NCBI RefSeq assembly: GCF_000482705.1
Contig: NZ_AXWO01000008.1
Location: 150,593 to 214,592, forward strand
From: Glycomyces arizonensis DSM 44726
GTDB taxonomy: Bacteria > Actinomycetota > Actinomycetes > Mycobacteriales > Micromonosporaceae
Reading direction: 5' to 3'
Length of the DNA: 64,000 bases
Part shown: positions 1 to 64,000 of the stretch, one piece after another
Position numbering within the stretch: the stretch's first letter is position 1
How the letters are laid out: each line of letters starts with the position of its first letter
Notes under the pieces: model-generated
Database searches by the model: none
Seen by the model: the letters and a program-made list of their open reading frames with translations, nothing else
What the model was told of the DNA's origin: nothing
Position numbers and translations under genes: made by a program

Positions 1-2
1 TC

Positions 3-374
3 CTGGCCTACCTGGGGATCAGATCGCTGCGCGCGAAACCCGCCGACATCGACGACGAGACCGGCGTCCGGTCGCGCGGCCGGGTGCTGCGCCGGACCGC
101 GGCCGTGTCGCTGCTCAACCCGCACGCCATCCTGGACACGGTCGGGGTGCTCGGGGCGGCCATCACCGCGCAGGCGGTGGGCACGCGCGCGGTCTTCGCG
201 GCCGGGGCGGTGTCCGCCTCCTGGCTGTGGTTCCTGCTGCTGGCGGGGGCGGCGGTGGGCATGCGGCGCTTCCTCACCAAGGAGCGCCGCGTCTGGTTCG
301 ACCGGGCCTCCGGCGCGATACTGCTGGTCTTCTCGGCGTGGCTCGCCGTCGAATTCGTGCTCGCCTTGGGGTGA
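3..374 (+). CDS. LysE/RhtB-family exporter, C-terminal part (5' end outside window)
   Basis: This is the C-terminal 123 codons of an inner-membrane LysE-family exporter, which moves amino acids or related small solutes out of the cell. The reading frame is open to the left edge, so the true start lies outside the window; the GTG at 84 is internal. The motif SLLNPHAILDT is the LysE-family 'LNPKA' segment. It is followed by three hydrophobic helices: roughly AVFAAGAVSASWLWFLLLAGAA, a short basic loop (RRFLTKERRVWFDR), and SGAILLVFSAWLAVEFVLAL. The order matches the last helices of ArgO/LysE proteins. The substrate cannot be told from this fragment. The next gene is on the opposite strand and converges, so no operon partner is visible. 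Confidence 0.8.
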   Translation: MAYLGIRSLRAKPADIDDETGVRSRGRVLRRTAAVSLLNPHAILDTVGVLGAAITAQAVGTRAVFAAGAVSASWLWFLLLAGAAVGMRRFLTKERRVWFDRASGAILLVFSAWLAVEFVLALG

Positions 375-454
375 GCGTTCGGGAACGGGCGCTGCCCCGG
401 CCAGAGCGGCCGGGGCGCTGGGGCCGCGCGCCCGTGGGCGCGCGGCGCGGTCGG

Positions 455-910
455 TCAGGTCCTGGCTCTGGCGCGTCCTCCGCTGAGCACCAGGCCGAGG
501 ATGATCATGCCGACGCCCAGGACCAGGTGCAGCCAGTCGTCGGCGTCGTTGAGCGGCACGAAGTTCGCGTCCGAGTGGCGGTCGACGATCAGGCCGTAGA
601 TCCACAGCAGCAGGTAGATCACGCCACCGCCGATGAGGAACGCCCGTGCTCCGGCCGCCGAGCGGGCCATGGCGAGTCCGACGATCCCGTACAGCAGGTG
701 GACGATGTTGTGCAGGACCGAGACGGCGAAGACGCCCAGCAGCATGGCGGACGACTCGTGGCCGGCGAACTTCATGGTGTCGTAGTCCGTGGTGATCCCC
801 GGGATGAACCCGAGGATGCCCACGAGCAGGAACACCAGCGAGATGATCACCGTGACCAGCTGTATCGGCGTTCGCGTCGCGGACTGGGCCGTGGGTTTGA
901 CGTCAGACAT
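455..910 (-). CDS. DUF4383 membrane protein
   Basis: A 151-residue integral membrane protein of the actinobacterial DUF4383 family; its function is unknown. Four hydrophobic segments can be seen: VTVIISLVFLLVGILGFIPG near the N-terminus, a segment around SVLHNIVHLLYGIVGLAM, one around FLIGGGVIYLLLWIYGLIV, and the last around WLHLVLGVGMIILGLVL. The family hallmarks GILGFIPGITT, SVLHNIVHL and NFVPLNDADDWLH are all present. The start is taken at MSDVKPT because AAGGGAGCGAGG precedes that ATG; an in-frame ATG 60 bases upstream has no such site. It is a single gene, read in the same direction as the large operon that ends 78 bp upstream. Confidence 0.85.
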   Translation of the reverse strand: MSDVKPTAQSATRTPIQLVTVIISLVFLLVGILGFIPGITTDYDTMKFAGHESSAMLLGVFAVSVLHNIVHLLYGIVGLAMARSAAGARAFLIGGGVIYLLLWIYGLIVDRHSDANFVPLNDADDWLHLVLGVGMIILGLVLSGGRARART

Positions 911-988
911 TCCTCGCTCCCTTCTGCGAGATGCGGTCATCCCCGGTGTACCCGGCCGTATCGGTTTCATACCGGCCGTTCGGCGGGC

Positions 989-1783
989 TCAGCCGAGGAT
1001 GCGCCTCGCGCGCCCGAGCATGGCGGGGTCGACCATCTCGCCGTCGGGCAGGGTGGCGACGCCGCCGCCTCTTCCAGGACCGTGCTCCAGGGCGTCGACG
1101 ACGGCCCTGGCCCAGGCCCGCTCCTCCTCGGAGGGGGCGAAGACCGCCTCGATGACGGGCAGCTGCGCGGGGTGGACCGCGACGCGTCCGCGCAGGCCCA
1201 GGGCCCTGCCGCGCTCGGTGTCGGCGCGCAGGCCGTCGAGGTCGCGGATGGCGGGGTAGACCGAGAGCATCGGCGCGTCGAGCCCGGCGGCGCGGGCGGC
1301 GATGAGCAGCCGGACGCGCGCGTGGTCGAGCACGAGGGGGTCGGTGCTGCCGAGGTCGCTCGCGAGGTCGGCCTCCCCGAGGGCCACCTCGCGCACCGCG
1401 GGGTGGGCGGCGACGGCCGCGGCGGCTTCGAGGCCGCGGGCGGACTCGATGAGCGCGGTGAGCGGCAGCCCGCCCGCGAGCCGCGCGATCGCGTCGAGCT
1501 CGCGGGGGTCCTCGACCTTCGGGACGCGGAGGCCGACGGCGGCGCCCGTGCCGCGGACGGCCTCGATCTCGTGCGCGGCCCCGGCGTTCACCCGCACTTG
1601 GAGCGCGATGCCCGGCGGCGGGTCGGCGAGGTAGGCGGTGACGTTCGCGAGCGCCTCGGCCTTCGCGTCGGCGGCGACGGCGTCCTCCAGGTCGAGGATC
1701 ACGACGTCGGCGCCCGAGGCCGCGGCCTTGCCGAAGCGGTCCGGGCGGTCGCCCGGCACGTACAGCGCGCTGACCGGGCTCAT
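989..1783 (-). CDS. HpcH/HpaI aldolase-family CoA ester lyase (CitE-like)
   Basis: A 264-residue CitE-like lyase, predicted to cleave a beta-hydroxyacyl-CoA of the malyl-, citramalyl- or citryl-CoA type to acetyl-CoA plus a 2-oxo acid. Family motifs appear in order: VPGDRPDRF at the N-terminus, ILDLEDAV, the RVN arginine strand, RVPKVED, LIESARG, the metal-site segment ALGEADLASDLG and AVHPAQLP near the C-terminus. Length is close to single-domain bacterial CitE homologues (about 270-300). The ATG overlaps the stop of the CaiB-type gene as ATGA, so the two are translationally coupled. A CoA-transferase next to a CoA-ester lyase is a sensible pair: activate an acid, then cleave it. It is the last gene of the operon that begins with LacI at 12.6 kb. 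The exact acyl substrate cannot be read from sequence. Confidence 0.85.
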   Translation of the reverse strand: MSPVSALYVPGDRPDRFGKAAASGADVVILDLEDAVAADAKAEALANVTAYLADPPPGIALQVRVNAGAAHEIEAVRGTGAAVGLRVPKVEDPRELDAIARLAGGLPLTALIESARGLEAAAAVAAHPAVREVALGEADLASDLGSTDPLVLDHARVRLLIAARAAGLDAPMLSVYPAIRDLDGLRADTERGRALGLRGRVAVHPAQLPVIEAVFAPSEEERAWARAVVDALEHGPGRGGGVATLPDGEMVDPAMLGRARRILG

Positions 1784-2967
1784 ACGACCCCCCGCTTCCG
1801 CAGCAGGTCCAGCTGCTCGCGGGTGACGCCGGCCTCGGCGAGGACCTCGTCGGTGTCCTGGCCGTGCGGCCTGCCGGTCCAGCGGATCGCGCCGGGCGTC
1901 TCGGAGAGCCGGAAGAGCACGTTCTGCATCTTGACGGGCCCGAGCTCGTCGTCCTCGACGGTCTGGACGGTGCCGATCGCCCGGTACTGGGGGTCGGCGA
2001 GCACGCCGCGCACGTCGTAGACCGGCGCGATCGCCGCCTGCGCGGCCTCGAACGCCTCGACCACCTCGTCGGTGGGGCGCGAGGCGATCCAGGCGGCGAC
2101 CGCCTCGTCGAGCTCGTCGGCGTGCTGGGCGCGGGTGTGCCCGGAGGCGAACCAGGGCTCGTCGACGAGGTCGCCGCGGCCGACCAGGCGCATGACGCGC
2201 TCGGCGATCGACTGCGAGCTGGTGGAGACGGCCACCCAGTCGCCGTCGCCGGTGCGGTAGACGTTGCGCGGCGCGTTGTTGACCGAGCGGTTCCCGCTGC
2301 GCGGCTGGAGGGTGCCGAGCTGGTCGTAGGCGGTGATCTGGCCGCCGAGGAGCATCAGGATCGGCTCGATGATCGCGAGGTCGATGACCTGTCCGCGCTC
2401 GTCGCGGTCGGCGCCGCGGAGGGCGACGAGCACGGCGTAGGCGGTGGCGAGCGCGGCGATGCCGTCGGCGAGGCCGAACGGGGGCAGCGTCGGCGGCCCG
2501 TCGGGCTGCCCGGTGAGGGCCGCGAAGCCGCTCATGGCCTCGGCGAGGCTGCCGAAGCCGGGCCGGGAGGCGTAGGGGCCGGTCTGGCCGAACGCGGTCA
2601 CGCGGGCGACGACGAGGCGCGGGTTGGCCTTGTGGAGTTCCTCGGGCCCCAGGCCCCAGCGTTCGAGGGTGCCGGGGCGGAAGTTCTCGATGAGCACGTC
2701 GGCGTCGGCGGCGAGCCGCAGGAGCAGTTCGGCGCCCTCCTCGGTGCCGAGGTTGATCGTGACGGTGCGCTTGTTGCGCCCGAGGGTCTTCCACCACAGG
2801 TTGACGCCGTCCTTGGACGGGCCGTGGCCGCGCGCGGCGTCGGGCTTGGCCGGGTGCTCCACTTTGATGACGTCGGCGCCGAAGTCGCCGAGGAAGGTCG
2901 CGGCGATGGGCCCGGCGAAGAGCGTGGAGACGTCGAGGACGCGCAGGCCCTCCAGCGGCGCGGTCAT
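1780..2967 (-). CDS. CaiB/BaiF (family III) CoA-transferase
   Basis: A 395-residue cytosolic class III CoA-transferase that moves CoA from a donor acyl-CoA to a carboxylic acid. The N-terminus shows the family pattern LEGLRVLDVSTLFAGP, then LGDFGADVIKVEHP, NKRTVTINL, DADVLIENFRPGTLERWGLG and the catalytic-aspartate region PPFGLADGIAALATAYAVL. It is full length for the family (about 390-410). It overlaps both neighbours by 4 bp (ATGA) and so belongs to the same transcript as the CitE-like lyase downstream and the FGE-fusion gene upstream. With the lyase it could activate and cleave a dicarboxylic or hydroxy acid. Donor and acceptor are unknown; members of this family act on oxalate, carnitine, malate, citramalate and others. 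Confidence 0.88.
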   Translation of the reverse strand: MTAPLEGLRVLDVSTLFAGPIAATFLGDFGADVIKVEHPAKPDAARGHGPSKDGVNLWWKTLGRNKRTVTINLGTEEGAELLLRLAADADVLIENFRPGTLERWGLGPEELHKANPRLVVARVTAFGQTGPYASRPGFGSLAEAMSGFAALTGQPDGPPTLPPFGLADGIAALATAYAVLVALRGADRDERGQVIDLAIIEPILMLLGGQITAYDQLGTLQPRSGNRSVNNAPRNVYRTGDGDWVAVSTSSQSIAERVMRLVGRGDLVDEPWFASGHTRAQHADELDEAVAAWIASRPTDEVVEAFEAAQAAIAPVYDVRGVLADPQYRAIGTVQTVEDDELGPVKMQNVLFRLSETPGAIRWTGRPHGQDTDEVLAEAGVTREQLDLLRKRGVV

Positions 2968-4982
2968 GCGGTGTCCTCCAGGTCTCGGGCGATGCGGAAT
3001 CCGATGCCGCTCGAACGTTCGACGCCGAGCCCCGGCATCAGGTATTTGAGGCTGAACGTCGCGTCGCGGCGGCCGCCGTCGGTGTACCAGTCGGAGCCTT
3101 CGGCGCGGTGGTCACTGCCGCCCTTGAGCATCGCGAAGCGGGTGACGCCGTCGGAGTGCTCGCTCTCGGTCCAGTTCCACACGGCGGGAGTGCGGCGCTG
3201 GAAGCCGGGCCGCTCGGCGGCGAGCTGCCATTCGAACTCGTCGGGCAGTCGGGCGCCCGCCCACGCGGCGTAGGCGCGGGCGTCGGCGAGCGACACGCCC
3301 GTCACGGGGGCGCCGTCGGCTCCGGCGGTGCCGCAGAGGAACCGCGCAGATGCAACTGGCTCGTATCCGGTCGCGTCGAGGAACCTCCGGAACTCCCCCG
3401 CCGAGACCTCGCGGGCGGCGACGGCGACGGGCCGCCGGATCTCGACGTCGAGGGTCTCGGTCCGGTCGTCGTGCAGGCGCGGGGGCAGCGGCTTCCACTC
3501 TTCGACGTACGGGGCGCCTTGGTAGAAGCCGGTCTCGCGGCGGCGGTAGGTGACGGTGAGGCGGTGCGGGCCCGCCTCGACGCGGAGCGCGTCGGCGGGC
3601 GCGGCGGCGGATTCGGAGGGCTCGGGGACGATGCGGACCGCCTCGCGGGCGGGGAAGGCCGCGTCCGCCGAGCCGGGGTCGGCGGCGGCCTCGCGGAGCA
3701 GTCCGGGCAGCCAGGCGGGCTCGTCGGCGCCGGGCGCCAGTTCGAGGACGCCGGTGACGCCGCGGCCGGGCACGGTCACCGCGGCCGGGTCGGCGGTTCC
3801 GGCGGTGACGTCGTAGCGGCGCGCGCCTTCCTGGAGCGGCGCGGCGAGCGGGTCGCCGGTCCAGTCGCCCTCGGCGCGGTTGACAACAGTCCACAGTGTT
3901 GCGTCGTTCTTCGTCCAGCGCGAGACGTAGACTCCGGCGGCGATCGCCTCGGGCGTCGCGCCTTCGAGCGGCGACCACTCCCCCGCCACGAGGATCTCGT
4001 GCGCGGCCCGCTGCACGCGGAGCATGCGCCGCAGCGTCGCCTCGTCGCGCCGGTTCCAGCCGACCCACACGCCGAACACGGCGTCCCACACCAGGACGCC
4101 GGTGCCGTTCATCCACGCGGACTGGAGCTCGCCGCTGTGGTCGCGGTTCCAGCGCCGGATGGAGTGCATCATGTGGCGCCGCTCGTACCAGTGGGCCCGC
4201 TGCACGCCGGGCGCCTCGGAGTCGGCGAACCACTGGGCCCAGCTGAGCAGGTGGTCTTCGATCCGCTGATTGGGAACGCGGGACTCGCCTTCGAGGACCT
4301 GCGGCGGGTCGGTCTCGGTGAGGGCCTGCGTCAGTCTCGCGTCGCCCTCCTTGAGCGTGTCGAGGAAGACGCCGTCCGCGTTGTACTCCTGGACGAGCGC
4401 GGCGAGCTCGTCGGCGTCGTCGCGCTCGGGGCGGCGGGTGCCGGTGTCCCAGGGGTTGTAGTCGACGAAGACGCGCAGGCCGCGCTCGTGGAACTGCTCC
4501 ACGAGTCCCTTGAGGTCGGGAACGTCGCGGTAGAAGTCGAACTGGTTGCGGTCGTCGATGCCGATCACGGGGTAGGCGTGCCAGAGGACGAGGCCGTCGA
4601 GGCCGCCTTGGTCGGCGATGGACTCAAGGAAGGCGTCGACGGTGAACCGCTGCGCGGCGTGGTCGAAGAGCCGCTCGTCCCACAGCCACACCTGGGCGAC
4701 GGCGTAGGCGCGGCTCGCCCAGCGGGTCCGGGGGTCCCCGTAGGCGGCGCCGCTGTAGCGGAGCCGCCCACGGGATTCGTCGCGCCAGACGGTGAGGTCG
4801 GCGCGCCACGCGGGCCAGTCGGCGGGGTCGCTCGGGGCCGCGAAGATCTTGGCGATGTCGCCCGTCTCGGGGTCGATCGCGCCGCCGGAGGGCAGCGCCG
4901 TGGGCCGGTCGATGGGCCTGGGCACCAGCGGGTCGAACGTGTTCGTGGCGGCTTCGTCGGGGTCAGATTCCTTGCGCTGCAC
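2964..4982 (-). CDS. TIM-barrel glycosidase-like protein fused to a C-terminal FGE/SUMF1-like domain
   Basis: A 672-residue two-part protein. Residues about 45-400 look like a (beta/alpha)8 glycosidase-type barrel: strand segments GLDGLVLWHAYPVI, GLRVFVDYNPWDTG and YNADGVFLDTLKEG, with many aromatics. A beta-rich linker follows. Residues about 520-668 match formylglycine-generating enzyme/SUMF1 proteins: REVSAGEFRRFLDATGYEP, PVTGVSLADARAYAAWAG, ARLPDEFEWQLAAE, VWNWTESEH, MLKGGS and the closing SGIGFRIARD. The copper-binding cysteine pair of true FGE, normally just after the GGS turn, is absent (GGSDHRAEGSDWY), so sulfatase activation is unlikely and the domain may serve binding or another oxidation-independent role. 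There is no signal peptide. It overlaps ribokinase by 20 bp and CaiB by 4 bp. The family of the barrel is not recognised with certainty. Confidence 0.7.
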   Translation of the reverse strand: MQRKESDPDEAATNTFDPLVPRPIDRPTALPSGGAIDPETGDIAKIFAAPSDPADWPAWRADLTVWRDESRGRLRYSGAAYGDPRTRWASRAYAVAQVWLWDERLFDHAAQRFTVDAFLESIADQGGLDGLVLWHAYPVIGIDDRNQFDFYRDVPDLKGLVEQFHERGLRVFVDYNPWDTGTRRPERDDADELAALVQEYNADGVFLDTLKEGDARLTQALTETDPPQVLEGESRVPNQRIEDHLLSWAQWFADSEAPGVQRAHWYERRHMMHSIRRWNRDHSGELQSAWMNGTGVLVWDAVFGVWVGWNRRDEATLRRMLRVQRAAHEILVAGEWSPLEGATPEAIAAGVYVSRWTKNDATLWTVVNRAEGDWTGDPLAAPLQEGARRYDVTAGTADPAAVTVPGRGVTGVLELAPGADEPAWLPGLLREAAADPGSADAAFPAREAVRIVPEPSESAAAPADALRVEAGPHRLTVTYRRRETGFYQGAPYVEEWKPLPPRLHDDRTETLDVEIRRPVAVAAREVSAGEFRRFLDATGYEPVASARFLCGTAGADGAPVTGVSLADARAYAAWAGARLPDEFEWQLAAERPGFQRRTPAVWNWTESEHSDGVTRFAMLKGGSDHRAEGSDWYTDGGRRDATFSLKYLMPGLGVERSSGIGFRIARDLEDTA

Positions 4983-5859
4983 GGAACTTGCGCACCTCCT
5001 CCAGCGTCGGCATGGATGGGACGGCGCCCTTGCGCTGCACGGCGATGGCCGCGGCGGTGGTGGCGAAGCCGGTGGCGGCCACGAGCGCTTCGAGGTCCGT
5101 GCCGTCGAGGGCGGCGGCGAAGGCGCCCACGAACGCGTCGCCCGCGCCGGTCGTGTCGACGGCGTTCACCTTGTGGCTCGGGACGGGCACCGGCCCCGCG
5201 CCGGGAAGGCCGACCAGGGCGCCCTCGGCGCCGAGCGTGATGATGACCGCGCAGCCGTGGCCGGTCAGGGCCGTCATGGGGTCGGCCGCGGCGCCCGCGA
5301 GCTCGGCGGCCTCGTGCTCGTTGACCACGAGCACGTCGATGTCGCTCAGGACGTCGACCGGGACCGCGCCGCTGGGGGCGGCGTTGAGGACCACGCGGGT
5401 GCCCGCGGCCTTCGCCTCGCGCACGGCCTCGGCGACCGTGGGCACGGGCGTCTCCAGCTGGAGCACGAGCACGTCGGCGGCGGCGATCGCGTCCAGTTCG
5501 GAGCCGGTGAGCGAGGCGAGTTCGGCGTTGGCGCCGGAGTTCACGACGATCGAGTTCTCGGCGCGCCGGTCGACGTAGATGACGGCCGAGCCGGTCGGGG
5601 CGTCGACGCGGCGGTCGAGCAGCTCGATCCCGGCGCCGCGGGCCTCGGCGGCGAGGCGGTCCCCGGCGGCGTCGCGTCCGAGCGCGACGATGAAGCGCAC
5701 CTCCGCTCCGGACCGGGCGGCGGCGACGGCCTGGTTGTTGCCCTTCCCGCCCGGGAAGGCCTCGCAGCCGTGGGCGAGCACGGTCTCGCCGGGCGCGGGG
5801 ATGCGGTCGACGCCGTAGACGAGGTCGAGGTTGGCGCTGCCGAGTACGACGACTCTCAT
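4963..5859 (-). CDS. rbsK: ribokinase (PfkB family)
   Basis: A 298-residue PfkB-family sugar kinase, most like ribokinase: ATP plus D-ribose gives ribose 5-phosphate in the cytosol. It begins MRVVVLGSANLDLVYGVDRIP, carries the ribokinase-type GGKGNNQAVAAARSG substrate loop near residue 42, and the catalytic anion-hole motif NAVDTTGAGDAFVGAF near residue 245 with the general-base Asp. NAAPSGAVPV and VVNEHEAAEL are also typical of RbsK. Length is normal. ATG overlaps the stop of the upstream ADP-ribosylglycohydrolase gene (ATGA). Placed directly after two glycohydrolases that cut N- or O-ribosyl bonds, it probably captures the released ribose. Specificity for ribose over another furanose is inference from motifs. 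Confidence 0.85.
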   Translation of the reverse strand: MRVVVLGSANLDLVYGVDRIPAPGETVLAHGCEAFPGGKGNNQAVAAARSGAEVRFIVALGRDAAGDRLAAEARGAGIELLDRRVDAPTGSAVIYVDRRAENSIVVNSGANAELASLTGSELDAIAAADVLVLQLETPVPTVAEAVREAKAAGTRVVLNAAPSGAVPVDVLSDIDVLVVNEHEAAELAGAAADPMTALTGHGCAVIITLGAEGALVGLPGAGPVPVPSHKVNAVDTTGAGDAFVGAFAAALDGTDLEALVAATGFATTAAAIAVQRKGAVPSMPTLEEVRKFRAAQGI

Positions 5860-7208
5860 TGGGACACCTCCACTGTTCTGGCGGCGAGATCGGAGAAGCG
5901 GGTCCCGGCGAAGCCGGGGACGGACGTGTCGAGCCGGTCGTCGAGCGGGTCGATCCAGCGCGGCGGCAGGGCCTTCGCTCCGGTGGCGGCACCGGCGAGG
6001 GCGCCCGCGGTGGCGCCGACCGAGTCGGTGTCCCAGCCGCCGGAGACCGCGAGGGTGATGGTGCGCTCGAAGTCCCCCGCGCCGCGGGCGAGCGCGAACG
6101 CGAGCAGTGCGGCGTTGTTGAGGACGTGGACCCAGTGCAGGTGCCCGTATGCGGCGTGGAGGGCGTCGATCGCGGCCTCGTCGCCGAGACCGCCGCGGCC
6201 GAGCTCGACGCCGCGCCGCACGGCCGCGGCGTAGCGGCTCCGCGGCGGCACGACCGCGAGGCCGGTCTCCAGGACCGCGTCGATCGGGGCGCCCGCGACG
6301 GCCGCCGCGCTGGCGGCGGCGGCGAACATCGCGCCGTAGACGCCGCTGCGTCCGTGGCTCAGCCGCGCGTCGGTCCAGGCCATGCGGGCGGCGGCCACCG
6401 GGTCGCCGGGGCTCGCCCAGCCGTAGACGTCGGTGCGGATCTGCGCGCCGATCCAGTCGCGGAACGGGTTGCGCACCTTCCCGGCCTCGTCCGGCTCGTA
6501 GCCGTCGAGGAGGTTGCGGTAGACGATGCGCTCGGCGGTGAAGACGCGCCCGCCCGGCAGGCTGTCCAGCCAGGACTGCGCCACGTCGTCGGTGGTGAAG
6601 CCGCGCCCGACGCGTTCGAGCAGCGCGAGGGCGATGAGCGGGAAGTTCAGGTCGTCGTCCTCGGGCATGCCGTCGATGTTCTCGACGAGGCTGGTCGGAC
6701 GGCTGCGCCGGTTCCACGGGTAGCGGGCCGCGACGTGGGGGTCGAGCCCGATCTCGGTGAAGTAGGAGCCGAGCGGCCAGTTGCCGGTGGCGCGGCCGAT
6801 GGCGCGGATGCCTTCGAGCGGGATCTTCTCGACCGGTTTGCCGAGCAGGCAGCCGCTGGCGCGGCCGAGCCAGGCGCCGAGGACACGGTCGGCGTAGTCG
6901 GCGCCGCGTGAGCCGCGCCGCTCGGGCGGCTCAGCGGCGGCGAGGATCGCGTCGAGGTCCTCGGGCTCGGCCTCGCGCAGGGTCACGGGCTCGGGGAGGC
7001 GGTCGAGTTCGGCGAGCAGTCCGCGGGCGAGCGAGCGCAGCTCCTCGGACGCGGGTTCGGGCGTCGCGCCGCTGACGGCTGGTTCGGCCGCGCCGCCCGC
7101 GGCGAGCCAGCGTTCGCGCACGCCGGAGGCGTCGCGGCCGTCGAGTTCGGCGGCGACCAAGGCGTGCGGCACGAGGTCCTCGGGCTGCGTCCAGCTGAGC
7201 CGCATCAT
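5856..7208 (-). CDS. ADP-ribosylglycohydrolase family protein, long form
   Basis: A 450-residue member of the DraG/ARH fold, dinuclear-magnesium enzymes that hydrolyse ADP-ribosyl or ribosyl glycosidic bonds. The catalytic core starts near residue 130 with YADRVLGAWLGRASGCLLGKPVE. The first metal cluster is visible as MPEDDDLNF and the second as GGWDTDSVGATAGA near residue 400. The first roughly 125 residues, including EPVTLREAEPEDLDAILAA, form an extension not present in the neighbouring paralogue. Start is the first of two ATGs, overlapping the stop of the upstream paralogue by one base (TGATG). Two divergent paralogues side by side suggest either different substrates or a hetero-oligomer. 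A protein de-ADP-ribosylation role is less likely given the sugar transporter and ribokinase around it. Confidence 0.82.
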   Translation of the reverse strand: MMRLSWTQPEDLVPHALVAAELDGRDASGVRERWLAAGGAAEPAVSGATPEPASEELRSLARGLLAELDRLPEPVTLREAEPEDLDAILAAAEPPERRGSRGADYADRVLGAWLGRASGCLLGKPVEKIPLEGIRAIGRATGNWPLGSYFTEIGLDPHVAARYPWNRRSRPTSLVENIDGMPEDDDLNFPLIALALLERVGRGFTTDDVAQSWLDSLPGGRVFTAERIVYRNLLDGYEPDEAGKVRNPFRDWIGAQIRTDVYGWASPGDPVAAARMAWTDARLSHGRSGVYGAMFAAAASAAAVAGAPIDAVLETGLAVVPPRSRYAAAVRRGVELGRGGLGDEAAIDALHAAYGHLHWVHVLNNAALLAFALARGAGDFERTITLAVSGGWDTDSVGATAGALAGAATGAKALPPRWIDPLDDRLDTSVPGFAGTRFSDLAARTVEVSQ

Positions 7209-8359
7209 CAGCTCACCGTTTCCGTGTCGAATGCGTCTCGGGCCTCGGCGACTCGCGCGGCGCGGTCGGCGTCGGCCGCCCACACGTCGCGGGCGACGGC
7301 GGCGATGAGCGGCCCGGTGGCGGTGATGTCGATGCGGCTGCCCTCGCTCACGTCGCGGATCCACTCGCCGGGCACGGCGCCCGCGCCGCCGAGGGCGCCC
7401 GCGACGGCCCCGGCCATGACGGCGATCGAGTCGGAGTCCCGGCCGTAGTTCACCGCGCCCAGAACGGACTCGCGGTAGTCGCCGTTCGCGGCGATCAGCA
7501 TGCCGAGGGCGATCGGGAGCTCCTCGATGGACTTGGTGCGGCTGGGGATGCGCGCGTCCATCGCGGGCTGCCGGTAGTGCGGGCCGACCGTGTCGAACGG
7601 CTCGACGGCGCGCCGCAGCTCGGCGAGACCGCCGGTGCGCCAGTCGCCGACGCCGGACGCAGCCTGCGCGACGGCGTCGATCGCGGCCCTCGTGCCGTCC
7701 TTGGCGAGCCGCAGCGCGGCCTCGACCACCGAGTCGACGGTGGCGCCGGGCCGCATCGCCTCGGCCACGGCCGCGGCGAAGACCCCGGCGGCCTCGCGCC
7801 CGTAGCTCGACTGGTGGGCCCCGGCGACGTCGATCGCCTCGGCGTAGGCGGCCTCGGGGTCGCCGGCGTTGACGATGCCGATCGGCGCGACGTACATCGT
7901 GGCGCCGCAGTTGACGATGTTCCCCACGCCCGCCTCGCGCGGGTCGATGTGCCCGTAGTGGAGCCTGGCGACGAGCCACTTCTCGGCCAGGAACACGCGG
8001 TGCAGCAGCAGCGACTCCGATTCGAGCTCGGGGATCCAGCGCTTCTCGCCGATGAGCAGCGGCACCAGGTGCTCGGCGATCGCGTGGGCGTCGAGGTGGT
8101 CCCGAACGGTGCCGTAGACGTCGACCAGGGCCGTGGTCATGAGGGTGTCGTCGGTGATGTGGCCGTCGCCCTTGTGGTACGGGGCGATCGGGCGGGCGTG
8201 GCGCCAGTCCTCGTTGAACGGGGGCACGATGCCCTCGATGAGGCCGCCGTAGCGGCTCTGGATCGCTTCGGGCGCGTTCCCCTCGGCCGCGCCGCCGAGT
8301 GCGTCGCCCACTGCCGCGCCCGCGAGCGCGCCCGTCGACTTCGTCACCAGCGTGTCCAT
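7208..8359 (-). CDS. ADP-ribosylglycohydrolase family protein, short form
   Basis: A 383-residue DraG/ARH-type glycohydrolase. Core motifs: LAGAAVGDALGGAAEG at the N-terminus, the first metal-binding motif GDGHITDDTLMTTAL, a central NCGATMYVAPIGIVNAGD, and the second metal site VNYGRDSDSIAVMAGAVAGAL. All the aspartate/threonine ligands expected for an active dinuclear Mg enzyme are present. The start MDTLVTKS is preceded by AAGGAGACACG, a good ribosome site. It lies 94 bp downstream of the binding-protein gene and is coupled to its paralogue by a one-base stop/start overlap. It is cytosolic, with no signal peptide. The substrate is presumably what the upstream CUT1 transporter brings in; that is inference from position. 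Confidence 0.85.
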   Translation of the reverse strand: MDTLVTKSTGALAGAAVGDALGGAAEGNAPEAIQSRYGGLIEGIVPPFNEDWRHARPIAPYHKGDGHITDDTLMTTALVDVYGTVRDHLDAHAIAEHLVPLLIGEKRWIPELESESLLLHRVFLAEKWLVARLHYGHIDPREAGVGNIVNCGATMYVAPIGIVNAGDPEAAYAEAIDVAGAHQSSYGREAAGVFAAAVAEAMRPGATVDSVVEAALRLAKDGTRAAIDAVAQAASGVGDWRTGGLAELRRAVEPFDTVGPHYRQPAMDARIPSRTKSIEELPIALGMLIAANGDYRESVLGAVNYGRDSDSIAVMAGAVAGALGGAGAVPGEWIRDVSEGSRIDITATGPLIAAVARDVWAADADRAARVAEARDAFDTETVS

Positions 8360-8453
8360 CGTGTCTCCTTGCTTCGAGTTCGTGTTCGGCGTCCGCCGGG
8401 GCGGTGCCGGGGGGCGCATCGCCCCGGCGGACGCGGGTCAGCGTGCGGTCGCC

Positions 8454-9743
8454 CTATAAGCCCAGTTCGGACCAGCCGTCGACGAGCTGCGTCTTGAGTT
8501 CGTCGAGGCTGATCTCGTCGGCCAGGTACTGCTGGAGGGCGGGCGTGGCGTACTGGTCCTTCCACTGCGGATAGTTGACGGCCGCCTGGAACGGGGCCGC
8601 GGACAGCCCGTCGCCCGAGGCGAGGATGGCCTCCCAGCCGTTCTCACCGGCGGTGTCCTCGGCGACCTGGGCCCGCGCCTCGCTGGAGGCGGGGATCAGC
8701 CAGTCGCCCTCGGCGAGCGCCGCCTGGTGCTCGGGCTGCATGAAGAAGTCGATGAACTCGGCGGCCTCCTCGACGTGGTCGCTCTCGGCGGCGACGGACA
8801 TCGTCTGCGGGTTGGCCGCCTGGACCGCTCCGGCCGTGCCCGCCAGCGGCGGCAGCACCGCCCAGTCGAAGCCCTCGGGCGCCGACTCGACGAGCTGCTG
8901 GGCGACGTAGTTGCCCGCGACGTACAGGGCGTACTTGCCGTCGAAGAAGCCCGGCAGCACGTCCGAGCCGCTCTGGGTGAGCGAGACGGGGTCGAGCGAC
9001 TGGTCCTCGTAGGCCATGGTGTGGATGCGCTCGGGCACGGCCAGTTCGTTCTCGCCGACCTCGATCTGCGTGTCCTCGCCCTCGCCGGTGAAGAAGGTGC
9101 CGTCGAAGCCGAGGGCCAGGTTCATGACGGCGGCGGTCGGCTGCTTCATGCCCCAGCCGACGCCGTACGTGCCGTCGCCGGTGAGCTCCTTCGCCATCGT
9201 CTGGAAGTCGTCCCAGTTCAGCGTCTCCCCGGCGGGGACCTCGACCCCGGCGTCGGCGAGCGCGCCGGTGTTCGCGAAGACCACGTAGGACTGGAGCAGC
9301 GTGGGCGCGGCGACGACCGAGCCGTCTTGGGCGGTGACGGCCTGCCAGACGTCGTCCGAGACCGCGCCGGTCACCTCGTCGCTGAGGTAGGGGCTCAGGT
9401 CGGCGAGGTAGCCCTGCTTCGCGAAGCCCATGATGTCCGCGGACTCGTCGTGGATGATGTCGGGGGCCGTGCCGCCCTGGAACTGGGTGACCAGCTGGTC
9501 GTGGACGTTGTCCCAGCTGCCCTGGACGAGCTCCACCTGGGTGTCGGGGTGCTCGTCGTTCCAGGCGTCGACGATGTCCTGGGTGGCGGCGATCGTCGTG
9601 TCCTGGAACGCCAGCGACTGGAAGGTCAGCGTGGCGCCGTCCCCGTCGTCGCCGCCGACGCCGAACGCCGAGCAGCCGGTGAGCGCGAGGGGCAAGGCGA
9701 TGGCGATCGCGGCGCCCGCTCGGGCGCCGATGCGAGTGCGCAT
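8454..9743 (-). CDS. CUT1-type sugar ABC transporter, substrate-binding lipoprotein
   Basis: A 429-residue extracellular solute-binding protein (family 1). The signal sequence RIGARAGAAIAIALPLALTGCSAFG contains a lipobox (LTGC), so the mature protein is lipid-anchored at the cysteine about 24 residues in. Typical features follow: TLTFQSLAFQDT, VDAWNDEHPDTQVELVQGSWDN, FQGGTAPDIIHDES, a hinge region and the FDGKYALYVAGNYVAQQ segment. The start MRTRIG is chosen because it places the basic n-region right before the hydrophobic core; an ATG 42 bases upstream gives an acidic leader. It is third in line behind the two permeases and ahead of the glycohydrolases, 47 bp from the second permease stop. 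No ATPase gene is present; CUT1 systems commonly share one MsmK-type ATPase encoded elsewhere. Confidence 0.9.
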   Translation of the reverse strand: MRTRIGARAGAAIAIALPLALTGCSAFGVGGDDGDGATLTFQSLAFQDTTIAATQDIVDAWNDEHPDTQVELVQGSWDNVHDQLVTQFQGGTAPDIIHDESADIMGFAKQGYLADLSPYLSDEVTGAVSDDVWQAVTAQDGSVVAAPTLLQSYVVFANTGALADAGVEVPAGETLNWDDFQTMAKELTGDGTYGVGWGMKQPTAAVMNLALGFDGTFFTGEGEDTQIEVGENELAVPERIHTMAYEDQSLDPVSLTQSGSDVLPGFFDGKYALYVAGNYVAQQLVESAPEGFDWAVLPPLAGTAGAVQAANPQTMSVAAESDHVEEAAEFIDFFMQPEHQAALAEGDWLIPASSEARAQVAEDTAGENGWEAILASGDGLSAAPFQAAVNYPQWKDQYATPALQQYLADEISLDELKTQLVDGWSELGL

Positions 9744-9790
9744 GGCTTTCTCTCTTTCGTAGTGAGGATCGTTCGGCGAAGTCATGAGGA

Positions 9791-10651
9791 TCAACCCTTG
9801 ACCGCGCCGCTGAGGAGTCCGGCAGTGAGCCGTTTCTGGATGAGCATGAAGAAGCCGAGGCTCGGGATGCAGGCGAGGAGCGCGGCCGCGGCGAGCTGGC
9901 CGAGCTGGACCTGCCCTTCGGAGCCGACGAAGCGCGCCAGCGCGAGCGGCAGGGTCTGCATGTCCGGGTCCTGGATGAGCACCAACGCGAAGAAGAACTC
10001 GTTCCAGGAGTTGATGAACGTGAACAGGCTGGTGGCGACCAGTCCGGGCGCCAGCAGCGGCAGGACGATCCTGCCGAGCGTCCGCATCCGGCTCGCCCCG
10101 TCGACCGCGCCGGCCTCCTCCAGCTCGACCGGGATGGCGGCCACGTAGCCCTGGAGCATCCACAGCGAGAACGGCAGCGCCCACACCGCGTACACGAGCA
10201 CGAGGCCCAGCAGCGTGTTCACCAGTCCGATGTTCTTGAGCAGCAGGAACAGCGGGATGATGATGAGGATGAACGGGAAGACCTGGCTGAGCAGGATCCA
10301 GCCGGTGGCCAGGCCGCGGAGCCTGGTGCGGAAGCGCACCAGGGCGTAGGCGGCGGGCAGGGCCACGGCGGTCACGATGACGGTGGTCGTCACCGCGACG
10401 AGGAGGCTGTTGCCCGCGGCGGTGAACAGGTCCGCCTTCTCGATCGCGTCGGTGAAGTTCTGCCAGTTGAGGCTCTCGGGGAGGACCCCGGCGTCCGGCG
10501 AGCGCAGTTCGCGCGAGGTCTTGAAGGCCGTGCTGAGCAGGAACAGCAGCGGGAACGCCAGGAAGCACATGTACGCGAGGAGCGCGAGGTACTGGAGCGG
10601 TCTGGCGAACGGGTTCCGCCCCGGCTTGGAGCCGCTGGTCGATGTGGTCAC
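9791..10651 (-). CDS. CUT1-type sugar ABC transporter, permease (MalG/UgpE-like)
   Basis: A 286-residue inner-membrane permease with six predicted helices, starting around LQYLALLAYMCFLAFPLLFLL. The EAA loop that docks to the ATPase reads VELEEAGAVDGASRMRTLGRIVLPLLAPG, with the family glycine. The C-terminus RLTAGLLSGAVKG is the usual MalG-like ending. It starts with GTG in a GTGA overlap with the stop of the partner permease, so the two are translated together. It forms the transmembrane channel with the gene upstream. Confidence 0.9.
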   Translation of the reverse strand: MTTSTSGSKPGRNPFARPLQYLALLAYMCFLAFPLLFLLSTAFKTSRELRSPDAGVLPESLNWQNFTDAIEKADLFTAAGNSLLVAVTTTVIVTAVALPAAYALVRFRTRLRGLATGWILLSQVFPFILIIIPLFLLLKNIGLVNTLLGLVLVYAVWALPFSLWMLQGYVAAIPVELEEAGAVDGASRMRTLGRIVLPLLAPGLVATSLFTFINSWNEFFFALVLIQDPDMQTLPLALARFVGSEGQVQLGQLAAAALLACIPSLGFFMLIQKRLTAGLLSGAVKG

Positions 10652-11580
10652 TGGAGCCGCCTCCTCATCTGGCCGCGGAGGTAGAAGAACAGGAACACGC
10701 CGATCAGGACGACCATGACGTTGCCCATGGCCGCCGCGTAGCCGAAGTTCCCGTATCGGAAGGCCTCGTTGTACGCGAACAGGCTCGGCAGCATCGTGGT
10801 GCCGCCCGGCCCGCCCGCGGTGAGCACGAACACGAGCGCGAAGGAGTTGAAGTTCCAGATCAGGTCGAGCGTGGTGATCGCCGTGATGATCGGGCGCAGT
10901 GCGGGCAGGGTGACGTGCCAGAAGCGGCGCCAGGTGCTCGCCCCGTCGATCGCGGCGGCCTCGTTCAGCTCGGCGGGGACGCTCTGGAGCCCGGCGAGCA
11001 GGGTGATCGTGGTCTGCGGCATGCCCGCCCAGACGCCGACGACGATGACGACCGGCAGCGCGATCGAGGACTCGCCGAGCCAGTTGACGTCGCCGGGCAG
11101 GCCGAGGGCGCCGAGGGCCCGGTTGACCGGTCCGTAGTTCGGGTTGAGCATGAGCTGCCACATGATCGCGATGATCACCGGCGGCATCGCCCAGGGGACG
11201 AGCGCGAGGGTGCGCGCGAGCCAGCGCAGGCGCAGGTCGAGGTTGAGCAGCAGCGCCAGGCCGAGGGAGGCGAGGAACTGGAGGATCGTGACGCTGAAGG
11301 CCCAGATCAGGCCGATCTTGAACGAGGTCCAGAACAGGCCGTTGCCGGCCAGTTCGACGTAGTTGTCGATGCCGTTGAAGTGGGTCTCGACGCCCAGTCC
11401 GGCGTGGGCGTCGGTGAAGCCGAGGAGGACGCCGTACACCAGCGGGTAGACGCTGAACAGCATCACCGGGAGCAGCGCGGGCAGGACGAGCGGCCACGCG
11501 TCGCGGCCGCCGCCGCTGAGGCGCGGCTTGCGGCGCGGCCGGGTCGGCCGTTCGTCGAGCGGCCGGGCGATCGTCGTCAT
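10648..11580 (-). CDS. CUT1-type sugar ABC transporter, permease (MalF/UgpA-like)
   Basis: A 310-residue permease. After a basic cytosolic N-terminus (about 27 residues) come six hydrophobic spans beginning WPLVLPALLPVMLFSVYPLV, with the periplasmic loop GLGVETHFNGIDNYVEL typical of MalF-like subunits. The EAA loop is VPAELNEAAAIDGASTWRRFWHVTLPALRP. Its ATG overlaps the stop of lacI (ATGA), so regulator and transporter are one transcription unit. Partner of the MalG-like permease directly downstream. Confidence 0.9.
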   Translation of the reverse strand: MTTIARPLDERPTRPRRKPRLSGGGRDAWPLVLPALLPVMLFSVYPLVYGVLLGFTDAHAGLGVETHFNGIDNYVELAGNGLFWTSFKIGLIWAFSVTILQFLASLGLALLLNLDLRLRWLARTLALVPWAMPPVIIAIMWQLMLNPNYGPVNRALGALGLPGDVNWLGESSIALPVVIVVGVWAGMPQTTITLLAGLQSVPAELNEAAAIDGASTWRRFWHVTLPALRPIITAITTLDLIWNFNSFALVFVLTAGGPGGTTMLPSLFAYNEAFRYGNFGYAAAMGNVMVVLIGVFLFFYLRGQMRRRLQ

Positions 11581-12611
11581 GAGCGGACCTCCGCGTGGTC
11601 GGTCACGGGACCGGTCGACTCGCGCACCGACAGCGAGGGCGCGATGACGAGCCCGCGGACGGGCGCCTCGGGGTCCTCGATCCTTCGGATGAGCAGCTTG
11701 GCGGCGGCCTTGGCGCGCTTGGCCGAGCCGAGGTCGACGCTGGTGAGCGAGGGCGTGGCGAGTTCGGCGGCGTCGGTGTCGTCCATGCCGACGACGGCGA
11801 CGTCGTCGGGGACGCGGGCGCCTGAGGCGGCGAGCTCTTTGAGCGCCGCCACGGCGAGCAGGTCGTTGGCGCAGACGACCGCGTCGGGGCTCGCCTGGCC
11901 GAGGAGGTCGGCGACCGCCCTGCGGCCCGCGCGGTAGGTGAAGCCGGTGGCGGTCACCTGGAGTTCGGGGCTCGACGGGAGTTCGAAGCGCCGGATCGCG
12001 TCGAGGTATCCGGCCAGCCGTGCGGCGCCGGGGACGGTGTCGACCGGGCCGTTGACGAGCGCGATGCGGCGTCGGCCCTGGGCGGCGAGGTGCTCGACGG
12101 CGAGGCCGACGCCGGTCGCGGAGTCGGCGCGCACGTTGTCGAGTTCGACGTCGGGCGGGAGGGAGCCGATGACCACGATGGGCAGGCGGCTGGCGCGCAT
12201 GGCCTCGATGAGCTCGGGGGTGATGCGCAGGGGGCTCAGCAGGAGACCGTCGGCGTAGCCGCGGTTCAGACTGGTGACCAGGTCGATCTGGTCGTCGGGG
12301 TCGCTGCCGGTGGAGGAGACCACGAGGCGGTAGCCGGCCCTCGCGACGATCGGGGTGACGGTGCGCATCATCTGCACGTAGACCGGGTTGCCGACGTCGG
12401 CGACGGCGAGGGCGATCTGGTCGGTGCGGCCGGTCCGGAGGGTGCGGGCGCTGGCGTCGGGCACGTAGCCGAGTGCCTCGGCGGCCTCGCGGACGCGGCG
12501 GGTCATGTCCTCGGAGGCGGAGCCGCCGTTGAGGACGCGGGACACCGAGGCCACGGAGACCCCGGCGCGCGCGGCGACCAGCGCGAGGTTCGACTTCTTC
12601 GTCTCGGCCAT
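11577..12611 (-). CDS. LacI-family transcriptional regulator, first gene of the ribosyl/CoA operon
   Basis: A 344-residue LacI-type repressor. The helix-turn-helix is LALVAARAGVSVASVSRVLNG at residues about 8-28, followed by the hinge helix and a periplasmic-binding-protein-like effector domain (TDQIALAVADVGNPVYVQMM, DAVVCANDLLAVAALKELA, VVGMDDTDAAELATPSLTSVD). The ATG at 12611 is preferred because GAAGGG lies eight bases before it and the HTH then starts at the usual place; the ATG at 12641 has no clear ribosome site and would sit only about 10 bases from the operator palindrome. It heads the operon and overlaps the first permease gene by 4 bp, so it probably autoregulates. The effector is unknown. 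Confidence 0.88.
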   Translation of the reverse strand: MAETKKSNLALVAARAGVSVASVSRVLNGGSASEDMTRRVREAAEALGYVPDASARTLRTGRTDQIALAVADVGNPVYVQMMRTVTPIVARAGYRLVVSSTGSDPDDQIDLVTSLNRGYADGLLLSPLRITPELIEAMRASRLPIVVIGSLPPDVELDNVRADSATGVGLAVEHLAAQGRRRIALVNGPVDTVPGAARLAGYLDAIRRFELPSSPELQVTATGFTYRAGRRAVADLLGQASPDAVVCANDLLAVAALKELAASGARVPDDVAVVGMDDTDAAELATPSLTSVDLGSAKRAKAAAKLLIRRIEDPEAPVRGLVIAPSLSVRESTGPVTDHAEVRS

Positions 12612-12650
12612 CCGCAGCCCTTCGTCGTCGACGGCACTCATCGTTGAGAA

Positions 12651-12664
12651 CGTTCTTAAGAACG
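12651..12664. promoter_or_regulatory. candidate LacI operator, perfect 14-bp palindrome
   Basis: The sequence CGTTCTTAAGAACG is a perfect palindrome lying just upstream of the LacI gene, in the only stretch that can hold the promoter of the ten-gene operon. LacI-family proteins bind palindromes of about this size. A related half-site, AAGAACG, recurs at 12670-12676. It lies about 245 bp from the divergent cutinase start, so control of that gene is possible but unsupported. Confidence 0.65.
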
Positions 12665-12908
12665 ATTACAAGAACGATATCAGCTTCCAGAGACTCCTGT
12701 CACCGGCGGCGCGGACAGAGGTGAAACGACTGGTCATCGCCGACCGATCGCCCGAACACGCCGCGAGGGGCCGAGGTCGGCGCTCGGCATCGCCGAGGCC
12801 GCGCATCCGGACGCGGAGGACCGGTGATTTCGCCGATGCAGACCGTCCGGTCGGTATGTGACGGTGTTCCACAGCACTTGCAGCGATTCCCGTCAAGGAG
12901 GACGAATC

Positions 12909-13811
12909 ATGCGCCCAACGACATCGCATCCGCCGACGAGACGGCGCCGCGCCCTGCGCGCCCTCGGCGTGGTCGCGACGATGCTGACCATGCTCGGGGC
13001 CGGGGTCCTGGCGGGCCCCACCGCCGCCGCGGCCCAGAACCCCTACGAACGCGGCCCCGCGCCGAGCGAGTCCAGCATCGAGGCGAGCCGCGGCCATTAC
13101 GACGTGTCGAGCACGATCGTCTCGTCCCTGGTCTCCGGATTCGGCGGCGGCACCGTCTACTACCCCACCACCCGTTCTGACGGCACCTTCGGCGCGGTCG
13201 CGATCTCGCCGGGCTACACCGCCGCGCAGTCGTCGATCCAGTGGCTCGGGCCGCGCATCGCCTCGCAGGGCTTCGTCGTCATCACGATCGACACGAACAC
13301 CCGGTGGGACCAGCCGAGCCAGCGGGCGTCCCAACTGGAGGCCGCGCTCGACTACCTGGTCGAGGACAGCGACGTCGCCGACCGCATCGACCCCGGCCGC
13401 CTGGCCGTCATGGGCCACTCGATGGGCGGCGGCGGCTCGATCGAGGCGGCCGACGAGCGGCCCGAGCTCCAGGCGAGCATCCCGATGACGCCCTGGCACC
13501 TGGACAAGACCTGGCCCGGCGTCACCGTCCCGACCCTGGTCTTCGGCGCCGAGAACGACTCGATCGCCCCGGTCTACTCGCACGCCGAGCCGTTCTACAA
13601 CTCGATTCCCGACTCGACCGACAAGATGTACATCGAGCTCGACGGCGCGACGCACTTCGCGCCGAACACCTCGAACACGACCATCGCGAAGTACTCCATC
13701 TCGTGGCTCAAGCGCTTCGTGGACAACGACACCCGCTACGACCAGTTCCTCTGCCCGCTGCCGGACGAGAGCGCCATCGAGGAGACCCGGGGCTCCTGCC
13801 CGCTCGGCTGA
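12909..13811 (+). CDS. secreted polyesterase: cutinase / PET-hydrolase-like (dienelactone-hydrolase superfamily)
   Basis: A 300-residue alpha/beta-hydrolase closely resembling actinobacterial cutinases such as Thermobifida TfCut2 and Saccharomonospora Cut190, which hydrolyse cutin-like and synthetic polyesters outside the cell. A Sec signal (four Arg, then a hydrophobic core, ending PTAAAA) precedes the mature start [14 protein letters not shown]. The catalytic triad is Ser171 (GHSMGGGG), Asp217 (GAENDSIAP) and His249 (GATHFAPN); the spacings of 46 and 32 residues equal those recalled for TfCut2. The oxyanion/aromatic-clamp tyrosine (SPGYTA) and tryptophan (TPWHLDK, Trp196) are kept, as is the C-terminal disulfide pair (FLCP and GSCP). 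An AAGGAGG site sits eight bases before the ATG. The gene is monocistronic, closed by a strong hairpin. Family assignment is firm; activity on PET itself is untested. Confidence 0.93.
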
Positions 13812-13827
13812 CCCGCTCGATCACCGG

Positions 13828-13855
13828 ACGGCGACCGCTCGTGCGCGGTCGCCGT
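13828..13855 (+). terminator. terminator hairpin after the cutinase gene
   Basis: An 11-bp perfect stem (ACGGCGACCGC paired with GCGGTCGCCGT) with a 6-base loop, 16 bases after the cutinase stop, followed by CTTCG. The lack of a T-run is usual in this GC-rich background. Confidence 0.7.
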
Positions 13856-13906
13856 CTTCGCGTGCGGGTCTTCCAAGCCGGATGCTCGGTTTTGTACCAT
13901 TGGTCC

Positions 13907-15577
13907 ATGCAACGGCGCGCACCGCAGGCCGCTGCCCAGGCGACGACGCCCGCGCAGCCGCAGGCACCTGCCGTGGCCGCGACCGTCCGAAGGCTCGAGG
14001 ACGGCAGCATCGCGCTCGTCCTGACCGACGCCGACGCGCACCTGCTCGCCGAGGCGAGCGCCGACCAGCCGCTGCTGGTGCGCGTGGCGGCCGGGACGGA
14101 CGGCGTCCGAGCCCGGGCCGAACTCGCGCGCGGACTGCGGGCCTTGGGCGACGGTCCGGTGAGCGACGCCCACGCCTCCCTGCTCCTCGCCGCGTCCCTG
14201 TTCGCCCGCTCCCGCGTCGCCGATCCGCGCCCGGCGCTCACCGCGGTCCTCGCCGCCGCCGACGCCGCGTGGTCCGCGGGCGACCGTCCCACCTGCCTGG
14301 CCGCGCTGGAGGCGGCCCGGTCCGTGCTGACGGCCGCCACGCCCGTCGAGGGCGACTGCGCGCGCCTGCGCGATCACCTCCTCGGCCTGCACGCGCTCCT
14401 CGAACAGCGCTTCGCGGACGCGGCCGGGCCACTGCGGCGCGTCCTCGCACACGGACGCGACGACTCGCCGGAGACGCTGCGCCGCGCCGCCATGGCGGCG
14501 CTGCTGCTCGGCGAGATCGCGACCTCCTGCCGCATGGGCGTGCGGGCGCTGGCCGCATCGCGCGCCGAGGGGCGCGACGACCTGGCCGCGCAGACGCTCG
14601 AACACCTCGCCTACGCCGAGATGCGCGCGGGGCTCCACGCCAGGGCGCGCGCCCACGCCGGTGAGGGACTGCAAGTGGCGCTGCGCTCGGGGCGCTCCAA
14701 CACCGCGGCGCACCACCGGGCGGTCCTCGCCCTGACCGCGTCCGTCGAGGGCGACACCGAGGAGGTGGCGGTCCAGGCCGCGCTGGCGCTGTCGACGGCG
14801 CGGCGCCACGGCCTGGAGCAGACGCGCACGCTCGCCGAGTGGGCCCTGGCCAGAGCCGAGCTCGGCCGGGGGCGGGCCGAGGCGGCCGCCGCCCGGCTGG
14901 GCGAGCTCGTCCGGGCCGACGGCGGTCACTTCGCGGTGCGTCCGCTGCTCATGCCCTGCTTCATCGAGGCCGCGGTGCTCGCAGGACAGGCCGAGGCGGC
15001 GCGTCCGGTCGCGGACGCGTTCCAGGCGTGGGCCGGGTTCGGCATCGACCGGGCGGCGGCCGCGCAGCTCGCGCGCTGCCGGGCGCTCCTGGCGACCGCC
15101 GGGGCCGGGGCCGACACCGTCGAGGACCTGTACCGGCGCGCCATCGACCTGCACGCGGCGGACATCGGCGACTATGAGCGGGCCCGCACGCAGTTGCTGT
15201 ACGGCAACTGGCTGCGGCGGCGCAGGCGCCCCCGAGAGGCCCGCGCCGTCCTGCGCGACGCCCTGCACGGCTTCGAGCGGTGCGGGGCGCGGGCCTGGGC
15301 GGATCAGGCCAGGGCGGCGCTGCGGGCCACGGGCGAGGCCGCCACCGGGCTCGGCGAGGACGCGGTCCTGTCGTCGCTGACGCCGCATCAGTTGCGGATC
15401 GCCAGGCACGTGGCGACCGGGGCGACGAACCGCGAGGTGGCGCAGGCGCTCTCGGTCAGCGTGCGCACCGTGGACCACCACTTGCGCAACATCTTCGCCG
15501 CGCTGGGCGTGCGGTCCAGGGTGGAGCTGGCCCGGCTGGTGGCGAATGCCCCCGAGCGGGAGCCTATGGCCCGGTGA
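13907..15577 (+). CDS. LuxR-type transcriptional regulator with TPR-like body, no ATPase domain
   Basis: A 556-residue regulator. The last 65 residues hold a LuxR/GerE helix-turn-helix: LTPHQLRIARHVATGATNREVAQALSVSVRTVDHHLRNIFAALGVRSR in pieces, with the conserved VRTVDHHL recognition helix. Residues about 90-480 are alanine-rich helical pairs (for example AAQTLEHLAYAEMRAG and YERARTQLLYGNWLRRRRRPREARAVL) like the TPR sensor of MalT/LAL regulators. The N-terminal P-loop ATPase that LAL proteins carry is missing; no GxxGxGKT motif is seen. The first 30 residues are Gln/Ala/Pro-rich. It follows the cutinase in the same direction but is separated by a terminator, so control of the cutinase is only a possibility. 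Its 3' end overlaps the converging hydrolase gene by 14 bp. Confidence 0.8.
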   Translation: MQRRAPQAAAQATTPAQPQAPAVAATVRRLEDGSIALVLTDADAHLLAEASADQPLLVRVAAGTDGVRARAELARGLRALGDGPVSDAHASLLLAASLFARSRVADPRPALTAVLAAADAAWSAGDRPTCLAALEAARSVLTAATPVEGDCARLRDHLLGLHALLEQRFADAAGPLRRVLAHGRDDSPETLRRAAMAALLLGEIATSCRMGVRALAASRAEGRDDLAAQTLEHLAYAEMRAGLHARARAHAGEGLQVALRSGRSNTAAHHRAVLALTASVEGDTEEVAVQAALALSTARRHGLEQTRTLAEWALARAELGRGRAEAAAARLGELVRADGGHFAVRPLLMPCFIEAAVLAGQAEAARPVADAFQAWAGFGIDRAAAAQLARCRALLATAGAGADTVEDLYRRAIDLHAADIGDYERARTQLLYGNWLRRRRRPREARAVLRDALHGFERCGARAWADQARAALRATGEAATGLGEDAVLSSLTPHQLRIARHVATGATNREVAQALSVSVRTVDHHLRNIFAALGVRSRVELARLVANAPEREPMAR

Positions 15578-16412
15578 GGAAGCGGCGCAGCCGGGCGGCG
15601 ATGAGCTCGGGCCGCCCGCCGCGGTTGCGGTTCGCGGCGCCGCCGTGGTTGAGACGGTCGAATTCGACGCGCTCGGGGTGCGGCAGGACCCGTTCCAGGG
15701 CGTCCAGGGCCGTCTTGAGGTAGCCGGGGCTGCCGGCGCCGCCGAGCAGGAGCACGGGGACGTCGAGGGCCGCGTAGCGGTCGATCCGGTCGGCCGCCTC
15801 GCGCACCAGCGCGATGTCCTGGCGGAACGTCGGCGTGAGCTCCCGCAGCGTCACCCGGGTGCCGTCGGGGCGGCGGTCCCCGGCCGCGAGCATGAGGCGG
15901 GCGACGGCGGCCAGCGCCCACCGGGGCATGCCGCCGCCGAACATCCGCGTGCCCCGGGTGGCGGTGGCCAGCGCCGAGGCGAGGCGACCGTCGGCAATCT
16001 CCCGGTCGAAGCGGTCCGCGAAGGACCAGTCGATGGAGCCGCCGACCGCCAGCGGCGGCTCGTAGACGGCCACGCGCTCGACCGAGGGGAGCGCCAGCGC
16101 CGCCTCCAGGGCGATGATGCCGCCGGTGCTGACGCCGAAGACGGCCTTCGCGCCGGTGTCGCGCAGCAGAGCGGCGAGATCGGCGGTCTCGCCGCCGAGC
16201 CCGAAGCCGTCGGGGATCGGCCCGCTGGAGGCCCGGCCGCGCCGGTCGGGCAGGTGGACGGTGCAGGTCTCGGCGAGGGCCTCGGCGAGCTGCCCGTGGC
16301 TGGTGGCGGACTCGAATCCGCCGTGGACGATGACGAGTCCGGGGCCGGTGCCGGTCGTGAGGCGGCCGATGGCGGCGCCGTCGGGGGCGGTCAGGGAGTC
16401 GGTGGTGAACAT
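15564..16412 (-). CDS. alpha/beta-fold hydrolase
   Basis: A 282-residue cytosolic alpha/beta hydrolase of unknown substrate. The oxyanion segment is IVHGGFESATSH, the nucleophile elbow is FGVSTGGIIAL (Ser in GVSTG), and the late histidine is probably in DRLNHGGAAN. It starts MFTTDSLTAPDGAAIG; the ribosome site is weak. It is divergent from a TetR regulator 79 bp away with an inverted repeat between, the standard layout for a TetR-controlled detoxification or ester-hydrolysis gene. Confidence 0.82.
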   Translation of the reverse strand: MFTTDSLTAPDGAAIGRLTTGTGPGLVIVHGGFESATSHGQLAEALAETCTVHLPDRRGRASSGPIPDGFGLGGETADLAALLRDTGAKAVFGVSTGGIIALEAALALPSVERVAVYEPPLAVGGSIDWSFADRFDREIADGRLASALATATRGTRMFGGGMPRWALAAVARLMLAAGDRRPDGTRVTLRELTPTFRQDIALVREAADRIDRYAALDVPVLLLGGAGSPGYLKTALDALERVLPHPERVEFDRLNHGGAANRNRGGRPELIAARLRRFLTGP

Positions 16413-16426
16413 GAGCCCATTCTCAC

Positions 16427-16442
16427 TCAATTGTTTGATTGA
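16427..16442. promoter_or_regulatory. candidate TetR operator between hydrolase and tetR genes
   Basis: TCAATTGTTTGATTGA has 5-bp inverted arms (TCAAT and ATTGA) around a 6-base centre and lies in the 79-bp divergent intergenic gap, in a locally AT-rich patch. A third TCAA follows at 16445. Position and symmetry fit a TetR-family operator controlling both genes. Confidence 0.5.
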
Positions 16443-16491
16443 AGTCAAGCAAGCGTGTGAAAATTCGCTACGCGGAGGTAACCTCAACCGG

Positions 16492-17082
16492 GTGAAGGAT
16501 CAGACCACCGGTGGCCCCGAGGCGGCCACCTCGCGGCGCAGACTGCTCGACGCCGCCCTGGCCGAGTTCGCCGAGAAGGGCTACGCCGGGGCGACCGTCC
16601 GCGCGATCGCCGCCCGCGCCGGAGTCAACACCCAGCTCATCTCGTACTACTTCGGCGGCAAGGCCGGGCTGCACCGCGAGCTCCTCGACGCGTGGCGCGA
16701 GCGCGAGGCCGGGCTCATGGAGGCCGATTCCTTCGCCGCGGGGGTGACCGCCTACCTGCGCGCCTTCGCCGAGAACCCCGACCTGCTGCGCATGTTCGTC
16801 CGCGAGGGCCTGTCCGCCGCCGCGCTCCCCGCCCCGGCGGCGCCCGCGGACGGGGAGGAGGAACCGGAGGTGGCGCAGCTGCGCCGCCTCCAGGCCGAAG
16901 GCGGCCTCGCCGCCGACCTCGACCCGGCCTATCTGGCGATCGTCCTGATGGGGGCGACGACCGCGATGGTGACCGTCCCGGCGATGATCGAGCGCCTCTG
17001 CGGCGTCCCGGCCGACTCGCCGGAGTTCCTGGACAACTACGCCGAGCAGTTGCGCCGCATCATCGAGCACCTGAGCGGCTGA
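16492..17082 (+). CDS. TetR/AcrR-family transcriptional regulator
   Basis: A 196-residue TetR-type repressor starting with GTG (VKDQTTGG). The DNA-binding region is SRRRLLDAALAEFAEKGY then VRAIAARAGVNTQLISYYFGGKAGLHREL at residues about 12-60, with the classic YYFGGK end of the recognition helix. The C-terminal ligand/dimer domain begins near residue 75 and resembles AcrR-type C-termini (PAMIERLCGV, YAEQLRRIIEHL). It most likely represses the divergent hydrolase; the ligand is unknown. Confidence 0.88.
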   Translation: MKDQTTGGPEAATSRRRLLDAALAEFAEKGYAGATVRAIAARAGVNTQLISYYFGGKAGLHRELLDAWREREAGLMEADSFAAGVTAYLRAFAENPDLLRMFVREGLSAAALPAPAAPADGEEEPEVAQLRRLQAEGGLAADLDPAYLAIVLMGATTAMVTVPAMIERLCGVPADSPEFLDNYAEQLRRIIEHLSG

Positions 17083-17090
17083 GCGGCCCC

Positions 17091-17441
17091 TCAGCGCTCG
17101 CCGGAGCGCCTCGCGGAGGGCGGCCGGTCGGGAATGAGCTTGAGGCCGACGACGGCGGCGATGATGCCCGCGATGAAGACGAGCTTCGCCGCCGAGACGG
17201 CCTCGGCGCCGGTGGCCATCGCGTAGGCGACCGTCAGCGCGGCGCCGACGCCGGTCCACACCGCGTAGGCGGTGCCGATGGGAATGTGCTTCGCGGCCCA
17301 CCCCAGGCCGAACATGCTCGCGGTCAGGGCGAGGGCGAACACCAGGTCGGGGACGGGCTCGCGGAATCCGTCGGACAGGCCCAGCGCGGTGGCCCAGACG
17401 GCCTCGAAGACGGCGCTGACGAGGAGCACGATCCAGGGCAT
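17091..17441 (-). CDS. SMR-family guanidinium exporter (Gdx/SugE type), second subunit
   Basis: A 116-residue four-helix small multidrug resistance protein. The proton/substrate-coupling glutamate is Glu13 in LVSAVFEAVWATAL, and the helix-3 motif GTAYAVWTGVGAALT is the SugE/Gdx version. A basic tail (PDRPPSARRSGER) follows helix 4. It starts two bases after the stop of the first subunit, so the pair is co-translated and probably forms a heterodimer. Since the transcript begins with a guanidine-III riboswitch, guanidinium is the predicted substrate. The non-Gdx option, a general cation drug exporter, is less likely. Confidence 0.87.
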   Translation of the reverse strand: MPWIVLLVSAVFEAVWATALGLSDGFREPVPDLVFALALTASMFGLGWAAKHIPIGTAYAVWTGVGAALTVAYAMATGAEAVSAAKLVFIAGIIAAVVGLKLIPDRPPSARRSGER

Positions 17442-17443
17442 CG

Positions 17444-17758
17444 TCAGCTCACCGCCTTCAGGCCGATGATCGAGCCGACGAGCAGCACCAGCAGCAGGGA
17501 CCTGCCCCAGGTGGCCCGCTCCTGGCCGGTGCGCAGGCCCCACAGCACGGTCAGCGTGGCGCCGACGCCGGTCCACACGGCGTAGGCGGTGCCGGTCGGC
17601 AGGGAGGTCATGGCCCACGACAGCCCGGCCATGCTGAGGGCGAGCGCCGCGAAGAACAGGGCGGTGGGCCTCGGGCGCTTGAAGCCGTCGGAGGCGGACA
17701 GCGCCGCCGCCCACACGGCCTCCAGCACGCCGGAGGCGATCAGGATCAACCACGCCAC
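17444..17758 (-). CDS. SMR-family guanidinium exporter (Gdx/SugE type), first subunit
   Basis: A 104-residue four-helix SMR protein: MAWLILIASGVLEAVWAAAL with the essential Glu13, PTALFFAALALSMAGLSWAM, GTAYAVWTGVGATLTVLW and WGRSLLLVLLVGSIIGLKAV. It starts with GTG, eight bases after an AGGAG that sits directly below the riboswitch, so riboswitch folding can set access to the ribosome site. Its partner follows immediately. Expected to exchange guanidinium for protons across the inner membrane. Confidence 0.88.
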   Translation of the reverse strand: MAWLILIASGVLEAVWAAALSASDGFKRPRPTALFFAALALSMAGLSWAMTSLPTGTAYAVWTGVGATLTVLWGLRTGQERATWGRSLLLVLLVGSIIGLKAVS

Positions 17759-17776
17759 GACAATGACTCCTTCTCA

Positions 17777-17816
17777 GGCCGTCTTGTCGGGGTGCGGGTA
17801 CGGCTCCCTCGTCCGC
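17777..17816 (-). ncRNA. guanidine-III (ykkC-III) riboswitch
   Basis: Read on the minus strand the segment contains GCGGACGAGG, then GAGCCGTACCCG, then GACAAGACGGC. These match the conserved core recalled for the Thermobifida guanidine-III aptamer (GGACGAGG, GCCGUACCCG, GACAAGACGGC) in the same order and with near-identical spacing. It lies 18 bases upstream of the GTG of the first SMR gene, with the AGGAG ribosome site between. The SugE/Gdx-type exporters downstream are the known regulon of this class. It forms an H-type pseudoknot in known members; guanidinium binding would raise translation. Confidence 0.88.
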
Positions 17817-17959
17817 GGACCCGCCCACCGGGTCCCGCGGCAAGTCTACGGCGGCGGCCGCACCGCGGCCGTGAACGACGCCCGCGGGAACCGTGCGGCT
17901 CGCTCACCGCGGCCGGACCGTTCGGGAACCCGGCCTCGGCTTCGTGTCGGGCGGGCGGT

Positions 17960-18721
17960 TCAGGCCGTCGCCTCCTCGCCGATCGCCAGCACGGACCAGG
18001 AGCGCTTCGTGGCGGGCGGGTCGGCGATCAGCAGCGCCCACCGGCCGCGCCGGTAGTCCCCGCGGATGAGGTAACCGCCCTCCGCCTCCCGGCCGAAGAC
18101 CTCTTCGGCGGGCAGGACGTCGCGGCCGTTGTGGCGGTGGGCCACCTCCCGGTCGGTCCGCTTGTCGCCCTCGACGGCGGCGAACCAGTCGGCGAAGGCG
18201 CGCCGGACGCGCGCGGCCGCCGCCTCGTCGAGGCGGGCGTCGACGCCGATCACGGTCGGATCCCAGCCGTCGCCCCCCAGGACCTTGAAACCGGTCGGGA
18301 ACAGCTCGCAGACGACGCCGCGGTCGAGGCTCGCCGCGTAGAGCGCCCGGACCTCGCCTGGGTGGTCGCGCCTGTCGCGGTAGTACGTCCTCGGGGCGGT
18401 GATCAGGCACCAGACGCCGAGGGCCAGCGCCCCGAGCCAGTTCCAGGCGGCGAGGAACAGGATGACGGCCACCGCGCCGTCGACGTCGTCGGGGAATTCG
18501 GGCATGTAGGCCCTGAACACGAACGCGTACACCAGGAAGATGGCCCCGAGAACGGCGAAGACGACGGGGCCGAACAGTCCCGGCTCGGACGGTGCGGCGC
18601 GGCGGACGAAGTCGTCGAAGCCGGTGACGTCGGGAGCCGGCGGCCGGGGTGCGGGGGCGGTGTTCGCCGACGCGGCCCAGATGGCGTCGGGGCCGCCCGG
18701 CCAGGGCTCGGCAGGGTGCAT
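17960..18721 (-). CDS. hypothetical membrane protein
   Basis: A 253-residue protein of no recognised family. After a Pro/Ala-rich cytosolic N-terminus it has two long hydrophobic helices, FGPVVFAVLGAIFLVYAFVF and AVAVILFLAAWNWLGALALG, joined by an acidic loop (PEFPDDVDG). A soluble C-terminal half of about 140 residues follows (TYYRDRRDHPGEVRALYAAS ... WSVLAIGEEATA). The GHPGEVRALYAASLDRGVVCELFPTGFKVLGG-like stretch resembles a small sensor or PH-like fold only loosely. The start MHPAEPW was chosen as the first ATG of the frame after a hairpin. It stands alone between the riboswitch unit and the GH2 operon terminator. Confidence 0.65.
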   Translation of the reverse strand: MHPAEPWPGGPDAIWAASANTAPAPRPPAPDVTGFDDFVRRAAPSEPGLFGPVVFAVLGAIFLVYAFVFRAYMPEFPDDVDGAVAVILFLAAWNWLGALALGVWCLITAPRTYYRDRRDHPGEVRALYAASLDRGVVCELFPTGFKVLGGDGWDPTVIGVDARLDEAAAARVRRAFADWFAAVEGDKRTDREVAHRHNGRDVLPAEEVFGREAEGGYLIRGDYRRGRWALLIADPPATKRSWSVLAIGEEATA

Positions 18722-18756
18722 TCGCTCATTATGCGTTGGCGGTGCCGCACATGGGA

Positions 18757-18800
18757 ATGCCTCGCCCGGTCGGCCCTCCGCGACCGACCGGGCGAGGCAT
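18757..18800 (-). terminator. terminator hairpin closing the GH2 transport operon
   Basis: A perfect 16-bp stem, ATGCCTCGCCCGGTCG paired with CGACCGGGCGAGGCAT, with a 12-base loop. It lies 34 bases beyond the GH2 stop codon and upstream of the hypothetical membrane protein, so it should end the operon that starts at 24.1 kb. Confidence 0.75.
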
Positions 18801-18803
18801 CGC

Positions 18804-18836
18804 TCAGAAAGACACTGCTCAGAAAGGCACTGCTCA
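18804..18836 (-). repeat. tandem 15-bp repeat carrying three in-frame stop codons
   Basis: Reading the minus strand from the GH2 stop: TGAGCAGTGCCTTTC, TGAGCAGTGTCTTTC, then TGA. Two 15-base units, differing at one base, each begin with an in-frame TGA. It looks like a small duplication of the gene end. Confidence 0.7.
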
Positions 18837-20945
18837 GGCGAGGCCGGGGACCGGCGCGTCCGTGAACTCGCCGGGGCGGGCGCCCCGCCGGTTCGGCGGT
18901 TCCACCTCGGCGGCGTCGAGGAACGCGCGAGCGAGGACGCGGCCGTCCTCGCCCGCGAGCCACAGCAGCAGCCGCGCCGGTCCGGCGGGCGGCGGGACGG
19001 TGAGCCGGACGGCGGGCGAGAGCCGGAACGGCTCGGCGGCGACAGATCCACTGCTCGCCTCCGGTTTCGGCAGCGGGGCGTCCGCGGGCGTCCCGGCGGC
19101 CGTCCACGCGGCGTGGACGGTGCCGGAGGCGGCGGTGCGGCCGTGGTGCGAGACGTGGACGTCGAGCGCGAGCGGCCCGGCGGGCGGCTCGATGTCGGCG
19201 CCCGCGGCGAGCGGCACGAGGTCGAGCACCAGCACGGTCTCGGCGTTGACGTCGGCGGGGACCGCCCCGCCCCAGTCCTTCGGGCGCCGGTCGGTGTCGA
19301 GCAGGCCCGCGGCCTCGTGCTCCACGTCGGCGAACTCGGTGTAGACGTACCCGGCGAAGCGGTCGTGGCGCCGCAGTTCCTGCGTCTCCCAGCGCAGATG
19401 CCAGGCCCGTTCGAGACTGGTGAACCCTTCGCCGTACTCGCTGTTGACGATCGGGAGGCCGCTTCTGGGCACGTCGGCGGAGCCGTACAGGGACTTGTCG
19501 ACGATGAAGTCGGGGGCGAGCCGGACGGGGAAGTCGTCCCGCTCCCCCGCCGCCAGGCGCGCGACGAAGTCCTTCCACACGGCCAGGTGCGGCTCGTAGT
19601 AGTGCCAGTCGACCAGGTCGGTGCGCACGTGTGACCAGCCGGAGTTCTCCACGATCGGCCGGGTGTCGTCGAGTTCGCGCAGCCGCTCGTAGGCGCGGGC
19701 GGCGGCCTCGGCGCGCGCGACGCTGCCGGGGATGTCCCAGTCCAGGCCCCACTCCTCGTTGTAGAGGCCCCAGATGACGATGCTCGGGTGGTTGCCGTCG
19801 CGCTCGACCATCGCGGGCAGCTGCGCCTCGAAGGCGGCCGCCGCTTCGGGTGAGAAGCGGCTCGGGCAGGCCGGTTCGGCCCACACGAGCATGCCGGTGC
19901 GGTCGGCCTCGTGCAGCCACAGCGGCTCTTCGAACTTGAGGTGCTTGCGCACGAGGTTGTAGCCGAGGCCGCGGGCGAGTTCGATTTCGCGCAGCAGCGA
20001 CGCGGCGTCCGGCGCGGTGAGCCCCGTGTCCGGCCAGTAGCCCTGGTCGAGCACGCCGCGCATGTAGACGCGCTCGCCGTTGAGGTGGAGCTCCTCGCCG
20101 CGGGTCTCGAAGCGGCGCAGGCCGGTGGTGGCGACGACGCGGTCATCGCCGGTGCGGACCTCGACGCGGTACAGGTGCGGCCGCTCGGGCGACCACAGGA
20201 CCGGTTCGGCGAGTTCGATGCGCCCGGTGGCGCGCCCGTCGCCGTCGGATGTCAGCGCGGCCGCCTCGCCGGTGCCGAGCACGGTCGCCGTGACGGCCGC
20301 GCCCGCCGGGGCGTCGCCCGCGAGGTCCACGGTGAGGTCGATGCCGGTGAGGCTGTCGCCGCGCAGGGCGACCGATCGGGCGTAGGTGCGTCCGCGGGCC
20401 TCGATCCACACGGTCTGCCAGATGCCGGAGGTGGGGGTGAACGAGACGCCGTCGTAGTCGTCGCGCGGCAGGGACCGCTGCTTGCCGTGCGGGATGGCGC
20501 GCTTGTCCGCCGGGGCGGCGACCGACACCTCGAGTTCGGCGCTCACTCCTGGGACGAGCGCGTCGGTCACGTCGAGCTCGAAGGACTCGTAGCCGCCGGT
20601 GTGCTCGCCGACGATCGCGCCGTCGACGCGGACCACGGCGTGGTGGTGCACCGCCCCGAACGAGAGGACGACGCTCGATCCGGCCCAGTCGGCGGGCGCG
20701 GTGACCGTCCGCCGGTAGGTCCCCCGCTCGAGCCACGTGCGGTGCACGCCCGAGGCCTCGCTCTCCCACGCGAACGGCACGGTGATCGGGCCGTCGTAGC
20801 CGTCGGCCTCGAAGGCCCAGCGGCCGTTGAGGTTCAGCCAGCGTTCGGACCGGTCGCGGTCCGGGCGCGGGTACTCGGGGCGGGGGATCGGGGCCGCGCC
20901 GGTCTCGGGTGGCGTCGCCGCGGTCTCGGGTCGGGTCAGTGTCAT
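18834..20945 (-). CDS. glycoside hydrolase family 2 (beta-galactosidase/beta-glucuronidase-like)
   Basis: A 703-residue cytosolic GH2 enzyme. Order: sugar-binding jelly roll (SERWLNLNGRWAFEADGYDGP to about residue 180, with VPFAWESEASG and the LERGTYRRTV strand), immunoglobulin-like domain (GRIELAEPVLWSPERPHLYRV), TIM barrel from ERVYMRGVLDQGYWPDTG, and an extra C-terminal beta domain. The acid/base is Glu397 (LYNEEWG) and the nucleophile is probably Glu503 (VNSEYGEG). There is no signal peptide, so it acts on imported oligosaccharide. It begins 4 bases after the permease stop and is the last gene of the LacI-controlled operon. The sugar specificity cannot be fixed; members near this cut beta-galactosides, beta-glucuronides or beta-L-arabinosides. 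Confidence 0.87.
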   Translation of the reverse strand: MTLTRPETAATPPETGAAPIPRPEYPRPDRDRSERWLNLNGRWAFEADGYDGPITVPFAWESEASGVHRTWLERGTYRRTVTAPADWAGSSVVLSFGAVHHHAVVRVDGAIVGEHTGGYESFELDVTDALVPGVSAELEVSVAAPADKRAIPHGKQRSLPRDDYDGVSFTPTSGIWQTVWIEARGRTYARSVALRGDSLTGIDLTVDLAGDAPAGAAVTATVLGTGEAAALTSDGDGRATGRIELAEPVLWSPERPHLYRVEVRTGDDRVVATTGLRRFETRGEELHLNGERVYMRGVLDQGYWPDTGLTAPDAASLLREIELARGLGYNLVRKHLKFEEPLWLHEADRTGMLVWAEPACPSRFSPEAAAAFEAQLPAMVERDGNHPSIVIWGLYNEEWGLDWDIPGSVARAEAAARAYERLRELDDTRPIVENSGWSHVRTDLVDWHYYEPHLAVWKDFVARLAAGERDDFPVRLAPDFIVDKSLYGSADVPRSGLPIVNSEYGEGFTSLERAWHLRWETQELRRHDRFAGYVYTEFADVEHEAAGLLDTDRRPKDWGGAVPADVNAETVLVLDLVPLAAGADIEPPAGPLALDVHVSHHGRTAASGTVHAAWTAAGTPADAPLPKPEASSGSVAAEPFRLSPAVRLTVPPPAGPARLLLWLAGEDGRVLARAFLDAAEVEPPNRRGARPGEFTDAPVPGLA

Positions 20946-20948
20946 GCG

Positions 20949-21818
20949 TCAGCCCTTCACGCTGCCGGCCATGATGCCGTTGATGAAATGCCGCTGGAGC
21001 AGGATGAACAGCACCAGCAGCGGGATGAGTGCGACGGAGCTCGCCGCGAGCAGTTCGCCTGTGACGGTGGCGTAGTCGGCGCCGATCCGGTTGCCGGTGA
21101 TGTTCTGGGCGAGTGTGGAGAGCACGACCTGGAGGGTCGCCATGCGCTCGTTGCTCGCCACCACCACGGGCCAGACGAAGTCGTTGTAGATGTTCATGAT
21201 CGTGAGCACGCCGAGCCCGGCCAGGCCGGGCCGGATGACGGGGACGATCACGCGCCAGAAGATGCCGAACTCGCCGCAGCCGTCGACGCGGGCCGCGTCC
21301 ATCAGCTCGTCGGGCACGGCGCTGATCACCTGCCGCATCCAGAAGATCGCGAACGCGTCCACCGCGCCGGGCAGGATGAGCGCCTGGTAGGTGTTGACCC
21401 AGCCGAGCGCCTTCATCTCCAAAAGGAGCGGGATGATGAGCACGATCGTGGGCAGCATGAGGGTGACGAGCACGGCGCCGAAGATGAGGTTCTGGCCGAC
21501 GAAGCGGTACTTGGCGAACGCGTAGGCGGCCAGCGGGGCGAAGAACATCGTGATGGCGCCCTTGAACACGAGCACCACGGCCGTGTTGGCGAAGCCCTGC
21601 CCGATGGGCACGTCCTGGAACATCGCCCGGTAGTTGTCGAGGGTGAAGGCACTCGGGTCGAACGAGAGCGGTGAGGAGACGATGTCGCCGGCGGGTTTGA
21701 ACGCCGAGACCAGGGCCCACGCCACCGGGGCCAGGAAGGCCGCGAGCAGCAGCATGAGGAAGGCGTGGGAGCCGATGCGCGGGCGGGATCGGGGTTCGTG
21801 CTTCACGGTTGCGGTCAT
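20949..21818 (-). CDS. CUT1-type sugar ABC transporter, permease (MalG-like), GH2 operon
   Basis: A 289-residue six-helix permease: SHAFLMLLLAAFLAPVAWAL begins helix 1, the EAA loop reads VPDELMDAARVDGCGEFGIFWRVIVPVIRPG, and the ending is RHFINGIMAGSVKG. The ATG follows the partner's stop by 2 bases with a GGACTGACG ribosome site. It works with the gene upstream and the lipoprotein that heads this operon. Confidence 0.9.
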   Translation of the reverse strand: MTATVKHEPRSRPRIGSHAFLMLLLAAFLAPVAWALVSAFKPAGDIVSSPLSFDPSAFTLDNYRAMFQDVPIGQGFANTAVVLVFKGAITMFFAPLAAYAFAKYRFVGQNLIFGAVLVTLMLPTIVLIIPLLLEMKALGWVNTYQALILPGAVDAFAIFWMRQVISAVPDELMDAARVDGCGEFGIFWRVIVPVIRPGLAGLGVLTIMNIYNDFVWPVVVASNERMATLQVVLSTLAQNITGNRIGADYATVTGELLAASSVALIPLLVLFILLQRHFINGIMAGSVKG

Positions 21819-21820
21819 CG

Positions 21821-22744
21821 TCAGTCCTTCGCTCGCAGCATGCGGACGAACATCAGCGACAGGACCATGACGAGGATGACGAGCAGGAACGAGTTCGCCG
21901 CGCCCGTGCCGAGGTCGGCCCTGGTGATGTGGTTGTACAGGTAGTAGCCCGCGGTGGTGGTCGAGTTGTAGGGGCCGCCCTGGGTGACCACGAACGGCTC
22001 GGCGAACATCTGGAACACCGCGAGCGTCTGGAGCACGACGGCGAACATGACCGTCCGCCGCAGCAGCGGCACCGTGATGCTCCACAGCTGCCTGGCCTTG
22101 GAGGCGCCGTCGATCTCGGCGGCCTCGTAGATCTGGCCGTTGATCGACTGGAGCCCGGAGAGCAGGATGATCACGATGAAGCCCGTGGTCTTCCACAGGA
22201 ACAGCAGCGCGAGGGTCGGCTTGGCCCAGGCGCTGGTGGTCAGCCAGCCGACGTCGGGCAGTCCGACGAGGCCGAGCAGGGCGTTGACGGCGCCGTAGTG
22301 CTGGTCGAACAGCACCACCCAGATCTGGGCGACGGCCACGAGCGGGGTGACGAACGGGACGATGAAGGCCACCCGGTAGAGCCCGCGCAGTTTGAGCTTC
22401 GCCGAGCCCAGCAGCACGGCCACGAGCACGCCGAGCACGAGCTGGACGGGGATGATGAGGAGCCAGAGCACGGCGGAGTTGCCGAGAGAACTCCAGAACG
22501 CGGGGCTGGTGAGCAGGTAGGTGTAGTTGTCCCAGCCGACCCACTCCGCGGCCCCGGTGCCGTGCCAGTTCGTGAAGCTCAGGCGGGCCGTGTAGAAGAG
22601 CGGGTAGACGCTGAACGCGAGGAAGATCGCGACGAACGGCAGGACGAACACGTACGGCGCGAGGCGCCGCCGCAGTCCGGACGTGCTGGTGCGGCGGCGG
22701 CGCCCGCTCGGGCCCGCGGAGTGGGTGGCTGCGACGGTGGTCAC
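21821..22744 (-). CDS. CUT1-type sugar ABC transporter, permease (MalF-like), GH2 operon
   Basis: A 307-residue permease with a short basic N-terminus, then LAPYVFVLPFVAIFLAFSVYP and five more spans. The MalF-type loop GTGAAEWVGWDNYTYLL and the EAA loop INGQIYEAAEIDGASKARQLWSITVPLLRR are clear. It starts with GTG in a GTGA overlap with the binding-protein stop. Confidence 0.9.
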   Translation of the reverse strand: MTTVAATHSAGPSGRRRRTSTSGLRRRLAPYVFVLPFVAIFLAFSVYPLFYTARLSFTNWHGTGAAEWVGWDNYTYLLTSPAFWSSLGNSAVLWLLIIPVQLVLGVLVAVLLGSAKLKLRGLYRVAFIVPFVTPLVAVAQIWVVLFDQHYGAVNALLGLVGLPDVGWLTTSAWAKPTLALLFLWKTTGFIVIILLSGLQSINGQIYEAAEIDGASKARQLWSITVPLLRRTVMFAVVLQTLAVFQMFAEPFVVTQGGPYNSTTTAGYYLYNHITRADLGTGAANSFLLVILVMVLSLMFVRMLRAKD

Positions 22745-24105
22745 TGGCGGTCGACCAGGTTCGTCTGGATCTGCTCGGTCGAGGAGTCGATCACCTCTTC
22801 GGGGGTCATGTCGCCGTCGAGCATGCGCTGGAGGTCGTTGCCGAGGTAGTCGACGGCGCCGTCCCACCAGGCGGGCGTGGGCGTGCCGCCGGGGATCTGG
22901 GCGCCGGCCTCGGTGGCCACGGCCCACAGGTCCTGGCCGCCGAGGGCCTCGACCGGTTCGAAGAGCGGCGCCGACGGGTCGGCGGCGGGCTCGTAGGCCG
23001 GGATCGAGGTGTTCAGGCCGGTCGGGTAGGTGTCGCTCGGGCCCCAGACGGCGGTGTAGCCGACCTCGTCGTACATGAGGAACTCGTAGAAGAGCCAGGC
23101 GAGGTCGGCGTTCTTTCCGTCCTTGGGCAGCACGAACGAGGAGCCGCCCATGGCGCCCGAGCGCGGTCCGCCCGCGTCCCAGGCGGGCAGTTCCATGGCG
23201 CGCCAGTCGCCGGAGGTCTCGGTGAGCATCTGCTGCGGGGCGAAGCTGAACCAGATCGCCCACGGGTAGAAGACCTGGTTGCCGTTGTCCATCTCGGCGA
23301 CGTCGGTCGGGGTCAGGTATTCGGCGCGGGTGCCGAGCCCTTCGCTCTGGACCGTGTCGAGGAACTGGAGGATCCGCAGGTATTCGGGGCTGTCGAGGCG
23401 CAGCTCGCCGTCGGCGTCGGCGATGGAGGTGCCGAGCTGGCTCGCGTACATCTCGAGCTGGAGCTGCCCGAGGAAGGCGGACTGCTCCAGGTGGATCGGG
23501 CCGGCGTCGGGCACGGCGGCCTTGTACTGGCGGGCGGCCTCCAGCAGGTCGTCGTAGGTCGCGATGGCGGTGGCGTCGACGCCCGCGGCCTCCAGGGCCG
23601 TGGCGTTGTAGAACAGCAGGCCCGGGTTGAGGTCGTAGGGCACGCCGTAGATGGCGCCGTCGACGGTGTTGACGTCGATCTTCTGCTGGGCGATGTCCCC
23701 GAGATAGGGCTTGAGGACCTCGCCGAGGTTCCACAGGTAGTCGGTGTAGCCGCCGATCTTGGCGTCGTCGAGGAAGACGCCGTCGGGCACGTCGGTGCCG
23801 GTGATGAGCGTGTTCTGCAGTTTGGCGTCGATGTCGACGGCGACGTGGTTGACCTTGATGTCGGGGTAGACGGCGTTGAAGTCGTCGATGACGCCCTCGA
23901 AGACCTCGAAGAGGTCGCCGGAGCGGTCCCAGATGGTGATCTCGCCCTTGGGGCTATCGGCGGTGGGCGCCTGCAGGGCGTCGGCGGAGCCGCCGCCCTC
24001 CTCGTCGGAGGAGATGTCGGGGCCGCAGGCGGCGAGAGCGGGCGCCGCGGCGGCGAGCCCGGCGGACGCGAGCACGGCTCGGCGCCGGAGGAGATGGCGT
24101 TTCAT
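22741..24105 (-). CDS. CUT1-type sugar ABC transporter, substrate-binding lipoprotein, GH2 operon
   Basis: A 454-residue solute-binding protein. Twin-Arg-like basic start MKRHLLRRRAVLASAG, hydrophobic core and lipobox LAAC at residues about 24-27, so it is lipid-anchored (the RRR segment could allow Tat export). The mature part has GEITIWDRSGDLFEVFEGVIDDF, TGTDVPDGVFLDDAK and PGLLFYNATALEAAGV, all family-1 features. First gene of the operon; two LacI operators lie between it and the divergent lacI gene. Confidence 0.9.
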   Translation of the reverse strand: MKRHLLRRRAVLASAGLAAAAPALAACGPDISSDEEGGGSADALQAPTADSPKGEITIWDRSGDLFEVFEGVIDDFNAVYPDIKVNHVAVDIDAKLQNTLITGTDVPDGVFLDDAKIGGYTDYLWNLGEVLKPYLGDIAQQKIDVNTVDGAIYGVPYDLNPGLLFYNATALEAAGVDATAIATYDDLLEAARQYKAAVPDAGPIHLEQSAFLGQLQLEMYASQLGTSIADADGELRLDSPEYLRILQFLDTVQSEGLGTRAEYLTPTDVAEMDNGNQVFYPWAIWFSFAPQQMLTETSGDWRAMELPAWDAGGPRSGAMGGSSFVLPKDGKNADLAWLFYEFLMYDEVGYTAVWGPSDTYPTGLNTSIPAYEPAADPSAPLFEPVEALGGQDLWAVATEAGAQIPGGTPTPAWWDGAVDYLGNDLQRMLDGDMTPEEVIDSSTEQIQTNLVDRQ

Positions 24106-24122
24106 GGCACTCCCTTGTGTGA

Positions 24123-24140
24123 TTTGCCAACGTGTGCAAA
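24123..24140. promoter_or_regulatory. LacI operator site 1 (TTTGCC-N6-TGCAAA)
   Basis: TTTGCCAACGTGTGCAAA, 17 bases upstream of the binding-protein start. It matches the three other copies of the motif in this locus, one of which lies 30 bases away and two of which precede the sialidase-like gene. Confidence 0.8.
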
Positions 24141-24152
24141 ACCTAGCACCTC

Positions 24153-24169
24153 TTTGCCGACGTTGCAAA
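24153..24169. promoter_or_regulatory. LacI operator site 2 (TTTGCC-N5-TGCAAA)
   Basis: TTTGCCGACGTTGCAAA, 16 bases upstream of the lacI start, about three helical turns from site 1. Suits control of both the divergent operon and lacI itself. Confidence 0.8.
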
Positions 24170-24185
24170 CGGTAGGATGGATCGC

Positions 24186-25196
24186 ATGCCGGCAACACTC
24201 CGCGACGTCGCCGAACTGGCGCAGGTCTCCGTCCGCACCGTTTCCAACGTGGTGAGCGGTTACGCCCACGTCAGCGAGCGCATGCGCCAGCGCGTGCTGC
24301 GCGCGATCGAGGAGCTCGACTACCGCCCCAACCCCGTGGCCCGCACCCTCCGCACCGGCCGCACGGGGATGCTCGCGCTCGTCGTTCCCGAGATCGACGT
24401 ACCTTACTTCAGCGAGCTCGCCCGCGACGTGATCGACGCGGCCGCCGAGTGCGGATACCGGGTCATGATCGACCAGACCGGGCACGACCACGAGCGCGAG
24501 CGGCGGCTGCTCATGGGCGAGGACCGCACGATGCTCTTCGACGGGATCCTCTTCAGCCCGCTGGTGACGAAGGCCGAGCTGCTCGACATGCACCGCTCCG
24601 AGCACCTGCCGCTGGTGCTGCTCGGCGAGCACGAGTTCGACGGCAGGTACGACCATGTGGCGATCGACAACGTGCGGGCCGCGCGGGACGCGGTGGAGCA
24701 CCTGATCGCGCTCGGGCGCACGCGCATCGCCGCGATCGGAGCGCAGCCCTTGGAGGAGTACGCGACGCCGCTGCTGCGCACGGCCGGTTACGAGGCGGCG
24801 CTGGAGGAAGCGGGCCTGGAGGTGCGGTCCGAGTACGCCACACCGGCGCCGCACTACAGCCGCACCGACGGCTACGAGGCCGCGAAGGCGCTGCTGGAGG
24901 CCTCCCCGCGCCCGGACGCGGTCTTCTGCTTCTCGGACCTGCTCGCGGTGGGCGCGATGCGGGCGGTGTTCGACGCCGGGCTCAGCGTCCCCGAGGACGT
25001 GGCCGTGATCGGCATCGACGACATCGAGGAGGGCCGCTTCACGCGGCCGTCGCTGAGCACCGTCTCGCTGGACACGCCGTTCATCGCCCGCGAGGCGGTC
25101 CGCCGGATCACGGCGCGGATCGACGACCCGGAGGCCTCGGCCGAGGAGATCGTGGCCCCGCACCGCCTCGTCCCCCGGGAGAGCACGCTCGGCTGA
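24186..25196 (+). CDS. LacI-family transcriptional regulator of the GH2/sialidase-like regulon
   Basis: A 336-residue LacI repressor. The HTH starts at once: TLRDVAELAQVSVRTVSNVVSGY at residues about 3-25, then the hinge motif RPNPVARTLRTGRTGMLALVV. The effector domain carries YFSELARDVIDAAAECGYRV, DAVFCFSDLLAVGAMRAVFDAG and AVIGIDDIEEGRFTRPSLSTV. The second ATG (MPATLRD) is preferred to the one 9 bases earlier because it gives the usual HTH position and the AGGATGG segment then acts as ribosome site. It is divergent from the ABC operon, with two operators between and two more in front of the next gene, so it very probably controls all three units. Confidence 0.9.
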   Translation: MPATLRDVAELAQVSVRTVSNVVSGYAHVSERMRQRVLRAIEELDYRPNPVARTLRTGRTGMLALVVPEIDVPYFSELARDVIDAAAECGYRVMIDQTGHDHERERRLLMGEDRTMLFDGILFSPLVTKAELLDMHRSEHLPLVLLGEHEFDGRYDHVAIDNVRAARDAVEHLIALGRTRIAAIGAQPLEEYATPLLRTAGYEAALEEAGLEVRSEYATPAPHYSRTDGYEAAKALLEASPRPDAVFCFSDLLAVGAMRAVFDAGLSVPEDVAVIGIDDIEEGRFTRPSLSTVSLDTPFIAREAVRRITARIDDPEASAEEIVAPHRLVPRESTLG

Positions 25197-25439
25197 AGCC
25201 GTCCGGCAACCCGACCGGGCGCCCTCCTGTTCGGTCACCACCCGAACTCGTTCCCCGAGAGCGCACGCTCGCTCAGGGACGTCCGGTGGCTCGGACCGGC
25301 CGCTGTCCCGACCGCCCTCCCATCGCCCGCCGCCCCGGCACCGCACGCCGCCGCACTGCGGGAGACCCCGTTCCCACCCGCCGTGCTGTCGGCCTTCCAG
25401 GCGCAGCACCAGTGATCGACTCCCGGCCGAAAACTGCCC

Positions 25440-25456
25440 CTTGCAACGTAGGCAAA
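25440..25456. promoter_or_regulatory. LacI operator site 3 (inverted orientation)
   Basis: CTTGCAACGTAGGCAAA, whose complement reads TTTGCCTACGTTGCAAG, matching sites 1 and 2 at all but the last base. It lies 66 bases before the sialidase-like ATG. Confidence 0.75.
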
Positions 25457-25470
25457 TTACTGGCATGGTG

Positions 25471-25487
25471 TTTGCAACGTCTGCAAA
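25471..25487. promoter_or_regulatory. LacI operator site 4
   Basis: TTTGCAACGTCTGCAAA, a near-perfect palindrome centred 31 bp from site 3, the same spacing as sites 1 and 2. It ties the secreted enzyme to the same repressor. Confidence 0.8.
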
Positions 25488-25521
25488 TATGCAGATGCCT
25501 CGCATCCACAGGAGGAACCCC

Positions 25522-27186
25522 ATGACGGGAACCAGTCAGTGGGCCGCCCCGGCGCGACGCGCATTCGCGCTGCTGGCGGCCGCGATCCTCGCCCTCGCCG
25601 GAGCCCTCGTGACCGCCTCGCCGGCCGCCGCCGAGCCCGGCTCCGTGCTCTACTCCCCCGACCTCGGCGCCTACCCCGGCGGCACCGCGGGCTACCCGCG
25701 CGCCATCCGCCTCGACCACGACGGCTCGTCCGCCCAGACCATGCTCGCCACCTTCGCCAAGGGCGGCCACGGCGGACCCACCACCCTCCCGATCTACCGC
25801 AGCGCGGACGGCGGGCAGAGCTGGAGCCAGATCTCCGAACTCGGCTCCCACACCCCCGGCTGGGACCTGGAGGCCCCCACCCTCTTCGAGGTCCCGCGCG
25901 ACATCACCGGCCTGAATCGAGGCGACCTGCTCGCCGCGGGCACCGCCTGGGACGTCGGGGACTACACGGCGCAGAAGGTCGAGGTCTTCAAGAGCACCGA
26001 CGGCGGCCACACGTGGTCGTACCTGTCGAACTGCACCCAGACCTCGGGCCAGCCGAACGGCTGGGGCCAGGGCATCTGGGAGCCGACGTTCCTCGTCGCC
26101 GACAACGGCGCGCTCGCCTGCTTCATCTCCGACGAGCGGCCCGCGAACAGCCCCACCAACAACCAGCGCATCGGCCACTACACGTCCACCGACGGCGGGG
26201 CGACGTGGAGCGCGGCCATCACCGAGGACGTCGTCTTCCCCAATGACGATCTCGCGCGGCCGGGCATGCAGACCTTCGCCGCGCTGCCCGACGGCCGGTT
26301 CGCCATGAGCTACGAGCTGTGCCGCGACGCCACCGACGCCGACCACGCGTGCGAGGTCTACATCAAGTTCAGCGACGACGGCCTCTACTGGGGACCGGCG
26401 GGCGACCGCGGCACGCTCGTGCGGACCTCGGACGACCGCGAACTGCTCCACACGCCCTACCTCTCCTGGACCCCCGGCGGCGGTCCGAACGGGACGCTGC
26501 TGCTCTCGGGGCAGCGCGTGGTCGCCGGGCCGACGGGGAACAAGACGGTCCTCGAAGAGTCCGGCACGGTGCTGTTCGCGAACCGGAACCTCGGCGCGGG
26601 CGACTGGTTCGAGGCGTCCACGCCCGTGGACGTCGACCCGACCGGCGGCTACAACACCGGTGAGCCCTCCTGCCCGGGCTACTCCACGCCCGCCATCCCG
26701 CGTGAGGACGGCACGAGCTACCTCTACCTCGCGGCGACCTGGCTGGGCCGGAACAACCAGTGCGAGGTCCGCTTCGGCATCGGCCACGTGCCCGGCCCGA
26801 CCGGCGCGATCGTGAACCCGCAGAGCGGGAAGTGCCTCGACGTGGACACGAACACGGCCGCGAACGGGAACCGCGCGCAGCTGTGGACATGCGGGATCGC
26901 GACCGGCCAGGACTGGTCGGTGAACGCCGACGGCACGATCCGCGCCTTCGGCAAGTGCCTCGACGTGGACGCGCAGGGCACGGCCAACTTCACGCCCGTG
27001 CAGCTGTGGGAGTGCAACGGCTCAGGGGCCCAGCAGTGGCGGCCGCAGTCGAACGGCTCCCTGCTGAACCCGCAGTCCGGCCGCTGCCTCGACGTGCCGC
27101 AGGGCAACACCGCCGACGGCACCAAGCTGCAGATCTACGACTGCAACGGCCTGTGGACCCAGGTCTGGAACCTGCCGTCCTCATAG
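25522..27186 (+). CDS. secreted sialidase-fold (GH33/GH93-like) glycosidase with C-terminal ricin-B lectin domain
   Basis: A 554-residue secreted protein. A Sec signal (ARRAFALLAAAILALAGALV, ending PAAAEP) is followed by a beta-propeller, residues about 40-425, with Asp-box repeats YRSADGGQSWSQ, KSTDGGHTWSY and YTSTDGGATWSA. The stretch GIWEPTFLVADNGALACFISDERP is more like GH93 exo-arabinanases than bacterial sialidases, and no clear FRIP motif is seen. The last 125 residues form a ricin-B/CBM13 trefoil with three repeats (NPQSGKCLDVDTNT, FGKCLDVDAQGT, NPQSGRCLDVPQGN, each with a later W). AGGAGG precedes the ATG. Two operators link it to the neighbouring LacI and transporter, so its products are probably what that transporter imports. 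Substrate uncertain: an arabinan or a sialoside. Confidence 0.8.
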   Translation: MTGTSQWAAPARRAFALLAAAILALAGALVTASPAAAEPGSVLYSPDLGAYPGGTAGYPRAIRLDHDGSSAQTMLATFAKGGHGGPTTLPIYRSADGGQSWSQISELGSHTPGWDLEAPTLFEVPRDITGLNRGDLLAAGTAWDVGDYTAQKVEVFKSTDGGHTWSYLSNCTQTSGQPNGWGQGIWEPTFLVADNGALACFISDERPANSPTNNQRIGHYTSTDGGATWSAAITEDVVFPNDDLARPGMQTFAALPDGRFAMSYELCRDATDADHACEVYIKFSDDGLYWGPAGDRGTLVRTSDDRELLHTPYLSWTPGGGPNGTLLLSGQRVVAGPTGNKTVLEESGTVLFANRNLGAGDWFEASTPVDVDPTGGYNTGEPSCPGYSTPAIPREDGTSYLYLAATWLGRNNQCEVRFGIGHVPGPTGAIVNPQSGKCLDVDTNTAANGNRAQLWTCGIATGQDWSVNADGTIRAFGKCLDVDAQGTANFTPVQLWECNGSGAQQWRPQSNGSLLNPQSGRCLDVPQGNTADGTKLQIYDCNGLWTQVWNLPSS

Positions 27187-27191
27187 GATAA

Positions 27192-27226
27192 CGCCGCCGG
27201 GTCGCGCACGGCGCGGCCCGGCGGCG
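27192..27226 (+). terminator. terminator hairpin after the sialidase-like gene
   Basis: A 10-bp perfect stem, CGCCGCCGGG with CCCGGCGGCG, extended by partly paired TCGCGC/GCGCGG, five bases after the stop codon. Confidence 0.65.
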
Positions 27227-27241
27227 GGACCGGGCGGGAAG

Positions 27242-27400
27242 GCGCGGCTGATCGACCCCGAGCGCTTCCCCGCCGTCGCCGCGGCCATGGCCGAGGGCGC
27301 GATCGACGACCAGGGCGACATCGACGAGGAGTTCCGCTTCCAGCTCGAACGGGTCCTCGACGGCGTCCAGGTGCTCCTCGCCGAGACCGGATCGGGCTGA
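27242..27400 (+). pseudogene. remnant of a TetR-family regulator (C-terminal end only)
   Basis: An open frame of 52 codons with no usable start or ribosome site ends in TGA at 27400. The translation includes IDPERFPAVAAAMAEGAIDD, then DEEFRFQLERVLDGVQVLLAE. The 'FxFxLERxLDGV' ending and the 'RFPAVAAA' segment are typical of the TetR C-terminal domain (TetR_C_1 type). The whole DNA-binding half is missing; the sialidase-like terminator lies immediately before it. It looks like a relic left after a rearrangement. Confidence 0.6.
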
Positions 27401-27407
27401 GGCGCCT

Positions 27408-28460
27408 TCAGTCGCGCGTCGGCGGTCTCCCGTTGCCCGAGGAGACGGCCGTCGACTCCCTGGGCACGAGGCGGCATTCGACGACGGTCACGCCCTTGTC
27501 CACGACCTTGCCGTCGATGGCGTCGACCATCTTGGATGCCGCCACCATGCCGACGTCGGGCAGGTTGAGGTCGATGCTCGACAGCTGCGGGTGGTTGGCC
27601 TCGACCATGACCGTCCAGTTGTCGAAGCCGATGACGCCGACGTCGTCGGGCACCGAGAGGCCCATGGCCTGCAGCGCCGCGGTGGCGCCGCGCGCGATCA
27701 TGTCGTTGCCGCACAGGATCCCGTCGACCTCGGCGCCGCTGTGGACCAGCTGCATCGTGGCCTGGCGCCCCCACTGCTCGCTCCACTCGCCGAACAGCGG
27801 CTCGGCGACCAGGTCGAGCCCCTGCTCGGCCAGGACCCTGCGGGCGGCGGCGGTCTTGGTGGCGGCGGTGTCCTCCTGCTGCGGGCCGAGGATGCACGCG
27901 ACGCGGCGGCGGCCGGTCGCGAGCAGGTGGCGCACGGCCAGCTCGGCGCTCCCGGCGTCGTCGGGCACGACGGACACGTCGTCGGGGTCGGTCGACGCGG
28001 CCATCACGTAGACCACGGGCACGTCGGCGGCGCCGCGCAGCGGCGAGCGGGTGAACCGGTCGCACGGGCTGCCCACGGCGAGGATGCCGTCGACGTGGCG
28101 CCGCAGCAGCGAGTCGACGAAGTGCTGCTCGCGTATGGGGTCGCCGCGGCCGTCGCACACGAGGAAGGCGATGTCGTGCTCGGCGAACTTCGCCATCACG
28201 CCGAGCAGGACCGGGGCGGTGCGCCGCCTGCCGAAGGGCTCCCAGGTCACCAGGCCGACAGTCAGGTTGCGGTCCTCCGCGTCCGGGCGCGGGGGCGTCC
28301 GGCTCGACTTGAGGCCGAGTTCGCGTGCGGCTTCGAGGATGCGCTCGCGGGTGTCGGGGTGGACCGATCCCCTGCCGGACAGGGCCTTGGACACCGTCCC
28401 CGGTGAGACCCCCGCCAGCGCGGCGACGTCGCGGGCGGTGACGCGTTTCCGGTGTTCCAT
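27408..28460 (-). CDS. LacI-family transcriptional regulator (third LacI)
   Basis: A 350-residue LacI protein. HTH: VTARDVAALAGVSPGTVSKALSGRG at residues about 7-31. Effector domain: LTVGLVTWEPFGRRRTAPVLLGV, DGILCGNDMIARGATAALQAMG and GVIGFDNWTVMVEANHPQLSSID, similar to arabinose/sugar-binding LacI proteins. It lies 142 bp downstream of the GH127 gene on the same strand, so it may be read from that operon or from its own promoter. Several GGAAAC/GTTTCC elements lie just upstream. The region before it has no clear terminator. Confidence 0.88.
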   Translation of the reverse strand: MEHRKRVTARDVAALAGVSPGTVSKALSGRGSVHPDTRERILEAARELGLKSSRTPPRPDAEDRNLTVGLVTWEPFGRRRTAPVLLGVMAKFAEHDIAFLVCDGRGDPIREQHFVDSLLRRHVDGILAVGSPCDRFTRSPLRGAADVPVVYVMAASTDPDDVSVVPDDAGSAELAVRHLLATGRRRVACILGPQQEDTAATKTAAARRVLAEQGLDLVAEPLFGEWSEQWGRQATMQLVHSGAEVDGILCGNDMIARGATAALQAMGLSVPDDVGVIGFDNWTVMVEANHPQLSSIDLNLPDVGMVAASKMVDAIDGKVVDKGVTVVECRLVPRESTAVSSGNGRPPTRD

Positions 28461-28602
28461 GGCCGCGACGCTACCAGGTGTTTCCCGAAGTTTCCGATGC
28501 GATCGCGTCGGCCACCTGGCGACGGACTCGGTCGACACTCGGCCCCGGAAACATTTGGAAGCGTTCTCCGAGCATGTCGCGCCGGATCCGGGCGCCCGCG
28601 CC

Positions 28603-30540
28603 TCACGCCAGAGGGAGGAACACCCGCATCGCCGAGCCTCCCCGCCGCGCCCAGCGGTAGTACGGGATGAGCCGCAGCTCGCGCTCCGGTCCCGCGTCGC
28701 CGGTCGGCGGGGCCGGGCGGTACGGCGGGCGCCCCGGCGACTCCGTTCGCGCCGGGGCGGAGCGGGTGCGCACGAGAGCGCCGTCGCCTTCGGCTCGCAG
28801 GGGGCCGGAGACGTCGACGCGCATGTCTTCAAGGGACTGATCCGGCGGCAGGTCGACCGACTCCGCGCACAGCACCAGCGGCCCGCGCTCGACGGCGACG
28901 CAGCCGCGCACGGCGTCGATGCGCTCATCGGGCCAGGTCAGGCGGGGTGCGGTCGGCAGTTCGAGCACGATGACCGCGCCGGGTGCGAGCGGGCCGCGCA
29001 CGTCGGCCCAGCCCGGTTCGACGTCCCGTTCTCCGGAGCCGTCGGACAGCGTGGCGCCGTCCGCCCAGTGCGGCACGCGCAGCCGCAGGCCGGAGCGCGC
29101 AGGCGCGTCGACGACTTCGATCCGCACGGTGCCCGCGTGCGGGTACTCGGTCGCGATGCGCAGCGCCAGTTCGCCCTCGGCGAGCGCGAGGCGCATCTCG
29201 CCCGCCGCGTACTGGAGCAGCGAGACGGTGTCCCCCTCCGCGGTGTTCTCCTCCACTGTGGCCGCGTACGCCTGCCAGCTCGCCAGGGTCCTCGCCAGGT
29301 TCGTCGGGCAGCACGAGACGTCGAACCAGGGGGCGCGCACGCCGCCCTCGGCGCGCGGGTTCACCGCGTCCGGGCGCACGTCGGCCGCGGCGCTGCGCTG
29401 GTGCAGCGGGTTGGCGTAGAAGAACGAGCGGCCGTCCTCGGCGGGCGAGGCCGCGATGACGTTGTAGAAGGTCCGCTCCATCAGGTCCGCATAGCGCACG
29501 TCGCCCGTGGCGAGATGCAGGCGCCAGGACACCATCACCGAGGCGATGCCCGCACACGTCTCGCAGTAGGCGCGATCGGGCGGCAGCTCCCAGTCCTCGC
29601 CGAAGCCCTCGTCCTGGTGGCGCGAGCCCATGCCGCCGGTCAGGTACGTGCGGCGCTCCACCGAGCGAGCCCACTGCCGCTCCACGGCGGCCAGCAGTGC
29701 CGCGTCGCCGGTGTCGACCGCGACGTCGACCGCGCCCGCCGCCAGGTACAGCGCGCGCACCGCGTGCCCGCGCCAGACCTCGGCCTCGCGCACGGGCACG
29801 TCGTCCTGGAAGTACGAGGCGTCGAGCAGCGCGATCGGCGCGAGCGTGCCCCGGCCGCGCCGCTCCACGAACACCCGCGCCTGCTCGGAGTACCGCGGCT
29901 CGCCCAGCGCGCGGCCGAACTCGGCGAGGCCGACCTCGATCTCGGGGTGGCCGCAGATGCCGGGGTTCCCGTCCGGCCCGAACTCGCGGCACACGTGGTC
30001 GGCGGCACGCCTCGCCACGTCCACGAGCTTGTCCTCCCCTACCGTGCGCACGCGCGCGACGGCCGCCTGGAGCAGGTGCCCGACGCAGTACAGCTCGTGC
30101 CCCGAGGAAAGGTCCGAGTACCGGCCGGGCTGACCGGCGTGCCCGTAGCAGGTGTTGAGGTACCCGTCCTCGTCCTGGGCCGCGGCGATGCGTCCGGTGA
30201 GCGCTTCCAGGGCCTCGTTGACCCACGTCTCTCCCGTGCGGCCGTACTCCCAGGCGAGGGCCTCGGCGAGCTTGTAGATCTCCGAGTCGGAGAACTGCCA
30301 TCCGGGCCGAGGCCCGCCGGTGTCGCCGTCGGCCACGCGGTCGAAGTTCGCGATCCAGCCCAGGCGCTCCATCCACTCCAGGCAGTGCTTGAGTGTGGCG
30401 TTCGCGTTCCGCTCCTGGAGCTCTCCCCAGAAGCCGCCGGTCAGGCGCAGGTCGTCCGGCCCGATGCCGCGGCGGCCGCCGCCGAGCGGGACGACCGGTG
30501 CGGCAGGGGGCGGGGTGGAGCGTGGGGCGTGGTGGTGCAC
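28603..30540 (-). CDS. beta-L-arabinofuranosidase, GH127 (DUF1680) family
   Basis: A 645-residue cytosolic GH127 enzyme, predicted to release L-arabinose from beta-L-arabinofuranosides. The start is GTG after AAGGACTGATCC. The (alpha/alpha)6 barrel begins LRLTGGFWGELQERN. The zinc/cysteine active site is intact: YCETC gives Glu327 and Cys329, and VSCCPTN gives Cys410 (nucleophile position) and Cys411; the acid/base matches Glu311 in GFGEDWELPP. The Glu-to-Glu spacing of 16 equals that recalled for the Bifidobacterium HypBA1 enzyme. Other family features: YLTGGMGSRHQDEGFG, MVSWRLHLATGD. It follows the CUT1 permease by 3 bases and so acts on the imported product. GH146 and other sister families share this fold, so fine specificity is inferred. 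Confidence 0.9.
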   Translation of the reverse strand: MHHHAPRSTPPPAAPVVPLGGGRRGIGPDDLRLTGGFWGELQERNANATLKHCLEWMERLGWIANFDRVADGDTGGPRPGWQFSDSEIYKLAEALAWEYGRTGETWVNEALEALTGRIAAAQDEDGYLNTCYGHAGQPGRYSDLSSGHELYCVGHLLQAAVARVRTVGEDKLVDVARRAADHVCREFGPDGNPGICGHPEIEVGLAEFGRALGEPRYSEQARVFVERRGRGTLAPIALLDASYFQDDVPVREAEVWRGHAVRALYLAAGAVDVAVDTGDAALLAAVERQWARSVERRTYLTGGMGSRHQDEGFGEDWELPPDRAYCETCAGIASVMVSWRLHLATGDVRYADLMERTFYNVIAASPAEDGRSFFYANPLHQRSAAADVRPDAVNPRAEGGVRAPWFDVSCCPTNLARTLASWQAYAATVEENTAEGDTVSLLQYAAGEMRLALAEGELALRIATEYPHAGTVRIEVVDAPARSGLRLRVPHWADGATLSDGSGERDVEPGWADVRGPLAPGAVIVLELPTAPRLTWPDERIDAVRGCVAVERGPLVLCAESVDLPPDQSLEDMRVDVSGPLRAEGDGALVRTRSAPARTESPGRPPYRPAPPTGDAGPERELRLIPYYRWARRGGSAMRVFLPLA

Positions 30541-30543
30541 GGA

Positions 30544-31359
30544 TCAGTCCTTCACGGCCCCGGCGGTCACGCCGGCGGCCACATAGCGCTGGGCGACGAC
30601 CAGCAGGATCGCCGCGGGGAGGGAGGCGACCACGGCGGTGGCCATGATCGCGTTCCACTGGGTGGTGTTGTTGCCGATGTACTGGTAGATGCCGAGCGTG
30701 ATCGGGACGAACTCGCCGGAGCGGTTGAGCGTCGAGGCGAAGATGAAGTCCGACCACGCCCACAGGAAGGCGAACAGGGACACGGTGAGCGTGGAGTTGC
30801 GGCTGACGGGGAGCACGACCCTGGTGAACGTGCGCCAGGCCCCGGCGCCGTCGATGCGGGCGGCGTGGACGAGGTCCCTCGGGATGCCCGCCATGAACGT
30901 CGTGTAGAGCAGGACGCCGAACGGGACGGCGATGGTCGAGTCGGCCACGATCAGCCCCCACACCGTGTTGAGCAGGCCGAGGCGCACGTAGATCGCGTAG
31001 AATCCCATGGCCATCACGACGGCGGGGATCATCTGGGCCACCAGCAGCAGGAAGTTGAGCGCCCGCCCGCCGCGGAGGTTGAGGACGGCGAGCGCGTAGC
31101 CGGCCGGCGCGGCGATCACGACCGTCAGTGCGACGCAGCCGAGTCCGATGCCCAGGCTCGTGCCGAGCGCGGGCAGCTGCTGCGACAGCGCCGAGGTGTA
31201 GCCCTCGAAGGTCGGATCGGTCGGGAACCAGTGCGGGTCGCTGCGGCGCAGGTCGCCGGTCTGGGTGAGCGAGACGTTCACCATCCAGTAGACGGGGAAC
31301 AGCATGAAGGCGGTGAACACCACGCCGAGGACGGTCTTCGGCCAGGATCGGGCGGTCAT
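30544..31359 (-). CDS. CUT1-type sugar ABC transporter, permease (MalG-like), GH127 operon
   Basis: A 271-residue permease: TVLGVVFTAFMLFPVYWMVNVSL as the first span, EAA loop IPRDLVHAARIDGAGAWRTFTRVVLPVSR, ending RYVAAGVTAGAVKD. ATG overlaps the partner permease stop (ATGA). Works with the next two genes upstream. Confidence 0.9.
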   Translation of the reverse strand: MTARSWPKTVLGVVFTAFMLFPVYWMVNVSLTQTGDLRRSDPHWFPTDPTFEGYTSALSQQLPALGTSLGIGLGCVALTVVIAAPAGYALAVLNLRGGRALNFLLLVAQMIPAVVMAMGFYAIYVRLGLLNTVWGLIVADSTIAVPFGVLLYTTFMAGIPRDLVHAARIDGAGAWRTFTRVVLPVSRNSTLTVSLFAFLWAWSDFIFASTLNRSGEFVPITLGIYQYIGNNTTQWNAIMATAVVASLPAAILLVVAQRYVAAGVTAGAVKD

Positions 31360-32345
31360 GACTTCTCCCATCCGCGCTGCATCCGCAAGTGGACGAATCC
31401 GAAGACGAGCGCGATGACGATGAGCAGGTTGCCGATCGCGGCGGCCGGCGAGAAGTCGGGCTGGCCGGTGCCGAAGGCCTCCCGGTAGGACCAGACCGCG
31501 AGGGTGAGCGAGGAGTCGCCCGGCCCGCCGGTGGTCATTATCCAGATGACGTCGACGACCTTGAGCGTGTAGACGAACCCGAGCAGCAGCGTGATGGCCG
31601 AGACCGGGCGCAGCAGCGGGAAGGTGATGCGCCAGAACCGCTGGCGGGCGGTGACCCCGTCGAGGGAGGCGGCCTCGTAGATCTCGTCGGGAATCTGCTG
31701 GAGCCCGGCGTAGAGGATGACCAGGTTGAACGGGATGCCCAGCCAGATGTTCGCGGTGATCACCGCGATGAGCGCGGTGTCGGGCGAGGTCAGCCAGTTG
31801 ATCTGCGTCCCGCCGAAGGACTCGATGACGGAGTTGATGATCCCGTTGTCGCTGTTGAGCATCCACGCCCACGTCGAGGACGAGACGATCAAGGGCAGCA
31901 GCCACGGCACGAGGAACAGGGCGCGGAGCACGCCCGAGAGGCGGAAGTTCGCGTGGAAGAACACCGCCAGCGCCAGGCCGATCGCGTACTGGAACGCGAT
32001 CGAGACGAGCGTGAACAGGGCGGTGTTGAGCAGGGCGGTCGGGAAGGAGTCGGAGGCGAACACCTCGGTGTACTTCTCGAACCCTGCGAAGGCCGGGTTG
32101 CCCTGGACGAAGGCGCGGACGGTGTAGTCGTGCACGCTCAGTTCGATGTTGCGCCACAGTGGATAGGCGTAGAACACCGCGAGGTAGGCCAGCAGCGGCG
32201 CGGCGAAGCCGATCGCGGTCCATCGCGAGGCCGAGCCGGGGAGTGCGCGGCGACGGCGGGCGTCCCGACCGGGTGCGGCGGGCTTGCCGCCCGCCGCACC
32301 GCCGTCGGACGCACGTCCGGTCGCCTCGACCGAAGTCGTGGTCAT
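31356..32345 (-). CDS. CUT1-type sugar ABC transporter, permease (MalF-like), GH127 operon
   Basis: A 329-residue permease with a 45-residue Gly/Ala-rich cytosolic N-terminus, six spans starting GFAAPLLAYLAVFYAYPLWR, and the EAA loop IPDEIYEAASLDGVTARQRFWRITFPLLRP. It starts 17 bp after the binding-protein stop. Confidence 0.9.
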   Translation of the reverse strand: MTTTSVEATGRASDGGAAGGKPAAPGRDARRRRALPGSASRWTAIGFAAPLLAYLAVFYAYPLWRNIELSVHDYTVRAFVQGNPAFAGFEKYTEVFASDSFPTALLNTALFTLVSIAFQYAIGLALAVFFHANFRLSGVLRALFLVPWLLPLIVSSSTWAWMLNSDNGIINSVIESFGGTQINWLTSPDTALIAVITANIWLGIPFNLVILYAGLQQIPDEIYEAASLDGVTARQRFWRITFPLLRPVSAITLLLGFVYTLKVVDVIWIMTTGGPGDSSLTLAVWSYREAFGTGQPDFSPAAAIGNLLIVIALVFGFVHLRMQRGWEKS

Positions 32346-32362
32346 ACGTGATCCGCTCCGTC

Positions 32363-33613
32363 TCAGCCGATCGCGGCTTCGGCGTCGGACTGCGCCTGCT
32401 GCAGGGCCTCGGCGGGCGTGGCCGCGCCGGACAGGGCGTTCTGCACGGCGGTCCACAGCGCTTCCGAGATCTTCGGGTAGTCGGTGCCGAGGTTGTCGCT
32501 GGTGCGCCCCTTGGCCTCCTGGACGGCCGCGACCCACGGTTCGAGCTCCGGCTTGGCCTCCAGCAGGGCCTCCTGGCCCTCGGCGGTCGGCGGGATGTAG
32601 TAGGCGAAGGTCATGGCGGTCTCGACGAAGCCCTCGGGGGTGGTCATGCACTCCACGATCTGGCGGGTGACGTCGTAGCGGCCGGTGTCGGACTGGACTG
32701 GCGCGATGATGAACTCGCCGCCGGTCGGCGCCGGGGCGACGCCGCCGGACTGCGCCGGGATCTGGATGACCCCGGTCTCGAATCCGGCCTCGGCGGCGCT
32801 GTTGACCTGCCAGGTGCCGTTGACGGCGAAGCCGAACTCGCCGGTGAGGAACTCCTCCCACGTGGTGTTCTGGGAGTTGGTGAGCACCGAGTTGGGCGCG
32901 TAGCCGGATTCGAGCCAGCCGGTCCACAGCTCCAGGGCGGCCTGGGCCTCGGGCGAGTCGAGGTCGCGCAGGTCGGCCCCGGCGCCCCAGAACCAGGGCA
33001 GGAACTGGAAGGAGCCTTCTTCGGTGCCGATGGCGGCGAAGGTGATGCCCTTGTCGCCGTTACCGGTGACTTGGGCGAGCGCGGCCGTCAGCGAGTCCCA
33101 GTCGGTGATCGAGGCGGGGTCGACTCCGGCGGCGGCGAGGACGTCGGCGTTGTAGTAGATGGCGAGGGTGTTCGCGCCGACCGGGATGCCGTAGGTCTTG
33201 TCGTCGACGACACCGGCGGCGAGCAGGTTCTCGTCGACGCCGGTCACGTCGAGCCCGAGCTCGTCCACGGTGGTCAGCATCCCGGTGTCGGCCAGTGTGG
33301 ACACGGCCGGGTTGTCGAGCAGGATGATGTCCGGGCTGGTGCCCTCCTGCGCGGCGAGCAGCGCCTGGTTGGTCAGCGCGGTGGTGTCGAAGGCGGTGCG
33401 CTCGATCGTCACCCCGGCCTCCTCGCCGCAGGCTTCGACGCGCGCGGTCCACTCGGAGTTCTCGTCGTGCTGCGGGTAGGGGTCCCACCACGTGTAGGTG
33501 TCGGCGTCGCCGCCGCCGTCACCGCCGCCGGACGAGCAGGCCGCGGCCGCGGCGAGCGCCACGACCGCCAGACCCGCCGCGGCGGATCGGGCGAGGGGTC
33601 GGTTGTGCTTCAT
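32363..33613 (-). CDS. CUT1-type sugar ABC transporter, substrate-binding lipoprotein, GH127 operon
   Basis: A 416-residue solute-binding protein. Signal peptide SAAAGLAVVALAAAAACSSGG has a lipobox (AAAC), followed by a Gly/Asp-rich linker. Mature motifs: DTYTWWDPYPQHDENSEW, EGTSPDIILLDNPAV, EEFLTGEFGFAVNGTWQ. AAGGAGG lies 9 bases before the ATG, the strongest ribosome site in the operon. It follows lacI by 60 bp. Confidence 0.9.
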   Translation of the reverse strand: MKHNRPLARSAAAGLAVVALAAAAACSSGGGDGGGDADTYTWWDPYPQHDENSEWTARVEACGEEAGVTIERTAFDTTALTNQALLAAQEGTSPDIILLDNPAVSTLADTGMLTTVDELGLDVTGVDENLLAAGVVDDKTYGIPVGANTLAIYYNADVLAAAGVDPASITDWDSLTAALAQVTGNGDKGITFAAIGTEEGSFQFLPWFWGAGADLRDLDSPEAQAALELWTGWLESGYAPNSVLTNSQNTTWEEFLTGEFGFAVNGTWQVNSAAEAGFETGVIQIPAQSGGVAPAPTGGEFIIAPVQSDTGRYDVTRQIVECMTTPEGFVETAMTFAYYIPPTAEGQEALLEAKPELEPWVAAVQEAKGRTSDNLGTDYPKISEALWTAVQNALSGAATPAEALQQAQSDAEAAIG

Positions 33614-33673
33614 GGGTTGTTCCTCCTTGAACGGAACTCGGCCGGCGTCCTGCCGGGCGAGGTGAGGGGACGG

Positions 33674-34711
33674 TCAGGTTCGGCGCGGCGGGGCGGTGCT
33701 GCCCCGGTCCGCGAGTTCGGGCGAGACGAACCGCACCACGTGCGGGGCGCTCTCGGGTTCCTGCTTCTCGATGCGGCGCACGAGCTGACGCACCGCCATG
33801 CGGCCGAGCCGGTCGGGCGCGCTCTCGATCGAGGAGAACGGCAGCGAGAAGGTGCGGGCGAACTCGTCCGAGTAGCGGCCGACGACCGAGAGGTCGCCGG
33901 GCGCGGACAGGTGCCGCTCGTGCAGGACGGTGGGCAGGGCCGCGGCGGCGGCCTCGTTGTTGAGCAGCAGGCCCGTGGCGTCCGGGTGGGCGTCGAGCAG
34001 GGCGTGCAGTCGGCGGCCGATCTCGGGCTGCCCGGAGGAGCCGAAGGCGGCGTGCAGGGCGAGGCCGCGGGCGGCGGCGGCTTCGAGGGCGGCGTTCTGC
34101 AACCGCCACACGTAGGCGCCGCCGCGCTCGATCACGTGCTCGGGCTGCGAGACGAGGATGAGTTCGCGGTGGCCGAGCGAGGCCAGGTGCTCGACCATGA
34201 CGCGCCCGGCCTCTTCGAAGTCGAGGTCGAAGACGTCGACGCCGGTGCAGTCGGCGGGAAGGCCGACCAGGGCGCCCGGCTGGGGGGCGGCGCGGAGCAC
34301 CGGCAGGCGGTCGTCGTCCTCGGCGACGTTGAGCAGGACGACGCCGTCGACCATGCGCGAGTCGGTGATCCGCTTGAGCGCCTGGGGCCCGTTGGGGTCG
34401 GAGCTGAGCAGGATGTCGTATCCGGCGTCGCGGGCGGAGTCGGTCACGCCCTGGATGTACTGGAGCATCGCGGGGGCGAACTCGTCGGGGAGGAACTGGG
34501 CGAGCAGGCCGATCACCTTCGACTGGGACGTGGCCAGGGCGCGGGCCCCGGCGTTCGGCGTGTAGCCCAGCTCGCGCACGGCCCGCTCGACGCGGGCGCG
34601 CACCTCGTCCGAGATGGCGCGCTTGCCGCTCAGGGCGTATGACACCGTCGAGCGCGACACGCCCGCGGCGCGGGCGACGTCCCCGATGGTGACCACGGCG
34701 TCCTCCTTCAT
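33674..34711 (-). CDS. LacI-family transcriptional regulator of the GH127 regulon
   Basis: A 345-residue LacI repressor. HTH VTIGDVARAAGVSRSTVSYALSGKR at residues about 7-31, then TPNAGARALATSQSKVIGLLAQF. Effector domain with MVDGVVLLNVAEDDDRLPVL, GVDVFDLDFEEAGRVMVEHL and TGLLLNNEAAAAALPTVL. It is divergent from a secreted glycosidase. Three palindromes of the type TCGAACCGGTTCGA lie in the 193-bp gap, so it probably controls both that gene and its own operon (binding protein, permeases, GH127). The start MKEDAVV follows the AGGATG-free CCGACGATG region; a GTG five codons later is possible. Confidence 0.9.
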   Translation of the reverse strand: MKEDAVVTIGDVARAAGVSRSTVSYALSGKRAISDEVRARVERAVRELGYTPNAGARALATSQSKVIGLLAQFLPDEFAPAMLQYIQGVTDSARDAGYDILLSSDPNGPQALKRITDSRMVDGVVLLNVAEDDDRLPVLRAAPQPGALVGLPADCTGVDVFDLDFEEAGRVMVEHLASLGHRELILVSQPEHVIERGGAYVWRLQNAALEAAAARGLALHAAFGSSGQPEIGRRLHALLDAHPDATGLLLNNEAAAAALPTVLHERHLSAPGDLSVVGRYSDEFARTFSLPFSSIESAPDRLGRMAVRQLVRRIEKQEPESAPHVVRFVSPELADRGSTAPPRRT

Positions 34712-34727
34712 CGTCGGCTCTGTTGAA

Positions 34728-34741
34728 TCGAACCGGTTCGA
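34728..34741. promoter_or_regulatory. LacI operator A, perfect palindrome
   Basis: TCGAACCGGTTCGA, a perfect 14-bp palindrome 16 bases before the lacI start. Same core as two further sites in this gap. Confidence 0.8.
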
Positions 34742-34826
34742 ATCATAGTCGCTCGATCGCGAGAGCGCAAGCCCCAATACAGGGACTTGAGCTGGGAAAA
34801 TACAACAAGACATTGAAGTTCTTGCA

Positions 34827-34841
34827 TCGAACGGGGTTCGA
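34827..34841. promoter_or_regulatory. LacI operator B
   Basis: TCGAACGGGGTTCGA: the same half-sites as operator A with one extra centre base. It lies midway between the two divergent genes. Confidence 0.7.
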
Positions 34842-34868
34842 AACTATCGTCAGGGCTGTTCCGGAACG

Positions 34869-34882
34869 TCGAACCGGTTCAA
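34869..34882. promoter_or_regulatory. LacI operator C
   Basis: TCGAACCGGTTCAA, matching operator A at 13 of 14 positions, 22 bases before the start of the secreted glycosidase. Confidence 0.75.
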
Positions 34883-34904
34883 CTTCTCAATGAGGAGCAA
34901 TCCC

Positions 34905-36614
34905 ATGCATCGCACCGTGAAACGAGCGTTGACGCGCCTGAGCGTCCTCGCCATCGCCGTCGGCGCCGCCGTGGCGGGACCCGCCGCCCCGGCCAGCGCC
35001 GAGGGCCTGACCCTCAACGTCGACATCGGACAGGTCGTGCGCCCGGCGACGCAGGTCGCCTCCGGCGGCCTGTACGGCGTCGACGCCGACAAGCCGACCG
35101 TCGACATGCTGCTGCCGCTCAATCCGACCGGTTTCACCCAGCCCGCGCCCGGCACCCAGCAACTGGGCAACGGCGCGACCGAGCCGTGCTGCGACTCGCT
35201 CGACGTCGGCGGCAACCTCATCAGCTCCGGCGCCCAGCAGTTCATCCGCATGCCGGACATCTACCCGGACTTCCCCTATCGGTGGCAGGGCTGGGGCGAC
35301 TGGGAGGACAAGGTCACCACCATGGTGAACGACCGCCTGGCCGAGACCGCCATGACCAACATCCGCGGCTGGGAGCTGTGGAACGAGCCCGACTGGACGT
35401 GGGACGCCTCGGCGGGCTCGTTCAACGACGGCTGGACGCGCACCTACAACCTGGTGCGCTCCCTGGACCCGGTCACCCCGATCGTCGGCCCGAGCTGGTC
35501 GTACTACGGCCATGACAAGATGCTCGACTTCATGACGCACGCCCGGGACACCGGCACGCTCCCGGACGTGATCGTGTGGCACGAGCTCACCGACATGGAC
35601 TGGAACAACTTCGACGAGCACGTCGCCGACTTCCGCGCCATCGAGAACCAGCTGGGTGTCTCGCATCGGCCCATCGCCATCAACGAGTACAACAGCCGCA
35701 ACCAGATGGACATCCCCAGTGTGGCCGTGCACTGGATGGCCGTGTTCGAGCGCTACGGCGCCCGCGAGGCCCATCGCGCCTACTGGTTCGAGGCCGGCAC
35801 CTTCGACGGCCTGTTCACGCTGGACAACCGGCCGACCGCCTCGTACTGGGTCTACCGCTGGTACGGGGCGATGACGGGGAACATGGTGGCCACGACGCCG
35901 AACAGCTGGCTCGACGGCATGGCCTCCTACGACTCCAGCCGCAAGATCGTCAACGTCGTCTTCGGCGGCGACTGGGGCGACAACGCCGTGCACGTCGAAG
36001 GACTCGGCGCGCTCGGCTCCTCGGTGGACGTGCGGGTCCTCTACACCCCGGGTTCGGGGCGCAACACGCACGTCGCCTCCCCCACCGTCGTCACCGACAC
36101 GACGATGGCCGTGTCGGGCGGCCAGATCACGGTCCCGGTGGACGGCATGAACGCCGAGGGGGCCTACCAGCTCCTGATCACCCCGGCGGGCGGCCCGACC
36201 ACGTCCTGGCAGCAGGTCTACGAGGCCGAGAACGCCACGGTCGTCAACGCGAACACCTTCGGCTCGGGCAATGCGTCGAACGGCTACTACGTGGGTCAGA
36301 TCGACAACTCCGGCGACATGCGCTCGGACTCCTTCGTGGACTTCACCGTGGACGTCCCCGACTCGCGGAGCTACACGATGACGATCAGGTACGCCAACGG
36401 CACGGGCGCGACCTCGACGCACGGCCTGGCCTACAACGGCGGGGCGTGGTCCACGGTCTCGTACGCGCCGACCGCCGGATGGGCGCAGTTCGCCACCACG
36501 AGTGTGACGGTCGACCTGCACGAGGGATACAACATGATCCGCCTGGCCAAGGGCTCGCCGTATTTCGGCGGGGGCACCGGTTACGCGGAGCTGGACAGCA
36601 TCACGCTGTCCTGA
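34905..36614 (+). CDS. secreted clan GH-A glycosidase (GH39-like) with C-terminal CBM6/CBM35-type domain
   Basis: A 569-residue secreted enzyme. Sec signal: VKRALTRLSVLAIAVGAAVA, ending PASAEG. Residues about 35-330 form a TIM barrel with the clan-A acid/base Glu161 in RGWELWNEPDW and nucleophile Glu261 in IAINEYNSRNQ, 100 residues apart as expected. Residues about 335-425 are a beta-sandwich. The final 135 residues (YEAENATVVNANTFGSGNAS ... GYAELDSITLS) are a CBM6/35-type carbohydrate-binding domain with the YEAE start and YAELDSI end. A GAGGAG site precedes the ATG. Shared operators place it with the GH127/ABC operon. GH39 includes an actinobacterial enzyme on arabinogalactan side chains, so a role in releasing arabinose-containing fragments is plausible but unproven; the GH family number is not certain. 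Confidence 0.78.
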   Translation: MHRTVKRALTRLSVLAIAVGAAVAGPAAPASAEGLTLNVDIGQVVRPATQVASGGLYGVDADKPTVDMLLPLNPTGFTQPAPGTQQLGNGATEPCCDSLDVGGNLISSGAQQFIRMPDIYPDFPYRWQGWGDWEDKVTTMVNDRLAETAMTNIRGWELWNEPDWTWDASAGSFNDGWTRTYNLVRSLDPVTPIVGPSWSYYGHDKMLDFMTHARDTGTLPDVIVWHELTDMDWNNFDEHVADFRAIENQLGVSHRPIAINEYNSRNQMDIPSVAVHWMAVFERYGAREAHRAYWFEAGTFDGLFTLDNRPTASYWVYRWYGAMTGNMVATTPNSWLDGMASYDSSRKIVNVVFGGDWGDNAVHVEGLGALGSSVDVRVLYTPGSGRNTHVASPTVVTDTTMAVSGGQITVPVDGMNAEGAYQLLITPAGGPTTSWQQVYEAENATVVNANTFGSGNASNGYYVGQIDNSGDMRSDSFVDFTVDVPDSRSYTMTIRYANGTGATSTHGLAYNGGAWSTVSYAPTAGWAQFATTSVTVDLHEGYNMIRLAKGSPYFGGGTGYAELDSITLS

Positions 36615-36620
36615 GGCACG

Positions 36621-36656
36621 GGCCGACGCGCCGCCTGCGCGGGCGGCGCGTCGGCC
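36621..36656 (+). terminator. terminator hairpin after the GH39-like gene
   Basis: A perfect 15-bp stem (GGCCGACGCGCCGCC with GGCGGCGCGTCGGCC) and 6-base loop, 6 bases after the stop. Confidence 0.8.
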
Positions 36657-36691
36657 TCAGCCGCGAGCCGCTCCGCCGGGTGCGTTGCGCC

Positions 36692-36714
36692 AAGTTTATA
36701 TACGAGGTAAACTT
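36692..36714. promoter_or_regulatory. candidate TetR operator upstream of the membrane protein/tetR pair
   Basis: AAGTTTA and TAAACTT form 7-bp inverted arms around a 9-base centre, in an AT-rich patch 38 bases before the ATG. This arrangement fits autorepression by the TetR gene at the end of the two-gene operon. Confidence 0.55.
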
Positions 36715-36752
36715 ACAACGTACACAAACTTGACGCCCCCTTTGGAGCCCTC

Positions 36753-37184
36753 ATGACCCTCCTCGCCGTCGTCCTCCCTCTCATATGGCTGGCCTGGCTG
36801 GCCCTCATCGACTGGGTGCCGATGCCCCCGCTCAACGACCTGACCCCGGACAACCGCCGCTCGCGCCTGCTCGCCGCAGTGATCAACTACCCGTTCCCGC
36901 TGCTCGTCTCAGGCGGCGTCGCCCTCGGCGAGACGTGGTCGCTCATCGCGGCGGCGGCGCTGTGCTGCCTCACCCTGGCCGGGCACCTGCTCAGCTGGTG
37001 GCTGCCCTACTTCGGACTCGGCTCGGCCTCCCAGCGGGAGGTCTACGAGCGCGACTACGCCCGCACGCTGAAGATCCTGCCCGCCGAGGGGCACGACGTC
37101 GTCCCCGACGTCCAGCACCTGGTGGTCGGCGCGCTCACCCTGGCCATGCTCGCCACGACGCTGACTGTCACGCTGTCCCCATGA
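36753..37184 (+). CDS. small membrane protein of unknown function
   Basis: A 143-residue protein with four hydrophobic spans: LLAVVLPLIWLAWLALI, INYPFPLLVSGGVALG, TWSLIAAAALCCLTLAGHLL and HLVVGALTLAMLATTLTVTL. Between spans three and four is a charged segment (GSASQREVYERDYARTLKILP). No family is recognised. The start follows TTTGGAG. Its stop overlaps the tetR start (ATGA), so the two genes are one unit, with this protein probably the regulated product, for example an efflux or stress membrane protein. Confidence 0.65.
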   Translation: MTLLAVVLPLIWLAWLALIDWVPMPPLNDLTPDNRRSRLLAAVINYPFPLLVSGGVALGETWSLIAAAALCCLTLAGHLLSWWLPYFGLGSASQREVYERDYARTLKILPAEGHDVVPDVQHLVVGALTLAMLATTLTVTLSP

Positions 37185-37792
37185 GTCACGCAACGCGCCG
37201 CGGCGGGCGACCTGCCAGGATCACCGCCGAGCAGGTCGTCACCGCGGCCATCGAGCTGCTCGACGCCGAGGGGCTGAACGCCTTGACCATGCGGAACCTC
37301 GGCGCCCGGCTCGGGGTGACCGCGATGTCGCTGTACCGGCACCTCCCCGGCCGCGACGCGGTCCTGTCCGCGGTCGTCAACCGGCTGTTCGCCTCCGCGC
37401 TCACCGGCCTCGACCCCGGTCCGACGTGGAGTGAGGCGGTGACGCGGTTCGCCGTGTCCTACCGCCGCATGCTGCTCGGCCACCCGCACGCCGTGCCGCT
37501 GCTGGCCACGCATCCGCTCGACGTCGACGCCGCACTGCCGCTGCTGGCCGGGGTGCTCGACCGCTTCGACGACACGGGGATCGGGCGGGAGCAGGCGCTG
37601 ATCACCCTCCAGTCCGTCGGTGTCTACGTCCTGGGGCACGCGCTCGCGCAGGTGGGCACGCCGCCCGGTGAGGACGGCGCGGCGCCGCCGTCCGATCCGG
37701 CCGCGCTGGACTACTACGACCGGTGGTTCGCCGCGGGGCTGGACGCCATCGTCACCGGCTTCGGGCGGCGGCACGAGACCGGAGCCGATTGA
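37181..37792 (+). CDS. TetR-family transcriptional regulator
   Basis: A 203-residue regulator. DNA-binding region: ITAEQVVTAAIELLDAEGLNALTMRNLGARLGVTAMSLYRHLPGRDAVLSAV in pieces, residues about 15-65. The MSLYRHLPGRD recognition helix and the LNALTMRNLG segment are like the TetR_C_1 (TetR(D)-type) class. The C-terminal half has YRRMLLGHPHAVPLLATHPL. It is translationally coupled to the upstream membrane protein gene and probably represses that operon through the inverted repeat ahead of it. Confidence 0.87.
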   Translation: MSHATRRGGRPARITAEQVVTAAIELLDAEGLNALTMRNLGARLGVTAMSLYRHLPGRDAVLSAVVNRLFASALTGLDPGPTWSEAVTRFAVSYRRMLLGHPHAVPLLATHPLDVDAALPLLAGVLDRFDDTGIGREQALITLQSVGVYVLGHALAQVGTPPGEDGAAPPSDPAALDYYDRWFAAGLDAIVTGFGRRHETGAD

Positions 37793-37825
37793 GGACGCTC
37801 CGCGCAGTGTCACCCCCCAGGCGAG

Positions 37826-37891
37826 GGAGCCGCCGACCGGCGCGCTCGGGCCGTGTCGCATCACGGCGACGAGCGGTCGGTCGGCGGCTCC
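37826..37891 (+). terminator. long hairpin after tetR
   Basis: Arms GGAGCCGCCGACC and GGTCGGCGGCTCC (13 bp, perfect) with a 40-base loop, 33 bases after the tetR stop. Probably terminates the tetR transcript. Confidence 0.5.
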
Positions 37892-37903
37892 ATTCTCGAT
37901 CGG

Positions 37904-37947
37904 GCGTCCGCGGCTCGGCGCCGTCCAGGCCGCCGAGCCGCGGACGC
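37904..37947 (-). terminator. terminator hairpin for the DUF4360 gene
   Basis: A perfect 16-bp stem (GCGTCCGCGGCTCGGC with GCCGAGCCGCGGACGC) and 12-base loop, 23 bases beyond the DUF4360 stop on the minus strand. Confidence 0.7.
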
Positions 37948-37970
37948 GGTATCACCGCGCGGGTCTGCTC

Positions 37971-38639
37971 CTATTCCTCGATGGGGCAGCGCTTCCACGC
38001 GAAGTGGTAAACGGTCTCGATGTCGCCGTCCGTGGAGTCCATGGCCATGAAGCTCACCAGGTCGGGGTCGTCACCGGCTCTCACGCGCAGCTCGGTGTTG
38101 ATGTTGAAGTTGCGCTCCTCGCCGCAGGGCTTGTAGACGAGCTGGGGCGCGTCGACTTCGTCGCTGAACTGCCAGTTGTCGCTGTACGGGCCTTCCAGCA
38201 CATGGGTGGCGCTGGAGGTCTGGGCGTCGCCGGAGAAGTAGTAGCTCGCCTTCTGCGTGCCGGTGGCGCCCTCCTCGAGGTAGCCGAAGCCGCGGTAGTC
38301 GGCGCGCGCGATCGCGTAGGTGAATCCGCCGGGGACGTTCACGATCAGGTTGAGCTGGCAGTTCTTGCGGAAGTCCAGCGGACTGGAGTCGCCGCCGGCC
38401 TGCGCCAGGTAGTCGCTGTAGGTCACGGTGAACGAGGTGTTGCCCTCGTTGACCGCGACCGCGGCGGTGCCCGCCGGGCAGCCGGAGCCGTTGACGGTGG
38501 CCACGTCGATGACGATGCTGTCGGGCGGCGGGTTGGTGAAGTGGGGGCCGGCGACCGCGGGCTGGGCCACGCTGGTCAGCAGCACTGTCGCCAGGGCGAT
38601 CATCCCGGCGAACAGTGACGACTTGCGGAGGATGTTCAT
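37971..38639 (-). CDS. secreted DUF4360 protein
   Basis: A 222-residue secreted protein of the DUF4360 family; its function is unknown. A Sec signal (SLFAGMIALATVLLTSVAQP, ending AVAGPH) is followed by the family pattern: PPPDSIVIDVATVNGSGCPAGT, a central KNCQLNLIVNVPGGFTYAI, ADYRGFGYLEEGA and a C-terminal PCGEERNFNINTELRV. Four cysteines in the mature part can form two disulfides. The family is found in actinobacteria and filamentous fungi. It reads away from the AT-rich gap to its right. GC content is lower than that of its neighbours. Confidence 0.85.
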   Translation of the reverse strand: MNILRKSSLFAGMIALATVLLTSVAQPAVAGPHFTNPPPDSIVIDVATVNGSGCPAGTAAVAVNEGNTSFTVTYSDYLAQAGGDSSPLDFRKNCQLNLIVNVPGGFTYAIARADYRGFGYLEEGATGTQKASYYFSGDAQTSSATHVLEGPYSDNWQFSDEVDAPQLVYKPCGEERNFNINTELRVRAGDDPDLVSFMAMDSTDGDIETVYHFAWKRCPIEE

Positions 38640-39184
38640 TTGATCCCTTTCTGGAGTTTTCGGGCAATCGATGCCGACCGTGAACGGCGGCATAGGGATC
38701 GGAGGGAATGATCCGCAGAGGCGCCGGGGGTGGGAGCACTGTGGGCGCTCCAGCGACGGGCCTGCGGCCGGATCGGCTCACCGAGTTGTGCTCCAGATTG
38801 CACGATCCATACATCTACATATATCTATAAAACCGGAATAGGTCAAGAAGTATCCTCAATCTCCTTTTAGAACGAAAAGTGACGCAAAATCTACATATTA
38901 TGGTCTAAGTTCCGATAAATCATGACAGCTGGCAGCGGAAATCGTTCCGCGCATCGACCGGGCAATCGCTTCCAAGAACACCCGCCGCTTCCCCGCCGAG
39001 GGCGACCGCACCCCTCCACCCGATCGCCACCGGCCGGTGTGGCTCGCGTCATAAAAAGTCATACCGGCAAGTAACTCAGAGTAACGCTGTAACCATCTGA
39101 GAGTGCTCGTCCGCGGGCGGCGGAAGCCGCGCATCGGCAGGGCACGAACGACCACCGACACTCAGACACCAAGGGAGACCTGCA
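38640..39184. other. 545-bp AT-rich divergent intergenic region
   Basis: No gene is supported. Positions about 38811-38935 are strikingly AT-rich for this genome (runs such as CATATATCTATAAAA and TACATATTATGG), then GC rises again. It must hold the promoters of the DUF4360 gene (left) and the beta-propeller gene (right); no operator palindrome was recognised. An AAGGGAGACC ribosome site for the propeller gene is at its right end. Confidence 0.6.
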
Positions 39185-40300
39185 TTGACGCATCGCAAGG
39201 TGTACCTCGCCGTAGGCAGGAAGAACACCCGGATCTACCGGTTCGACCCGATCGACGGCGACACCCGCGTGGTGGGGAACGTGCCGCCGTATGAGAGCGG
39301 CTACACCGCCATGGGAGCCCAGTACCGCGGCGAGAACAAGGAGCCTCTGCTCTTCGCCGTCAGCGGTGACAAGCTCATCACCATCGACGTGGAGGCGGGC
39401 ACGCTCGACAGCCACGTCGTCGAAGACCTGCCGGGCCACGAGACCTGGTTCGACGGCGACATGAGCGGCGACGGGAAGACCCTGTTCGTCGCGGGCGACG
39501 GCAACGGCCCCAGCTACTCGATCGACGTGGTGGCCAAGAAGGCCGCCACCGGCCACAAGCCCGGCGGCGGCCGGTGGGACGACTTCGCCCGCCACCCGAA
39601 GGACGACCGGCTGATCTCGGTGGAGGGCGACAACGGCGACCTGCTCCACGTGGACCAGAGCAAGGACCCGATGAAGACCGTGCTCAAGCAGCAGGTCTTC
39701 AAGCCCGCCGAGGCGAGTGGTTCCGCCGGGTCGCGGCGGTCCTATTCGGCGATGTTCTTCGACCAGATCGGCAACTTCTACGCCGTGGACTCCGCGGGGA
39801 ACGTCAACCACCTGGACATGACCAAGAGCGACATCCCGGAGAAAGCCGAGCGCATCGGCAACGGGAAGATCCCGGTCGACGGCCTGGAGGTCATGAACGG
39901 GGCGGGCCTCATCGCGGAGATGCGGATCAAGCCCAGCTACGACGAGATCGTCATCGGCAAGAAGTTCAACACCTCCTGGGAGAGCTCCGCTCCCCGAGGC
40001 AAGGTGTACAGCTTCGAACTGACCGTCAAAGCCGTCACCAAGAGCACGAACGAGAATTCGGACCTGCACAGGTTCCGGATCTCGTTCGACCTGCCGACCG
40101 TGGAGGGCGTCAAGGTCGACGCCTCGGGAGTCGACGTCCTCTACGCCGACGGCAAGGCGTACGTGGACTCCAAGACCGACCAGTTCCTGAAGGGCGGGGA
40201 GTCGCGCCCCATCGCCGTGCAGATCACCGTCCCCGGCGACCCGGGCGTGCTCCCGCACGAGTACCCGCTCAACGGGCTGCGGGCCACCAGGCTGGCCTGA
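39185..40300 (+). CDS. beta-propeller protein (DUF6923-like), TTG start
   Basis: A 371-residue protein with no signal peptide or membrane span. It has repeated strand patterns of a propeller: VYLAVGRKNTRIYRFDPIDGD, LLFAVSGDKLITIDVEAGT, GKTLFVAGDGNGPSYSIDVV, DRLISVEGDNGDLLHVDQS and NFYAVDSAGNVNHLD. The last 100 residues form a separate beta-rich part (GKVYSFELTVKAVTKSTNEN ... AVQITVPGD). This resembles the DUF6923 propellers seen in secreted or cell-surface contexts. The start is TTG, four bases after GGGAGACC; no better ATG or GTG is in frame upstream. GC and codon use are visibly less extreme than around it. The role is unknown; ligand binding or a secreted-by-other-route effector are options. 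Confidence 0.7.
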   Translation: MTHRKVYLAVGRKNTRIYRFDPIDGDTRVVGNVPPYESGYTAMGAQYRGENKEPLLFAVSGDKLITIDVEAGTLDSHVVEDLPGHETWFDGDMSGDGKTLFVAGDGNGPSYSIDVVAKKAATGHKPGGGRWDDFARHPKDDRLISVEGDNGDLLHVDQSKDPMKTVLKQQVFKPAEASGSAGSRRSYSAMFFDQIGNFYAVDSAGNVNHLDMTKSDIPEKAERIGNGKIPVDGLEVMNGAGLIAEMRIKPSYDEIVIGKKFNTSWESSAPRGKVYSFELTVKAVTKSTNENSDLHRFRISFDLPTVEGVKVDASGVDVLYADGKAYVDSKTDQFLKGGESRPIAVQITVPGDPGVLPHEYPLNGLRATRLA

Positions 40301-40344
40301 GCGGAGCCGCCCGACAGGGGGCCCCACCCGGGAACGCGCTGATA

Positions 40345-40374
40345 ACGGTCCCGCCCGTGCCCGGGCGGGACCGT
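40345..40374. terminator. bidirectional terminator between convergent genes
   Basis: A perfect 13-bp stem (ACGGTCCCGCCCG with CGGGCGGGACCGT) and a TGCC loop, centred in the 83-bp gap between the propeller gene and the ABC exporter. Confidence 0.75.
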
Positions 40375-40383
40375 CGAACACTG

Positions 40384-42171
40384 TCAGGCCGCGCCCGTCT
40401 GGGTCAGGTGCATGTGGGCGTAGCGGCCGGAGGCGGCCAGCAGTTCGTCGTGCGTGCCTCGCTCGACGACCCGCCCGTGGTCGAGCACGACGATGACGTC
40501 GGCCATGCGGATCGTCGACAGGCGGTGCGCTACGACCAGCGTGGTCCGCCCGCGCATGAGCCGGCCGAGCGCCTCCTTGACCAGCGCCTCGGCCTCGGGG
40601 TCGAGCGCCGAGGTCGCCTCGTCGAGCAGGAGGATGCGCGGATCGCGCACCAGGGCCCGCGCGATCGCCAGGCGCTGGCGCTGCCCGCCGGAGAGGCGCG
40701 CGCCGCGCTCCCCCACGATCGTCTCGAGACCGTCCGGCAGCGACCGCACGAACTCCCACGCGTTCGCGTCGCGCAGCGCCGCCACGATCCGCTCCTCCCC
40801 CGCCTCGGGCATCCCGTAGGCCACGTTCTCCCGGATGGTGCCCTCGAACAGCACCGACTCCTGCGGCACCACCGAGGTGAAGCGGCGCGCGGTCCGCAGG
40901 TCCAGCTCCTGCATGTCGACGCCGTCGAGCAGGATGCGGCCCGAGGTGGGCCGCACGAAGCCGAGCACGAGGTTGAGCAGCGTCGACTTCCCCGAGCCGG
41001 AGGCCCCGACGAACGCGACGGTCTTCCCCGCCTCGATGTCGAGCGAGACCGCCCGCACGGCCTCGGTCTCGGACCCGTCGTAGCGGTGCGAGACGCGCTC
41101 GAGCGTCAGTCGCCCTTCGACGGCGTCCACCGCGCGCTTGCCCTCGTTCTGCTCGATGTCGGGGTCCTGGAGCACCTCCGCGGCGGACCGCACCGACTCC
41201 AAGCCGCGCGCGCCGACCGGGATCAGCATGAGCAGCTGCGTGAGGCCCTGGGTCAGCAGGGCGAAGTAGGTGGACAGGAGCACGACCTCGCCGGGGCTGA
41301 TCGGCAGGAAGCCGGTGATCGCGAAGACCGCCGCGAGGCCGAGGCACCCCACGCCGAGCAGCTGCATCGTGACCCACGAGAGGGACGCCACGTGGCCGTT
41401 GAGCATGTCCAGGTGCAGGCCCGCGCGCCGCACGCCGTCGGCGCCGGTGGCGACGCGCGAGACCGCGGTCTGCTCCAGGCCGTGCGCGCGCGTGACCGGG
41501 ATGAGCGAGGCCATCTCGCCCACGCGGGCGGCGAAGCCCTCCATCTCCTTGCGGAACGCCTCGTTGCGGGCGCGGGAGCGGCGGCGCAGGGCCGCGCGCA
41601 GCCCGATCGCGATGGGCACGGTGAGCGCGTACACGGGTAGGAACTGGGGCACGGCGATCGCCGTCATCGTGATCGCGCCGATGAGCACCATCATGGACGA
41701 CAGCAGCGGGTGCGTCATCTGCTGGAGCATCATCTCGACGTTCTCGACGTCGCGCACCACCTTGTTCTGGACGATCGAGGAGCTCACGCGGGTGTGGTAG
41801 CCGAGGGAGAGGCTCTGGAGGCGCGAGGCGAGGGCATTGCGGAGGTCGGCGCCGGTGTCGCGCACGACGGTCATGAAGTTGCGGGTGTAGACGATGTGGT
41901 TGGGGTAGTTCTGGACGAGCAGCACGACGGCGATCGCGAGCCACCCGAGCACCGCTCCGACTGAGCCGTCGGACGAGACGAGGTCGATGATCGAGGCGGT
42001 CACGACGGGGAGGAACCACAGGGGGATCTCTTTCAGCGCGAACGCAGCGAAAGCCACCAGGATCCGCCAGGGGCGGCGGAGGAGCAGGCGGATCACCGAG
42101 CGGGCGGGGCGGGCGCCGTCGAGGAGCTCCGAGCTGTGGGCAACCCTATGAGCAAGCGCTTTCTGAGCCAT
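40384..42171 (-). CDS. fused ABC exporter (permease plus ATPase half-transporter)
   Basis: A 595-residue type IV ABC half-transporter that works as a dimer. The membrane domain spans residues about 20-315 with six helices (for example ILVAFAAFALKEIPLWFLPV and GAVLGWLAIAVVLLVQNYPN). The nucleotide-binding domain has Walker A GASGSGKST, Q-loop VVPQESVL, signature LSGGQRQRLAIARAL, Walker B ILLLDEATSALD and the switch HRLSTI. The position and catalytic glutamate are normal. MAQKALAHRV is taken as start; an ATG 18 bases upstream is equally possible since neither has a clear ribosome site. Single gene. Substrate unknown: lipid, peptide or drug. Confidence 0.87.
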   Translation of the reverse strand: MAQKALAHRVAHSSELLDGARPARSVIRLLLRRPWRILVAFAAFALKEIPLWFLPVVTASIIDLVSSDGSVGAVLGWLAIAVVLLVQNYPNHIVYTRNFMTVVRDTGADLRNALASRLQSLSLGYHTRVSSSIVQNKVVRDVENVEMMLQQMTHPLLSSMMVLIGAITMTAIAVPQFLPVYALTVPIAIGLRAALRRRSRARNEAFRKEMEGFAARVGEMASLIPVTRAHGLEQTAVSRVATGADGVRRAGLHLDMLNGHVASLSWVTMQLLGVGCLGLAAVFAITGFLPISPGEVVLLSTYFALLTQGLTQLLMLIPVGARGLESVRSAAEVLQDPDIEQNEGKRAVDAVEGRLTLERVSHRYDGSETEAVRAVSLDIEAGKTVAFVGASGSGKSTLLNLVLGFVRPTSGRILLDGVDMQELDLRTARRFTSVVPQESVLFEGTIRENVAYGMPEAGEERIVAALRDANAWEFVRSLPDGLETIVGERGARLSGGQRQRLAIARALVRDPRILLLDEATSALDPEAEALVKEALGRLMRGRTTLVVAHRLSTIRMADVIVVLDHGRVVERGTHDELLAASGRYAHMHLTQTGAA

Positions 42172-42318
42172 AACCGCGATGGTACGCATCGGGCCGCGTC
42201 AAAGCGAGGCCATTGAACGCGGCAACAGGGCCGAACGCGCAGCTCAGCACCGTTACACGAGCAACGCGAAACAAAAAGTGTGGGAAAGGCTACGCCGCCG
42301 GACGGCACGAACGACGCG

Positions 42319-42400
42319 ATGGCGGTCGGGCGGTCGCCACCGACCAGGCCGAGGCGTTCGCGACCCCGGCGCGGTTCTCGGGCGACCGCCCGACCGCCAT
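42319..42400. repeat. 20-bp perfect inverted repeat with 42-bp loop
   Basis: ATGGCGGTCGGGCGGTCGCC at 42319-42338 is exactly complementary to GGCGACCGCCCGACCGCCAT at 42381-42400. It lies in a 297-bp gap with no convincing gene, downstream of the PfkB kinase and upstream of the ABC exporter (both minus strand). It can fold as a strong hairpin and may end the ten-gene operon. Confidence 0.75.
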
Positions 42401-42468
42401 GGAGGCGTTCTACACCGATGATGCTGAAACGTTGCGGTGCAATGGAACACCGACCTGAGCGGACCGTG

Positions 42469-43428
42469 TTACGGGGCACCGTTCAACGCCCGGGTGTCGA
42501 GGAGTTCGGCTCGGGTGGGCGGGTCGGCCCCGGGGCGGGAGACGGTGATCGCCGCGGCCTTCGCCGCCCATGACGCGGCTCGGCGCAGTTCTTCGATGCT
42601 CAGTGCCGCGAGCGTGTCGCGCGCGGCGGGGCCGTGCGCACCGAGGGTGAGGAGGGCGTCGATGAGCGCGCCCATGTAGGTGTCACCCGCGCCGATGGTG
42701 TCGGCCACGGTGACGGGGACGCCGGGCACGTCGACGAGGTCACCGCCGCGGACGAGGACGCTGCCGTGCTCGCCTCGGGTCACGACGACCAGGACCGGGC
42801 CGGTGGCGGCCCATTCGCGCGCGACGGCGACCGGGTCGGCGCCGGGACGGTACCAGTCGAGGTCCTCTTCGGAGACCTTGACGACGTCGCCGGCGGCGAT
42901 CAGGCGCTCGACGCGGGGCAGCACCGAGGCGAGGTCGGGGGTGATCGCCGGGCGCGCGTTGGGGTCGAAGGTCACCAGCGCACGTCCGCGCGCGGCGCGC
43001 ACGGCCTCCTCGACGGCGTCGGCTCCCGGTTCGAGCACGGTGGCGATGGATCCGGTGTGGACGACGGCGGGGCCGTCCGCCGAGGCCCGCGCGAGGGTCT
43101 CGGCGGTGAGGTCCCAGGTGAGGTCGAAGTCGTAGGAGGCCGAGCCGTCCGCGGCGAAGCGCACGGCGGCCGTGGAGGTGCGGCCGGTCGCCGGGGGCCG
43201 CACGGCGAGGCGGACGCCGGAGGCCTCCAGCCAGTGCGCGGCGGCATCGCCGCGCTCGTCGTCCGCGAGCGTGGTCGCCAGGACCGGCGCGCGGCCGAGC
43301 CGCCCGAGGGCGACGGCGACGTTCGCGGGACTGCCGCCCGGCAGTTCGCGAACGCCCCCTTCGGAGTTCGGCAGCAGGTCGATGAGGGTCTCGCCGATGA
43401 GGAGCACCGGTCGGTTCGGGTCGTTCAC
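42469..43428 (-). CDS. PfkB-family carbohydrate kinase (fructokinase-like)
   Basis: A 319-residue sugar kinase. N-terminal VLLIGETLIDLLPNSEGGV and the substrate loop LPGGSPANVAVALGRLG are the fructokinase-type pattern (GGSPANVA rather than ribokinase GGKGANQA). The catalytic motif is VTVADTIGAGDTYMGALI with the general-base Asp. It starts with GTG, overlapping the AGE epimerase stop (GTGA). As the last gene after a mannose/glucose-type isomerase, it probably makes fructose 6-phosphate. Substrate inferred from motif and context. Confidence 0.87.
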   Translation of the reverse strand: MNDPNRPVLLIGETLIDLLPNSEGGVRELPGGSPANVAVALGRLGRAPVLATTLADDERGDAAAHWLEASGVRLAVRPPATGRTSTAAVRFAADGSASYDFDLTWDLTAETLARASADGPAVVHTGSIATVLEPGADAVEEAVRAARGRALVTFDPNARPAITPDLASVLPRVERLIAAGDVVKVSEEDLDWYRPGADPVAVAREWAATGPVLVVVTRGEHGSVLVRGGDLVDVPGVPVTVADTIGAGDTYMGALIDALLTLGAHGPAARDTLAALSIEELRRAASWAAKAAAITVSRPGADPPTRAELLDTRALNGAP

Positions 43429-44669
43429 GCTGTCGCTCCGGTCGTGGTCGGGCCGCCCCGCAGCGCCCGTGCGATGGTCGGCGCGAGCGGCAGGCGGGGC
43501 AGGAGGGTCGCCTGGACGGCGTGGTAGAGGTCGGGTTTGCCGGGCCAGACCGTGGCCGCGGGCTCGTTGTCCGGGTCGAGTTCGTGGCGCCAGGAGCCGC
43601 GCTCGCGGTCGATGAGGTGCCGCTCGGCGTAGTCCCACCACGCGGCGTACCACTCGGCGAAGCGGGCCTCGCCGGTGCGGCGGTGGAGCGCCGCGGCGGC
43701 GGCGATCGCCTCGGCCAGCACCCAGTGCATCCGCTGGCCCACCACCGGAGCGCCGTCCCAGTCGACGGTGTAGACGAAGCCGTCGGCCCCGTCGGCGGCC
43801 CAGCCGTCGGCCACGGCCCGGTCGAACAGGCGCACCGCGGTCTTGAGGAGGGCATCGTCGCCGCTGGTGGCCTCGACGTGGAGCAGCAGGCGGGACCATT
43901 CGAGCGCGTGGCCGGGGGTGGCGCCGAAGGGCTTGAACGGGTCGTCGGGCCGGTCCCGGTTGCGTTCGAGGTCGGGGACCCAGTCGGGTCCGAAGTGCTC
44001 GGGGAGGCGGTCGCCGTGGTCGGCGGCGAGCGCGGCGGTGAAGTGTGCGGCCCGGGCGGCGCGCTCGCGCCACGCTTCCGCCTGGCCCGCTTCGACGGCG
44101 TCGGCGACGGCGAGGAGCGCCTCCACCGAGTGCATCGTGGAGTTGAGGCCGCGGTAGTCGTCGGGTCGGGTGAAGTCGGCATTCCAGGCGTCGAGCGGCA
44201 GTCCGGCCTCCTCGTCCCAGAACCGGTCGAGGTAGACGGCCGAGGCGTCATCGAGCAGCGCCGCGGCCCCCGGGCGTCCGGCGAGCGTCGCGGAGGAGGC
44301 GGCGAGCAGCACGAACGCGTGGTCGTAGCAGGATTTGCCTCCCGTGCGGTCGGGCGAGCCGTCCGTGTTCAGGGCGTGGAACCAGCCGCCGTGCTCGGCG
44401 TCGCGCAGGGGCCCGGTGAGCCCCGCGAGCGCGGCGTCGGCGATCGGGGCGCTGCCGGGGACGCCGAGGAGCGCGCCGAGGGAGTACACGTGCGCCATGC
44501 GGGCGGTGATCCAGGTCTGCATGCCGTGCGCGGGGTCGGGTCGGCCCGCGGCGTCGAGGTAGGCCGCGCCGCCGCCCGGCAGCGCGGCGTTCGCGCCGAA
44601 GGCGAGCAGCCTGCGGCATTCGGCGGCGAGCCACTCGCGGTGGGTCTGCAGGTCGGGCCAAGGTGTCAC
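43425..44669 (-). CDS. AGE-family epimerase/isomerase (mannose isomerase-like)
   Basis: A 414-residue (alpha/alpha)6-barrel enzyme of the N-acylglucosamine 2-epimerase superfamily, most like D-mannose isomerase/YihS, which interconverts mannose and fructose. Visible motifs: TWITARMAHVYSLGAL (substrate Arg), SCYDHAFVLLAAS, RGLNSTMHSVEALLAV, GATPGHALEWSRLLLHVE (His and Glu of the proton relay), VVGQRMHWVLAEAI and the late WRHELDPDNEP. Start GTG overlaps the GH36 stop (GTGA). Between a mannosidase and a fructokinase it supplies fructose from mannose. The alternative, an N-acylglucosamine epimerase, fits the context less well. Confidence 0.87.
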   Translation of the reverse strand: MTPWPDLQTHREWLAAECRRLLAFGANAALPGGGAAYLDAAGRPDPAHGMQTWITARMAHVYSLGALLGVPGSAPIADAALAGLTGPLRDAEHGGWFHALNTDGSPDRTGGKSCYDHAFVLLAASSATLAGRPGAAALLDDASAVYLDRFWDEEAGLPLDAWNADFTRPDDYRGLNSTMHSVEALLAVADAVEAGQAEAWRERAARAAHFTAALAADHGDRLPEHFGPDWVPDLERNRDRPDDPFKPFGATPGHALEWSRLLLHVEATSGDDALLKTAVRLFDRAVADGWAADGADGFVYTVDWDGAPVVGQRMHWVLAEAIAAAAALHRRTGEARFAEWYAAWWDYAERHLIDRERGSWRHELDPDNEPAATVWPGKPDLYHAVQATLLPRLPLAPTIARALRGGPTTTGATA

Positions 44670-46804
44670 GAGTGCTCCTTCGGTGCGTGCGGCGGCGCTG
44701 CGACGCGCAGGACGCGCGCGGTCGGGGCCGGTGCGTCGGTCTCGACGCGCAGGACTCCGGCGTCGGCGTCCCATATGGTGTCCCATTCGCCCGTGCCGGG
44801 CGTCCCTGGGGCGGGGAAGAGCTGTTCATGTGCGAGGTCGCGGCCGCGCAGCGCGGGCAGCGGCAGCTCGATGGCACTGGGCGCGCCGGGCAGGCGCCAG
44901 ACGGTCACGACCGCCTCGTTCGCAGGGTTGGAAGCAGAGTGCAGCGCGAACGCCTGCCAGGGGCCCCGGTGCTCCAGGCCCAGGGGCCAGGCCGGGACGG
45001 CGCGGGCGAGGAACGGCAGCAGCTGCCGGTGCGCGGCGACGGCGGTCGCGACGAGCGCGAGCTGCTCGTCGTCCATGGACGCGAGGTGGCCGCTGAGGTA
45101 GAGCCGCCCGGTGATGCCTGCGACGAGGGTGAACGCCGACTCCTCGGCGCTCATCTCGGGCTGGGCGTACCCCCAGTGCCCGGCCTGCTCGGGAAGGATC
45201 GACGCGGGCGTGGCCGCGGCGATCGGCGGGTAGAGCAGGGGATCCTGCTGGTCTGAAGTGGACTGTATGTGGAGGCGGGAGAGCGTGGCGTAGTCGGCCC
45301 GCATGCCGCCGGAGGCGCAGTTCTCGATCATGAGGCCCGGGTGCCGGTCGAGCACGCCGTCGAGCCAGGACAGATAGGCGCGGCAGTGCTCGAGCAGGCC
45401 CGCGCCGGGGGCGAGGCCGCCCGCGTCGGTTCCGGGCCCGGGCATGATGTTGTAGTCGAGCTTGAAGTACCCGACGCCCATGCCGACGAGGCGGTCGACG
45501 ACGGCGTCCAAGTGCGCGCGGGCGGCGGGGTGGCGCAGGTCGAGCTGGTAGCGCCCGTGCTCGACGACGCGCTGCCCGCGGCGCTGGAAGAACGCGTCGT
45601 CGGGAAGCCGTTCGGCGAGCGGGGAGCGCACGCCGACGACCTCGGGCTCCAGCCAGATCCCGGGGACCATGCCGAGGCCGCGGATGCGGTCGAGGACCTC
45701 GTCGAGGCCGCCGGGGAAGCGCGAGCGGCTCGGCTCCCACTCCCCCACGGCGTCCCACCAGCCGCCCGCGTCGTCGTCGTACCAGCCCGCGTCGATGCAG
45801 TAGCAGTCCGCTCCGGCGCGGGCGGCGGCCTCGGCGAGCGGGAGGATCTTCGCCGCGGTCGGGTCGCCCATCAGGGTGTTCATGTAGTCGTTGTAGATCA
45901 CCGGCAGCGGCCGGTCGTGGCAGGCCGTGCCGGTGCGCGCCACGAGGGCGCGGCGGTGGGCGGTCAGGTTCGCGAGGGCGGCGTCGACGGGTTCGCCCGT
46001 TCCGCTCACGACGGTGACCGCCACCGGCACCGACGTGAAGGACTCGCCCGGCGCGAGTTCGGCGCTCCACTGGTGCTCGGCGTCGGTGGGGCCGAGCAGC
46101 GCCAGGGACGCGCCCTCGCGGTCCTCGCCGACCTCCCAGTGCCAGGCGCCGTTGTGCTCGATCTGGAAGGCGAGTCCATGGCCGCCTCCTCGCTCGACGA
46201 TCAGGCCGGTCGGCAGGCGCTCGCCGGCCGACCAGGAGCCGCGCGTGGTCACGGCCATCCGGGCGCGGTTCATGTGGTGGTGGATCGCGGGGTCCATGGC
46301 GGGCAGGCCGACCTCGCGCAGCGGGGCCCGGTGCCAGCGGGACTCGGCGACCCAGTCGTTGTCGCCCCACAGGACGTCGAGGTCGTCGACGCCCGTCTCG
46401 TCGGTGACGAAGGTGCCGAGCACGAGCGAGGTCACGGCCTGCACCGTCACCGGCGCCGCTCCGGCGCGCAGGACCGTCCAGGCCCGCAGGGCCCCGGCGG
46501 AGGCGCTGAGCACGCTCGTGACGCGCAGGTCGGTGACGGGGTCGGCCTGGTGGACGTGGAGTGCGCCGTCGATCGTCTCGTGGCCGGTGTAGCGCAGCCG
46601 CGAGCCCACGGCGGTGCAGGTGTAGCGGTGGCTGCCGGGGAAGCGCCCGTGGCCGAGGGCCAGGATCTCGACCAGCGGCGGGGTGGCGGCGGATTCGGCC
46701 GGGCGCGGGGCCCCGGCGGGCGTCAGCGAGCGCAAGGTGACCGGCGCGTCGGCCGCGGCGGCGAGTTCGATGTCCAGGTCCTCGGTGGACCAGCGCAGTG
46801 TCAT
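44666..46804 (-). CDS. alpha-galactosidase, GH36 (long form)
   Basis: A 712-residue cytosolic GH36 enzyme hydrolysing alpha-1,6-galactosyl side groups. N-terminal beta-supersandwich to about residue 320, then the catalytic barrel. Substrate-site motifs: CYCIDAGWYDDD, MVPGIWLEPEVVG, YELDLRHPAAR-like strand, nucleophile Asp450 in GYFKLDYNIM, LMIENCASGGMRADYATLSR and acid/base Asp518 in STSDQQDPL. The ATG follows GAGGAGACGAGAAC. There is a second GH36 paralogue at 58.5 kb. In this operon it would strip galactose from imported galacto-(gluco)manno-oligosaccharides. Confidence 0.9.
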   Translation of the reverse strand: MTLRWSTEDLDIELAAAADAPVTLRSLTPAGAPRPAESAATPPLVEILALGHGRFPGSHRYTCTAVGSRLRYTGHETIDGALHVHQADPVTDLRVTSVLSASAGALRAWTVLRAGAAPVTVQAVTSLVLGTFVTDETGVDDLDVLWGDNDWVAESRWHRAPLREVGLPAMDPAIHHHMNRARMAVTTRGSWSAGERLPTGLIVERGGGHGLAFQIEHNGAWHWEVGEDREGASLALLGPTDAEHQWSAELAPGESFTSVPVAVTVVSGTGEPVDAALANLTAHRRALVARTGTACHDRPLPVIYNDYMNTLMGDPTAAKILPLAEAAARAGADCYCIDAGWYDDDAGGWWDAVGEWEPSRSRFPGGLDEVLDRIRGLGMVPGIWLEPEVVGVRSPLAERLPDDAFFQRRGQRVVEHGRYQLDLRHPAARAHLDAVVDRLVGMGVGYFKLDYNIMPGPGTDAGGLAPGAGLLEHCRAYLSWLDGVLDRHPGLMIENCASGGMRADYATLSRLHIQSTSDQQDPLLYPPIAAATPASILPEQAGHWGYAQPEMSAEESAFTLVAGITGRLYLSGHLASMDDEQLALVATAVAAHRQLLPFLARAVPAWPLGLEHRGPWQAFALHSASNPANEAVVTVWRLPGAPSAIELPLPALRGRDLAHEQLFPAPGTPGTGEWDTIWDADAGVLRVETDAPAPTARVLRVAAPPHAPKEHS

Positions 46805-46827
46805 GTTCTCGTCTCCTCGAGCATCGC

Positions 46828-46858
46828 CCCGCCCGCCTCGTGGACCGGGGCGGGCGGG
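46828..46858 (-). terminator. hairpin between beta-mannosidase and GH36 genes (attenuator or partial terminator)
   Basis: A 10-bp stem, CCCGCCCGCC with GGCGGGCGGG, and an 11-base loop in the 93-bp gap. It could lower expression of the downstream genes or be a processing site; the strong GC bias means chance is not excluded. Confidence 0.4.
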
Positions 46859-46897
46859 ACCGATTGCGGTGGCGGGTTGTGGTGGCGGAGCGCGGTC

Positions 46898-49432
46898 CTA
46901 GAGCAGGTCGTTGGCGCAGCGCACGGCCGCGGCGAAGGCCCGCGGGTCGCCGCCCGCGGGCGAGTCGATCCGGATCTCCGCGGACTGGCCGGCGCGCAGG
47001 GTGATCATGCCGCGGTCGGCCCGCGCGCGGGCGTCGACGGTGTCGGCGTGGCAGAACACGTCGCGGGCGAGCGAGGCGGCGGTGACGCGCAGCAGGCAGC
47101 CGCCCTCGTCGGCCGCGGCCTCGATGCGCAGTGGACGGGTGGCGAGCCGCTGGTCGACGACCTCGGCGCCGTAGCGGAAGGCGGGCGCGAACCCCGTGCC
47201 GTCGTCGTCGGCGACGGCGACGATCGCCTCGGCGCTCGGGTCGCCGAACGCGGCGACGTCGGCCGGGACGGCGATCGCGGCGGCGTCGCGGGCCGGTACG
47301 CGCGCCTCGACGGTGGCCTTGGCGAGCGCGGTCCCGTCGAAGGACTCGCGCGTCACGGTGAACGTGCCGGAGTAGTCCTCGCCGGTGTCGTTGACCAGGA
47401 TGAGCGCGAGGGTGTCCCTCTCGGGCTCCAGTCCCATCCTGGTGTTCGCCCTGGACCGTTCGGAGGCGCGCGGCTGGAGCGTGGCCAGGCGCGGCGCGTA
47501 GGCGTCGCGCAGGGCGTGCCACAGCGGCTTGCGGTGCTCGGCGAAGTCGACCGCGGCCCAGGAGACCACGGGCCAGTTGTCGTTGATCTGCCACAGGATC
47601 GTGCCGGTGTTGTGGGGCGTGAGCGACCGGAAGTGCTCGACGCCGAACCGGATGGCGTGGGCCTGGTTGAGCTGGGTGGTCCAGTGCCAGTCCTCGATGG
47701 ACTGCGGGTCGGGCAGGTGTCCGGCCCAGCCGTATTCGAGATTGGGGTTGCCGTTGTTGGCCTTCTGGTGGACGAGCATCTGGTGGCCGAAGGGGTCGAG
47801 CGGCTCGTCGTGGACGACGGCGGCGAGGGTCGACCACGCGGGCGGGGCCTGGAAGCCGAACTCGGAGACGAAGCGCGGCTTGTAGTCGGCGTACACGGTG
47901 TAGTCGGCGCGGTTCCACACGTCCCAGATGTGCATGGTGCCGTAGCGTTCGTCGTTGGGGTGGCGGTAGTCGCCGAACGAATACGGGCTGGCGGGCGTGT
48001 ACGGGCGCGTCGGGTCGAGTTCGGCCACCACCTTCGGGAGCAGCCCGGAGTAGTAGGCGTCGCCCCAACCGCGGCCGCCGAGGCGGTCCGCCCAGCCCCA
48101 CTCGACCCAGCCCCACGTGTTCTCGTTGTTGCCGTTCCACAGCACCAGGGACGGGTGCGGACTGAGCCTGGTGACGTTCTCGCGGGCCTCGGCCTCGATC
48201 TCGGAGCGCAGCGGCTCGTCCTCGCTGTAGGCCGCGCAGGCGAAGAGGAAGTCCTGCCACATCAGCAGGCCGTGCTCGTCGGCGAGGTCGTAGAGGTCGT
48301 CGGACTCGTAGATGCCCCCGCCCCACACGCGCAGCAGGTTGACGTTGGCCTCGAGCGCGTCGGCCACGCGCCTGGCGTACCGCTCGCGGTCGATCTCGGT
48401 GAGGAAGGCGTGGTCGGGGATCCAGTTGGCGCCGCGCACGAGGATTCGCTCGCCGTTGACGATGAGGTGGAACGGCGCGCCCGCCTTGTCGGGGGCGGTG
48501 TCGAGCTCGACGGTGCGGAAGCCGACCCGGCCGCTCCAGGCGCCGGACCCGGCCTCGATGTCCACGGTGTACAGCGGCTGGTCGCCGTGGCCGACCGGCC
48601 ACCAGCGCTTGACGTCCGGCACCGCCACGGTGACCGCGGCGGAGGTCGATCCGGCGGGGACCGTTCCGGTGCGGCGCAGTTCCTCGCCATCGGGGCCGGT
48701 CACCGTGACGAGGACGGGGACCTCCCGGTCGCCTTCGGCGCGTTCGATGTCGATGTGCGCGGTCAGGACGCCGTCGTGGCCGGCGGGCGCGGCGGTCACG
48801 TCCACCAGCGGCCGCACCGACGCGATGCGTTCCCCCGACCAGGATTCGAGCCCGATCGGCTTCCAGATCCCGGCCCCGGCGACGTCGATGCCCCAGTCCC
48901 AGCCGAAGGAGCAGGCCATCTTGCGCAGCTGGTTGTAGGCGTGGTGGTTGGTGTGCGGCAGGTCCCCGTCGCGCTCGGCGCGGGCCGCCGCCTCGGGCAC
49001 CGGCGCGGCGAAGGTGACGGCGAGCGTGTTCTCCCCTTCGCGCAGCGCCTCGCGCACGTCCCAGCGGTAGGAGCGGTACATGTTCTCGGTACGGCCGATC
49101 TCGGTGCCGTTGAGCTGCACGGTCGCCACCGTGTCGAGCCCGTGGGCCACCAGGTCGTGGCGGGCCGATCCGTCGTCGGACCAGGTGAAGGTCGTCTGGA
49201 ACCGCCACGACGTGTCGCCGATCCACTGCTGCGCGGCCTCGTTGTCGCCGTCGAACGGCTCGGCGATGAGGCCGGCCCGGTGCAGGTCGAGGTGGGCCTC
49301 GCCCGGCACGGCGGCGGGCACGCCGTCCGCGAGCGGCGCGGCGACGGTCTCGGGGGCGCCTGAGGCGAGTGTGGCGGCAGTGAGCGTCCAGCCCTCGTGG
49401 AGAGCGCGGAAGGTCGCGGGCAGGTCAGTCAT
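46898..49432 (-). CDS. beta-mannosidase, GH2
   Basis: An 844-residue cytosolic exo-beta-mannosidase. The N-terminal FRALHEGWTLT and VPGEAHLDLHRAGLI segments, the WRFQTTFTW strand and HLVAHGLDTVATVQLNG are the usual beta-mannosidase sugar-binding domain. The barrel carries acid/base Glu437 in WNGNNENTWGW and nucleophile Glu524 in VSEFGFQAPPAW. The FGWDWGID motif is also diagnostic of mannosidases in GH2. Length matches the family (about 830-890). Start ATG after GAGGATCCACC. It turns beta-1,4-manno-oligosaccharides into mannose, which the AGE enzyme can then isomerise. Confidence 0.92.
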   Translation of the reverse strand: MTDLPATFRALHEGWTLTAATLASGAPETVAAPLADGVPAAVPGEAHLDLHRAGLIAEPFDGDNEAAQQWIGDTSWRFQTTFTWSDDGSARHDLVAHGLDTVATVQLNGTEIGRTENMYRSYRWDVREALREGENTLAVTFAAPVPEAAARAERDGDLPHTNHHAYNQLRKMACSFGWDWGIDVAGAGIWKPIGLESWSGERIASVRPLVDVTAAPAGHDGVLTAHIDIERAEGDREVPVLVTVTGPDGEELRRTGTVPAGSTSAAVTVAVPDVKRWWPVGHGDQPLYTVDIEAGSGAWSGRVGFRTVELDTAPDKAGAPFHLIVNGERILVRGANWIPDHAFLTEIDRERYARRVADALEANVNLLRVWGGGIYESDDLYDLADEHGLLMWQDFLFACAAYSEDEPLRSEIEAEARENVTRLSPHPSLVLWNGNNENTWGWVEWGWADRLGGRGWGDAYYSGLLPKVVAELDPTRPYTPASPYSFGDYRHPNDERYGTMHIWDVWNRADYTVYADYKPRFVSEFGFQAPPAWSTLAAVVHDEPLDPFGHQMLVHQKANNGNPNLEYGWAGHLPDPQSIEDWHWTTQLNQAHAIRFGVEHFRSLTPHNTGTILWQINDNWPVVSWAAVDFAEHRKPLWHALRDAYAPRLATLQPRASERSRANTRMGLEPERDTLALILVNDTGEDYSGTFTVTRESFDGTALAKATVEARVPARDAAAIAVPADVAAFGDPSAEAIVAVADDDGTGFAPAFRYGAEVVDQRLATRPLRIEAAADEGGCLLRVTAASLARDVFCHADTVDARARADRGMITLRAGQSAEIRIDSPAGGDPRAFAAAVRCANDLL

Positions 49433-49508
49433 GGTGGATCCTCAAAGTCGTTGAAATGCGGTCGTGAGGGATGCAATGGTTCTCGGTCGGCGGCGTTTCA
49501 GCAACCGG

Positions 49509-51569
49509 TTACTCGCGCAGCACGCGGACGCCGCCCGCCGGGACGGTCACGGTCGGTCCGACCCGTTCCCCGGTGAGCAGGTCGTGCCCTTCGGCCTCGG
49601 CCTTCCGGTCGGTCCCGGCGTGGTTGAGCAGGAACAGGTACGAGCGGTCGTCGCCGACGCGGCGCACGGCCTCGATGCCGGGGTCGGTCTCGGCGGTCGG
49701 CTCCAGTCCGGTCTCCTCGGCGAGCCTCCGGACGAGGCCGTCGACGGCGTCGGACGGCAGCGGCGCGGAGACGTACCAGGCGGCGCCGTCGCCGACGGCG
49801 CGGCGGGTGACGGCCGGACCTCCGCCGAGCGAGCTCGACTCGTAGCGGACGGTCGCCTCGGCGCCTTCGAGATGGACCCGCTCGGTCCAGTCCTCCACGG
49901 CGACGGGACCGCCCAGCACGTCGCCGTCGATCCTGACGCGCTCGCCCTGCTGGAGCGGATAGAACTCGTCGGTCCAGGCGCCGAGCACGTCGCGGAACGC
50001 GCCGGGGAAACCGCCGGTGATCACCTGCCCGTTGACATCGCAGACGCCGGAGAGGTAGGTGACCAGGAGCGTGCCGCCGCGCTCGGGCACGGCGCGCAGC
50101 CGCTCGGCGGCGGCTTCGTCGACCACGAGCATGGTCGGCACGATGACGAGGTCGTATTCGTCGAGGTCGGCGGTGGACGGCACGACGTCGCACAGGATCC
50201 GGCGCTCCCACAGCGCCCGGTGCCACTCGCGCAGCTCGCGCCCGTAGCGGAGGCCGCGGTGCGGCTTGAGGCCGTGCTGGAGCGCCCAACCGGCGACGTC
50301 GTCGGCGACGATCGCGGCGCGGGCCTGCTCCACAGTGGTTCCTCGGACTTCGGCGAGCGCGTGCAGATGCCGTCCCAGCTCCACGACCTCGCGCCAGACG
50401 CGCGAGCGCGTGCCGCTGTGCGGCAGCATCGCCGAGTGGAACTGCTCGGCGCCCGCCGTGGAGGCGCGCCACTGGAAGAACATGGCGCCGTCGGAGCCGC
50501 GGGCCACGTGGCCGAGGGAGTGCCGCACGATCTCACCGGGGTCTTTAGCGCGGTTGCGCTGCTGCCAGCTCGGGCCGCCGGTCGAGCTCTCCATGAGCAG
50601 CCAGGGGCGGCGGTCGCCGGACATGCCGCGCATCCGGTCGCCGGAGAAGGCGAGGTCCTGCTCCCGCAGCGGATCGTCCACGCTGGTGTAGTGGTCGTTC
50701 GCGGCGACGGCCGTGTGCGGCGCCCAGGACGCGTAGTCGACGACCTGCGCCCCGGCGCCCACCATCAGGTTGGTCGTGACGGGCGCGTCGGAGTGCCGCC
50801 CGAGGACCTCCTTCTCGGCGAGGTAGTGCGCGAGCAGCGCGTCCGAGGAGTAGCGCTCGTAATCGAGGAACAGGCCGGGGTTGGGGGCGCCGTGCCGCCC
50901 GCGCGGCGGCATGACCTCCTCCCACCGGTCGTAGCGGTGTCCCCATTGGGCGGTGCCCCAGGCGGCGTTCACGGCGTCCAGGCTCCCGTGGCGGCGCTCC
51001 AGCCACTCGCGGAACGCCTCGGCGGACCGCTCGCAGTGGCAGCGGGCGTTGCCGCCGCCGAGCTCGTTGCCCACGTGCCACAGCCGCACGGCCGGGTGGC
51101 GTCCGTAGCGCTCGGCGAGCGCCTCGACGTGCCGCAACGCAAAGCGGCGGTAGACCGGCGAGGCCGGGCACCAGGCGTTGCGCCCGCCCGCGGGCTCGCG
51201 GTAGCCGTCGGCGAGCACCGGGGCGATCTCGGGGTGGGCCGTGAGCAGCCACTGCGGCGGCGCCGCGGTCGGGGTGGCGAGGTCGACGCCGATGCCGCTT
51301 CCGTGCAGCAGCTCGATCGCGTCGTCCATCCAGGACCAGTCCCGCACGCCGTCGGCGGTCTCCACCGTGCCCCAGGCGAAGACGCCGAGGGTCACGAGGT
51401 TCACCCCGGCCTCGCGCATGAGCGCGACGTCCTCGTCCCAGACTTCCCGGGGCCACTGCTCGGGGTTGTAGTCGCCGCCGTAGGCCAGGCCATCGGCCAG
51501 TCGCACCGGCGGCGGCGCCTCCGGCGGGGCGGGCACCCTCGCCGGCACTGCGTCCAAGCGGTCTTCCAT
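49509..51569 (-). CDS. beta-galactosidase, GH42
   Basis: A 686-residue GH42 enzyme. Family features: LAYGGDYNPEQWPREVWDED at the N-terminus, GVNLVTLGVFAWGTVE, the catalytic acid/base Glu169 in WHVGNELGGGNARC, nucleophile Glu327 in WLLMESSTGGPSW, the CHCERSAEAF zinc-site cysteines, then an alpha/beta trimerisation domain (DLVIVPTMLVVDEA) and a C-terminal beta domain. No signal peptide. It starts one base inside the stop of the ATPase gene (TGATG). It would remove terminal beta-galactose from imported oligosaccharides. Some GH42 enzymes act on beta-L-arabinopyranosides, which cannot be excluded. Confidence 0.9.
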   Translation of the reverse strand: MEDRLDAVPARVPAPPEAPPPVRLADGLAYGGDYNPEQWPREVWDEDVALMREAGVNLVTLGVFAWGTVETADGVRDWSWMDDAIELLHGSGIGVDLATPTAAPPQWLLTAHPEIAPVLADGYREPAGGRNAWCPASPVYRRFALRHVEALAERYGRHPAVRLWHVGNELGGGNARCHCERSAEAFREWLERRHGSLDAVNAAWGTAQWGHRYDRWEEVMPPRGRHGAPNPGLFLDYERYSSDALLAHYLAEKEVLGRHSDAPVTTNLMVGAGAQVVDYASWAPHTAVAANDHYTSVDDPLREQDLAFSGDRMRGMSGDRRPWLLMESSTGGPSWQQRNRAKDPGEIVRHSLGHVARGSDGAMFFQWRASTAGAEQFHSAMLPHSGTRSRVWREVVELGRHLHALAEVRGTTVEQARAAIVADDVAGWALQHGLKPHRGLRYGRELREWHRALWERRILCDVVPSTADLDEYDLVIVPTMLVVDEAAAERLRAVPERGGTLLVTYLSGVCDVNGQVITGGFPGAFRDVLGAWTDEFYPLQQGERVRIDGDVLGGPVAVEDWTERVHLEGAEATVRYESSSLGGGPAVTRRAVGDGAAWYVSAPLPSDAVDGLVRRLAEETGLEPTAETDPGIEAVRRVGDDRSYLFLLNHAGTDRKAEAEGHDLLTGERVGPTVTVPAGGVRVLRE

Positions 51570-52476
51570 CAGGCGGTACGCTCCTTCGTTTCGGCGGCCG
51601 GGACTCCGGCCTCGCGCCACTCCCCGGCGAAGTGGTCGTAGCAGACGCTGTTGTCGATCGCGTCCCGGTCGACCGGGCCCCGGTCGGCGGCGACGCTGCC
51701 GGGCCGCTCGGGGTCGGGGGCGGCCGCGGCGAGCAGCTTCGTGTAGTCGTGGTGCGCGTCGAGGATGACCGCGTCGGACGGCCCCCGCTCGACGACGCGG
51801 CCGCGGTAGAGCACCACGATCTCGTCGGAGAAGTGCCGCGCGGTGGCCAGGTCGTGCGTGATGTAGAGGACCGCCAGGTCGTCCTCGCGCTGGAGGCGGC
51901 CCAGCAGATTGAGCACGCCGAGGCGGATCGAGACGTCGAGCATCGAGACCGGTTCGTCGGCGATGAGGACCTGCGCCCCCGGGGCCAGGGCCCGGGCGAT
52001 CGCGACGCGCTGCCGCTGCCCGCCCGAGAGCTCGTGGGGGCGGCGGGGCGCGAGGTTCTCGGCGGGGGTCAGGTTGACCCGTTCGAGCATCTCGAGCACG
52101 CGCTCGCGGGTCTCCTCCTTGGTCCGGGTGCGCTTGTGGATGCGCAGCGGCCGAGCGAGGTGGTGCTCGATGGAGTGGAAGGGGTTGAGGGAGGCGAACG
52201 GGTCCTGGAAGACCATCTGCACCTCGCGGCGGTACGCGGCCCCGTGCACCTCGGCGCCGTCGTCGAGCCGGACGTCCACCTTGCCGGAGGTGGGCCGCTC
52301 CATGCGGGTGAGGATCTTCGCGATCGTGGACTTGCCCGAGCCGGACTCGCCCACGAGCGCGACGGTGCGGCCCGGCACCAGTTCGAGGCTGACGTGGTCG
52401 ACCGCCCTCAGGCGGGTCCGCTTCAGCCCCGAGCGGAGCGTGTAGTCCTTCACCAGGTCGGTCACTCGGACGCTGG

Positions 52477-52480
<4 letters not shown>
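51569..52480 (-). CDS. Opp/Dpp-type ABC transporter ATPase (OppF-like)
   Basis: A 303-residue ATPase: Walker A LVGESGSGKST, Q-loop VFQDPFASLNP, signature ELSGGQRQRVAIARAL, Walker B VLIADEPVSMLD, switch THD. The C-terminal CYDHFAGEWREAGVPAA tail includes a cysteine but not the four-Cys iron-sulfur motif. Energises the transporter with the next gene. Overlaps the neighbour start by 4 bp (ATGA). Confidence 0.9.
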
Positions 52481-53381
<901 letters not shown>

Positions 53382-53385
<4 letters not shown>

Positions 53386-54419
53386 CGGTCGGACACCTCC
53401 GGTTCGGGGACGCCGCCGGCCGCGCCGCGGGAGGACCTGGCGAGGCGGCGTTCGCGGCGGGCGGCCCTGCGGGCCTGCCTGCGGTGCAGGCGCACGTTCT
53501 TGAGCTTGGGGTTGATGATCTCGTCGATCGAGAAGTTCACGATGGACAGTCCCATGCCGAACAGGGCGATCATCAGGCCCGGCGGGACGAACCACCACCA
53601 CGCGCCCAGCGGCAGCGCGAAGCCGTTCTGGGCGTAGAAGAGCATCGTGCCCAGTGTCGAGGAGTTGGAGGCGCCGAGGCCGATGAAGGCCAGACCCGCC
53701 TCGCCGAGGATCGCCGCGATGACGGCGAAGACGAACTGGGAGGCGATGACCGGCAGCAGGTTCGGCAGGATCTCCACCGTGATGACCCGCCAGGGCCGCT
53801 CGCCGGAGACCTGGGAGGCGGCCACGTAGTCGCGGTTGCGGACCGACAGGGTCTGGGCCCTGAGCACGCGGGCCGAGGCGGCCCAGCTGGTGACGGCCAG
53901 GACGACGGCGATCGTCCACAGTCCCCGGCTCTCGCGCGGGACGAAGCCGGAGATCACGATGACCAGCGGCAGGCCGGGGATCACGAGGAACACGTTGGAC
54001 AGCAGCGAGAACGCCTCGTCGACGAAGCGGCCCCGGTAGGCGCCGTAGATGCCGAAGAAGCACGACAGGATCGTGGCGAGGACGCCGACCAGGAAGCCGA
54101 TCTCCAGCGAGCCGCGCGTCGCGTAGGCGAGCTGGGCCAGCACGTCCTGGCCGATCTGGGTGGTGCCGAGCGGGAACTCGGCAGAGGGTCCGGTCAGGCC
54201 CATGTCGCGGATCTGGTCGGGGTCGCCGACCAGGAAGGGCCCGATCAGGCCGAACAGGGTGATGCCGACGATGAGGACGAGGCCGGTCGCCAGCCAGGGC
54301 GTCATGGTGGGCAGGAGCATCCGCCAGCCGGAGCGGACGGGGGCGTCGCCCGATGCTTCGGCGGGCGGCTCGGCGGTGTCCGCGGCCGTCGCCTCGACCG
54401 CGGGTTCGAGATTCGTCAT
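53382..54419 (-). CDS. Opp/Dpp-type ABC transporter permease (DppC-like)
   Basis: A 345-residue inner-membrane permease. After an acidic Ala-rich N-terminus of about 40 residues come six helices starting WLATGLVLIVGITLFGLIGP. The DppC-type FPLGTTQIGQDVLAQLAYATRGSL and the EAA region VRNRDYVAASQVSGERPWRVITVEILPN are present. The C-terminal 40 residues are highly basic (RLHRRQARRAARRERRL). The ATG after AGAGG is preferred; a GTG 9 bases upstream lacks spacing to the site. Confidence 0.9.
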
Positions 54420-54434
54420 GGGTCGCACCTCTCG

Positions 54435-55424
54435 TCAGGATCGGGCGCGGGTGCGCGGGTCGATGATGCCGTACAGCAGGTCGACCACGAGGTTGGCGCC
54501 CAGGACGGCCAGGGTGATGAACAGGAAGACGCCCTGCATGAGCGCGTAGTCGTTGTTCTGGACCGCGCCGAGCAGCCGCCCGCCGAGGCCGGGGTAGGAG
54601 AACACCTGCTCGGTGATCACCGATCCGGAGACCACGAAGCCGAGCGAGATGGCGAAGCCGGCGACGGACGGCAGGACGGCGTTGCGGGAGGCGTAGGAGC
54701 GCAGGATCTTTCGCGGGGAGAGCCCCTTGGCCTCGGCGGTGAGGATGTAGTCCTCCGAGAGGGTGGACACCATCATGTTCCGCATGCCCAGGAGCCAGCC
54801 GCCGATCGAGGCCAGCACGATCGTGAGCGCGGGCAGGAAGCCGTACTGGATCGCCGAGCCGATGAACTCGGCGTTCCAGCCGGGGTCGAGGACGACGTCG
54901 TAGCCGCCCTGCATGGGGAACCAGCCGAGCACGCGGGCCAGCAGGTAGGTCAGGATCAGCGCGAGCCAGAAGTACGGCACGGCCGCGAGGAGGGTGGTGG
55001 CGGGCACCAGGGAGTCGAGCCAGGTGCCGGGCTTCCATCCGGCGAACGCGCCGAGCGACACGCCGAGGACGGCGGCGATGATCGTCGACAGTCCGACGAG
55101 CACCACCGTCCACGGGATCGACTGGCCGATCACATCGGACACCTGGGCCGGGTAGTAGCTCACCGAGACGCCGAGGTCGCCGTGCAGCAGGTTCTTGAAG
55201 TAGTCGATGTACTGCTGCCACAGCGGCCCCGAGTCGCCGCCCCCGAGGAGGAGCGCGTAGGCCTCTCTGGTCTCCTGGCTCACCGTGCCGCCGCGCTGCT
55301 GCAGCTTGGCCAGCAGGATGTCGACCGGGTTGCCCGGCAGCATACGCGGGATCGCGAAGTTCAGCGTCAGCGCGGCCCACAGGGCGACCGCGTAGAAGCC
55401 GAGTTTGCGCAGGAAGTAGCTCAC
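54435..55424 (-). CDS. Opp/Dpp-type ABC transporter permease (DppB-like)
   Basis: A 329-residue permease. First span LGFYAVALWAALTLNFAIPR followed by LPGNPVD, then six spans in total, the FAGWKPGTWLDSLVP and EAA-type LSEDYILTAEAKGLSPRKILRSYASRNAVLP regions. DppB-like ending DLLYGIIDPRTRA. Start GTG nine bases after AAGGAG. Pairs with the DppC-like gene downstream. Confidence 0.9.
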   Translation of the reverse strand: MSYFLRKLGFYAVALWAALTLNFAIPRMLPGNPVDILLAKLQQRGGTVSQETREAYALLLGGGDSGPLWQQYIDYFKNLLHGDLGVSVSYYPAQVSDVIGQSIPWTVVLVGLSTIIAAVLGVSLGAFAGWKPGTWLDSLVPATTLLAAVPYFWLALILTYLLARVLGWFPMQGGYDVVLDPGWNAEFIGSAIQYGFLPALTIVLASIGGWLLGMRNMMVSTLSEDYILTAEAKGLSPRKILRSYASRNAVLPSVAGFAISLGFVVSGSVITEQVFSYPGLGGRLLGAVQNNDYALMQGVFLFITLAVLGANLVVDLLYGIIDPRTRARS

Positions 55425-55458
55425 GGAGTTCTCCTTCGGGGGCGACGGCGCATCCGCT

Positions 55459-57138
55459 CTAGCCCTTCGGCTCGAGCTGCTTGAAGATCTCGGCGGCGTC
55501 CCAGGCGGACCAGACCGCCGGGAAGGCGTACAGGTCCTCGTCGGAGGGCCAGCCGGTGAACTTCGACGTGTTCCACACGCTCGTCGTGCCGCCGGTGAGG
55601 ATCGGGATGTACGGCATGTCGCGGACGATCTCGGTCTGGATCGTGTCGAAGTACGGTTGGCGCGCGGCGGCGTCGTCGAGCGGGAGCGTGGCGAGCGCTT
55701 CGATCGCCTCGTCCACCGCGGGGTTGGAGTAGCGGGAGAAGTTGTTGCCCGCGCTCTCGCCCACCGGGGCGCCCGACGTGGAGGAGAAGAAGTAGTTGTA
55801 CAGGTAGTACGGGTCCGGGGCCGGTCCCTGCCAGAGGGAGTCGATCGCGAGCTCGAAGTCGCCCGAGCCCTTCTTCTCGGTCCACTCGTTCCACGACGAC
55901 TGCGCGGCCTTGATCTCGATGCCGGCCTCGGCGGCCTGGGAGGCGATCGTGTTCACGGCGGTGATGTAGTCGGTCCAGCCGGTGACGAGCTCGACGGTGA
56001 GCGAGAGGCGCTCGCCGTCCTTGGCGTAGATGCCGTCCTCGCCCTTGGCCCATCCGGCCGCTTCGAGGATCTGCGCGGCCTGGCCCGGGTCGGGCTCCAT
56101 CGGCGCGACCTGCTCCTCGACGGCGTCGGAGACGAACTCGTCCTGGCTGGGGGTGAGGGCGAACGTCGGTGAGACCTCGCTGGCGGTGTCCATGAACGCG
56201 AGGTTGTTCAGCTGCGTGCGGTCCATCGCGTAGTAGAGGGCGTGCCGCACGGCCGGATCGGTCTGGGGGCCTTCGCAGCCCAGCTCCTCGCTGGAGCAGG
56301 CGGCGAGGACCATCTGGTTCTGCCACTGCGTGTAGGCGTCGTAGTTCGGGAAGTTCTCGTGCGTGTTCTGGATGTCCGGGATCGGGCCGGTCTGCCAGTC
56401 GACGGTCCCGGCGGCGATCGCGTCGGCGCCGGCCTGGTTGCCCGAGAGGGCGAGGAAGCGGATCTGCTTCACGGCGGGCTCGCCGCCCCAGTAGTCGGGG
56501 TTCGACTTGTAGGTGAACGCCTGCGGCTTGAACTCGTCGAGCAGGTAGGCGCCGGTGCCGATCGGCTCCTCCATGACGTCTTCGGCGGGGTTGACGTCCT
56601 TCCACAGGTGCTCGGGCACGATCGGCGTGCTCATGAGGTCGGGGCCCTTGACGAACGCGGGCTGGGGGAAGGCGAAGGCGACGTGGGTGTCGTCGACGGC
56701 CGTGACCTCGCCGTCGAAGCCGCTGCTGTTGATCGAGGGGTTGTCCTTGATCATGCCGAAGGTGAAGGCGACGTCGTCGGCGGTGAAGTCCTCGCCGTCG
56801 CTCCAGGTGACGTCCTCGCGCAGCGTGACGGACAGTTCCGTGCCGTCCTCGTTCCAGGCCTGCTCGGTGCCCAGCAGCGGGACGGGCTCGCTCACCTGGG
56901 CCTTGTTGTAGAAGAAGAGGGACTCGTAGATCGTGCCGAGGGCGCCGATCCGCGAGGGGGAGAAGGGGTTGAAGTTGATCTGGTAGTCGCCTGCCTGGCC
57001 CGTGTAGGCGACCAGGGTGGCGTCTCCAGAGCCGCCTGATCCGCCCGAGGAGGAGCAGGCGGTCGACAGCAGGCCGAGCGCGGCGACGCCGGCGAGCGCC
57101 ACCGCGGCGCGGCGCCGCGTTCCGGTGATGAGTGACAT
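55459..57138 (-). CDS. family-5 ABC transporter substrate-binding lipoprotein (oligosaccharide predicted)
   Basis: A 559-residue SBP_bac_5 protein. Signal ARRAAVALAGVAALGLLSTACSSSGG-type with lipobox STAC near residue 27. Mature motifs: NFNPFSPSRIGALGTIYESLFFYN, VTLREDVTWSDGEDFTADDVAFTF and ILTGGTTSVWNTSKFTGW. Length and domain layout are as in oligopeptide/oligosaccharide binding proteins (about 550). The start MSLITG follows AAAGGACGAAG. It is the first gene of the ten-gene operon, divergent from ROK. Sugar rather than peptide is inferred from the enzymes behind it. Confidence 0.9.
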   Translation of the reverse strand: MSLITGTRRRAAVALAGVAALGLLSTACSSSGGSGGSGDATLVAYTGQAGDYQINFNPFSPSRIGALGTIYESLFFYNKAQVSEPVPLLGTEQAWNEDGTELSVTLREDVTWSDGEDFTADDVAFTFGMIKDNPSINSSGFDGEVTAVDDTHVAFAFPQPAFVKGPDLMSTPIVPEHLWKDVNPAEDVMEEPIGTGAYLLDEFKPQAFTYKSNPDYWGGEPAVKQIRFLALSGNQAGADAIAAGTVDWQTGPIPDIQNTHENFPNYDAYTQWQNQMVLAACSSEELGCEGPQTDPAVRHALYYAMDRTQLNNLAFMDTASEVSPTFALTPSQDEFVSDAVEEQVAPMEPDPGQAAQILEAAGWAKGEDGIYAKDGERLSLTVELVTGWTDYITAVNTIASQAAEAGIEIKAAQSSWNEWTEKKGSGDFELAIDSLWQGPAPDPYYLYNYFFSSTSGAPVGESAGNNFSRYSNPAVDEAIEALATLPLDDAAARQPYFDTIQTEIVRDMPYIPILTGGTTSVWNTSKFTGWPSDEDLYAFPAVWSAWDAAEIFKQLEPKG

Positions 57139-57216
57139 CTTCGTCCTTTCGCGACCGTGGACGGGGTCGCCCACGGGGTTGGAGGGGTGACGCCGCTCCC
57201 GGCGTCCGGTCTATTA

Positions 57217-57228
57217 TTAACGAGTTAA
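57217..57228. promoter_or_regulatory. candidate ROK operator
   Basis: TTAACGAGTTAA, 5-bp arms around GA, embedded in a 25-bp AT-rich stretch (TATTATTAACGAGTTAAATT and beyond) in the 137-bp gap between the binding-protein and ROK genes. ROK repressors of the XylR/NagC type bind such AT-rich palindromes. Confidence 0.6.
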
Positions 57229-57275
57229 ATTAAACGTGTCAAGAAGAAGATTCGATGAACGCGAGAGGACCTTGC

Positions 57276-58517
57276 ATGCCGCATTTCGAGGACGGCCGCG
57301 TCACGACGACCGGTCGCGTACTGGATCTGCTGCGCACCCGGGGCACCCTCAGCCGCGTCGAACTCGCCGGTCGGACCGGCCTGACGGCCGCCGCCATCAC
57401 GCACGTCGTGCGCCGCCTCATCGACGACGGGCTCGTCCACGAGGTCGGGCGCGTCCCGCGCCAGGGCCGCGGCCAGCCGCGGCGGCTCCTCGAACTCGCC
57501 CCGGACTCGTGGTACGCCGTCGGCGTCCAGGTGGACCGGACCACCAGCACGATCGTCGTGCTCGACTTCGCCGGGGAGCGGGTCGCCGAGGCCGGATTGC
57601 GCGGCTCGGGCGGCGCCGGACCGGAGGCGACGCTCGCGGTGCTCGCCGACCACGTCGCCGACCTTCTGCGCGCCTCGGGCGTGCCGCGCGAGCGGGTCCT
57701 GGGCGCCGGACTGGTCACCCACGGGCCCCAAGACCAGGAGCGGGGCGTGCTGCTGACCGCCCAGCCCGAGCCCGAATGGCTCGAGTTCCCGCTGACCGGC
57801 ACGCTCTCGGAGCGGCTCGGACTGCCTGTGCTGCTGGAGAACGACGCCACGGCGGCGGCGTTCGGCGAGCAGTGGGCGGGCGAGGTGCCCACCGACACCT
57901 TCGGGCTGATCTACATGGCCTCGGGCATCGGCGGGGGCGTCATCGTCGACGGCGAGAGCTACCGCGGCCGGGCCTCCAACGCCGTGGAGATCGGCCACGT
58001 CGCCCTCAGTGGAGGGAGCACCGTGTGCGTCTGCGGCAACCGCGGCTGCGCGCAGGCCGAAGCGGGGCCGCGCACCGTCGTCGAGCAGGTCCTCGCCGAC
58101 GGCGCGCTCGCCGAGCGGCTCGGCGTCAAGGGCGAGGCGGACGGCACGATCGCGGACTTCGAGCGCATCGCCCGCGCGTGGCACCGCGGCGACCGGGGCG
58201 CCGCCGAGCTGCTGGAGCGGTCCGCGCGCTGGATCGGCCAGGCCGCCGTCACCCTCGTCAACCTCTTCGACCTCGACACGGTCGTGCTGTCCGGGCCCGC
58301 GTTCGTCACGGCCGGGCCGCTGTACCGTGAGCACGTCGCCGCCGAGCTCGAGCGGCGGGCGCTCAGCCGTGCGCTGCGCCGCCCCGAGGTGCGCGTCTCC
58401 ACCAACGTCATCACCGCCGCGGCCGTCGGCGGCGCGCTGCACGTGCTGCGCACCATACCGATCGAAACCCGGTCGGACACCCCGGTTTCCGCCCCGACAC
58501 ATGAAGGAGCATCGTGA
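57276..58517 (+). CDS. ROK-family transcriptional regulator (first)
   Basis: A 413-residue repressor of the XylR/NagC type. N-terminal winged HTH: GRVLDLLRTRGTLSRVELAGRTGLTAAAITHVVRRLIDDGLV in pieces, residues about 10-55. The sugar-kinase-like ROK fold follows: YMASGIGGGVIVDGESYRG, EIGHVALSGGSTVCVCGNRGC (zinc site H...CxCGNRGC). The start MPHFEDG is preferred: GAGAGG lies seven bases before it, whereas an ATG 21 bases earlier has none. It is divergent from the oligosaccharide operon and overlaps the second GH36 gene (GTGA), so it probably controls both in response to a mannose- or galactose-type sugar. Confidence 0.9.
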   Translation: MPHFEDGRVTTTGRVLDLLRTRGTLSRVELAGRTGLTAAAITHVVRRLIDDGLVHEVGRVPRQGRGQPRRLLELAPDSWYAVGVQVDRTTSTIVVLDFAGERVAEAGLRGSGGAGPEATLAVLADHVADLLRASGVPRERVLGAGLVTHGPQDQERGVLLTAQPEPEWLEFPLTGTLSERLGLPVLLENDATAAAFGEQWAGEVPTDTFGLIYMASGIGGGVIVDGESYRGRASNAVEIGHVALSGGSTVCVCGNRGCAQAEAGPRTVVEQVLADGALAERLGVKGEADGTIADFERIARAWHRGDRGAAELLERSARWIGQAAVTLVNLFDLDTVVLSGPAFVTAGPLYREHVAAELERRALSRALRRPEVRVSTNVITAAAVGGALHVLRTIPIETRSDTPVSAPTHEGAS

Positions 58518-60649
58518 ACACCGACACCTGGACACTGCTGCGCCGCGACGGCGTCGCCCTGGTCCTCACCCACCCGGAGACCGGCCTGCCAGCGGTGCTC
58601 CACTGGGGAGCCGACCTCGGCCCGCTCGAGAAGGACGACCTCGCGGCCCTGGAGCGGGCTACCAGCCGCCAGACCGCGCCGGGGACCCTCGACGCCGCCT
58701 GGCGCGTCCCGCTCGTGCCGCAGGAATCGGACGGCTGGCCGGGCAGGCCGGGCCTGCTCGCCACGCGCGACGGCAGGCCGGTCTACCCGCGCTGGACCAC
58801 GGCGGTCGAGCAGGACGGCGAGGCGGCGGTCGAGGTCACGGCGACCGACGAGCACGCGGGTCTCATCCTGCGTACGCGCATCGCGATCGGCGCGGGCGGG
58901 CTCGTGCTGCTCGACCACGAACTGAGCAACACCGGCGCGGCGCCGCTCGACGTCGCATGGCTGGAATCGACGCTCCCCGTTCCCAAGACCGCCGACCACC
59001 TCACCACGTTCGCCGGGCGCTGGATCCGCGAGAAGTCCCCGCTGACGACTCCGATGCCGCGCGGCACCACCGTCCGCGAGTCGCGGCGCGGCCGCGGCGG
59101 CCACGATTCGCCCTGGGTCACGCTCGCCTCCACCGGTACGCCGCGCAACCGCGGCGGCGAGGTCTGGGCGGTGCACCTCGGCTGGAGCGCCGACGTGCGC
59201 CACCGCGCCGACCGCGTCACCGAGCACGTCAGCGTGCTGGGCGCGGGCGAGCTGCTGCGCCCCGGCGAGATCCGCCTGGCGCCCGGCGGGTCCCACCGCA
59301 CGCCGACGGCGTACTTCTCCTGGTCGGCCACCGGCCTCGACGGCGTCGCCGACCGCTTCCACACCTGGATGCGGGCCCGCCCGCAGCACCCGCGCACGCC
59401 CCGGCCGCTCGTGCTCAACACCTGGGAGGCGGTCTACTTCGACCACGACCCGGCCTATCTCGAGCGGCTCGCCCGCCGGGCGGCCGAGGTCGGCGTCGAG
59501 CGGTTCGTGCTCGACGACGGCTGGTTCCTCGGCCGCCGGGACGACACGGCCGGGCTGGGCGACTGGGAGGTCGACGCCGCGGTCTGGCCCGAGGGGCTCG
59601 AACCGCTCGCGACGCTCGTCCACTCCCTCGGCATGCAGTTCGGTCTGTGGTTCGAGCCCGAGATGATCAACCTGGACTCCGACCTCGCCCGCGCCCACCC
59701 GGACTGGCTGCTCGCCAACCCGGCGTCCGTGCCGTCCCCGGAGGGACGGTCCTACCGCAGCCAATACGTGCTGGACCTGGCGAACCCCGAGGCCTTCGAG
59801 CACCTCCGCAGGCAGATGTCCGCGGTGATCGGACGGCTCGGCGTCGACTTCGTCAAGTGGGACCACAACCGGGACCTCGTCGAGGCGGTCCACGACGGCG
59901 CGCCCGGCACGCACGAGCAGACGCTCGCGGCCTACCGGCTGATCGAGCGGATCAAGGCCGAGCACCCCGGCCTGGAGATCGAGTCCTGCTCCTCCGGCGG
60001 GGCCCGCACCGACCTGGGGATCCTCGAGCGCACCGACCGGGTGTGGGCCTCGGACTCCAACGACCCGGTCGAGCGCCAGGACATCCAGCGCTGGACCGAG
60101 CTCGTGCTCCCGCCCGAGCTGATCGGCGCGCACGTCGGCCCCTCCCCCGCCCACTCCTCCGGGCGGGACACGGCCCTGTCGTACCGCATCGCGACCTCCC
60201 TGCAAGGGTCGGCCGGGTTCGAGTGGGACATCCTGTCCTGCGACGAGGAGGAGACCGAGCGGATCACGGCGTTCGCCGCCTTGTACAAGGAGCTGCGCGG
60301 CCTGCTGCACACCGGCACGGTCGTCCACGCCGACGCCGCGGACCCCGCGCTGCGCGTGCGCGGCGTCGTCGCGCCCGACAGGTCGGAGGCGGTGTTCACC
60401 GTGGCCACGGTGGCCTCGCTGGAGGAGGCGCTCGCCGAGCGGCTGCGGCTCGACGGCCTCGACCCCGAGCGGCGCTACACGGTGCGGGTGCGCGACGAGA
60501 TCGGCTCGGGCCGATGGGGCTGGGTCACGCCGGGCTGGATCGCGGGCGAACCGGTCACGGTCCCCGGACGCGTGCTCGCCGAGGTGGGATTGCAGCTGCC
60601 GACGCTGTGGCAGGTCCAGGCGCTCGTGCTGCACCTGAGGGCCGACTGA
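58514..60649 (+). CDS. alpha-galactosidase, GH36 (second paralogue)
   Basis: A 711-residue GH36 enzyme. Starts GTG after AAGGAG, overlapping the ROK stop. Barrel motifs: RPLVLNTWEAVYFDHD, RFVLDDGWFLGRRDDT, LWFEPEMINLDSDL, nucleophile Asp450 in DFVKWDHNRD, IESCSSGGARTDLGI, acid/base Asp514 in WASDSNDPVERQ. This is the classic bacterial MelA/RafA-like subgroup and is clearly distinct from the other GH36 at 44.7 kb, which has the YFKLDYN version. Two alpha-galactosidases may cover different positions or lengths of side-chain galactose. Confidence 0.9.
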   Translation: MNTDTWTLLRRDGVALVLTHPETGLPAVLHWGADLGPLEKDDLAALERATSRQTAPGTLDAAWRVPLVPQESDGWPGRPGLLATRDGRPVYPRWTTAVEQDGEAAVEVTATDEHAGLILRTRIAIGAGGLVLLDHELSNTGAAPLDVAWLESTLPVPKTADHLTTFAGRWIREKSPLTTPMPRGTTVRESRRGRGGHDSPWVTLASTGTPRNRGGEVWAVHLGWSADVRHRADRVTEHVSVLGAGELLRPGEIRLAPGGSHRTPTAYFSWSATGLDGVADRFHTWMRARPQHPRTPRPLVLNTWEAVYFDHDPAYLERLARRAAEVGVERFVLDDGWFLGRRDDTAGLGDWEVDAAVWPEGLEPLATLVHSLGMQFGLWFEPEMINLDSDLARAHPDWLLANPASVPSPEGRSYRSQYVLDLANPEAFEHLRRQMSAVIGRLGVDFVKWDHNRDLVEAVHDGAPGTHEQTLAAYRLIERIKAEHPGLEIESCSSGGARTDLGILERTDRVWASDSNDPVERQDIQRWTELVLPPELIGAHVGPSPAHSSGRDTALSYRIATSLQGSAGFEWDILSCDEEETERITAFAALYKELRGLLHTGTVVHADAADPALRVRGVVAPDRSEAVFTVATVASLEEALAERLRLDGLDPERRYTVRVRDEIGSGRWGWVTPGWIAGEPVTVPGRVLAEVGLQLPTLWQVQALVLHLRAD

Positions 60650-60656
60650 ATCGGAC

Positions 60657-60682
60657 GGCGGGCGGCCGCGGGGCCGCCCGCC
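60657..60682 (+). terminator. terminator hairpin after the second GH36
   Basis: A perfect 11-bp stem (GGCGGGCGGCC with GGCCGCCCGCC), GCGG loop, 8 bases after the stop. It separates this unit from the second ROK gene. Confidence 0.75.
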
Positions 60683-60757
60683 GAATTCAGCCTCAATAAA
60701 GCAATGCGGCTCAAGTATCGTGGTCGGTGCCCGCTCACCGCCCACAAGGAGGCCGCA

Positions 60758-61972
60758 TTGCGATCGTTCGGCTCGGATACGCGCATGCCGACACTGGCCG
60801 TAGTGCTCGACCTCATCCGCGAGCGGACGACGGTCAGCCGCGTCGAGCTGGCCGAGGCGACCGGACTGACGCAGGCCACCATGACGCACGCGGTGCGCAA
60901 GCTGATGGCCCTGGGCTTCGTGCACGAGGTCGGAACGGCGCGCTCCAACCGGGGCACGCCGCGGCGCCTCCTGGAGATCCAGCCCGAGGCCTGCTACATG
61001 GTCGGCATCCAGTTCGACCGGTACTCGGCGGTCGGCGTGGTCGTCGACCTGGCCGGCCGGATCGTGGCGCAGCGGGAGATGCCCGGCGCCGGAGAGCGCG
61101 ATCCGGGCGCGGTGATACCTGAGTTCGCCGAGCACGTACAGGCCCTGCTGGAGGACGCGGCCGTCCCCCGCGATGACGTGCGCGGCATCGGACTGGCGAC
61201 GTACGGGCCGCAGGACCGCGACGCGGGCGTCCTGCTCACGCCGCAGCCGAGCCCCGCTTGGCAGGGGTATCCGCTGGCGACGGCCCTGGCCGAGGCCACC
61301 GGGCTGCCGGTGGCCATCGAGAACGACGCCACCGCCGCGGGCATCGGCGTGCAGGCGTTGGGGACCGCCTCGTCGAGCTTCGCCGTCGTCTTCATGTCGG
61401 GCGGCATCGGCTCGGGCGTGATCATCGACGGGCACCCGTACCGCGGGGCGACGTCGAACGGCCTGGAGCTCGGCCACATCTCCGTGGACGCGCGCGGCGA
61501 GCGCTGCGGCTGCGGCAACCGGGGCTGCCTCGACACCATCGCCGGGCCGATGGCGCTCGCCGACCTGGCGTCGCGCGACCCGGCGCTGACCTCGCGGCTG
61601 GGGCTCGGGCACGATCCGCTCACCGACTTCACCCGCATCGGCCGCGCCGCCATGTCCGGCGACGCCGAGGCGGCCGAGCTCATCGGGGCCTCGGCGCAGA
61701 CGCTGGCGGTCGCTACCGTGACGCTGGTGAACCTGTTCGACGTCGGCCGGGTCGTGCTGGCGGGGAACGCCTTCGCCGAGGTCGGGCCGGTGTACCGGGA
61801 CGCCGTTCAAGGCGTGCTCGACGAGTCGGTGTTCATGCGGCATGTGCACAGCGTGCGCGTGGAACTGGCCGACAACGTCTCGCACGCCCCGGCCGTCGGC
61901 GGCGCCATGGTGGTGCTGCGCAACCTGCTCGAATCCCCGAACATCGAGCACCGCGCGGCCGTCCGCGGCTAA
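60758..61972 (+). CDS. ROK-family transcriptional regulator (second), TTG start
   Basis: A 404-residue ROK repressor paralogous to the one at 57.3 kb. HTH: LAVVLDLIRERTTVSRVELAEATGLTQATMTHAVRKLM in pieces near residues 12-50. ROK core: MSGGIGSGVIIDGHPYRGATS and ELGHISVDARGERCGCGNRGC. The start is taken as TTG, five bases after an AAGGAGG; the in-frame ATG 54 bases upstream has no ribosome site and would add an unlikely basic leader. The new N-terminus MRSFGSDTRMP then lines up with that of the first ROK. It probably regulates itself or a distant sugar locus; no convincing operator is seen. Its stop overlaps the converging hydrolase by 4 bp. Confidence 0.87.
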   Translation: MRSFGSDTRMPTLAVVLDLIRERTTVSRVELAEATGLTQATMTHAVRKLMALGFVHEVGTARSNRGTPRRLLEIQPEACYMVGIQFDRYSAVGVVVDLAGRIVAQREMPGAGERDPGAVIPEFAEHVQALLEDAAVPRDDVRGIGLATYGPQDRDAGVLLTPQPSPAWQGYPLATALAEATGLPVAIENDATAAGIGVQALGTASSSFAVVFMSGGIGSGVIIDGHPYRGATSNGLELGHISVDARGERCGCGNRGCLDTIAGPMALADLASRDPALTSRLGLGHDPLTDFTRIGRAAMSGDAEAAELIGASAQTLAVATVTLVNLFDVGRVVLAGNAFAEVGPVYRDAVQGVLDESVFMRHVHSVRVELADNVSHAPAVGGAMVVLRNLLESPNIEHRAAVRG

Positions 61973-62802
61973 GACTCGCCGATGAGCGCCTTGAACGCGT
62001 CGGCGAACTGCGCGGGGCGCTCGACCGGGCCGAGGTGGCCGCCGGGGAACTCGGTGAGCGGAAGGCCGAGCCGGTCGGCGAGGGCCGCGGTGGCCCGGTA
62101 GGGCAGCTCCCCTCGCGAGTCGATCCCGGCGGCGGGAACGACCGCGCCGAGCGCCTCCAAGTCGAATGCATGGGTGGCGAACGGCACCAGGACATGTTCG
62201 AGGAACACCGGCTGGAGCTCGCCGAGACGGGCGAAGAGTTCCACCAGCTCCGGAGTGGGCGGTTCGGGCTCCGTGCCGGTGTAGCCGTCGAGCCAGTCCC
62301 CGGTGTGGCGGAGCTCCGGAGACGCCTGAACCGGCTCGGCGGCGAGGGCCGCCGCCAGGAGCGGCATGGCCGCGCTCGGCCCTTCCTCTCGCAGGGCGTC
62401 CCGGACCGATTCGAGCGCGGCACGATGGCGATCGGCGTCCGGCAGGAGGTTCACCAACGGTGGCTCGTGGACGACGGTGAGACGAGCATGGGCCGACAGC
62501 GCCAGGGCGGTGATGGCGCCGGAACTGGAGCCGAACACGATCGGCGGCTCGTCGAAGAGCGCCTCGATCAGGCCGAGCGCGTCTTCGGCATGGGTTTCGG
62601 GGTCCTGGCCGCCGGGCGCGGCACCGGAGGCGACGCGGCTGGACATGGCGACGACGTCGTAGCGGTCGGCCAGGTACGAGGCGGACGGCCCGAAGACACC
62701 GCCGTGCCCGGCGCCGCCGGGAATGAGCAGCAGCGGCGGACCGCTGCCGCGGCGTTCATAGTCGATGGCGGCGCCGTTGACGGCGAGCGTGCTGATCGTC
62801 AT
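61969..62802 (-). CDS. alpha/beta-fold hydrolase
   Basis: A 277-residue alpha/beta hydrolase. Oxyanion region LLLIPGGAGHGGVFGP, nucleophile elbow IVFGSSSGAITALAL (Ser in GSSSG), catalytic His probably in FPGGHLGPVERP. The cap domain is between residues about 125 and 220. GAGGAG precedes ATG. Its start lies 17 bp downstream of the TetR stop on the same strand, so the two form a unit with the regulator first. Confidence 0.83.
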   Translation of the reverse strand: MTISTLAVNGAAIDYERRGSGPPLLLIPGGAGHGGVFGPSASYLADRYDVVAMSSRVASGAAPGGQDPETHAEDALGLIEALFDEPPIVFGSSSGAITALALSAHARLTVVHEPPLVNLLPDADRHRAALESVRDALREEGPSAAMPLLAAALAAEPVQASPELRHTGDWLDGYTGTEPEPPTPELVELFARLGELQPVFLEHVLVPFATHAFDLEALGAVVPAAGIDSRGELPYRATAALADRLGLPLTEFPGGHLGPVERPAQFADAFKALIGES

Positions 62803-62819
62803 GGGAGACTCCTCTGCGT

Positions 62820-63389
62820 TCAGATCCGCGACCAGTCGGTCAGGAGGCGGTGCAGCGCGTCGACCGCCCGCTCCCAGGAAGCGTCGAGGCTGCGGTCGGC
62901 CATGAAGCCGCCGGTGGCCTCCAGGTCGCTGAAACCGTGGAAGGTGCTGCGCAGCAGCCGGACCGCGTCGGTGGCGTCGGATTCGGACAGTTCGTAGCCG
63001 CGCAGCAGCGCGTAGCACAGCTCGATGATGCGCGCGGCGCCCGCCGAGTCGGCGAGCCGTTCGGGCGGGACCGGATGCCGCGTAGCCGCGTACCGGCCGG
63101 GATGCCCGGTCGCGAACGCACGGTAGGCGTCGGCGAAGGCGCCCAGCGCGGCACGTCCGGACCGCCCCGCCACCGCCGCGCCCAGGGCATCGGCCCATTC
63201 GCCGAGTGCCAGCAGCGCCACCTGCTCCCGTAGATCATCCAAACCCCGGACATGGGTGTACAGGCTGGCGTCGCGAACGCCGAACCGTTTGGCGAGCATC
63301 GCCAGCGTGAGATGGTCGAATCCGACCTCGTCGGCGGCATCGGCGGCGGCGGACACCAGCCCGCTCCGAGTGAGTCCCGTACGCGGCAC
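62820..63389 (-). CDS. TetR-family transcriptional regulator
   Basis: A 189-residue TetR protein. HTH: LVSAAADAADEVGFDHLTLAMLAKRFGVRDASLYTHVRGLDDLREQVA in pieces at residues about 10-60; DASLYTHVRG is the recognition helix. The C-terminal domain (GRYAATRHPVPPERLADSAG, LRSTFHGFSDLEATGGF) is of the TetR_C_33/WHG kind. It heads the two-gene unit with the alpha/beta hydrolase; CCTAGG palindromes lie 17 and 38 bases before the start. Confidence 0.87.
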   Translation of the reverse strand: MPRTGLTRSGLVSAAADAADEVGFDHLTLAMLAKRFGVRDASLYTHVRGLDDLREQVALLALGEWADALGAAVAGRSGRAALGAFADAYRAFATGHPGRYAATRHPVPPERLADSAGAARIIELCYALLRGYELSESDATDAVRLLRSTFHGFSDLEATGGFMADRSLDASWERAVDALHRLLTDWSRI

Positions 63390-63405
63390 AGCACTTCCTA
63401 AAGTT

Positions 63406-63432
63406 CCTAGGTTTTTTCCTAATATACCTAGG
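63406..63432. promoter_or_regulatory. candidate TetR operator: paired CCTAGG palindromes
   Basis: CCTAGG at 63406-63411 and 63427-63432, two helical turns apart, with a third TCCTA between, in an AT-rich patch (TTTTTTCCTAATATA) upstream of the tetR gene. Confidence 0.55.
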
Positions 63433-64000
63433 GATCAGGAAGAACGCCACATCATTAATGATGTGACCGCCAAGACATTCGGGTTATGTCGAGCGTGTCT
63501 AGGCCGTGGCATGACCAGCGGTGGGACTTTCGTTTCGTCCCTCCAGTTCATATGGGTCGGGCTTCAGGCGGCGGCCGCGAGGTGAGAGGGCGGCGGGGGT
63601 GGCCTTGTGTCTTCGGGGTGGTCGTCGGCCCGGCTTCAGGCGAGGCGGCGATGGGAGGTGGGGAGGGCTCGGGGTGGTCGGTCGGGGCGGGGGCCGTTCG
63701 GGTTGAGGTTCAGGCGGGCGGCGATGAAGGGTTGGGAGGGAGCCGGGGCTCGTTGTCGGCGCGGAGGCGGCCGGTGGGCATGGCGGGTGGTGACCGCCGG
63801 TGAGGTCTGCTGGTGTGGGAGTAATGGGTGGGGCTTGCCTGGTGGGGGGTGGCCGTCTGGGGTGGTGTGTGGGGGTGTGGACATGCTGAGGGGCTCAGTC
63901 CCTGGCGGGTCCTGAGCTTGGCGGCTGTATTGGCCTCCTTCCCCTCAGCGGCGGCCCGCTGAGGGCAGGGTAAGAACGGTATGGGGTCCAATTCGGAGTA
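63433..64000. other. non-coding, G/T-rich right edge with degenerate repeats
   Basis: No gene can be supported. Three imperfect units starting GGCTTCAGGCG or GAGGTTCAGGCG, each followed by a GGCGGCGATG-like and GGGAGG segment, recur at about 63560, 63632 and 63706 (70-76 bp apart). The top strand is unusually G/T-rich from about 63590 to 63890. Open frames here are proline-rich low-complexity shadows. The window ends inside this region. Confidence 0.5.
63942..63965. terminator. perfect hairpin near the right edge
   Basis: CCCTCAGCGG and CCGCTGAGGG form a 10-bp perfect stem with a CGGC loop. It could be a terminator for a gene beyond the window on either strand. Confidence 0.45.

Follow-up and report, generated by a model that had tools for sequence, protein, structure and literature searches.

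The window analysed here, a 64,000-nucleotide stretch of DNA from a Glycomyces relative, contains ten genes on the minus strand between approximately positions 989 and 12641; all ten named in the original prediction are present. In operon order, they encode a LacI-family regulator (11577..12641; 354 aa from a start at 12641, or 344 aa from 12611; PF00356/PF13377), a MalF/UgpA-type permease (10648..11580; 310 aa; PF00528), a MalG-type permease (9791..10651; 286 aa; PF00528), a sugar-type extracellular solute-binding protein (8454..9743; 429 aa; PF01547, E = 5.3e-38), two ADP-ribosylglycohydrolase-fold proteins, DraG1 (7208..8359; 383 aa; PF03747, E = 5.9e-48) and DraG2 (5856..7208; 450 aa; PF03747, E = 7e-52), a ribokinase-like PfkB kinase (4963..5859; 298 aa; PF00294), a barrel protein that models as GH13-like and carries a C-terminal FGE-like domain (2964..4982; 672 aa; GTG start), a CaiB-like class III CoA-transferase (1780..2967; 395 aa; PF02515, E = 1.9e-121), and a CitE-like C–C lyase with a predicted hydroxyacyl-CoA lyase function (989..1783; 264 aa; PF03328). 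The Pfam assignments agree with the families previously claimed, namely LacI, BPD_transp_1 (twice), SBP_bac_1, ADP_ribosyl_GH (PF03747, twice), PfkB, PF03781, CoA_transf_3, and HpcH_HpaI, with the PF03781 match limited to the C-terminal part of the barrel protein. Most of the genes had also been described as overlapping, and with the start codons chosen here seven of the nine junctions do so: by 4 bp at lacI/permF, permF/permG, dra2/rbsK, barrel/caiB, and caiB/citE, by 1 bp at dra1/dra2, and by 20 bp at rbsK/barrel. Gaps of 47 bp and 94 bp separate permG from the binding-protein gene and the latter from dra1, respectively. Divergent from lacI lies a gene for a PETase/cutinase-like secreted hydrolase (12858–13811, plus strand; PF12740, 411 bits); it was considered as a part of the operon and rejected, as it has no match in the stretches of 80 related loci.

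The perfect 14-bp palindrome reported upstream of the operon, CGTTCTTAAGAACG, is found at 12651–12664, where it overlaps a predicted CG-centered LacI operator core, TAAGAACGTTCTCA (12645–12658, minus strand), which is assigned from the enrichment of this class of site upstream of lacI. The palindrome is exact in nine of ten other Glycomyces loci and forms the center of a larger site with a CG-centered LacI-type core on each side; in these nine loci the exact palindrome sits between two cores about 12 bp apart, and the corresponding site in L040 is one 26-bp palindrome. Outside Glycomyces, the conserved site is CG-centered. Counted over the 73 of 80 loci whose lacI match exceeds 40% identity and which have 150 bp or more of upstream sequence, a CG-centered LacI-type palindrome lies no more than 300 bp from the lacI match in 62 of 73 upstream regions, as compared with 19 of 1600 random windows from the same loci; two such palindromes, mostly spaced 31–35 bp apart, occur in 38 of 73 regions and 11 of 1600 random windows. 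As the two cores on either side of it are asymmetric, eight of the nine Glycomyces loci with the exact palindrome fail this CG-centered rule. There is a conserved predicted LacI-type operator in the promoter region, and the LacI protein would likely respond to the substrate or to its sugar. Within one mismatch, TAAGAACGTTCTCA has its sole genome match at this position; a reversed control pattern also matched in one place, so a dedicated regulator is only weakly indicated by this single match.

When one genome per species was scanned, 241 stretches proved to code for a barrel-protein relative, and locus statistics rest on the best 80 of these, loci cut by contig ends included. Rather than homologous loci lacking most of the genes, the neighborhood comparison proposed with the original prediction recovered all ten genes, in identical order and on one strand, in 61 of the 80. 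Six loci are cut by contig ends (L044, L048, L061, L077, L084, L086); ten lack rbsK alone, as judged by no tblastn match above 50 bits (L047, in which lacI is also displaced, L052, L053, L056, L058, L059, L062, L064, L093, L094); and three lack both caiB and citE (L049, L051, L075), with rbsK additionally absent from L049 and L075, and dra1 and lacI from L075. This ten-gene clustering is far beyond chance. When 200 genomes were drawn from the window's own family, 99 had some DraG2 match, and in the short stretches around the best 30 of these DraG2 loci, DraG1 and the kinase adjoin in all 30 and the barrel in 25; four genomes of one genus lack the barrel and carry two extra DraG-like genes in the operon. 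A phylum-wide search with the barrel alignment matched 128 of 396 drawn genomes; among the matches listed, a full-length barrel protein occurs in the window's own genome only, and this draw says little about the spread of the operon because the other listed rows match only the C-terminal domain.

The families covered include Glycomycetaceae, Microbacteriaceae, Pseudonocardiaceae, Promicromonosporaceae, Cellulomonadaceae, and others, and the set extends to the class Acidimicrobiia in Desertimonas flava. Barrel proteins of ten Glycomyces loci are 76–87% identical to that of the window, and that of Stackebrandtia likewise 80%. Pairwise distances among the ten proteins, taken over 62 rows (61 loci and the window), correlate at 0.91–0.98. 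In a tree of the same rows, made by a quick method and with long branches flagged for L113, L073, L071, and L057, the window's nearest row is Glycomyces tenuis; the tree also mixes families, grouping Glycomyces with Leifsonia and an Actinophytocola with Microbacteriaceae. These placements suggest transfer of the whole unit. Together with the distance correlations, the family-crossing tree indicates that the set behaves as one unit, a conclusion that is well supported.

The position of the CoA genes within this unit bears on an alternative explanation, in which a sugar operon and an itaconate/citramalate-like dicarboxylate module are merely co-inherited, reflecting a shared habitat and not a shared molecule. 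CaiB and CitE are absent from L049, L051, and L075, as described above, and DraG/importer cores without CoA genes are found on alphaproteobacterial, Deinococcus, Mycolicibacterium, and Nonomuraea replicons, with no caiB or citE match in the stretches examined. Among these, DraG genes occur with ribokinase, CoA genes being absent, in A. tumefaciens, Deinococcus, and Mycolicibacterium; plasmids of Nitratireductor and Phyllobacterium carry the DraG pair but no ribokinase next to it, in plasmid records with incomplete gene tables; and in Nonomuraea (L167) a third DraG accompanies the core, with no barrel, caiB, or citE match in 19 kb. The alphaproteobacterial plasmid operons (A. tumefaciens HAMBI 105, Nitratireductor, Phyllobacterium) share with the window the order lacI, two permeases, solute-binding protein, DraG1-like gene, and second DraG, with ribokinase in A. 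tumefaciens only; they differ in a second DraG of about 700 aa, part of which is assigned to no family, in having their own UgpC ATPase, and in giving no barrel, caiB, or citE match. By these sequence comparisons, the CoA genes seem to have been added to a DraG/importer core that is more widely distributed. Co-inheritance would also be compatible with the arrangement in C. necator in which, according to the excerpted text of PMC12290011, a second citramalyl-CoA lyase homolog stands beside a CoA-transferase with no hydratase. However, the barrel/caiB and caiB/citE genes overlap in the window, the pairwise distances of caiB correlate at 0.93 or above with those of every other operon protein, and caiB is present in the operon even where the barrel is absent (L144–L147). 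We regard mere co-inheritance as quite unlikely; the sugar and acid genes would serve one substrate.

For the importer, the best NCBIfam models of the MalF/UgpA-type permease are UgpA and then MalF, both under cut-off, and no ATPase gene is present among the ten operon genes. Naming the ligand through solved binding proteins was tried; the similarities of the nearest solved relatives are too low for this purpose (best E = 3.8e-17).

The two DraG proteins score 177 and 164 bits against PF03747 (cut-off 26.2). In residue counts based on the best tblastn segment per locus (at least 38% identity; 56 to 80 loci per residue), D184–D186, D393, and D395 of DraG2 are invariant in 76 of 76 loci, and T69–D71, D308, and D310 of DraG1 in 75 of 75; we take these motifs to form the metal-binding site. 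Such conserved motifs, within family PF03747, would also be expected if the operon served ADP-ribose or protein-ADP-ribosylation turnover, with the DraG proteins as true ADP-ribosyl hydrolases and the remaining genes as accessories. Both proteins nevertheless score far under the NCBIfam equivalog cut-offs for DRAG (337 bits; 31 for DraG2 and 40 for DraG1) and Tri1 (490 bits; 24 and 48, respectively), and the sugar-type importer, the GH13-like barrel, and the fusion of DraG2 to the barrel in some relatives fit small glycosides. True protein de-ADP-ribosylation was accordingly judged unlikely from these scores, the barrel, and the fusion, and we give ADP-ribosylation turnover as a whole only a slight chance.

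A small-molecule glycoside as substrate leaves the identity of the sugar to be considered. The kinase scores 268.1 bits against the D-ribokinase equivalog TIGR02152, under its cut-off of 299.65; two ribokinase models give 268 and 236 bits, and the next kinase model 86. D12, E136, and D241 are invariant in 64 of 64 loci, and N42 varies (45 of 64). Other genomes show DraG2-like genes in the company of other glycosidase families: in L152, the gene of a GH127 beta-L-arabinofuranosidase lies close to those of a DraG2-like protein and a sugar importer (15221–17431, minus strand, and 9335–10720, plus strand); in L151, an open frame of 998 aa within a sugar ABC locus (7517–10513, minus strand) joins a DraG-fold domain to GH32 domains that follow it; and a GH38-like gene, read by eye only, lies near a further DraG2-like gene. 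The GH127 and GH32 associations imply that the sugar may be another furanose, of the arabinofuranose, apiose, or fructofuranose type, with a shifted kinase specificity, to which the missed ribokinase cut-off and the variable N42 would also conform; the ten loci that lack rbsK alone likewise speak against ribose. The margin of the ribokinase models over the next kinase, the three invariant kinase residues, and the regulator, whose best NCBIfam models are RbsR-type (184 bits, below the cut-off of 382), argue against this reading, which we consider rather improbable; ribose is the likely released sugar.

The "FGE-fused barrel" of the original prediction is borne out as far as the domain is concerned, an FGE-like domain (PF03781) being present at the C-terminus; by its residues, however, the domain is not an FGE enzyme. 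The active site of formylglycine-generating enzymes is a cysteine pair, and an alignment of 20 barrel proteins has no cysteine in any column that is invariant or nearly so. Pfam likewise identified no sulfatase among the ten operon genes, and a role in sulfatase maturation was rejected on both grounds. The remainder of the protein models as a GH13-like glycosidase by fold: the predicted structure is a (beta/alpha)8 barrel matching GH13 of clan GH-H, with low confidence in the active-site loops, and Pfam returned no GH13 match. The catalytic set of GH13 is Asp/Glu/Asp; in the barrel proteins, D208, E231, and E233 are invariant in 80 of 80 loci, and D300, a possible third catalytic acid, is found in 31 of 80. 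Natural fusions among 120 listed barrel relatives join DraG2 to the barrel in four cases and the kinase to the barrel in one.

On the acid branch, CaiB scores 406 bits against PF02515, and D168, presumably the catalytic Asp of class III CoA-transferases, is invariant in 77 of 77 loci. The protein resembles succinate-hydroxymethylglutarate/glutarate and related transferases, under equivalog cut-offs (NCBIfam SucGlutTfs, 233 bits against a cut-off of 750; PDB matches 4ed9 and 9br7). CitE in turn resembles citramalyl-CoA-lyase-type enzymes: the best of three models is (S)-citramalyl-CoA lyase RipC/Ccl (NF038242; 144 bits against a cut-off of 375), the PDB acyl-CoA lyases 8khl/9nzb match at E = 1.3e-44, and E113 and D139, which we assume to be key catalytic or metal-site positions, are invariant in 77 of 77 loci. 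Reading the identity of the acid from CitE similarity was tried and was not decisive. In the itaconate pathway, a hydratase works between the CoA-transferase and the lyase (PMC12290011, as excerpted). No itaconyl-CoA hydratase was identified by Pfam among the ten operon genes, which suggests that the acid should already bear a hydroxyl group.

An additional gene in some relatives may link the acid to the sugar. In 28 of 80 loci (tblastn above 45 bits; loci of unequal length), a PF00756 esterase gene lies downstream in the same orientation; in 27 of them it comes after citE and starts within about 520 bp, and in L049, where caiB and citE are absent, it directly follows the barrel. It also stands between the barrel and caiB in L158, L159, and L161, though not in L160. 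The nearest solved structures of the L159 copy are esterases, including CE1 and ferulic acid esterases, and several copies begin with signal-like stretches by eye. As a CE1-like esterase accompanies the CoA genes in some loci, an ester linkage of the acid is more likely than its being a glycosidic aglycone, and an ester-bound acid is, by inference, the likeliest connection between the sugar and acid branches; a hydroxy-dicarboxylic acid is a plausible candidate. The original prediction of a catabolic unit for a ribosylated compound with an acid aglycone is thus retained in part: one catabolic unit with a sugar and an acid branch is likely, given the 61 of 80 complete loci, and the aglycone linkage is the part we would revise. 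Were the DraG proteins, glycosyl hydrolases by family, to split a ribosyl-acid directly, no ester would be involved and the esterase would serve another purpose; the 52 of 80 loci (stretches of unequal length) without a tblastn esterase match, and the window's own genome, without one at E <= 0.001, are in keeping with that arrangement. It accords poorly with the placement of the esterase between the barrel and caiB or directly after the barrel, and with the three loci that keep DraG2 and the barrel without caiB and citE, and we consider it fairly unlikely. One operon esterase, in L054 (14295–16805, plus strand), has a C-terminal half with a weak beta-propeller match and, by eye, a membrane-anchor-like tail, which suggests display on the surface.

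Read from protein families and gene neighborhood at every step, an ester-linked substrate would be processed as follows. The binding protein and two permeases would import the compound, energized by an ATPase encoded elsewhere; the esterase, downstream in some relatives and not found in this genome, would release the acid; the GH13-like barrel would take off a glycosyl unit; DraG1 and DraG2 would cut ribofuranosyl-type bonds through their metal site; and the RbsK-like kinase would trap ribose as ribose 5-phosphate. The CaiB-like enzyme would place CoA on the freed acid, probably from succinyl-CoA, and the CitE-like lyase would split the hydroxyacyl-CoA into acetyl-CoA and an oxo acid: pyruvate if the acid is citramalate, glyoxylate if malate, or acetoacetate if 3-hydroxy-3-methylglutarate. 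We give roughly an even chance to this overall reading, in which a conserved, likely catabolic operon imports a ribose-type glycoside with an ester-bound hydroxy acid and directs the sugar to pentose metabolism and the acid to acetyl-CoA. Weighing against it are the loci without an esterase match, the window's own genome among them; the loci without rbsK and the alphaproteobacterial plasmids with no ribokinase beside the DraG pair; the GH127 and GH32 associations of DraG2-like proteins; the three loci and the Nonomuraea core without caiB and citE; and, in the barrel, the poorly kept D300 and the low-confidence active-site loops. More tentatively, and with greater doubt, the operon may be the footprint of an undescribed but common class of environmental metabolites, ribofuranosides bearing a hydroxy-dicarboxylic acid in ester linkage, and of a pathway dedicated to them (DraG-fold small-molecule glycosidases, GH13-like barrel, esterase, and CoA-transferase/lyase); the operon would then have passed from one actinobacterial family to another as a single unit.

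LacI-controlled oligosaccharide ABC operons of the maltose/cellobiose type share with this locus the LacI regulator, the sugar-type binding protein, and permeases without their own ATPase; the catabolic enzymes here are, by contrast, a DraG pair, a ribokinase-like kinase, and CoA enzymes. The itaconate degradation cluster (ict, ich, ccl; RipABC type) similarly pairs a CoA-transferase with a citramalyl-CoA-lyase-type enzyme to yield acetyl-CoA and pyruvate (PMC12290011, in the excerpted text), whereas the operon here has no itaconyl-CoA hydratase, misses the equivalog cut-offs, and is joined to a sugar importer and glycosidases. E. coli yegTUV likewise sets a DraG-family protein beside a transporter and a putative sugar kinase, controlled by a regulator with a single target, and its function has been linked to glycogen; it differs in having one DraG gene and a secondary transporter (a putative nucleoside symporter), and no CoA-transferase, lyase, barrel, or esterase, as far as the excerpted text of PMC10819704 describes it. 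The original prediction knew of no characterized pathway with this gene set, and our literature searches gave no description of one, nor anything relevant on ribose-citramalate compounds; with mostly open-access coverage, this is weak evidence of absence.

Judging from the 241 stretches and 61 of 80 complete loci, numerous actinobacteria of soil and plants seem to invest in a single compound, and the operon may point to a soil food molecule still to be found; the binding protein and LacI regulator make the ligand directly findable. The acid branch offers a handle on the substrates of hydratase-less pairs of CoA-transferase and citramalyl-CoA-lyase-type enzymes, such as that of C. necator (PMC12290011, excerpted text), and the sugar branch on the roles of DraG-fold proteins outside ADP-ribosylation, where, in the excerpted text of PMC10819704, E. 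coli yegU is equally open. Further DraG architectures occur in the loci compared. L164 (10021–12120) and L168 (11220–13322) encode DraG proteins of about 700 aa with approximately 400 C-terminal residues without a Pfam match; L150 (6764–10356) has three consecutive DraG-family genes next to a divergent lacI–binding protein–permease–ribokinase set, with no caiB or citE matches; and in L148 (8076–10290, minus strand), a DraG2-like gene adjoins what are, by eye, an FGE-like protein and a frame with a sulfatase-like start.
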